From a virus, in the IMG/VR virus record IMGVR_UViG_3300009414_000057, positions 1 through 27,280 of that record: 27,280 nucleotides of DNA; one strand, written 5' to 3'. The position numbers and the translations under genes were made by a program. The notes under the pieces are model-generated. The model ran no database searches. It saw nothing but the letters and a program-made list of their open reading frames with translations, and was not told the DNA's origin. Positions 1 to 27,280 of the stretch are shown in pieces. Positions within the stretch are counted from its first letter, which is position 1; each line of letters opens with the position of its first letter.

Positions 1-1348
1 CCCCATAGCTGACACCTTCTGAATCACGCACGCGGAAAACGGTCTTGGTGGTAGCCATTGGCTGCCCTGCGTTGGGACCGTAGTTTGGAGTTTCTGCCGC
101 GAGTTCTTCAGGGGTGAGATCAACGGTGATCTCTTCTACATCAAAGGAAGTGGCACTGGGAAAGTCTGGACCGATGGTTCGGGCAAGTGTCTTGCCATAG
201 ACAACCATGTCATCGGTTTCGGGGGGAATGGTAGAGGTATCTATTGGGGTTGTGGGTTCGGCTGTGGTGACTGGCGGACGGTCATACTGAGCCCTGCGAG
301 CCGTATTGGCTTCCTCTCGGTCAGCTCTGTCTGCGCGTTCTTTCTCCAGTTGGGAATCACTGAAGGTGCGGGTACGGCGTGCGCCTACACCGGCCAAGGC
401 AAGGTCAGCCACAAAGCCTGCTGCACCACCTATGGTGAAGTTATCGAGAGCATCTTCCCCGTAATCATGGTCGGGGTTATAAATCTTTTGCTCCCCCAAG
501 TCCTGCATTAAGCCAGCGATCACTTCCTGTACGCCTTCTTTCCCCGCATTCTTAAAGCCACTGGTGATACGGCCCATAATGCTGGTGCGCGCCCTGTCGT
601 CAAGCTTGAGAGGGTCCAGCCTTCGCAAGAAACCGGGGATCGGGGCAAGTTCTGTCATCCCTGTAATAGCACCCCATGCTATAGCGGCATCTTCCTGACC
701 CTGACTTACATCAATTCCTTCTTCTCTGGACTCCTCTACCCGCTGCGCGGCTTCGCCTGTCCCTGTGCCTAGCGCGAGAGTGCCGGTAAGTCCCAGCTCA
801 AGATTGCTCCCAAAGCCTGCGGCTGTGGCAACTTTACCAGCCTTACCGGCATAACCGGATAACCGTAGAGCCACGCCTGGGGTAAGGAAGGTGGCCAGGG
901 AACCCAAGCCCTGACCAAATTTGGTCATCCATGCATCCTGATAAGCCACATCTGGACCCATGAAGGAGTTGTTGAGTGCCTGCTGACCTTTTCTGGCAGC
1001 GGCGACTACCGCATTGTCATCACCAGAATCAATCAGATCGTCCAGACCAATGACGTTGGTAGCGGCATCAGCCAGTTCGGCTATGCCCTCTACAGCCCCA
1101 AGCATGCCCTGACCAAATCCGCGGGGAATAGCCTTGGCAAACTCCTTGGTCTGACCCCACACAGTTCTGTCGTATTCAGGTTCAGCCTGTTCGCCTGCTA
1201 GATGTTGCGCGATTTGGGAATAATCAAAGCCATCTTGGATGGCTAAATCTAGGTCAAAGCCACGTTCTTTCGCTAGATGAGAAGCAATTTGCTCATCACT
1301 AAAACCATCCTCTTTAGCGAGCGCATAATTAAAGGCGGAGTCAGGCAT
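1..1348 (-). CDS. Very large internal virion/polyvalent-type protein, 3'-partial
   Basis: The frame is open from the ATG at 1348 to the left edge, giving at least 449 codons; the C-terminus lies outside. The start is MPDSAFNYALAKEDGFSDEQ, and two related units of about 18 residues (GFSDEQIASHLAKERGFD and GFDYSQIAQHLAGEQ) are UBA-like short helical repeats typical at the N-termini of giant marine phage ejection proteins. A hydrophobic Gly-rich stretch (GLGSLATFLTPGVALRLSGY, then AAGFGSNLELGLTGTLALGT) follows at about residues 145-195, then AGKEGVQEVIAGLMQDLGEQ and a long acidic region. Such proteins often carry enzyme domains (transglycosylase, protease) further along, which cannot be seen here. 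AGGA is twelve bases upstream of the ATG, and the gap to the previous stop is 6 bases. Confidence 0.75.
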   Translation of the reverse strand, partial: MPDSAFNYALAKEDGFSDEQIASHLAKERGFDLDLAIQDGFDYSQIAQHLAGEQAEPEYDRTVWGQTKEFAKAIPRGFGQGMLGAVEGIAELADAATNVIGLDDLIDSGDDNAVVAAARKGQQALNNSFMGPDVAYQDAWMTKFGQGLGSLATFLTPGVALRLSGYAGKAGKVATAAGFGSNLELGLTGTLALGTGTGEAAQRVEESREEGIDVSQGQEDAAIAWGAITGMTELAPIPGFLRRLDPLKLDDRARTSIMGRITSGFKNAGKEGVQEVIAGLMQDLGEQKIYNPDHDYGEDALDNFTIGGAAGFVADLALAGVGARRTRTFSDSQLEKERADRADREEANTARRAQYDRPPVTTAEPTTPIDTSTIPPETDDMVVYGKTLARTIGPDFPSATSFDVEEITVDLTPEELAAETPNYGPNAGQPMATTKTVFRVRDSEGVSYG

Positions 1349-1354
1349 GAATTA

Positions 1355-3616
1355 TTACATCCTGTACTTTTCATCGGATAAACTGGCTGTAGCGCTAGGC
1401 GGACCTCCACCTTCCCCCTCCAAGGCGTTTATAAAGGCATTGTAAAATTCATCACTCAGCCTTGGTCTCAACGCTTTAAGTATCATGAGCTGATTTTCTC
1501 TTATAAATTCCAGTTTCGCCTCTGGAAGGAATGCAGCACCCATATCCTCAGCCGCCTCTTGTATTGTCTCCATATAGTTTTCAAATGAAGTTGTGGCAGC
1601 ACGCAGATCAACCCCTTCTTCTTTAGTAAGGTCAAATTCAATTTTCTCAGCCGCTGCCTCAAGGGTTCGGGCTCGATTAACATTCAGGCTACGCAGCTCG
1701 GCTGCGCTCAAGTCATGCGCTGCCTCTTTCAGCAGACGATCCGTTTCGGCAACGTGTGCCTGGAGACCATATGTCTCCTCCCATTGGCGTATCTCCTCGC
1801 CTCTAATAGCTTCATCTCTCCCTTCCTCATACTCAAACGTGGCAGACTTCAAGCCAAACTCATCTGCTTGAGCCAAGGCAGCCTCTTCATAATCCCTGAA
1901 GCTTCTGCCCTCCGCTCTGGCAGCATCTCTGGCCAAGGCGTTTATAGAGGTAGCAGCCTCACCGGCACGCTGTAAACCTCCGCTCATGTCACCACCGGCC
2001 ACACCAGCGCCAAGCTGCATCATTGCAGCACTAAACGCATCGCGTCTTCCTTCCTCTCTGATCTGATTAATAAGTTCTTGGGTTGATCCACGCCGCGCTT
2101 CTAACCGCTCCGCCCCTCCTTCTACGAGGGCAGTAAGTGCATCCGTCACTCCGCTCCTGTCAAGTGTACCTGGCAGCTTCCGCTGGTCGGCGGCATCCTG
2201 CCCAATAGCGCCACTGATATCCGCGTAGGCGGAAGTAAGTTCCTCACCCCCCAGTTCTTGGGCAGTCTCAAATTCATTTAGTACGTCTTGAAGTTGAAAT
2301 GAATCTGCATCCGCTGCCGTATCAGTTCCAACAAGATCAGCATCACCCCCACCAATTGGTCTGGTAGCTGTCCCTGTATATTCCGTCCCAATTTCTTCCC
2401 CAGTCATATCTGCAACAATCTCTGCAATATTACCAACATCCTCAAGGGGTCTAAGAAGCTCTTCGGGGAGAGGGGTTCCTGCCCCATACTCACTTTCAAT
2501 ATCCCCTTCTAATAAATAAGTCTCTTTAAGTTCTTCAGGAACAACCCCGCCGAACCTTTCAATCGCCTCTATCTCCCTTAACCGCTCCTCTTCTTTTCTA
2601 ATACGCGCTTCCTTCCCCAAAGCCCCACGATAAGCTTCTTGACTTTGTCCTACCATAGTCTGGGCAGCACTACTCACCGCAGGCGAATAAGACCCAGAGA
2701 ATGGATTCATATAAGGAGCCAACTCTCTTCTCTGTTCTTGTAACGCATGGTATTCAGGGCCAAAAGCTCCACCTTTCTGCATTCCAATAACGCCGCCTGA
2801 AGCGGCTTCCTCTGTTTCCGCCTGTTCTCGCATCCTTAATATGTTTTCTCTATGCTCTTCTAAAGAATTTATGGTTTCTATAAGGTGAGGATTTTCTTCC
2901 ATAAACTCCTTTCTGCTTCCTATATCAGACAAGAATTCAATTGTACTCTCTAGCGTCGTAGTACCCGGTGCTGAACGCCAGTCAATCAAATCATTTAAAG
3001 CTTCTCTGAAAGTTCTATCCCCGTACTGTCTTCTCTTCCTATCTAAATCTTCTATAAGTTGAAGACCCCTTTCACTGCTTGGGTCAATTGGCCCCATAGG
3101 ATCGTAATCAACTAAATGCCCAACGGCAGCATTGGGGTCACGGTCTCGGATTCCTGTAGCTTTATCAAACAGGTATGATTCATCCTCTACCTGTCGCCCC
3201 TCTTGATATCCAATAATACCGCCTGAAGCCATCCCTTGGGGTTGCCCTCCCATCCCCGCCAAACCGGAGTTTCCAATGGCCGTACCCCCAGTGGGAGGAG
3301 GGGGCGCACCTGCCGCAACCGCAGGCACTTGGGAAGTAGGGTCAGTAGGGATGGGAGAACCCATTGTCTGGGAAGCCATCGTCATGGGATCGGGCATCAT
3401 GCCACGCAACCCCCCAGCAATTATTTGTTCGCTAACTGTACCTTCGGGCTGCTCTTGAGTAGCCTCATATCGTTCACGCATATCTGTCCGGCGCTGTATT
3501 TCAGACAGCACCAGAAACTGGGGGAGCTGTCCTGAAGGCTGCTCCATCTCTCCATAGAGGGACGCATCGGGCAAGCCTTTTATAAAATCTTCCTGTTCAA
3601 GAATATTCTGAAGCAT
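1355..3616 (-). CDS. Internal virion/ejection protein candidate
   Basis: The product is 753 aa. Residues 1-60 are acidic and helical (LQNILEQEDFIKGLPDASLY). A Pro/Gly/Met-rich linker (70-140) ends in MASGGIIGYQEGRQVEDES. A second similar motif, ASGGVIGMQKGG, lies near residue 275, and between them is a charged helical domain. Residues 300-450 are Glu-rich (EEERLREIEAIERFGGVVPE). The last 270 residues form long helices with AFSAAMMQLGAGVAGGDMSG and EAATSINALARDAARAEGRS, the typical 'sample-the-membrane' helical segment of ejection proteins. A strong GGGAGGCGTATA site precedes the ATG. The neighbours are two other ejection candidates. Function is inferred from composition, position and the shared Gly motif. 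Confidence 0.75.
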   Translation of the reverse strand: MLQNILEQEDFIKGLPDASLYGEMEQPSGQLPQFLVLSEIQRRTDMRERYEATQEQPEGTVSEQIIAGGLRGMMPDPMTMASQTMGSPIPTDPTSQVPAVAAGAPPPPTGGTAIGNSGLAGMGGQPQGMASGGIIGYQEGRQVEDESYLFDKATGIRDRDPNAAVGHLVDYDPMGPIDPSSERGLQLIEDLDRKRRQYGDRTFREALNDLIDWRSAPGTTTLESTIEFLSDIGSRKEFMEENPHLIETINSLEEHRENILRMREQAETEEAASGGVIGMQKGGAFGPEYHALQEQRRELAPYMNPFSGSYSPAVSSAAQTMVGQSQEAYRGALGKEARIRKEEERLREIEAIERFGGVVPEELKETYLLEGDIESEYGAGTPLPEELLRPLEDVGNIAEIVADMTGEEIGTEYTGTATRPIGGGDADLVGTDTAADADSFQLQDVLNEFETAQELGGEELTSAYADISGAIGQDAADQRKLPGTLDRSGVTDALTALVEGGAERLEARRGSTQELINQIREEGRRDAFSAAMMQLGAGVAGGDMSGGLQRAGEAATSINALARDAARAEGRSFRDYEEAALAQADEFGLKSATFEYEEGRDEAIRGEEIRQWEETYGLQAHVAETDRLLKEAAHDLSAAELRSLNVNRARTLEAAAEKIEFDLTKEEGVDLRAATTSFENYMETIQEAAEDMGAAFLPEAKLEFIRENQLMILKALRPRLSDEFYNAFINALEGEGGGPPSATASLSDEKYRM

Positions 3617-4938
3617 TATACGCCTCCCCAGCGGCCACCACCGCCACCGCTCATGGCATTATAAAGCCCGATACCGCTTATCCCCGCACCAACAAGCTGC
3701 TGTGCAGCGCTGGGCTGGTTACCATACACAACCTGCGATTGCCCCGGCCCCACTGGAAGCCCACGCAACATGCTGCTGTACAAGTTGAGCTGCTCTCTGG
3801 GGAACGTCTGTTGACGCAAGAAGTCTTGGTAACCGATGTCAAGCCCCCGTTGTGCAAGCGCTCTACGGCGCTGTCCGGCCGCCTCAAGCTGTCCCAGACG
3901 GCTAATGTCCATCGCCTGACGGGTTCCGGCAAGATCACTCATCCTCTGCCCAGCCATCATTCTGCGGTCAATGTCCTGTCCTAATGTTCCGTAACCCTGC
4001 ATACCTAACTGGGCTGCCTCACCAAGACCTGCTCTGTTGAACTCGGCTCGCTGGATATTTGCCTGACGGTCTTGCTCAAAGGCTTGTCGTGCCTGAGCTA
4101 AATCCTGAAAAGCTGCCTGTCTATCTGCCTCTCCAAACTGTAGGGCTGCCTGTCGGTTAGCAACATCGGTCTCATACTGTGCTGCCCTGTCTGCTTCAAA
4201 AGCCTGTCGTGCCTGTAGATAATTTTCCATATCCCCACGGGACTGAATATCACCAAGCTGAAGACCGAGATTACGCTCTCGTTCTGACTGCATCACCCCT
4301 TCACGATAACCCCCAAGACCACCTGACATAGCCGCTTGAGCGGCAATCTGGTTAGCCGCTTTCTCGGACTCCTCTCTGGCAAGCCTTTTCTGAACATCTA
4401 AAAAGTTCTGCTGGTAGGGATTCATGTACGATTCAAGAATCCCCGCATCTCCAAATTCATCTATCGTAACATCGGCTACGTCCTCTCCCCCCAGATCAGT
4501 TATACCCCCTTGATCCGCCAGATAGGCTTCTTGAGTTCCCGGCTGCGTAAAGTCCACTGCCCCCGTCCTGATATCAGCAAATTGTGGACGCTCCCTGCGG
4601 TATTCACCCACACCCCGCATCATTTCACGGGTAGCCTGATCAGCCATCATCGCCCGCTGATAAGGACTTCCAATAGCCGATTCTCTGGCTAACGACTGCG
4701 CCTCCCTGAAGGATTCAGGGGTTCCAGCCAACGCCATCTCGGCATACGCCTCCTGAGCGCCCCCTTCGTAGGGATCGAATTCCGCTAGTCGTCTACCGGG
4801 GTACGTCGTGTACCCGGTCAGAGACTCGTAAGTACCCCGATCCAGCAGGTCTTCATAAAAGGGTACGAGTTCTTCAGGTAAAGTCTCAACCTGAGTCGTG
4901 GAAACTGTGTTTTGACCACCGCCACCGCCGAAGCACAT
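3616..4938 (-). CDS. Internal virion/ejection protein candidate, coiled coil
   Basis: The product is 440 aa. The N-terminus MCFGGGGGQNTVSTTQVETL is a known start style of marine phage internal proteins. Residues 160-180 have GILESYMNPYQQNFLDVQKR, followed by a long helical region rich in Arg, Gln, Ala and Glu (about 180-330) with repeats such as YLQARQAFEADRAAQYET, ADRQAAFQDLAQARQAFEQD and RQANIQRAEFNRAGLGEAAQ. The C-terminus ends in a Gly-rich tail GGGGGRWGGV. It is probably a coiled-coil core or ejection protein carried inside the head. A GGGAG site lies before the ATG. The stop shares a base with the next start (TAATG), so it is coupled to the 753-aa gene. No enzyme motif is seen. Confidence 0.75.
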   Translation of the reverse strand: MCFGGGGGQNTVSTTQVETLPEELVPFYEDLLDRGTYESLTGYTTYPGRRLAEFDPYEGGAQEAYAEMALAGTPESFREAQSLARESAIGSPYQRAMMADQATREMMRGVGEYRRERPQFADIRTGAVDFTQPGTQEAYLADQGGITDLGGEDVADVTIDEFGDAGILESYMNPYQQNFLDVQKRLAREESEKAANQIAAQAAMSGGLGGYREGVMQSERERNLGLQLGDIQSRGDMENYLQARQAFEADRAAQYETDVANRQAALQFGEADRQAAFQDLAQARQAFEQDRQANIQRAEFNRAGLGEAAQLGMQGYGTLGQDIDRRMMAGQRMSDLAGTRQAMDISRLGQLEAAGQRRRALAQRGLDIGYQDFLRQQTFPREQLNLYSSMLRGLPVGPGQSQVVYGNQPSAAQQLVGAGISGIGLYNAMSGGGGGRWGGV

Positions 4939-4940
4939 AG

Positions 4941-5399
4941 TTAAACTCCCGTGGCGAATAAACCGCCAACTGTAATCAATCCAAGTTTATTCATAATAGC
5001 GGCCTTTCCTAAGGCATCTTCTTTACTGAAAACGCCTACGATTAAAGGCAGGCTTTTTTCTTTTGCATAATCTTTCGCAGCTTCTATTAAAATTCCAGCT
5101 ACACCTTTTTTTCTATACTGTGGCAAAACGTAAAACCAACCGTCTGTCAGGTATTCTGCATCAGAATACCAAGGCGATGTTTTATTGAGTCCTATAGTGC
5201 CGATTAACTTTCCATCATCTTCTACAACAAACACAGCTTCTCTTATGTTAAATGCTACCCACTTCATACCTTTCCCTAAGTTGAGGTTAGACGCACTTAA
5301 AACTCCCATGTCATGCTCTGGCACAAAATTTTGTACAACAAAATCAACTACATTTTTGAAATCTTTTGGGGCATCTGTTAATTTTCTAATACGCCTCAT
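4941..5399 (-). CDS. GNAT-family N-acetyltransferase
   Basis: The product is 152 aa. The central part has the GNAT order: a strand (AVFVVEDDGKLIGTIGLNKT, residues 55-74), a strand FYVLPQ, and the acetyl-CoA pyrophosphate loop RKKGVA (96-101, pattern R/Q-x-x-G-x-A), followed by helix GILIEAAKDYAKEKSL and strand PLIVGVFS. The enzyme would move an acetyl group from acetyl-CoA to an amine; the acceptor is unknown. It starts in an ATGA overlap with the 1223-aa gene and is followed by the 440-aa gene after 2 bases. Sample lines have 32-38% G+C against about 50% in the neighbours (20/60 at 5041-5100, 19/60 at 5341-5400, 30/60 at 5461-5520), so it looks acquired. It could modify a virion or host protein. 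Confidence 0.85.
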   Translation of the reverse strand: MRRIRKLTDAPKDFKNVVDFVVQNFVPEHDMGVLSASNLNLGKGMKWVAFNIREAVFVVEDDGKLIGTIGLNKTSPWYSDAEYLTDGWFYVLPQYRKKGVAGILIEAAKDYAKEKSLPLIVGVFSKEDALGKAAIMNKLGLITVGGLFATGV

Positions 5400-8300
5400 G
5401 CTGGCATCACCGCGCTGCGGTTAATCTTTTTGGGCTGCCTTCCGCCAGTACGCGCATTACGCACATCCTGCATCATGACATCCAGAATATCAGCTCCTGC
5501 ATCTGAACTGCCATCACCGAGTCCTGACACCACATCAGCGGCTACAATATACTCCCCGGGTGAGACCGCTATCTCCTGCGCCTCTCCGATAACACCCATG
5601 ACCTCATCATCCATCCCTGCACCAGCCCCTGAAATTACACCTTCTGTCTGTGCTTCCGGGTTACCGGCCACCGATTTAAGAACGGCATCCCTCAACTGCT
5701 GAAACGCCTCTGCCCCATACTCTGCAATGAACTGCTCGATAACCGCATCTGAATCTTCAATGTTGCCCTTGATCGCCTCTATCGTCATGTCAACCAGCTC
5801 AGGGTAATCTGTTTCAACGGTTTCCTCGACAAAGGTCTCTTCCACCACCTGTTCCGGCATTGGAGCCTCTACCGGAATATCCGCAATACCACCGGCCTGT
5901 AAATATACGCGCCCTGCTGGGGTCATGAACTGGCGTGTACCTACCCGGCCTCCAGTAGCCGCCGCGCCCTGACTAACGGCAGCATAGAGAGCCTGAACAG
6001 TTTCAAGGGGAATATCGAGGGCAGCCGCCACATCCTCTGCGGCTAAATCAACATCTATCGCCCCAGCGGCAAAATCCAGAGCCTGCTCTTGGGTATAAGG
6101 AGGCTCTCCATAATTGTCGGCCACAAAATCTCGGATATTCTGCTGCTGCTCCATCATATTGTCGTACTCGGCAGTAGCATAAGCCGCCTCAAGGGTTCCG
6201 GCATCATCCCCGATATAACCCGTTCCTAGGGTATCCCATGCCTCAGTCTCAGGCATCTGCCCAGCATCCGTAGCAGTAGTGTCACCAATTATGGTGGCTA
6301 TCTGGTCTTCAGTTACTGTTGGGACAGTCGCTGCGCCTTCAAGGGTGCTAGTGTCAATCGCAGCATTGTATGTATCACCAGCTTTCTCGGTACTTATCTG
6401 ATTCACAGCAGCCAGAAAATCATCCACACTCATCCCGTAGTAATCCGCAATCTGCTGGGCAGATGCCTCACCATCCATATAAAGATTCCAAACTGCATCA
6501 GCCTCCGCTTCAGAATAATCGCCATCCACCTCACTAGCGGGTGTTATTTCATTCAGCGCGGTCTGCCACGCTGGAGTATCGTCATCAACAACAGTCGTAT
6601 CATCAACAACAGTTGTATCATCAACAACAGTCGTATCATCAACAACAGTCGTATCATCAACAACAGTCGTATCATCAACAACAGTCGTATCATCAACAAC
6701 TGTGGTGTCATCAACAACTGTGGTGTCATCCTCTAGAGAGTCTAGGTAAGCCTGAAATTGGGTTGCAAACGAGCCATCAAATGCACCGAAGGTTCCCATA
6801 ATGGCCGCATCACCTTCATCCGAACTAGCTTCCAAAAGACCAGCAATACCAGCAGCTTCCTCATCGGTTAACGTACCGTCAGCCAGATACGAAGCGACAG
6901 TGCTATTTGTCCAGCCCGGTTGTACGTCATGCCTAGTTCCAGAATCATCATAAAGATAGTCTGTATCGTCAACTACGACAGGGGTGTCATCAACAACAGT
7001 GGTGTCTGTAGTGTCCCCTAGAGAGTCTAGGTAAGTTTGAAATTGAGTGGCAAACGAATCATCAAACGCACCAAAGGTTCCCATAATGGCCGCTTTGCCT
7101 TCTTCTGAACTGACGTCCAAGAGACCAGCAATACCAGCAGCTTCCTCATCGGTTAAAGTCCCGTCAGCCAGATACGAAGCGACAGTGCTATTTGTCCAGC
7201 CGGGCTGATCTTCATATACATTTCCAGCAGCATCGTAAAGCACGTTGCTAGGGGTTAGAGTCTCAACAACAGCGGTGTCTGTGGTGGTTCCATCATCAAC
7301 AACAGTGGTTCCATCATCAACAACAGTGGTTCCATCATCAACAACAGTGGTTCCGGCACCAGTAAGGGTGTTGTAGTAGTCCATCAACTCAGTAAGAGTC
7401 ATGCCGTAGTAGTCAGCTATCTGCTGTCTATCAGCTCCGCCAGCAATAAGATCAACAATCGCATCCGCCTCTTCCTGAGTGTAGTCACCGTCAACATTGG
7501 GGCTAATCGACTGTAGCTGGGTCAATAAGTTGACCCCAGCGGTCGAAGTGAGAGTGTCATCAACAATATCAGGGTCGTCACCACTAAAGATGGTTGTTGT
7601 ATCTGCCGGATCACCGGCAGTAATCACTGTATCGCCTGCGGTCGTTTCCTCTATCCCTGCGGCAAGATTACTAATACCACCCCGCGCACCACTGAACTGG
7701 CTGAAGATGCTGTCAAAACTCGCCAAGGTACGATCTTCGGGTGCTAAACCCTCTATCTGGTCATAGAACGCCGCTAATTGCTCTTCGTTCAGACCATACA
7801 TTCCAGCCAGATAATCCGATGCCCCACCACCGAACAGGTCATAGCTGCGATCAAGCTCCGGCTCTTCCACCTGCTCGAAGAAATCAAATTCTTTTTCAAA
7901 ACCATGCCGGTAATCAGGAGGAGCCTGTTGCTCAAACTTACCACGCAGGAAGGACTGTTGCTCTGCCCCTGAACCGGCTACTGTATTTACAGAATAATCA
8001 CCCGTCAAAGGGTCAATCATTGTAGTATTACGGGGGCGAGCGTAATTTCCTGTTGAGTGATCGTCAGGGTCACCGGGTAAGTGCGTATGGCCATTTATCG
8101 CCCCACCACCGTTGTAACCAACTATGCCGCCTGCGGCTGACTTAAACGGATTCTGGTAAGGGTTTGTCCCGCGAGTTCTGGAGGCCACTTCCCGTGCGTT
8201 ATGCAGGATACCCTCGAACCTGCGGTTCTTGGCAGCCTGATCTCGTAAGCCACCCTTTCGCAAATCCTCCATAAATTCCTGTTGTTCTACGTTTGCCCTC

Positions 8301-9067
8301 GTCCCTGCTCCAAGTGCGATAGGAAGAGAAGCCATTGGGTTTTTCAGTTCCTGACCCATTGCTGCCAAGCCTTCACCGCTAAAGGTTGCTCCCAACCTCT
8401 CTCCAACACCCATGTCAGCATACCCCTGAGCCAGCTTGGCCTCCGCTCCCTGAAGACCCGAATAGGCATCTGCATACCCCTGCTGTGCAGGAGAAAATTG
8501 TGTAATCCCCGCCGCTTCTTGAAAGCGAACATTAGTAGGATCAAAAGGATCATAAGAAGGGGGGATAATAGGGTTAGCAGCCTGCCCCGCTAAAGTAGAT
8601 TCCATCACAGCCTCACTTGGAATGTACCCAGCAGGAACAGCTTCCCCTGCCGTAGCCAAAGCCGCTTCGGTTCCGGCCACATTAGATAATTCAGAGGATA
8701 AACCCTCTGCCGTTGTTGCGCCCGCCCCAAGAAGCTTACCTAAACCAAAACCAGTAACACCACTTATCAATCCTTTCTCGAAATCCCCACTTTCTGCCCA
8801 TGTTGCAAGACCCGCACCCAAGGCGCTGCCCCAAGCAGCACCGCCAGCCAAAGCTCCCCCCGCCAAGCTGCCAAAAATTGGCGCAAGGAAAGGCAGGAAT
8901 GCTTCAGGCTGACCAGTAACAGGGTTTATGGTTAGCTCGCCTGTCGGGGACATCGCTGCCAGACCACTCACCTCGGCAGGATTCATGTGGACAAGGGTAC
9001 TGTCCCCGAACCTGCCGTAGTCGGATAGCTGGTTTGCCGTTCTCTGTAATGGCGGCTGCATATTCAT
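5396..9067 (-). CDS. Large repeat-containing internal virion/ejection protein candidate
   Basis: The product is 1223 aa. Residues 20-60 (GDSTLVHMNPAEVSGLAAMS, then GELTINPVTGQPEAFLP) match the start of large marine phage virion proteins. Residues 59-115 are Gly/Ala-rich and hydrophobic (LAGGALAGGAAWGSALGAGL), able to enter a membrane. Residue 312 onward has AAGGIVGYNGGG. The centre is repetitive: TTVVDDG x3 (about 574-594), a 63-residue unit in two copies (about 621-683 and 716-778, WTNSTVASYLADGTLTDEEA), and TTVVDD x8 (781-828). Helical 'QQIADYYGM' units flank these. The C-terminal SPGEYIVAADVVSGLGDGSS is shared with other marine phage late proteins. No enzyme domain is visible. Ejection or core protein is the best inference; tape-measure function is less likely without tail tube genes. 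Confidence 0.75.
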   Translation of the reverse strand: MNMQPPLQRTANQLSDYGRFGDSTLVHMNPAEVSGLAAMSPTGELTINPVTGQPEAFLPFLAPIFGSLAGGALAGGAAWGSALGAGLATWAESGDFEKGLISGVTGFGLGKLLGAGATTAEGLSSELSNVAGTEAALATAGEAVPAGYIPSEAVMESTLAGQAANPIIPPSYDPFDPTNVRFQEAAGITQFSPAQQGYADAYSGLQGAEAKLAQGYADMGVGERLGATFSGEGLAAMGQELKNPMASLPIALGAGTRANVEQQEFMEDLRKGGLRDQAAKNRRFEGILHNAREVASRTRGTNPYQNPFKSAAGGIVGYNGGGAINGHTHLPGDPDDHSTGNYARPRNTTMIDPLTGDYSVNTVAGSGAEQQSFLRGKFEQQAPPDYRHGFEKEFDFFEQVEEPELDRSYDLFGGGASDYLAGMYGLNEEQLAAFYDQIEGLAPEDRTLASFDSIFSQFSGARGGISNLAAGIEETTAGDTVITAGDPADTTTIFSGDDPDIVDDTLTSTAGVNLLTQLQSISPNVDGDYTQEEADAIVDLIAGGADRQQIADYYGMTLTELMDYYNTLTGAGTTVVDDGTTVVDDGTTVVDDGTTTDTAVVETLTPSNVLYDAAGNVYEDQPGWTNSTVASYLADGTLTDEEAAGIAGLLDVSSEEGKAAIMGTFGAFDDSFATQFQTYLDSLGDTTDTTVVDDTPVVVDDTDYLYDDSGTRHDVQPGWTNSTVASYLADGTLTDEEAAGIAGLLEASSDEGDAAIMGTFGAFDGSFATQFQAYLDSLEDDTTVVDDTTVVDDTTVVDDTTVVDDTTVVDDTTVVDDTTVVDDTTVVDDDTPAWQTALNEITPASEVDGDYSEAEADAVWNLYMDGEASAQQIADYYGMSVDDFLAAVNQISTEKAGDTYNAAIDTSTLEGAATVPTVTEDQIATIIGDTTATDAGQMPETEAWDTLGTGYIGDDAGTLEAAYATAEYDNMMEQQQNIRDFVADNYGEPPYTQEQALDFAAGAIDVDLAAEDVAAALDIPLETVQALYAAVSQGAAATGGRVGTRQFMTPAGRVYLQAGGIADIPVEAPMPEQVVEETFVEETVETDYPELVDMTIEAIKGNIEDSDAVIEQFIAEYGAEAFQQLRDAVLKSVAGNPEAQTEGVISGAGAGMDDEVMGVIGEAQEIAVSPGEYIVAADVVSGLGDGSSDAGADILDVMMQDVRNARTGGRQPKKINRSAVMPA
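6583..6726 (-). repeat. 18-bp tandem repeat, 8 copies
   Basis: Plus-strand unit CATCAACAACAGTCGTAT begins at 6583 and continues without gaps for eight units. Units 1 and 3-6 are identical, unit 2 has one C-to-T change, and units 7-8 read CATCAACAACTGTGGTGT. It encodes TTVVDD in frame, so copy changes keep the frame. The near identity implies recent expansion. Confidence 0.95.
6733..6922 (-). repeat. 190-bp direct repeat, copy A (partner at 7018-7207)
   Basis: The segment begins CTAGAGAGTCTAGGTAAG and is matched at a constant offset of 285 bp by 7018-7207 with scattered substitutions. Long stretches such as AGACCAGCAATACCAGCAGC are identical. Both copies encode the unit WTNSTVASYLADGTLTDEEA to AIMGTFGAFD, so the gene grew by internal duplication. 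Confidence 0.9.
7018..7207 (-). repeat. 190-bp direct repeat, copy B
   Basis: Partner of 6733-6922, same length and orientation. It lies between the 21-bp and 18-bp arrays of the same gene. Confidence 0.9.
7286..7348 (-). repeat. 21-bp tandem repeat, 3 copies
   Basis: The plus-strand unit GGTTCCATCATCAACAACAG plus T is present three times with no differences, encoding TTVVDDG. It is related to the 18-bp unit by one extra Gly codon. Confidence 0.95.
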
Positions 9068-9076
9068 AGTTTAATC

Positions 9077-9406
9077 CTAACTTGTTTCCACGCCGAAAAG
9101 GTTAAAACTCATGCCGGTTCCTCCGGCATAAACTTTAACCACATCAGCCTGGTTAAGAGTCATTCCGATAATTATCGCCAGCGAATCATTGGCTGGCACT
9201 TCTTTGTCATAGTAAAGGTATTGCTTGACATTGGCGACTGCGCCCTCAACATGTACACTCACACGAAAGGTCTCGGCTGAACCGTTCCGGTTACAGACCA
9301 CCAGAGAGCTGACAGTCGTTAAATTAAGGTCAGGCACGGTATAAAGCGTTTCACTTGTGGTCGCCGCTGCATCAAGCTGTCCAAGTACCTTGATCGCATC
9401 AGCCAT
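9077..9406 (-). CDS. Beta-rich virion protein
   Basis: The product is 109 aa: IKVLGQLDAAATTSETLYTV, then TVSSLVVCNRNGSAETFRVS, and QYLYYDKEVPANDSLAIIIG, ending VYAGGTGMSFNLFGVETS. The order 'K-V-L-G-Q...A-A-T...L-Y-T-V-P...S-S-(I/L)-x-V-C-N-R...F-R-(I/V)-S-V...Y-Y-D...P-x-N-D-(T/S)' is a familiar small virion protein of environmental phages, similar to distal tail or decoration proteins. GGGAG lies before the ATG inside the end of the preceding gene. No enzyme motif is seen. Its location before the ejection-protein genes suggests a tail or head structural role. Confidence 0.75.
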   Translation of the reverse strand: MADAIKVLGQLDAAATTSETLYTVPDLNLTTVSSLVVCNRNGSAETFRVSVHVEGAVANVKQYLYYDKEVPANDSLAIIIGMTLNQADVVKVYAGGTGMSFNLFGVETS

Positions 9407-9605
9407 TAACCGCTCCCATCAGCAAGAACTGAAACCGTTTCATGGCCAAGGATTCTTCCTTGCCAACCTTGGTTGTTACTTCATTGAGGTTATCCTGAAC
9501 ATCCGCGAAAGATCGCTCAAGCGTTCTTCGCATTGTCAGTTCGTTCTGGAAGTCATAAGCAGTATTGGCGGTAGGCAATACTACTGAATTGGTTTTTTGT
9601 GCCAT
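9399..9605 (-). CDS. Small conserved helical protein
   Basis: The product is 68 aa: AQKTNSVVLPTANTAYDFQN, then MRRTLERSFADVQDNLNEVT, ending RFQFLLMGAVNG. It is mainly one long amphipathic helix and could form a coiled coil. The start shares a base with the stop of the nozzle gene (TAATG) and has a strong GGGAGG site. It overlaps the next gene by 8 bases. Short proteins with 'TMRR(T)LE' helices accompany nozzle genes in marine phages; function unknown, structural or chaperone role possible. Confidence 0.65.
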   Translation of the reverse strand: MAQKTNSVVLPTANTAYDFQNELTMRRTLERSFADVQDNLNEVTTKVGKEESLAMKRFQFLLMGAVNG

Positions 9606-11455
9606 TAACGCCTCCCGTCTGCACGAACATCAAACCTCATCTCTCCTAGCGTCCACCCATAACCTGTTCCGGTACTGGCTACCCTGATGATCGATTCCCG
9701 CGTTCTCGCCCGGATAAAGGACTGGTTGGAAGTGGACGTAACAGTCGAGGTTGCGAGCGTACTACTTGAATTCAATGGAAAATCTTTACCCTTGAAGGTA
9801 ACCGTCATTGAGGCACTCCCAGTAGCCCCGCGAAACTGAAAGTCAGGGATCAGGCGACTCACAAACATGAACTGTTCACCATCCCCTATAGGGATGCCAC
9901 CTGATTCTATATAGGCTTCCATCGCACTACCGTCATCATCATAACCATTTTCATGGTTGTAAAGATAATTCTCATTGCTAGAAACTATGTTGGTGGCTGC
10001 AATGGGATACGTGCGGGTATTAGCCGGTATCCACGCAGCCCTGTCCAGAGTGCCTATCGCCCACGAATCCTCCAGATAATTATAACTAACATAATTGGTA
10101 CATTCGGTGTTACCGCTTCCTACAGGATAGAACCAGTACACCTCGGAAAAATCGAGACTGGCAGTAGCGAAAATCTTGAACTCCTGAGCGGTATTTATAT
10201 TGCTGAAAACATAATCCAGCACAGTACACTTGAGCCTCTGTACCGAACCGTTATAGAAGTAGAAGCCTCCTCTGTCCATGAAGAAGACCATATCACCTGC
10301 GTTAGTGGCGGCATTGGGTGACACCATCGACAAGCCTTCGTTCACCACATCAAACTCGTAGGTGAAAGGCGCTCCCGAAAATCGCATGGAGTGGATACTG
10401 TTATTGGTAAAGATCAGTATTTCCTGCCGTGTTTTAATTGCCCCGATAATGTAGGAGCCAGCAGTCAGCGTTACGCCTCCAGAGGTATTGGTAGATGTAG
10501 GAGTCCAGTCAAACGGACTCTCCTGATCTGACCAACGCACAAACAACGGATCGAGGGTGGTACTGCCAATAGGGTTAGACCCAAAACAAATCGTGTGACG
10601 ATCCGTATCTGACACCATCACCTGCAACGCCAGAGTTGGAGGACTCACTGCTCCTAACTTGTCAGCAAGAGCAATCCCTCTGGTTCCGGTTCCCACGCTT
10701 TCATCCCAGTAGTAGATACCACCACCACGAACACAAAAGAGAAGATCGTTACCGAAATTGTCCTGACTCCATAACCGGAGCTGGTTACCAGCGCCAATCG
10801 GCGTTGAACCACCCCAACCGGAACTGCCCCATGTGCCTGCACCGAACCCCGATGCCGCAACATAAGTGTTTAGCCCTGTATTGATCTGGTATTCCCCGAC
10901 AACAGCAGCGCCGCCATTGCCAGTATCAAGCGCGTTAGCTGTTACCGTAACCCCTAAAGTGTTTTTCGCCGTAATCGTGTATTCATTCGGATTAGTAATC
11001 TCAGTGATCTGGTATTCCTGATTCAACACCGCAGCGGTGATGTTTCCTCCCAAGGTAACAGCACCCGAATAGGTAACAAAATCATTAACGACTGCCCCAT
11101 GATTCGTGTTAGTAACCGTGAGAGTTGACGAACTTGTTGATGCCGCAAAAGTAACCGCTCCAGCAAGGGTGGTGGTTCGTATTGGAGTGACATCATTGTA
11201 ACCATCACCTACATTGATATAGAACTTCAGGTTCGTACCAAGACCAAGGTAATCTATAGCCGATTGAGCCACCCAGTCCAGCAACGACCGACATACCCCC
11301 AAGAAAGAGTTAACAGAATACTTAGCCCAGCCGCCGATCTGCTCAGGTCGGCCTTTACGAAAACGAATCTTGTCGGCATCGTACCAGCCGCTTCCAGCCG
11401 TTAGCTGAGTTCCTTCCCGATTCACACCCGGTTCAAATTCATACTTAACCAGCAT
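9605..11455 (-). CDS. Tail nozzle / DNA-stabilization-like protein (P22 gp10 or tail tubular B style)
   Basis: The product is 616 aa. Residues 1-45 contain FEPGVNREGTQLTAGSGWYD and IRFRKGRPEQIGGWAKY, the start signature of podovirus nozzle or stabilization proteins ('G-x-x-R-F-R-x-G-x-P-E-x-I-G-G-W'). Residues about 95-195 hold an inserted beta module (LTVTNTNHGAVVNDFVTYSG, then LNQEYQITEITNPNEYTITA) common in such tail proteins. The rest is propeller-like: SDTDRHTICFGSNPIGSTTL, EILIFTNNSIHSMRFSG and DMVFFMDRGGFYFYNGS. The C-terminus is a beta sandwich. This protein would close the short tail and hold the DNA. It follows the lysozyme gene with an AGGA site. The family call is by eye. Confidence 0.8.
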   Translation of the reverse strand: MLVKYEFEPGVNREGTQLTAGSGWYDADKIRFRKGRPEQIGGWAKYSVNSFLGVCRSLLDWVAQSAIDYLGLGTNLKFYINVGDGYNDVTPIRTTTLAGAVTFAASTSSSTLTVTNTNHGAVVNDFVTYSGAVTLGGNITAAVLNQEYQITEITNPNEYTITAKNTLGVTVTANALDTGNGGAAVVGEYQINTGLNTYVAASGFGAGTWGSSGWGGSTPIGAGNQLRLWSQDNFGNDLLFCVRGGGIYYWDESVGTGTRGIALADKLGAVSPPTLALQVMVSDTDRHTICFGSNPIGSTTLDPLFVRWSDQESPFDWTPTSTNTSGGVTLTAGSYIIGAIKTRQEILIFTNNSIHSMRFSGAPFTYEFDVVNEGLSMVSPNAATNAGDMVFFMDRGGFYFYNGSVQRLKCTVLDYVFSNINTAQEFKIFATASLDFSEVYWFYPVGSGNTECTNYVSYNYLEDSWAIGTLDRAAWIPANTRTYPIAATNIVSSNENYLYNHENGYDDDGSAMEAYIESGGIPIGDGEQFMFVSRLIPDFQFRGATGSASMTVTFKGKDFPLNSSSTLATSTVTSTSNQSFIRARTRESIIRVASTGTGYGWTLGEMRFDVRADGRR

Positions 11456-11458
11456 TGT

Positions 11459-11992
11459 TTATCCTGTATATGTCCCAGTTTTAATCATATCGGTAACTTC
11501 TATCGCTCGACCTTTTACCTGTTTTGCCCAGCGCGAATCAAGAAATTCAAGGGCAGCTTGGTCATGATCACCCATCTCCATATGACCAATAGCTTTTTTA
11601 AATCCTGCAAAACGCGCCCTGCCAAGATTGAAGTGCAAATTAATAATTGCATCACGCCTAGCACCTTCCTCCATCTCATTGAACCACGGATATTCACGAC
11701 TCAGTTCCTTGATCGTGCGGTCAATATCGTTCTGGAGCATATAGTCTATTTCATCTTCACTGATCCCCAGTCCGTGGTGCCTCTCACTGTCAGAAATATT
11801 CCTCCCGCAACCTATAGTTAAAATACCAAGGCTGTCTCGATAAGCATGGGTTTTTACCCCCTCATGCCGTTTAAGCATGGCAATCAGTTTATCCATATCG
11901 TCTTCTATTATTATCTCAACCAAAGAAGAATGTATGGGTACCGGATACAAACCTATCCCAATACCCACGAACAAAACCAAAAACCGGCACAT
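11459..11992 (-). CDS. GH24 lysozyme (endolysin) with N-terminal hydrophobic anchor
   Basis: The product is 177 aa. The catalytic core has the T4-lysozyme triad at canonical spacing: Glu44 in KRHEG, Asp53 in YRDSLG and Thr59 in LTIGCGRN (distances 9 and 6, as Glu11-Asp20-Thr26 in T4). The enzyme cuts the MurNAc-GlcNAc bond of peptidoglycan. Residues 4-20 (FLVLFVGIGIGLYPVPI) are hydrophobic, Gly-rich and only weakly polar, which is the style of a signal-arrest-release (SAR) anchor or a Sec signal. A second possible start is Met33, which would give a 145-aa cytoplasmic form needing a holin; neither start has a strong ribosome site. The gene begins two bases after the lipoprotein stop. Confidence 0.9.
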   Translation of the reverse strand: MCRFLVLFVGIGIGLYPVPIHSSLVEIIIEDDMDKLIAMLKRHEGVKTHAYRDSLGILTIGCGRNISDSERHHGLGISEDEIDYMLQNDIDRTIKELSREYPWFNEMEEGARRDAIINLHFNLGRARFAGFKKAIGHMEMGDHDQAALEFLDSRWAKQVKGRAIEVTDMIKTGTYTG

Positions 11993-11994
11993 TT

Positions 11995-12225
11995 TCAGTC
12001 ACAAATTTCAGCCAAGGTAGCCCAGTCCTGAGCCGACCACCCACTGGTATCTACCGTGGCAGGAACTTCCACCGTAATCCCGCTCAGGTTTCCACCAAAA
12101 ACTCCCGCTGTAGCAGCAGATTCGCCCCTCAAACAGGCAAACGCATTGTCTCCCTCGCTCACTGCAAGAGCTTCAATCTGTGTACACCCAACCAAAAGAA
12201 ATAATAAAGGGATTAGTCTACCCAT
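11995..12225 (-). CDS. Small lipoprotein in lysis-like cassette
   Basis: The product is 76 aa with a classic signal peptide II: MGRLIPLLFLLVGC, lipobox LVGC, lipidated Cys14. The mature part is 63 aa, carries two further Cys (residue pairs FAC and EIC) and ends GWSAQDWATLAEICD. A motif SGITVEVPATVDTSGW lies in the middle. It has GAGGTGGAGA before the ATG. The size and place just before the lysozyme fit an outer-membrane subunit of a spanin, but the Pro-rich or coiled region usual in Rz1 proteins is absent, and no inner-membrane partner is obvious. It could equally be an exclusion lipoprotein. Function unassigned. Confidence 0.7.
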   Translation of the reverse strand: MGRLIPLLFLLVGCTQIEALAVSEGDNAFACLRGESAATAGVFGGNLSGITVEVPATVDTSGWSAQDWATLAEICD

Positions 12226-12973
12226 TCTCCACCTCGTCCATCAGCTTATTAAGTTCAAGAGCTTCTTCTTTGCTTATCACCAATTCTTCCTTTGGTTTTG
12301 CTTGGTTAGTTAAAAATGTCTCTAAACGTTCCGTGTACCCTTCCATCAAATGGTCGGATACAATCCCGCTCAGACGCCGATCTTTTGTACGGAACGCCTT
12401 CTCTGGATCGATATAGTCTTCCCCTGAGTTGGCAAAGTAGAGCATGGTCTGGCTTTTGCTTGGCCCATAAAGAAATCTTGGGATGGTCGCAATCAAATCA
12501 GAAGCGTGAACGCAGGATAGCTGCTTATCCAGCTCCATAGGGCGCTTGAAGCCTTTGAAAAATGTATTGGGCTTACCAAACGCAACTAAGTTTAGGTTAG
12601 GATGTTTCCCGGTCAGCTTGGCTGCTGACAACTCAGCAAGAGCGCCTCCTAAACTATGACCGCAAAACAGGGTTCTTTTCTTGGGATGAAGGTGTTTCTT
12701 TATTTTACCAAAGACTGACAGATGGGCAGCGACGAACCCCCCGTGGCAAAGCCTCCCTGCATAGGGTACGGGTACTGCGCTTAGGTTGAATAGCCAATCA
12801 TGCAAACCTCTGCTTCCACGAAAACAAATGATGTCAATCGTTTTGCGCTTTACAATAAAAGCGGTTGTAGAAGTTAGTTTAGACTCAATCTTAATAGAGT
12901 TAGGTATCTGATCATTGTATGCTTTATTAGAATAACGACATGCGGTGTCCAGCAAAACTGGGTCAAGTTTCAT
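12218..12973 (-). CDS. Class-3 lipase (alpha/beta hydrolase)
   Basis: The product is 251 aa. All hallmarks of the lipase class 3 family are visible: FRGS at 51-54, DWLFNL at 59-64, CHGGF at 76-80, nucleophile Ser107 in GHSLGGA, probable Asp159 in ASDLIATIPRFLYG and probable His208 in VSDHLMEGY. The family hydrolyses acylglycerols or phospholipids. There is no signal peptide or TM. The C-terminal 30 residues are charged and helical (KPKEELVISKEEALELNKLM) and may bind a partner. It begins one base after the one-TM gene and overlaps the lipoprotein gene by 8 bases. Sample lines have about 38% G+C, lower than the phage average. In this position it could attack the host membrane at lysis, or be carried in the virion; neither is shown. 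Confidence 0.88.
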   Translation of the reverse strand: MKLDPVLLDTACRYSNKAYNDQIPNSIKIESKLTSTTAFIVKRKTIDIICFRGSRGLHDWLFNLSAVPVPYAGRLCHGGFVAAHLSVFGKIKKHLHPKKRTLFCGHSLGGALAELSAAKLTGKHPNLNLVAFGKPNTFFKGFKRPMELDKQLSCVHASDLIATIPRFLYGPSKSQTMLYFANSGEDYIDPEKAFRTKDRRLSGIVSDHLMEGYTERLETFLTNQAKPKEELVISKEEALELNKLMDEVENG

Positions 12974-12974
12974 T

Positions 12975-13220
12975 TTAGGGTTTACCGTTGAAGTTAAAAT
13001 AAGCCCCTGCTAACAGTGCGGCAAGAAACAACGTAGTGAACGCCTGAACAATGGTTTTACCTACTGTGCGCTTTGCCGAGCGAAAGGAATCGAGCAAATT
13101 CCTTAACTCTTTTACATCAACATTAGCATCGTCATCAGATAACCCCACATCACGTAGGGCTTTTTTAGCGCCAGCTTCGGCTGCCCTCTCAACCATCAGA
13201 GCCATCTCTTCTTCAGTCAC
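12975..13220 (-). CDS. Small one-TM protein (DUF6127-like), possible holin
   Basis: The product is 81 aa. The start is GTG at 13220, with AAGGGAG eight bases upstream; no ATG with a better site exists. Residues 1-50 are charged and helical (TEEEMALMVERAAEAGAKKA, then DVKELRNLLDSFRSAKRT). Residues 57-75 (IVQAFTTLFLAALLAGAYF) form one membrane segment close to the C-terminus. The pattern resembles small phage proteins placed in DUF6127, whose role is not established. Its position directly before a lipase, lipoprotein and lysozyme allows a holin or a membrane partner of the lysis enzymes. A single C-terminal TM with an N-terminal coiled helix would also suit a tail-anchored virion protein. Confidence 0.65.
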   Translation of the reverse strand: MTEEEMALMVERAAEAGAKKALRDVGLSDDDANVDVKELRNLLDSFRSAKRTVGKTIVQAFTTLFLAALLAGAYFNFNGKP

Positions 13221-13240
13221 AGTACTGCTCCCTTACTATG

Positions 13241-13633
13241 CTAAAGCCCGTCTAAGTCCGCATGGGTCGAACAAGCGTTAATAGCGGCAATGTTTTGATC
13301 TTTCGCATCTTTAGCGTCACTGACTGCTGCGGCATCACCGGACGCATCCGCCACCTCAAGCTGAGTCTGCTCATTGGCTACCTGCTGATATGCACTTTTA
13401 GCCTGACTTATTAACCCCTCTTTACGCTGGGCTATAGTCAAATCTTCCACACCGTAAACAATCTGTACCGGATCAGCAGTGAGATCAAACGTATGAGCAG
13501 TATAGATTTGCTTGCCATCAGTAATGTCAGGACGCACTTCAACGGCTGATTTCCAGCCAGCTTCCCCTTCAGGAGGCTGTGTATCCCATACCTGTGTTAC
13601 TTCGTTATCTACAACTTTTACATATAGAGCCAT
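13241..13633 (-). CDS. Possible tail-fiber assembly or fiber-associated protein
   Basis: The product is 130 aa. The N-terminal half is beta-type (YVKVVDNEVTQVWDTQPPEG, then AGWKSAVEVRPDITDGKQIY). The C-terminal half is a long helical, Ala/Gln/Asp-rich segment (IAQRKEGLISQAKSAYQQVA, then DASGDAAAVSDAKDAKDQNI) that could form a coiled coil. This order, a short beta domain mentioning the 'current value' of a tail part followed by a helix, is seen in small proteins encoded after tail fibers, some of which act as fiber chaperones. A strong AGGAGG site precedes the ATG. It is the last gene before the lysis-like cassette. The chaperone idea is inference from position. Confidence 0.6.
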   Translation of the reverse strand: MALYVKVVDNEVTQVWDTQPPEGEAGWKSAVEVRPDITDGKQIYTAHTFDLTADPVQIVYGVEDLTIAQRKEGLISQAKSAYQQVANEQTQLEVADASGDAAAVSDAKDAKDQNIAAINACSTHADLDGL

Positions 13634-13653
13634 AATAGCCTCCTGTTTAATAA

Positions 13654-14721
13654 TTAAGGTTCTTTTAACCCCGCCATATTATAAAATCCCATTGTGCAGG
13701 TCTTCCATGTAGTGAGCGCACCAACTTGAACTGGTGAGGAATAGTTAGTTGTATTACCTTGGCCTAATCGTCCAGTGCCGCCACTACCAAAGGCCCATAC
13801 AGTTCCATCGCTTTTAAGTACCGCACCAGAATACACCCCCCGAATACCCCCCTCGCCATTCAGGTCTGACCAATCAGTGAGCGCCCCTACTTGTACGGGA
13901 GAAGAATAATCAGTGGTATTGCCTTGAGCGTTTGCACCACTACCCCCATCGCCCCAAGCCCATAAAGTACCGTCAGTTTTAAGTGCAAGTGTGTTTTTGT
14001 AGCTAACCGATACATCACTCCAAGTAGTCAATGCTCCCACCTGAACCGGAGAACTTTTATTAACGCCAGTCCCGTCCCCAAGTGTACCGCCCGTACCTCT
14101 ACCCCACATCCAGAGAGTCCCATCAGTTTTAATCGCACCGCAATGTCTGTAGTTAGCTGTTACTTGCAGCCAATCAGTAAGTGCGCCGACTTGAACAGGT
14201 GAGCTTCTGTCAGTTGTACTCCCGTCACCTAGCTGCCCATAATTGTTTTTACCGCAAGTCCATAAAGTTCCATCGGTTTTAACCGCCGCAAAATAATAAT
14301 AACCCCCTGCTGCATTTAACCAATCAGTGAGCGCACCGACCTGAACTGGGGAAGAATAGGAAGTGGTGTTACCTTGACCTAATCCACCATTGCCTCCAGC
14401 CCCCCAAGCCCAGAGAGTACCATTCGATTTAACCGCCCAAGAACTGAACATACCCGCCGATATTTTCGCCGCCCAATCAGTAAGCGCCCCTATTTGTACA
14501 GGGGATGAAAGGCTTGTAGTATTTCCATGACCTAATTTCCCATTATTCCCTTCCCCCCAAGACCATGCAGTACCGTCAGCCTTAGCGGCCATCATGTGGT
14601 AATTTCCAGACGTTACCTGTAACCAATTAGTGAGTGCGCCTACTTGAACGGGTGAACTTTTAACAACAGTTGTGCCGTCACCTAATTCTCCGTGAACATT
14701 ATAACCCCAAGTCCAAAGCTC
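13654..14721 (-). repeat. Seven tandem RCC1 blade units (propeller 3)
   Basis: Seven units of about 150 bp, with one longer unit near the end (blade 6). With the two other arrays the window contains 21 blade units in total. Confidence 0.85.
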
Positions 14722-14880
14722 TCTGGGAATTACAGGCTTAGGCCACAGACCTTGTTTCTCGTAATCCGCTGCCTGATCCAGTGTCCAGATACCCGATGCA
14801 CTGCCACCTTCGCCGTCCGTAGGGCCGGTAACAGTAGGAGCAGTTTTGCTTATTATCCCTCCGGGCCATTTTCCGCTCAT
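13654..14880 (-). CDS. RCC1 seven-bladed propeller protein (propeller 3)
   Basis: The product is 408 aa. The N-terminal 53 residues differ from the other propellers: MSGKWPGGIISKTAPTVTGP, then a Gly/Ser linker and GIWTLDQAADYEKQGLWP. The latter 'G-x-W-T-L-x-Q-x-x-x-x-x-x-x-x-x-W-P' peptide is common in marine phage fiber proteins and is probably an attachment or trimer motif. Seven RCC1 blades follow at residues 54-408; blade 4 is LWTCGKNNYGQLGDGSTTDR and blade 6 is longer (NGEGGIRGVYSGAVLKSDGT). The start overlaps the fusion gene stop (ATGA) and has its own GGAGAG site. Location and modular design suggest another virion adhesin. Whether the three propellers form one mixed structure or alternative tips is not visible. 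Confidence 0.85.
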   Translation of the reverse strand: MSGKWPGGIISKTAPTVTGPTDGEGGSASGIWTLDQAADYEKQGLWPKPVIPRELWTWGYNVHGELGDGTTVVKSSPVQVGALTNWLQVTSGNYHMMAAKADGTAWSWGEGNNGKLGHGNTTSLSSPVQIGALTDWAAKISAGMFSSWAVKSNGTLWAWGAGGNGGLGQGNTTSYSSPVQVGALTDWLNAAGGYYYFAAVKTDGTLWTCGKNNYGQLGDGSTTDRSSPVQVGALTDWLQVTANYRHCGAIKTDGTLWMWGRGTGGTLGDGTGVNKSSPVQVGALTTWSDVSVSYKNTLALKTDGTLWAWGDGGSGANAQGNTTDYSSPVQVGALTDWSDLNGEGGIRGVYSGAVLKSDGTVWAFGSGGTGRLGQGNTTNYSSPVQVGALTTWKTCTMGFYNMAGLKEP

Positions 14881-16649
14881 TTAACTCTCCGTAACGCTTG
14901 CTTCTTTTCGCTTAGGGATTTCTTGATTCTGGCAAAAGGCGCTTTCCAATCACCGAATGTCTCTTGCCGCATTAATTTCATGGTGTCGTAGTAAGGGCAG
15001 GTATTGCCCTCCTGTGCATATAGGAAGTAAGGCATGACAGGGGTAACAACCCAAGTCTCAACGCCCATCGAAGCCGCTAAATGACTGACCGAAGTACAGG
15101 ACGAGATCACCAAGTCACATGATGCAGTAGCCTGTCTGGTGTCTTCCCAAGTATCTAGTGGAACTTTCTCAACCCACGGTGGACATTCCTCCACAGCTTC
15201 ATCGCGCTGCAAGGAGATAAACTCCGCATCTATACCCTTCACGGCGTTGAACATAAGTTCATAGGGGAACTTCTTGTGGTGTTCGTGTTCAAACATACTC
15301 TGCCCCTGCCAGCGCAGACCAATGCGCTTACGAAAGCCTCTTATGGCTTTGGGCTTGGTAATATAGGGCGTACCAGATAAGTCTTCTAGCTCGAAACCCA
15401 GCGGCACAACAGCAGACATACCCTGGACATAGAAGTCATGGTAAGTCCCAAAACACGCCTCATGCTGAACAACAGAGCTTACGCCCTCGACATCAACGAA
15501 CAATGACGCAAGTGGGCCAGAACAGGATACGATTACTTTACATCCGCGCTCGGCAATAGACTTGGCATAACGCACCTGATGGATTTGATCGCCCAGACCA
15601 CCCTCCAGATATAACAGCACTGTGCCTTTGGTCTTGCCATCCCACGGCTTGGTAGGGAGATCAGGGACTGTATTTCCAAATACCCCCTCTATTCGCCCAC
15701 GATCCATTAACTGATAACCTTTCTGTATCTCTCCCTGACGCAGTAAGTACCAACCACGGTTATAAGCCGCTCGATGGTTGTTAGGCTCATCCTGTTCCAG
15801 CTTCCGGCTTAACCGCCAGCCTTCGGTAAAGTTACCCATTCTGGACGCAGTTAGCTGGAGGTCTAGGTCATGCAATTCAGGAGTTGTGCGGGGTTTATCC
15901 AGCCAGAATTCAGGCTGACAGAAGGTAGTGTAATGATTCTTTAGTACGTCTTTGGGGTCTTCGTTGTGCTGCTTTGCAAGCACAGGCTGGATGTCGTGCA
16001 TACCTTCATAGCCATGAATCTCCTCGTCATCTTCCTGAACGCTAGTCCCGTCAATCGCCGTGAAGTCATAATCAAAATCAGGCAGGTCTAGGAACTCATG
16101 GATGCGAGCAAGCTGTGCTTCAGGGTCAGCCACAAGGTCTTCGTATTCCACTATGCAAAAGCACTCAGGTGCAAACTCATAACCAGTTTGTATAGCTATG
16201 TATGATGCCTTGAGATGGGTGCTAAGTATTCCAGAATAGATAAACTCGTCAAGGTCGTCAGGTTTAGCCACGCGCACAAATGAGGCCATGCAGTCAGGGA
16301 TGGAACGTACCGTGGCAACGATCTTGGGTTTCTCCCCAAGTACCTGTGTCATTGCACTGAGGATTGTCGGAATAGGCCAGCCTCGGCCCTTGTCTATAAT
16401 GACAGGCTCCTCAACATCTTCGTAGAACGTGTCAATCACCGCGCCCATAGTCTGGGACAGTTTGGTTCGCTCCTTGTCGTTCTCGCCAAGAAGTCCCTGT
16501 GAATGCCATACATTAGCCAACGCATCCAAAGCAAATACCACACCTGACGTTGTAGAAACATGGGTGTGCTTGTTCTGGTTGAGTATAGCCGCCAGTACCG
16601 TAGAACCGGAGCGGGGTACACCTGACATAAAATGTATTTGCTTTTTCAT
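14877..16649 (-). CDS. Sulfotransferase-TPR-glycosyltransferase (GT9-like) fusion
   Basis: The product is 590 aa from the ATG at 16649, which makes an ATGA overlap with propeller 2; a longer frame adds 20 residues that only mirror the upstream gene. Residues 5-200 look like a PAPS-dependent sulfotransferase: 5'-phosphosulfate loop SGVPRSGST (9-17), and a 3'-phosphate motif with Arg115 and Ser123 eight residues apart (VRSIPDCMASF), as in known sulfotransferases. Residues 275-325 are TPR-like (NNHRAAYNRGWYLLRQGEIQ). Residues 340-580 resemble a GT-B glycosyltransferase of the GT9/TPR-linked type: LYLEGGLGDQIHQVRYAKSI near the start, and DLVISSCTSVSHLAASMGVE (512-531) as the nucleotide-sugar part. 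No signal peptide or TM is visible, so it should act in the host cytoplasm. Its stop overlaps propeller 3 as ATGA. The substrate is unknown: a fiber protein or a host surface glycan. Confidence 0.8.
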   Translation of the reverse strand: MKKQIHFMSGVPRSGSTVLAAILNQNKHTHVSTTSGVVFALDALANVWHSQGLLGENDKERTKLSQTMGAVIDTFYEDVEEPVIIDKGRGWPIPTILSAMTQVLGEKPKIVATVRSIPDCMASFVRVAKPDDLDEFIYSGILSTHLKASYIAIQTGYEFAPECFCIVEYEDLVADPEAQLARIHEFLDLPDFDYDFTAIDGTSVQEDDEEIHGYEGMHDIQPVLAKQHNEDPKDVLKNHYTTFCQPEFWLDKPRTTPELHDLDLQLTASRMGNFTEGWRLSRKLEQDEPNNHRAAYNRGWYLLRQGEIQKGYQLMDRGRIEGVFGNTVPDLPTKPWDGKTKGTVLLYLEGGLGDQIHQVRYAKSIAERGCKVIVSCSGPLASLFVDVEGVSSVVQHEACFGTYHDFYVQGMSAVVPLGFELEDLSGTPYITKPKAIRGFRKRIGLRWQGQSMFEHEHHKKFPYELMFNAVKGIDAEFISLQRDEAVEECPPWVEKVPLDTWEDTRQATASCDLVISSCTSVSHLAASMGVETWVVTPVMPYFLYAQEGNTCPYYDTMKLMRQETFGDWKAPFARIKKSLSEKKQALRRVK

Positions 16650-17716
16650 TTTAGTTGAATCGCCATCCCTGTAGACTGAGCAACACTGGTGCTTGGGAGG
16701 ACACTCCATGTAGCAAGCGCACCGATCTGTACGGGAGAGCTTCTATCGGTAGTACTTCCATCACCTAATTGGCCCTTGTCGTTTCTACCCCAAGACCAAA
16801 TAGTTCCATCAGTTTTAATGGCGTGGGTAAATTTGTTTCCAGCCATTATCTTAGACCAATCGGTTAATGCTCCAACTTGGACAGGGGAAGAATAATTAGT
16901 TGTGTTACCTTGGCCCAACTTCCCATACTCTCCACTACCCCACAACCATAGCGTACCGTCAGTCCTTGTAGCCGCACCAACTCCATCATTGGTTTGTCCA
17001 CCAGCGGAAATAGTATCCCATGTAGTAAGTGCGCCTATTTGAACTGGTGAGCTTTTATCAACAGTGGTTCCATCACCCAATTGGCCTGTATAATTTCTAC
17101 CCCAAGCCCAAATAGTTCCATCAGTTTTCTTAGCCAATACCAAATATTTTCCGGCTTGTACTGCTTCCCATGTAGTGAGAGCGCCTACTTGAACCGGAGA
17201 AGAATAACTAGTTGTATTACCTTGGCCTAGTTGTCCAAATTCATTTTTGCCCCAAGCCCACAGAGTTCCGTCTGTTTTAAGGGCAATACCAAATTTATAT
17301 CCAGAGGATAGGTATAACCAATCAGTCAATGCGCCGACCTGTGTAGGAGAGGAACGAACCGTGGTATCACCTACACCTAACTGCCCGTTACCATTACCCC
17401 CCCAGCTCCATAGCGTATTGTCTGTTCTAATTGCACCACCGTGGTACTCACCCGATCCAAGTTGTAACCAAGTGGTAAGTGCGCCGACTTGGACAGGGGA
17501 AGAATAAAGAGTTGTATTACCTAGTCCTAAACATCCATTGGCTCCGCTACCCCACGCCCATAGCGTACCATCTGTTTTAATTGACGTTGAATATATATAT
17601 CCCGCTGACAGAATAAGCCAATCAGTTAGTGCGCCGACTTGGACAGGAGAAGAATAGGTAGTGGTATTGCCTTGACCCAGTTGCCCCTTATTGTTATATC
17701 CCCACATCCATAGCTC
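16646..17716 (-). repeat. Seven tandem RCC1 blade units (propeller 2)
   Basis: Seven units of about 150 bp, one lengthened by a longer loop in blade 5. The DNA for the common strand is similar to that in the two other propeller genes, so recombination between them is possible. Confidence 0.85.
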
Positions 17717-17797
17717 TCTAGCTGGGACAAACCATGTACCCGCACCCTCGGCTTGCATAACAGTGGGTAGCTTCCACTTACCTGAGTAATTAGGCAT
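16646..17797 (-). CDS. RCC1 seven-bladed propeller protein (propeller 2)
   Basis: The product is 383 aa. A short N-terminal module (residues 1-27, MPNYSGKWKLPTVMQAEGAG then TWFVPAR) carries the SGKW signature also found in propeller 3. Seven RCC1 blades follow at residues 28-383; the first is ELWMWGYNNKGQLGQGNTTT and the last begins IWSWGRNDKGQLGDGSTTDR. Blade 5 has a longer loop (SAGGQTNDGVGAATRTDGT). No FN3 domain is present, unlike propeller 1. A GAGGT site lies in the 32-bp gap upstream. The stop overlaps the next start as ATGA, which couples it to the sulfotransferase fusion gene. The role is probably the same as for propeller 1: a tail-fiber or receptor-binding component. No eukaryotic-type regulation of a small GTPase is implied by the RCC1 name. 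Confidence 0.85.
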   Translation of the reverse strand: MPNYSGKWKLPTVMQAEGAGTWFVPARELWMWGYNNKGQLGQGNTTTYSSPVQVGALTDWLILSAGYIYSTSIKTDGTLWAWGSGANGCLGLGNTTLYSSPVQVGALTTWLQLGSGEYHGGAIRTDNTLWSWGGNGNGQLGVGDTTVRSSPTQVGALTDWLYLSSGYKFGIALKTDGTLWAWGKNEFGQLGQGNTTSYSSPVQVGALTTWEAVQAGKYLVLAKKTDGTIWAWGRNYTGQLGDGTTVDKSSPVQIGALTTWDTISAGGQTNDGVGAATRTDGTLWLWGSGEYGKLGQGNTTNYSSPVQVGALTDWSKIMAGNKFTHAIKTDGTIWSWGRNDKGQLGDGSTTDRSSPVQIGALATWSVLPSTSVAQSTGMAIQLK

Positions 17798-17829
17798 CAG
17801 TTACCTCTGAATATAATTTCGTTTTCATA

Positions 17830-18894
17830 TTAGGATGTTTTGACCGCTGAAAAGTTCGTACTGTTAGCCCATCGGTTCGATAGTACAACCCAAGTAGTAA
17901 GCGCACCGACCTGCACAGGCGAGGAACGGTTGGTCGTATCGCCTAAGCCTAGCGGCCCATACGTGCCGTTATAACCCCACGCCCATAAAGTACCATCGGT
18001 TTTTAGAGAGAAATTACAATTCGATCCAGACCCTAATTTTGACCAATCTGTGAGAGCGCCAATCTGAACAGGAGATGAATAGTTAGTAGTGTCCTCTTGG
18101 CCTAACTGCCCATAGTTGTTCTGCCCCCATGCCCACAGAGTACCATCAGTTTTAACAGATACTCCTCCTAGTTGTTGAGCAGTAATCTCACTCCAATCAG
18201 TAAGTGCGCCGACTTGAACAGGAGAAGATACTTTAGTGGTGTTTCCGTGACCCGTTGCGCCATTGTCACCATCCCCCCAAGTCCACAGTGTTCCGTCAGA
18301 TTTAACACCAAAGCTAGTACCAAAACCTGCTGAAATTTCTGTAGTCCAATCAGTAAGTGCGCCAACTTGTACGGGTGAAGAATGGTTGGTGGTATTGCCT
18401 TGACCCAGTTGCCCCTCATTGCTGCGCCCAACTGCCCAAAGCGTACCATCGGTTTTTGTGGCTATTATATGGAAAGCCCCTAGTGCTATTGCGCTCCATG
18501 TAGTAAGAGCGCCCACCTGAACAGGGGAAGAGTAATCAGTGAGATTGCCTTGTCCTAACTGTCCAAAGGCGTTTTTACCCCACGCCCATAGAGTGCCATC
18601 AGTTTTGACGGCTGCACAAAATTCGCTCCCCCCTGCCGCTACCGCCCAATCGGTAAGAGCGCCCACCTGCACTGGAGAAGAAAGGCTAGTAGTATTGCCA
18701 TGACCTAATCGACCACTACCGCCGCTTCCCCATGTCCATAGAGTGCCATCAGTTTTGACGGCTAACTGCATAAATTCACCACCAGAGGGTGTGGCCCAAG
18801 TAGTAAGAGCGCCGACCTGTACAGGGGATGAATAAGCGGTGATACTACCTTGACCTAACTGCCCATAAGCCCCTTCCCCCGTACACCAAAGCTC
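17830..18894 (-). repeat. Seven tandem RCC1 blade units of about 150 bp (propeller 1)
   Basis: Seven in-frame units of about 150-156 bp encode the blades. The segment for SSPVQVGALT is well conserved at DNA level, while the two loop segments per unit differ. The last unit stops at the 'AVKTS' position, so the ring is complete without an extra partial blade. Confidence 0.85.
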
Positions 18895-19242
18895 CCCCCC
18901 ATTAAAAATTGCAATGCTATTACTTGCGGCACTTATACCGCTTGGCCCGTAAGCGTTAGTAGCACCAACAGTAACAGTATAAGTTTGCCCTTTGGTTAAA
19001 CCTGTAACCACAACGGGAGAAGATGACCCGCTTGCGGTAAAGACCGCAGCAGTAACGGTGTCGGTAGCGAATGCCTCATAACTCGTTATTGCACCACCAC
19101 CCACATCCGAGGGCGCAGTAAAAGCTATAGAGATTCCGTCAGCCCCTGATTCCGATGCTGTTCCAATAGTGGGCGCATCCGCTACTAATAACGGATTGTA
19201 ACCGGGACGTATAAAGCCGCCGAGAGTATCGCCTATAGGCAT
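17830..19242 (-). CDS. RCC1 seven-bladed propeller protein with N-terminal FN3 domain (propeller 1)
   Basis: This protein of 470 aa combines two domains. Residues 1-21 (IGDTLGGFIRPGYNPLLV) may be the virion attachment peptide. Residues 22-112 form a fibronectin type III-like domain (AFTAPSDVGGGAITSYEAFA and VVVTGLTKGQTYTVTVGATN). Residues 117-470 are seven RCC1-type repeats of 50-52 residues on the plan LWxWG-x4-G-x-LG-x-G-x-TT-x-x-SSPVQVGALT-x-W-x(12)-KTDGT. RCC1 repeats fold as a seven-bladed beta propeller. There is no catalytic motif and no signal peptide. TAAGGAG lies six bases before the ATG. It follows the fiber gene and precedes two more propellers, so a receptor-binding or fiber-tip role is the best guess. 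The conserved SSPVQVGALT strand contrasts with variable loops. Confidence 0.85.
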   Translation of the reverse strand: MPIGDTLGGFIRPGYNPLLVADAPTIGTASESGADGISIAFTAPSDVGGGAITSYEAFATDTVTAAVFTASGSSSPVVVTGLTKGQTYTVTVGATNAYGPSGISAASNSIAIFNGGELWCTGEGAYGQLGQGSITAYSSPVQVGALTTWATPSGGEFMQLAVKTDGTLWTWGSGGSGRLGHGNTTSLSSPVQVGALTDWAVAAGGSEFCAAVKTDGTLWAWGKNAFGQLGQGNLTDYSSPVQVGALTTWSAIALGAFHIIATKTDGTLWAVGRSNEGQLGQGNTTNHSSPVQVGALTDWTTEISAGFGTSFGVKSDGTLWTWGDGDNGATGHGNTTKVSSPVQVGALTDWSEITAQQLGGVSVKTDGTLWAWGQNNYGQLGQEDTTNYSSPVQIGALTDWSKLGSGSNCNFSLKTDGTLWAWGYNGTYGPLGLGDTTNRSSPVQVGALTTWVVLSNRWANSTNFSAVKTS

Positions 19243-19255
19243 AGCCTACTCCTTA

Positions 19256-19633
19256 CTAATCTTCAATTACTTCATAGCTTATGGTGTAAGCAATCTTGCT
19301 CGCTGTCCCACTTGTGACGACAATCGACTTATCTTCCATCAAGTAGATCGCAGTAGTCTTGTCTACAACAATCAAGGAAGCATCCGCCGGTACTGAAACG
19401 GTGGAAACGATGGGATAAGCTGTACCAGCGCCAGCATCTTGGTCTGTAATCGACACAGTAGTGTTAACAGCACTGCTTCCGTCTACGTTAGCAGCCACAA
19501 TCTGGTTAATTTTATAAACCTTACCGCTGGCGGCAGCGTTGGACAACAGCACGTTAGCCGCTGTATCACTGGGCGTAAGCAATGCTGATTCACCTAGAAT
19601 ACTTGTTACATTTACTATATTGGGATTTGCCAT
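19256..19633 (-). CDS. Beta-rich virion protein
   Basis: This 125-aa protein starts MANPNIVNVTSILGESALLT and continues with alternating strands: SGKVYKINQIVAANVDGSSA, NTTVSITDQDAGAGTAYPIV, and STVSVPADASLIVVDKTTAI. It ends TASKIAYTISYEVIED. The 'VNV..I.G.......T....LL.NAA.SGKVYKIN.I..AN.DG...' pattern matches a common family of small virion proteins in marine phages that resemble decoration or distal tail proteins. Their exact location is not known. A strong TTTAGGAGAAAATAG site precedes the ATG and overlaps the TAG stop of the fiber gene. There is no signal peptide and no Cys. Confidence 0.75.
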   Translation of the reverse strand: MANPNIVNVTSILGESALLTPSDTAANVLLSNAAASGKVYKINQIVAANVDGSSAVNTTVSITDQDAGAGTAYPIVSTVSVPADASLIVVDKTTAIYLMEDKSIVVTSGTASKIAYTISYEVIED

Positions 19634-19643
19634 CTATTTTCTC

Positions 19644-20504
19644 CTAAAAACCCATTACCATCGCCAGTGCGATGGAAAGTCCTGCTGATACGCCGGGGGC
19701 GGCGGGTGTACTTGATGCCCACGTTCCACCTGCACTTGTCAATACATTACCCGCCGTGCCGGGAGCAACCACTTGAACCGCTGATGTGCCATTACCCAGA
19801 ATTACATTGTCTGCTGTCAGAGAGGTAGCGCCTGTTCCTCCATTTCCTACAGGGAGAGTCCCCGAAACATTAGCTGTAAGGCTGCAATAAGTTGTAGAAG
19901 TGGAATTTGTTCCACCGTTGGCAATGGGAAGGGTTCCGGTAATTTGTGAAGTAAGATCAACACTCCCAAGGGTTCCCCCCAAAGTCACAGTACCAGTGCT
20001 AGTAATGGGGCCGCCCGTAAGCGTAATGCCATTAACAGTTCCGCTGGTTGCAACAGAGGTTACTGTCCCTACCCCAACCTCACTGGGATTGGCTGTCAAT
20101 ACAGCCCCACCCGCTCCGGCTCCATCGGTATACAGCATAGCCCTGTCGCCATTAGCGACATTAACTGTTCCACCCGACCCCTGCTTGATCGTAATGATCT
20201 GTCCCCCGGTAGTGGCATTTTCGATAATCCACACCTTGGAAACAGTATTCGGTGCAAGTGTCAGGGTACGGGTCGCTGTTAAAGTACCGGCAGAGGTGAA
20301 TTTAAGATACATCCCCCGCATACCATCTGCGACCCCGTCAGCCATAGTAAAGGTTTCATCGGAATCCGCCGCCACCTGTTCAGTGCCGTAACCAAGACCT
20401 TCGCCAATAAGCTCAAGGTTGGTATTGGTCGAATCCCCCCATGTACCGCTCTCGTCGCCAGTGGCGATCTCTTTTAATCTTAAATTGTTTACATACGTTG
20501 CCAT
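19644..20504 (-). CDS. Tail-fiber-like protein
   Basis: The product is 286 aa. The N-terminal 45 residues (NNLRLKEIATGDESGTWGDS then TNTNLELIGEGLGYG) form the attachment domain that I associate with tail fibers of environmental phages; 'I-x-x-G-D-x-x-G-T-W-G-x-x-x-N-x-N' is the signature. A beta-rich middle (TLAPNTVSKVWIIENATTGG) follows. The C-terminal half has fiber repeats: VGTVTSVATSGTVNGITLTG, then GPITSTGTVTLGGTL, then two ITGTLP/SGTLPVGNGGTGAT units. This repeat type is found in phage tail fibers, where it makes shaft-like beta structure. The C-terminal SAGLSIALAMVMGF is short and hydrophobic. The ribosome site is GAGGTAATGAG then ATG. It may be the adaptor on which the propeller proteins encoded next are mounted; that last point is inference. 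Confidence 0.8.
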   Translation of the reverse strand: MATYVNNLRLKEIATGDESGTWGDSTNTNLELIGEGLGYGTEQVAADSDETFTMADGVADGMRGMYLKFTSAGTLTATRTLTLAPNTVSKVWIIENATTGGQIITIKQGSGGTVNVANGDRAMLYTDGAGAGGAVLTANPSEVGVGTVTSVATSGTVNGITLTGGPITSTGTVTLGGTLGSVDLTSQITGTLPIANGGTNSTSTTYCSLTANVSGTLPVGNGGTGATSLTADNVILGNGTSAVQVVAPGTAGNVLTSAGGTWASSTPAAPGVSAGLSIALAMVMGF

Positions 20505-20516
20505 CTCATTACCTCA

Positions 20517-21230
20517 TTATGTGGGTATTTCTGTCCATCCGGGGGTTTGTGCGTCAACAACAGGAATCCAGTTAGGAGTCTGGGAAGGAACTATCTCCTC
20601 CCAGATAAGGACTCTGCCTACATAACCCGTGGCATATACCCCTACTGGATGTACATTGGTTTTGTTTACAACAGTCACAGTACCGACAGCGGCAGTAGCC
20701 GAAACTCCGGTGACAGGGACTTCTATGAGCAAATCTACTGTAACTGCGCTGCCGGTCGCGGTAGCGGAAAGGCCGGTAACAGAAACATTTCCCGTTCCTG
20801 TCACGGTTACTGCGTTGGTTGAAGCTGTTAAGCCGGGGGAGGTTACATTAACTGCAACGCTGGTTATTGGGCCAGCCGTTCCTACATAACCTGTAGCTGA
20901 TAGCCCTGTGACATTGGCTATTCCATTGTGATAAACGGTAACTGATCCAACATAGCCCGTTCCAACAACACTGCTGACAAATACATTTCCGGGCGCATCT
21001 ACATTGGCATCACCAACTACCCCGGTAGCAGATACCCCAGTGACACTGACAAGCGCGTCAGCGGCTACAGTAGCCGTACCAACCGAACCTGTCGCAAAAG
21101 CAATCGCTGATGCAGGCTGTCCCCACGGACCAGTATTCCAGGTAGAGCGGCCCCAGCCGCTCAAGACAATGGTTACACCGCTTTCACCCCACGGGCCTGC
21201 TCCCCATGTCGAGCGGCCCCACCCTGCCAT
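20517..21230 (-). CDS. Repeat-rich virion/fiber protein
   Basis: This protein of 237 aa has three zones. Residues 1-40 hold two copies of GWGRSTW-(G/N)-(A/T)-GPWG. The centre is a chain of about six degenerate repeats of 15-35 residues built on VTG(V/L)SATG-x-VG-x-x-x-V, for example SVTGVSATGVVGDANV, NVTGLSATGYVGT and PVTGVSATAAVGTVTV. The end carries two copies of QTP-(N/G)-W. The composition is almost only Val, Thr, Gly, Ala and Ser, which suggests stacked beta strands in a fibrous or trimeric appendage. Such proteins stand beside tail-fiber genes in marine phages. No receptor-binding tip can be recognised. The repeats are diverged at DNA level, so they are old. Confidence 0.75.
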   Translation of the reverse strand: MAGWGRSTWGAGPWGESGVTIVLSGWGRSTWNTGPWGQPASAIAFATGSVGTATVAADALVSVTGVSATGVVGDANVDAPGNVFVSSVVGTGYVGSVTVYHNGIANVTGLSATGYVGTAGPITSVAVNVTSPGLTASTNAVTVTGTGNVSVTGLSATATGSAVTVDLLIEVPVTGVSATAAVGTVTVVNKTNVHPVGVYATGYVGRVLIWEEIVPSQTPNWIPVVDAQTPGWTEIPT

Positions 21231-21664
21231 TAGGCTATCCTGATAATCGCATTACTCGAATCATCAGTAGGGAAAACTATTTTGAAGTCACCGGCTGTGG
21301 AGGTTTTATCACTCAAAAAGTCCAGCACTACCACGGTTGGATCACCACTGGCGGAATCATTATAGATGAGAGCGCCTCGCGCTGTGATCGTTGCCGTACT
21401 AAAAGTGAAGTCAGCAAAATCGGTAAATCCGGTAGTCCCTGTAGAAGTAGGGGTAACATTAGTCAATGCCCCACCTCCAGCCGAGTATCCTGTTCCTGTA
21501 ATCTCATCACTGGTTGTATAGGCTGTAGTAGCCGCCGTAAAGGACGCGCTGTTGTCATACAGCGCTATCTTGAACGTGTTACCAGTAGAGTTCGTGAAAT
21601 TATGTGTTCCAGTCATCAGCTCTTTCTTGAAGCTGGTACACATATAGTTGCCAGTAAAAGCCAT
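21230..21664 (-). CDS. Conserved beta-rich virion protein
   Basis: The product is 144 aa beginning MAFTGNYMCTSFKKELMTGT. The ATG at 21664 has a perfect AAGGAGG site; an in-frame TTG one codon upstream is not needed. The middle contains TGNTFKIALYDNSASFTAAT, YSAGGGALTNVTP and FADFTFSTATITARGALIYN, and the end is the typical STAGDFKIVFP...NAIIRIA. This family is very frequent in environmental phage genomes next to tail-fiber genes and is taken to be a virion structural protein, probably a tail or fiber component. No enzyme motif is present. It links to the next gene by a TAATG overlap. Confidence 0.8.
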   Translation of the reverse strand: MAFTGNYMCTSFKKELMTGTHNFTNSTGNTFKIALYDNSASFTAATTAYTTSDEITGTGYSAGGGALTNVTPTSTGTTGFTDFADFTFSTATITARGALIYNDSASGDPTVVVLDFLSDKTSTAGDFKIVFPTDDSSNAIIRIA

Positions 21665-21954
21665 CAAAGCCTCCTTATCTGTTCGGCTAGAGCGGTTTCT
21701 CCAGCATCAAGTAAAAGATTATAAATAGTTGTTCGCTCGCTTTTCGCCGTCTGTTGCAGGTATATCAAAACCACCTGCTCAATCGTGGACTGAAACGCCT
21801 CGGCCTGCTGCCTGATAACAGGGTCAGCAGTAGCTGCCACGGAAATAATCTTCGCAGCACAGCTTGCCGCTAATTCCTCAGCAGTAAAGCCGCGCTTGGT
21901 TGTGGTCTCCACCAGAACCGAACCGGCACTTCCATTCATACCTGAAACCAACAT
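21664..21954 (-). CDS. Conserved small helical phage protein
   Basis: This 96-aa protein of unknown function contains TTKRGFTAEELAASCAAKII (residues 18-37), then DPVIRQQAEAFQSTIEQVVL and a C-terminal KSERTTIYNLLLDAGETALA. The pattern 'RGF(T)xEExAxxC...DPVIRxQAxAFxxxIxxVV...R-T-T-I-Y-N-L-L' is recognisable from marine phage contigs, always near adaptor genes. The protein looks all-helical apart from a short Gly/Ser-rich N-terminus, where a second Met (residue 6) is a possible alternative start. AGGAG lies about 11 bases before the chosen ATG. Both ends overlap neighbours by one base (TGATG), so it is tightly coupled to the adaptor. It may be a small neck or assembly protein. Confidence 0.7.
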   Translation of the reverse strand: MLVSGMNGSAGSVLVETTTKRGFTAEELAASCAAKIISVAATADPVIRQQAEAFQSTIEQVVLIYLQQTAKSERTTIYNLLLDAGETALAEQIRRL

Positions 21955-22595
21955 CAGACTCTCACACTCCTGACCATGCCGGAACGGAAATTATCCGTCG
22001 TATCGTAACCCTCACCAAGAGATTTAAGCCGCATCACGGAATCATCGTATTTAGCCTGATACCAGCCCAGTAGTTCGCCATCGCCCTTGAGGAAGGTATA
22101 ACCTTCCACCAGACACCCATAAAGCAACGCATTCTCGGCATTGGTTCCAAGCCAGCTTGTACCACCGCTAGAGACAGTGATTGATTCAGGCTCATACAGA
22201 TAGTGCAGCTCGGTAGCAAAATTGGCGTTAGGGGTTGGCCCTAGAATAAAAGTGTCCTCGTCAAAAATACTGTAATACTTTGGAACATTTTCAGTTGCCT
22301 CTACGGGATAGGCTTCACGCATGAAGTTCACATCCTTGAACACCAGATATTCATAACCGGAGTTATCAATAGCAAGGGAATAGGAAGCGAGAAAGTCAGA
22401 TGGCATCGTCAGGTAAGGGTTACCCTGACTCAATGTTCCGGTAACATTCTTACGGAAATCAGGGAGTTGCACAGTACGCAGTATCCGCTCTTCCGCCTGC
22501 GTAATAATCAGGGGAAGATTCGTAACAAACGTGGTCTCGCTGGACTCAAGATAATCCTGAATAGCAGTCTTTAATGTGGTAAAGGTAAAAGCCAT
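21954..22595 (-). CDS. Head-tail adaptor-like structural protein
   Basis: The product is 213 aa. The N-terminus is helical (FTTLKTAIQDYLESSETTFV) and is followed by LPLIITQAEERILRTVQLPD and FRKNVTGTLSQGNPYLTMPS. That series is a hallmark of adaptor or tail-tube-A-like proteins of uncultured podoviruses: 'I-x-x-A-E-x-R-I-x-R', then a beta strand ending 'Y-L-x-M-P-x-D-F'. Residues 130-175 read LHYLYEPESITV and NALLYGCLVEGYTFLKGD. The C-terminal helix carries WYQAKYDDSVMRLKSLGEG. It starts two bases after the finger-protein stop and shares a TGATG overlap with the next gene. With the other connector gene it probably builds the neck under the portal. Which of the two contacts the portal cannot be told here. 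Confidence 0.75.
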   Translation of the reverse strand: MAFTFTTLKTAIQDYLESSETTFVTNLPLIITQAEERILRTVQLPDFRKNVTGTLSQGNPYLTMPSDFLASYSLAIDNSGYEYLVFKDVNFMREAYPVEATENVPKYYSIFDEDTFILGPTPNANFATELHYLYEPESITVSSGGTSWLGTNAENALLYGCLVEGYTFLKGDGELLGWYQAKYDDSVMRLKSLGEGYDTTDNFRSGMVRSVRV

Positions 22596-22597
22596 TA

Positions 22598-22771
22598 TTA
22601 GTATCCGTCAGCTTCTTTTTTCAAAATATACCCGTTTGGATAAGAGTCTCGGTCATCACAATGCGATACTCTGTGGCCTTCCATCGCTCCATGATAATGG
22701 GTTTTACCACATCTCTCGCAATCAAAAATGTACTGACCATTTTCTTCACGACAAACTATTTCTGGAATCAT
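22598..22771 (-). CDS. 57-aa Cys/His-rich (zinc finger-like) protein
   Basis: The product is 57 aa from the ATG at 22771. This start gives an ATGA overlap with the gene before and is preceded by GGTGGAAATAAC; a longer frame upstream has no better site. Residues 17-38 carry Cys18, Cys21, His25, His27, His33, His37 and Cys38, with the central string DCERCGKTHYHGAMEGHRVS followed by HC. This is dense enough to bind a zinc ion. It ends with a PNGYIL segment. I know similar 'F-x-C-x-x-C-G-K-x-H-x-H-G...GHRVxHC...GY' mini-proteins in phages and bacteria without an assigned role. It lies between two connector genes. A regulatory or nucleic-acid-binding role is as likely as a structural one. Confidence 0.7.
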   Translation of the reverse strand: MIPEIVCREENGQYIFDCERCGKTHYHGAMEGHRVSHCDDRDSYPNGYILKKEADGY

Positions 22772-23112
22772 GTTATTTCCACCGTTACTCTGCCTACATG
22801 ACCAGAACAATCCAGACCCACTGTACGACTACCCATCGCGGTTACACCGCCGCCCACCGGGTCAAATGCCCCCAGTATCCGGCTCTGGAGATAACCACCA
22901 TCAGGTCTTGGGTCGCGTAACGCCTGCGGGTCAGACATATTGATCATGCCCAGCTTCCATTGTGGATTGTCCACATCCAGCACATCACGCCCTACCAGCA
23001 TACCGTTTGGCCTGCCAGCCTCGATCTGAGGCACAAGGTCTCTTAACTTGTAACGGAAACCAGTCCTGTCACAAAACCCGAATGCATGTTTACCGCTCGC
23101 AAAACTGCTCAT
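22768..23112 (-). CDS. Conserved phage protein resembling a degenerate zinc-ribbon protein
   Basis: The product is 114 aa. The start FASGKHAFGFCDRTGFRYKL and later LVGRDVLDVDNPQ are reminiscent of a phage family with 'CDRxGFxxxxxxL...W-x-G-x-x-V-x-x-D-x-x-x-x-x-HPQ' and zinc-binding Cys pairs. Here only one Cys of the expected pairs remains at that place (Cys14), and Thr stands where the second would be. A Pro/Gly-rich C-terminal half follows (DPVGGGVTAMGSRTVGLD). I have seen this form in marine phage connector regions, where it is unnamed. It starts in an ATGA overlap with the adaptor gene and ends in another with the next gene. A structural adaptor role is possible; the homology call is by eye. 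Confidence 0.65.
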   Translation of the reverse strand: MSSFASGKHAFGFCDRTGFRYKLRDLVPQIEAGRPNGMLVGRDVLDVDNPQWKLGMINMSDPQALRDPRPDGGYLQSRILGAFDPVGGGVTAMGSRTVGLDCSGHVGRVTVEIT

Positions 23113-23804
23113 AAGTATTGATACCCACCCGGAACCACATACAGGGAAGCTTTCTCTCTAGCCGCATCGGATGCAAGATTCCATTGTTCTTCATAATCCT
23201 GTTTAAGGAATTCAATCTTCGGTGCTGCCTCCGGTTTCTTGATGGCAATCTGGTAAGCCAGACCCGCAGTAAGCGGAGGCAGGAACCGTGCGGGGACATC
23301 CACGTTGAGAGTAGCAGGTGTCCCACTATCTTCAATTCGTTCCATGTAGTAATAGCCCAGAGTCCATGTCTGCGAGGAATCAGGGATTGGCCATACATTA
23401 ACGGTGATGCCGCTGGGCGCTCTTTCAACCCAGTACTGGATCGGTCTGCCCTCAAGCAACTTGTTGGTCTGGTGGGAATACTGGGCGATGGATATACGCT
23501 GCATGGTAAGGTCGGACTGCTTGGTGGTGCTTCCTGCGTTGGTTCGCATGAAGGCTTCCACTATGTCCAGCTTCTCCCCGGTAAGCGCATACGACCCCGT
23601 TCCAGGGGTAAGCGCAAAGCTCGTATCCTTCACCGTCCATAAACTTAACCCCCTGTTCTGCCATTCCAGCATAAGCAGGTCAAGACTGCGCCGTGCAGTA
23701 CGGTAATCAAAACCAGTACGCATCTCGATATTACAGCGCTCGTAGGCTTCCTCCATGATCTGTCCCAGATCAAGGGTGAAGGTGTAAGTTCCGCTAGTCG
23801 CCAT
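23109..23804 (-). CDS. Head-to-tail connector/adaptor protein (P22 gp4-like style)
   Basis: The product is 231 aa. Its first 75 residues are the diagnostic part: an N-terminal helix (DLGQIMEEAYERCNIE), a second helix with LDLLMLEWQNRGLSLWTV, and then a strand ending in LTPGTGSYAL. This helix-helix-'W-x-x-x-G-x-x-L-W/V'-'xxPGxxSYxL' order is what I associate with podovirus adaptor proteins of the P22 tail accessory factor type, which sit under the portal. The middle is a beta-rich region (IQYWVERAPSGITVNVWPIP) and the C-terminus is helical (FLKQDYEEQWNLASDAAREK). An AGGAAG site lies upstream. The portal gene expected nearby is not in the window. The exact family needs a profile search. Confidence 0.7.
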   Translation of the reverse strand: MATSGTYTFTLDLGQIMEEAYERCNIEMRTGFDYRTARRSLDLLMLEWQNRGLSLWTVKDTSFALTPGTGSYALTGEKLDIVEAFMRTNAGSTTKQSDLTMQRISIAQYSHQTNKLLEGRPIQYWVERAPSGITVNVWPIPDSSQTWTLGYYYMERIEDSGTPATLNVDVPARFLPPLTAGLAYQIAIKKPEAAPKIEFLKQDYEEQWNLASDAAREKASLYVVPGGYQYL

Positions 23805-24010
23805 TAAACTATTCTTCCTCTGGTAGTTCCCTGCACAGCTTTACCGTCACCAACCCTGCCGCCTGAGAACATCTTGCGATTGATTCCGGCCTCACTCAGG
23901 GCAATAGCCATTGCCTGATTACGGTTAGTAACCTTATGCCCAGAGCTGGATTTGAGTTTGCCATCCTTAAACTCACCCATTACTTTACGGACCTTGCTGT
24001 TCTTGTCCAT
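23804..24010 (-). CDS. DUF6496-like small protein
   Basis: The product is 68 aa. The core KVMGEFKDGKLKSSSGHKVT followed by NRNQAMAIALSEAG (residues 9-42) matches the pattern of the DUF6496 family of small basic proteins (K-V-M-x-E-F-K-x-G-x-L-x-S-x-S-G-x-K-V-x-x-x-x-Q-A-x-A-I-A-x-S-E-A). The C-terminal SGGRVGDGKAVQGTTRGRIV is Gly/Arg-rich and resembles the tails of other marine phage small proteins. It starts in a TAATG overlap with the gene before and ends in one with the connector gene after, so translation is probably coupled. Function is unknown for the family. It is the third of three consecutive short basic genes. Confidence 0.75.
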   Translation of the reverse strand: MDKNSKVRKVMGEFKDGKLKSSSGHKVTNRNQAMAIALSEAGINRKMFSGGRVGDGKAVQGTTRGRIV

Positions 24011-24198
24011 TATTTCTTGAACCCCTTCAAGGTCTTGGCAAGGTTAGCGCGTTTTCTGGTAGTGGGATTCTTCGATTTACTTAACTTCGTTAATTCCTTG
24101 CCACTTATTTTCTGGCCTTTTTTCACCCCAGCAGCTCTACGCAAGCTACCCGGCTTCTTGATCGCCTTCTGAATCCAGTTCTTTTTACCTCTTGCCAT
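24010..24198 (-). CDS. Small very basic conserved phage protein
   Basis: This 62-aa protein (NWIQKAIKKPGSLRRAAGVK, residues 7-26) has a high proportion of Lys and Arg and no acidic cluster. I recognise the WIQKAIKKPGxLR start from small proteins of marine phage late regions, but no function is established. A strong GGAGG site lies five bases before the ATG. The gene overlaps the HNH-like gene by 14 bases, and its stop shares one base with the next start (TAATG). The charge suggests binding to nucleic acid, perhaps inside the capsid. That is inference. Confidence 0.7.
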   Translation of the reverse strand: MARGKKNWIQKAIKKPGSLRRAAGVKKGQKISGKELTKLSKSKNPTTRKRANLAKTLKGFKK

Positions 24199-24415
24199 TT
24201 CGCCTCCGGTTAACTGTTCGTGAAGTTACTGCCAGGTTAGATCGTTTGTTGTTGTTTGGATTGCGGTCTTTGTGATGAACATCCCGCTTGTCGCCTTTTG
24301 CTACAGCTCCGGTTGCAAGCAGTTTATTTCTACCTGCATTACGACCGGCCCTACGCTTTTTCTGCACGGGTTTAGCATGGTAGTTCTTGTACTCGCTACG
24401 ATAATTTCTAGCCAT
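24185..24415 (-). CDS. Small HNH-like protein
   Basis: The product is 76 aa from the ATG at 24415 (a TTG lies one codon upstream). The N-terminal half is strongly basic (KKRRAGRNAGRNK, residues 19-31). Residues 46-61, VHHKDRNPNNNKRSNL, match the core of HNH nucleases: paired His, an Asp-x-Asn-Pro turn, Asn-Asn, then Asn-Leu. The last metal-binding His of the classical motif is not evident, since the tail reads AVTSRTVNRRRN, and no zinc-binding Cys pairs exist. It may therefore be a minimal or inactive HNH protein. Its position among head and connector genes allows a packaging-related nuclease or a virion DNA-binding protein. Similar short proteins are common in marine phages and are often just called HNH endonuclease. 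Confidence 0.7.
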   Translation of the reverse strand: MARNYRSEYKNYHAKPVQKKRRAGRNAGRNKLLATGAVAKGDKRDVHHKDRNPNNNKRSNLAVTSRTVNRRRNGKR

Positions 24416-24785
24416 CAAACTGCGCCTTGTAGGCTTGCTTAACCAAAGATTCTTTCTTTTCCCTGCGGTCTAGCTCTACACCGAACTCACGCGCAAATTC
24501 CTCAAGCTCCAGCTTCGTCTTCTTGTTAAGATCGGCTCGGCTTGTTTCTTCTACGAAAGTAACGGATTTAAGTGGAGGCTCAACTATTTCTTTTTTTTTA
24601 GGCGCTGCCTTCTTCTTAGGAGTCGAGTTTCCACCCATCTTCGCCAACCTTGCCTTGGCCTGGCTCTTCTCCATAAGATCAAAGACTGCAATGTCATACT
24701 CTCCATCTGCATTCTTTGAACCTATCTGGTAGACAGGGCGACCGTCACTGAAATTTCCGTTCTGAAATATCTCTAACTTAGCCAT
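24408..24785 (-). CDS. Lys-rich protein with HeH/SAP-like C-terminal helices
   Basis: This protein of 125 aa has three parts. Residues 1-50 form a compact beta/alpha start (IFQNGNFSDGRPVYQIGSKN). Residues 55-70 are a run of Lys, Ala and Pro. Residues 85-121 (ADLNKKTKLELEEFAREFGV, then ELDRREKKESLVK) have the helix-extended-loop-helix pattern of SAP/HeH/LEM-like domains, in which 'T(K)xELxxxAxxxGVxxxxxxxKxxLV' is typical. In phages such domains occur in small head or neck proteins and may touch DNA. An AGAGG site precedes the ATG. The stop codon overlaps the next gene by 8 bases. A DNA-binding role is inference from charge and fold. Confidence 0.75.
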   Translation of the reverse strand: MAKLEIFQNGNFSDGRPVYQIGSKNADGEYDIAVFDLMEKSQAKARLAKMGGNSTPKKKAAPKKKEIVEPPLKSVTFVEETSRADLNKKTKLELEEFAREFGVELDRREKKESLVKQAYKAQFDG

Positions 24786-24793
24786 TTAAACCT

Positions 24794-25201
24794 CTATTCG
24801 TAGTTCTTGATAAGTGTCAGGACAACCACATAGGTATCACCTGTTCCTGCGCCGTTAGTTGTAAAAAGAATGTCTCCCGTTTTCCCAGCAGCCGAGTTAT
24901 TGGGAATGCCAGTAAATGCTGAAAAATCAAGCGAGTCCGAATAGTTCTCCGGTAAAGTTGCAATCAGGGTATTGACGGTCGCATCGAATTCTATTGTTAC
25001 TGACATGTTATAGGTAGAGAACTGTATGCCAGCTACAGAAACGCTGGTACAGGCTGCGCCTGTTCTGGGTTGTGCGCTTAAAGCACTAACGCTCACCTTA
25101 ACTACAGCCGACTCTCCAGTGCTATCGCTTACGTTAGTAAACTTCATGATGGCGTTGCGAGGGCCATCCTGTATTGTCTGGCTTGTTACTAAATCTGCCA
25201 T
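24794..25201 (-). CDS. Beta-rich virion protein candidate
   Basis: The product is 135 aa, starting MADLVTSQTIQDGPRNAIMK. I chose the ATG at 25201 because TTGGAGATAGAT lies directly before it; a TTG four codons upstream would overlap both that ribosome site and the terminator T run. The protein is made of short Val/Thr-rich strands (SAVVKVSVSALS, YNMSVTIEFDATVNTLIATL, GDTYVVVLTLIKNYE) without a signal peptide or enzyme motif. Its place between the capsid gene and the connector genes suggests a structural head or neck protein. It is the first gene after the strong terminator, so it is either expressed by read-through or has a promoter that I cannot see. Function unknown. Confidence 0.75.
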   Translation of the reverse strand: MADLVTSQTIQDGPRNAIMKFTNVSDSTGESAVVKVSVSALSAQPRTGAACTSVSVAGIQFSTYNMSVTIEFDATVNTLIATLPENYSDSLDFSAFTGIPNNSAAGKTGDILFTTNGAGTGDTYVVVLTLIKNYE

Positions 25202-25211
25202 ATCTATCTCC

Positions 25212-25237
25212 AAAAAGAGCGGGGCCGAAGCCCCGCT
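25212..25237 (-). terminator. Intrinsic terminator with UUCG loop
   Basis: On the minus strand AGCGGGGC-TTCG-GCCCCGCT gives a perfect 8-bp, almost all G-C stem capped by a UUCG tetraloop and followed by CTTTTT. It starts 7 bases after the stop of the 175-aa gene. The GGAG ribosome site of the next gene begins directly after the T run, so terminator and translation start are packed end to end. Confidence 0.92.
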
Positions 25238-25243
25238 ACTAAA

Positions 25244-25771
25244 TTACGCATCTGCGAACGGTGTCTCCAGAGTACCGGAGCCAACCAAAACGCCAGACAC
25301 TTGCCATTTGTTGGTATAGATAGGAACCACCTGAATGCTGGAACCAGCTATGCCCCCCTTGGTGGTAGTGTTGGTGTTTATCACATCATTACTACTGCCG
25401 TTGGGAATATATTGTTCCGCTGCCCCTGTCTTGCCGAGAATGATCGATCCCCAGAAGAGATCGCCCGGAGTTCCTGATCCACCACATTTTAACGCCAAGG
25501 TGCAGTCAACAAGAAAGACGATGTTATACATCAGCCCTGTATTGTTAAGAGTGTTGGGTTCTGCACCGGGGCCGCCGGTAGTGGGGTCAGCCGCCACGCT
25601 GATTTCAGGAAGCGTGAGGGTTAAGGAGGAGTCGTTAAGGAGAATAATCTTGCCGCCATGTGTAGTGGGGCTAAGAGTGGTATTAGCAGTAAGGGCAACA
25701 GTGGTCGCTGGGCCTTGGGAATAAAATCCCCCAAGTGAACGTACTGGGCCTTGAAATGTGGTTAAAGCCAT
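25244..25771 (-). CDS. Beta-rich virion protein candidate, isolated between two terminators
   Basis: This 175-aa protein has no catalytic motif that I recognise. It is rich in Thr, Gly, Leu and Val and seems to be mostly beta strands, for example GGKIILLNDSSLTLTLPEIS (about residues 39-58) and SSIQVVPIYTNKWQVSGVLV near the C-terminus. Single Cys residues sit near the middle (VDCTLALKCGG). The start has an AAAGAGG site eight bases upstream. It lies immediately after the capsid gene and is enclosed by intrinsic terminators on both sides, which suggests separately tuned expression. A head decoration or head-fiber role would suit the position, the composition and the likely abundance. That is inference, and no family is assigned. 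Confidence 0.75.
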   Translation of the reverse strand: MALTTFQGPVRSLGGFYSQGPATTVALTANTTLSPTTHGGKIILLNDSSLTLTLPEISVAADPTTGGPGAEPNTLNNTGLMYNIVFLVDCTLALKCGGSGTPGDLFWGSIILGKTGAAEQYIPNGSSNDVINTNTTTKGGIAGSSIQVVPIYTNKWQVSGVLVGSGTLETPFADA

Positions 25772-25783
25772 AAGAGATACCTC

Positions 25784-25817
25784 TTTACGAAAGGATTCGT
25801 CTTAGCGTCTTCGTAAA
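25784..25817 (-). repeat. Inverted repeat in the leader of the 175-aa gene
   Basis: The 8-bp arms TTTACGAA (25784-25791) and TTCGTAAA (25810-25817) are perfect complements around an 18-base spacer. They lie between the capsid terminator and the ribosome site (AAAGAGG) of the next gene, whose ATG is at 25771. The repeat could be an RNA stem in a leader or processed transcript, or an operator for a promoter in this 125-bp gap. No convincing sigma-70 boxes are visible, so the role is open. Confidence 0.5.
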
Positions 25818-25858
25818 CGTCCACTGGGCTGGTCGCTAAAACTGTATGTTTCCCAGAT

Positions 25859-25881
25859 AAAAGGGGGCGCTACGCACCCCC
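25859..25881 (-). terminator. Intrinsic terminator after the capsid gene
   Basis: Read on the minus strand, GGGGGTGC-GTA-GCGCCCCC forms an 8-bp stem (one G-U pair) with a 3-base loop, followed directly by TTTTATC. It begins 15 bases after the capsid stop codon. This is a textbook rho-independent arrangement. It probably reduces read-through from the capsid gene into the genes to the left. Confidence 0.85.
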
Positions 25882-25896
25882 GATATCTACTACTGA

Positions 25897-26835
25897 TTAG
25901 GACGTACCGGGCGAAGCCCAGATTCCTAGTGGATCAGAAACACCGAAACTGTACCGCTCGCGTGCTTTATAACGCACGTTACCAGTATCGAAGTCGCCAT
26001 CCATTGAAGTCTCAAGCGGAGTACGCTCGAAGTGCTTCATACCATTCGGTACATCAGTGATGATGTAGAAAGCATTGCTGTCAGTCAGGTAGTGATTGAC
26101 AGAGTAACCTTCAGGAATGGAGCCATTGTTCTTCAGGGCATTGATGTCGTTATCAGCAGTGCTGACGCGCAATTCAGAATCTAGGATTCTGGTTGCCACG
26201 AACATCAGGGCCGGTGGAACAATGAGCCTGCGAGGACGGGCTGCGATCAAAAGTCCACGCTCATCGGTGAACGCTGCAATCTGGATCACAGCATCTTCGA
26301 GTGAGGTTTCGTTAAGGTCAGCCGCTGTCGCGGGCCGGTTAGAGTTAAAGCCACCATTAACCTGCGGGTGACCGCCTCCACCAGTTACGCCATCGCCTAC
26401 CGCTGTGAACAGGTTAACACCATCGCCAGACTGATAAGCGTTAGTGAAACCGTTGTTCAATGGAACGGCAGCCTTGACTTGCTTGGTGTAAGCCATAGCT
26501 CTTGCCAGTGCCTTTGTGTATCGCTGTGACAGGGAAGCATAGAGGTTATCCTCCATTGCCTCTTCCGTAATAGCGAAACCCTGAGCAATGGTCTCATGGG
26601 TATAGCGAGCCGTGAACGCTTCCTGCGCTGAATCATAATTGATTGCAGAGCCTTCAGGTTTCACTGGAGCCGCGCCAAAACCACTCAGTTTTACTTCTTC
26701 CTCAAACGAGCGGTCGGATGATTCAGTTTCGTAAATCATTCGATCTTCGTCTTCGTACTTTGCATACTCTAAGCCAAACAGGGCATTAAGACCCGGAAGT
26801 AGCTCTTTGAGCATCTGCGCTCTTGAAATAGCCAT
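25897..26835 (-). CDS. Major capsid protein (probable HK97 fold)
   Basis: This 312-aa protein has the features of a marine phage capsid subunit. An acidic N-terminal region contains the sequence FGLEYAKYEDEDRMIYETES (about residues 18-37). A helical 'spine'-like stretch follows around residues 82-125 (ETIAQGFAITEEAMEDNLY and RYTKALARAMAYTKQ). Later come a LLIAARPRRLIVPPALMF strand and a C-terminal RYKARERYSFGVSDPLG segment, a typical capsid ending. A good ribosome site (TAGGAGACTAGCGA then ATG) fixes the start. A strong intrinsic terminator follows the stop codon at once, which suits a gene made at high level. I see no separate protease or scaffold domain. The exact capsid family is not decided by eye. 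Confidence 0.85.
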   Translation of the reverse strand: MAISRAQMLKELLPGLNALFGLEYAKYEDEDRMIYETESSDRSFEEEVKLSGFGAAPVKPEGSAINYDSAQEAFTARYTHETIAQGFAITEEAMEDNLYASLSQRYTKALARAMAYTKQVKAAVPLNNGFTNAYQSGDGVNLFTAVGDGVTGGGGHPQVNGGFNSNRPATAADLNETSLEDAVIQIAAFTDERGLLIAARPRRLIVPPALMFVATRILDSELRVSTADNDINALKNNGSIPEGYSVNHYLTDSNAFYIITDVPNGMKHFERTPLETSMDGDFDTGNVRYKARERYSFGVSDPLGIWASPGTS

Positions 26836-26846
26836 TCGCTAGTCTC

Positions 26847-27280
26847 CTATACGCCTAGGGCGGTACGGTACTGGTGCATCCCTGAAACATAAGTCAGGAG
26901 AACATCAGTGTATGCATCACCTACCGCACTATCCGGCCCATTCACAAACTCAAGAATACGCAGGGGTAGTGTATTAGTCGTAGCAGCCGAACTCGCTGTA
27001 ACAGAGTTCTTGCTACGCATAATAGTGGTAGAACCGGAAGTTTGGGTTACTGCAATATTATTACCCAAGGTAGTTTGCGCCAGAGAACCATTCGCCTGCA
27101 TTCTGAATACAGCGTCTGGATCATCAAGCACATAGGCCATAGCGTCAGTCGCTACAGTCCCAGTAGGCCACATCTGGTTAAATGTGGGCTGGCTGGTATT
27201 TGGGTCTGTATAAAAACAGCCCATGAATATACCAACCGGGGTCATCGTGGTCGTACCAGTATCTTTTTCAAGAGTCCCGG
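26847..27280 (-). CDS. Conserved phage structural protein upstream of capsid gene, 5'-partial
   Basis: The reading frame is open to the right edge, so the N-terminus lies outside the window. An internal ATG at 27245 is preceded in frame by GTLEKDTGTTT, which argues that it is not the start. The visible part holds PVGIFMGCFYTDP and a segment reading AYVLDDPDAVFRMQANGS. I recognise this style from a short conserved gene found directly before the capsid gene in many uncultured marine phages, where the function is not established. The stop codon TAG overlaps the AGGAG ribosome site of the capsid gene 11 bases further on, so the two are one transcription and translation unit. It could be a decoration or scaffold-like head protein; that is inference from position only. 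Confidence 0.7.
   Translation of the reverse strand, partial: GTLEKDTGTTTMTPVGIFMGCFYTDPNTSQPTFNQMWPTGTVATDAMAYVLDDPDAVFRMQANGSLAQTTLGNNIAVTQTSGSTTIMRSKNSVTASSAATTNTLPLRILEFVNGPDSAVGDAYTDVLLTYVSGMHQYRTALGV

Follow-up and report, generated by a model that had tools for sequence, protein, structure and literature searches.

The window, i.e. the whole 27,280-nucleotide stretch of DNA analysed here (positions 1 to 27,280 of IMG/VR record IMGVR_UViG_3300009414_000057, from an aquatic virus of bacteria), represents the structural region of a tailed phage in which all major genes are located on the minus strand, comprising the major capsid gene (25897-26835), a tail adaptor and tail genes, three RCC1 propeller genes, and then lipase, lysozyme and further virion genes. 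The capsid protein is 52-72% identical to those of phages recorded for Synechococcus, Planktothrix, Pelagibacter (HTVC027P, HTVC023P) and Roseobacter (CRP-901/902), while the host of the window phage is not known. Elsewhere in the window, a class-3 lipase (12218-12973; PF01764, 9.7e-15) lies between a small possible membrane protein gene (12975-13220) and the lysozyme gene, suggesting a lipase in the lysis module, a 1223-aa virion-region protein (5396-9067) contains a run of TTVVDD repeats and two near-identical internal segments with only weak PHROG matches, and a small ORF (24185-24418) within the structural gene block carries an HNH-like motif (DVHHKDRNPNNNKRSNL) and possibly specifies a homing-type endonuclease. 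The locus of interest, a sulfotransferase-TPR-glycosyltransferase fusion gene located between two propeller genes, consists of the following features:

14877..16649, minus strand: sulfotransferase-TPR-glycosyltransferase fusion, 590 aa
15894..16649, minus strand: sulfotransferase half (residues 1-252)
16599..16628, minus strand: PAPS 5'-phosphosulfate loop MSGVPRSGST (residues 8-17)
16281..16307, minus strand: 3'-phosphate motif R115...S123
15645..15893, minus strand: short TPR-like helical region (residues 253-335)
14880..15644, minus strand: predicted GT-B glycosyltransferase domain (residues 336-590)
15588..15599, minus strand: GLGD (residues 351-354), D354 being placed as the equivalent of the GT9/TibC catalytic Asp
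15081..15113, minus strand: LVISSCTSVSH motif (residues 513-523), in which C518 replaces the GT9 Asp and H523 is kept
16646..17797, minus strand: RCC1 7-blade propeller upstream of the enzyme, ATGA overlap at 16646-16649
13654..14880, minus strand: RCC1 7-blade propeller downstream of the enzyme, ATGA overlap at 14877-14880
17830..19242, minus strand: third RCC1 7-blade propeller, with an N-terminal fn3 domain
13241..13633, minus strand: small cassette protein (130 aa) without Pfam or PHROG match

The observation made in an earlier note, namely that a single 590-aa protein carries a PAPS-type P-loop, a matching Arg115/Ser123 motif, a TPR-like middle and a GT9-like C-terminal domain, and that its gene overlaps propeller genes by ATGA at both ends, was confirmed, although the note did not state that the ORF lies on the minus strand. 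The ATG is located at 16649 and the stop codon at 14877-14879, and while a longer in-frame ATG at 16709 would give a protein of 610 aa, the shorter start fits the ATGA overlap and the alignments of most relatives. The architecture is not a chance occurrence, as 80 relatives, most of them full-length and colinear (about 67-96% identity), were retained from a scan of IMG/VR.

Pfam searches assigned residues 1-252 to the PAPS sulfotransferases, with matches to Sulfotransfer_3 (PF13469; 1.9e-15, 58.1 bits against a gathering cut-off of 27) and Sulfotransfer_1 (7e-8), both above their gathering scores, and Foldseek returned the tyrosylprotein sulfotransferase TPST2 as the best PDB fold match (2.8e-7). 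Residues G10, R13, S14, G15, S16, T17, D86, R89, W91, R115, S123, E206 and H218 are invariant in 41 aligned homologues and most of them also in distant standalone phage and bacterial sulfotransferases; R13, G15, T17, R115 and S123 are invariant in 13 such distant sequences, in which G10 is also found. A Lys is present near the TPST Lys, but the catalytic Glu of human TPST2 is not conserved, the aligned residues being T33/T34, and the base is therefore probably another residue, for which the invariant E206 or H218 are inferred candidates. PAPS-dependent sulfate transfer was not assayed. Both halves of the protein are under purifying selection (dN/dS about 0.09).

The TPR is only suggested by sequence (TPR_17, E = 0.063, below cut-off), yet AlphaFold2 (AF2) models helical hairpins at residues 261-320, and weak TPR matches were obtained for distant relatives and for the family profile. 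No Pfam model recognises the C-terminal domain, with no hit to GT9 at E <= 0.1 and none to Glyco_transf_41, and a sequence search of the PDB with the glycosyltransferase profile found only designed TPR proteins and one chance hit. In contrast, an AF2 model built from 28 homologues (pLDDT 91.7, pTM 0.90) showed a GT-B fold, which Foldseek matched to WaaC (1.3e-5), TibC (1.4e-5), OGT (1.4e-5) and SPINDLY (all within 1.3e-5 to 2.1e-5), with TM scores of 0.44-0.56 over the GT9 matches; the coordinates were not inspected for ligand geometry. D354 is invariant in the 41 aligned relatives, the GLGD sequence with D354, and C518 and H523 in the second motif, are invariant down to 23% identity, and by analogy with Asp110 of TibC, the candidate catalytic base of that enzyme (PMC4358343), D354 is the likely base. 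With respect to the motifs typical of GT9, i.e. an N-terminal catalytic Asp within GD and a DTxxxH motif, D354 and H523 are retained whereas the Asp of the latter is Cys in all relatives, an outcome that, without a residue-by-residue alignment to WaaC, settles the matter of GT9 membership in neither direction. The replacement indicates a distinct subfamily whose donor cannot be predicted.

The flanking genes encode true RCC1 proteins, the propellers matching PF00415 at 1e-58 to 1e-70 with seven repeats each and phrog_4219 at 1e-43 to 1e-52. RCC1 proteins of phrog_4219 were found in virions of phage W70 by mass spectrometry (PMC11370258), and an RCC1-like protein of GAP32 is a structural protein by the same method (PMC5259590); the window propellers are thus tail-type virion proteins by homology, their presence in the virion of this phage not having been examined directly.

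The association of the enzyme with propeller genes was found to be specific and recurrent. RCC1 propellers are present in 78 of the 80 IMG/VR loci, the two exceptions beginning at a contig end, and an RCC1 gene is immediately upstream in 54 of 58 and immediately downstream in 38 of 56 loci, most often with a 4-base overlap downstream. As a baseline, loci of the same phage family were selected by their tail-adaptor gene, and of 22 with at least 6 kb downstream, 21 have neither RCC1 nor enzyme while one has both (Fisher 1e-19, a value which, like the hypergeometric values calculated, is descriptive only as related loci are not independent samples). In the reverse direction, of 20 well-flanked loci selected for this RCC1 subtype 16 carry the fusion and 4 do not, and none of eight isolate-phage control loci with more distant RCC1-like proteins is annotated with this enzyme, although one (from an Aphanizomenon phage) sits among polysaccharide genes. 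The enzyme therefore nearly always has propellers, whereas propellers can do without the enzyme, as expected for an enzyme and its substrate.

The same TPR-glycosyltransferase (TPR-GT) recurs beside RCC1 genes in other phage groups. In cyanophage S-SRM01 (Kyanoviridae), whose RCC1 proteins are gp335, gp337 and gp344, a standalone TPR-GT and a standalone sulfotransferase lie in one RCC1 cluster next to the long tail fibre gene, and its IMG/VR relatives repeat this arrangement, with RCC1 in 47 of 47 loci and a separate sulfotransferase after an RCC1 gene in 38 of these. This S-SRM01 cluster (L089, positions 9941-12902) also holds a 2OG-Fe(II) oxygenase and four proteins of unknown function between RCC1 genes, possibly further propeller-modifying enzymes. 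In BUCT-ZZ01-like phages the TPR-GT is fused to a C-terminal methyltransferase-like domain and follows a large RCC1 protein, with RCC1 genes in 72 of 80 loci, and in six loci (L171, L172, L174, L182, L219 and L220) ORFs with about 45 RCC1 blades, far more than one 7-blade propeller, directly precede a TPR-GT-methyltransferase gene. At one further locus (L138, positions 8071-9352) the TPR-GT gene is split into two overlapping ORFs, representing a frameshift or an assembly error. In the annotated phage collection, 3 of 4 distinct TPR-GT-positive phages carry RCC1, as compared to 39 of 50,697 records.

A contig from a bacterial metagenome-assembled genome (MAG; L086, positions 1981-14501) harbours TPR-GT, sulfotransferase and a homologue of the above methyltransferase (32% identity, 2e-39) as separate genes near CysD-type, CysN-type and APS-kinase genes, i.e. 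PAPS supply, and GT41 enzymes. No RCC1 gene was found in that contig stretch, which likely represents a sulfated-glycan or glycoprotein pathway without RCC1. The common logic is that of a glycosyltransferase plus a capping step (sulfate or methyl), fused in phages in two different ways.

On one set of 21 loci with all four genes, enzyme distances correlate with those of the upstream propeller (r = 0.53) and of the small downstream gene 13241-13633 (Mantel r = 0.68), but not with those of the tail adaptor (r = 0.06), while backbone genes correlate with each other (tail adaptor versus the homologue of 9605-11455, r = 0.77). The enzyme averages 75% identity where propellers average 52-54% and backbone proteins mostly 44-56%, albeit that the enzyme set was chosen by similarity, which inflates its mean. 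Enzyme, propellers and the small downstream gene thus co-vary independently of the phage backbone and form a mobile cassette.

Having confirmed the fusion and its linkage, we consider it somewhat more likely than not that the gene specifies a dedicated two-step modification enzyme for the RCC1 beta-propeller tail proteins encoded next to it. In this view, translation late in infection would pass from one propeller gene to the enzyme to the next propeller gene, the TPR plus GT-B half would recognise the cytosolic propeller and transfer a sugar from a nucleotide-sugar to side chains on its repeated blades, and the sulfotransferase half would cap that sugar (or the protein) with sulfate from host PAPS, whereupon the sulfated glycoprotein would be assembled into the tail and change receptor binding, stability or recognition. 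What our analysis demonstrates is the predicted fold of both halves, the conservation of predicted cofactor and base residues, purifying selection and the repeated linkage to RCC1 propellers, and the virion location of RCC1 proteins of the same PHROG was demonstrated by others, whereas the propeller as substrate, the order of steps, the sugar and the benefit are inferences, the step from linkage to substrate being the weakest. The presence of the protein glycosyltransferases TibC and TPR-bearing OGT/SPINDLY among the nearest solved folds is in agreement with this reading; on the other hand, there is no biochemical evidence, no glycan on a virion protein was measured, the TPST Glu and the GT9 Asp are replaced, and WaaC, which modifies LPS, is as close in fold as TibC.

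The interpretation offered in the earlier note, which suggested addition of sugar plus sulfate to a fiber protein or to the host envelope as an unusual phage decoration or receptor-masking system, is partly supported. The domain architecture, the conserved PAPS-binding residues and predicted glycosyltransferase base, and the specific link to propeller genes are all in its favour, but it was not shown that the propeller rather than the host envelope is the substrate, that both steps occur on one acceptor, or that there is any receptor-masking role. Two observations had been named in advance as evidence against it, and neither was made. Loss of catalytic residues was not seen at the PAPS-binding and predicted glycosyltransferase-base positions, which are invariant across relatives, although two residues typical of the nearest characterised enzymes are replaced as described above. 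Nor is the gene a widespread host housekeeping enzyme without a link to fiber genes, as a genome scan, of low sensitivity since just two peptide patterns were used, yielded only 6 loci, 4 of them colinear fusions next to RCC1 genes and so probably phage contigs binned with MAGs.

Attempts to identify the modified residue gave no clear candidate. Tyrosine sulfation of the propellers by a TPST-like enzyme is weakened by the missing catalytic Glu and by the absence of a conserved blade Tyr, and the N-glycosylation sequon NTT is frequent in blades of the fusion group but not consistent in the other groups. Among blade Ser/Thr or Trp residues, SSP and W32 are enriched in enzyme-linked propellers, but the control set consisted of just five proteins and similar residues may be common in bacterial RCC1 repeats, and they are not claimed here as modification sites. 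No blade residue was thus found that marks a site unique to enzyme-linked propellers.

The main alternative, which we regard as unlikely but retain, is that the enzyme adds a sugar and a sulfate to the host envelope (LPS core, O-antigen or capsule), masking receptors to exclude superinfection or to prevent re-adsorption to debris, and travels with tail genes because both deal with the receptor. GT9 enzymes such as WaaC act on LPS, phage glycosyltransferases are often read as LPS modifiers (e.g. PMC9602691), and S-SRM01 has further glycosyltransferase and sugar-epimerase genes in the same cluster. However, fixed adjacency and short overlaps with propeller genes in unrelated phages, together with co-variation with propellers rather than backbone, are more than a shared receptor theme requires, and it may be inferred that a late, tail-coupled gene is poorly timed for superinfection exclusion. 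Less likely again is that the enzyme builds or attaches a free sulfated glycan which the propeller carries as a bound ligand, or that it acts on another tail protein such as the 13241-13633 product, the link to the propeller being through assembly rather than covalent modification of blades. The 13241-13633 product, whose family has no known function, does show the strongest co-variation with the enzyme, yet in the S-SRM01-like and BUCT-like groups, where this small protein was not traced, RCC1 is the shared partner. Hitch-hiking of an enzyme with an unrelated role is improbable, for although the cassette moves between backbones and tail-fibre loci are recombination hot spots where useful cargo may accumulate, three separate arrangements (fused to sulfotransferase, fused to methyltransferase, and unfused) all keep RCC1. 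Finally, a catalytically dead, structural or chaperone-like protein for propeller folding, for which only the replaced TPST Glu and GT9 Asp would speak, is very improbable in view of the invariant PAPS and glycosyltransferase-base positions, the low dN/dS in both halves and the PAPS-supply genes beside the bacterial unfused pair.

Among characterised systems, the bacterial autotransporter heptosyltransferases (TibC/AAH; PMC4358343) share the GT9-like GT-B fold and an Asp at the position of the catalytic base, and TibC modifies a repetitive secreted adhesin, the enzyme here likewise being encoded next to its presumed substrate. The phage protein differs in having a helical TPR and a fused sulfotransferase in place of the N-terminal beta-barrel of TibC, in lacking a Pfam GT9 match, in the Cys replacing the motif Asp and in an identity of about 10%; the iron finger and dodecamer described for TibC were not examined, nor was heptosylation of a protein assayed, and the donor is not known. 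O-GlcNAc transferase and SPINDLY (GT41) also possess a TPR followed by a GT-B catalytic domain and act on proteins, but the phage TPR is very short and the catalytic domain is closer to GT9. TPST1/2 and the Sulfotransfer_3 family share the PAPS P-loop and 3'-phosphate Arg/Ser, whereas the phage enzyme has the invariant R89/W91/E206/H218 rather than the TPST Glu and is part of a fusion. Standalone phage sulfotransferases (S-SRM01 gp345, S-SKS1 and OM43 phages) belong to the same family, that of S-SRM01 being beside RCC1 and TPR-GT genes, but are not fused. Glycans on virion proteins have been reported for mycobacteriophage capsid and tail (Freeman et al. 2023, as cited in PMC12619734), there at capsid and tail-tube C-termini rather than RCC1 propellers and without mention of sulfate. 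In searches of the open-access literature we found no description of a sulfotransferase-glycosyltransferase fusion, of a link of either enzyme to RCC1 propellers, or of a sulfated sugar on proteins of viruses of bacteria.

A broader reading, possible although we consider it less likely than not, is that of a portable propeller-plus-finisher cassette, whereby phages of several lineages exchange RCC1 tail propellers together with a dedicated TPR-GT that glycosylates them and a swappable capping domain (sulfate in one group, methyl in another), giving sulfated glycoprotein receptor-binding tips. Sulfotransferases in phage genomes have no assigned role, their biological function being described as one that 'remains unclear' (PMC10580990). 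The present findings tie one family of them, and an uncharted TPR glycosyltransferase family, to one virion protein type, and render testable the question of whether phage tail propellers carry a sulfated (or methylated) sugar and whether this sets host range or stability. If true, sulfated glycoproteins would be a new kind of phage tail decoration, and RCC1 propellers would be a new class of glycosylated receptor-binding protein.
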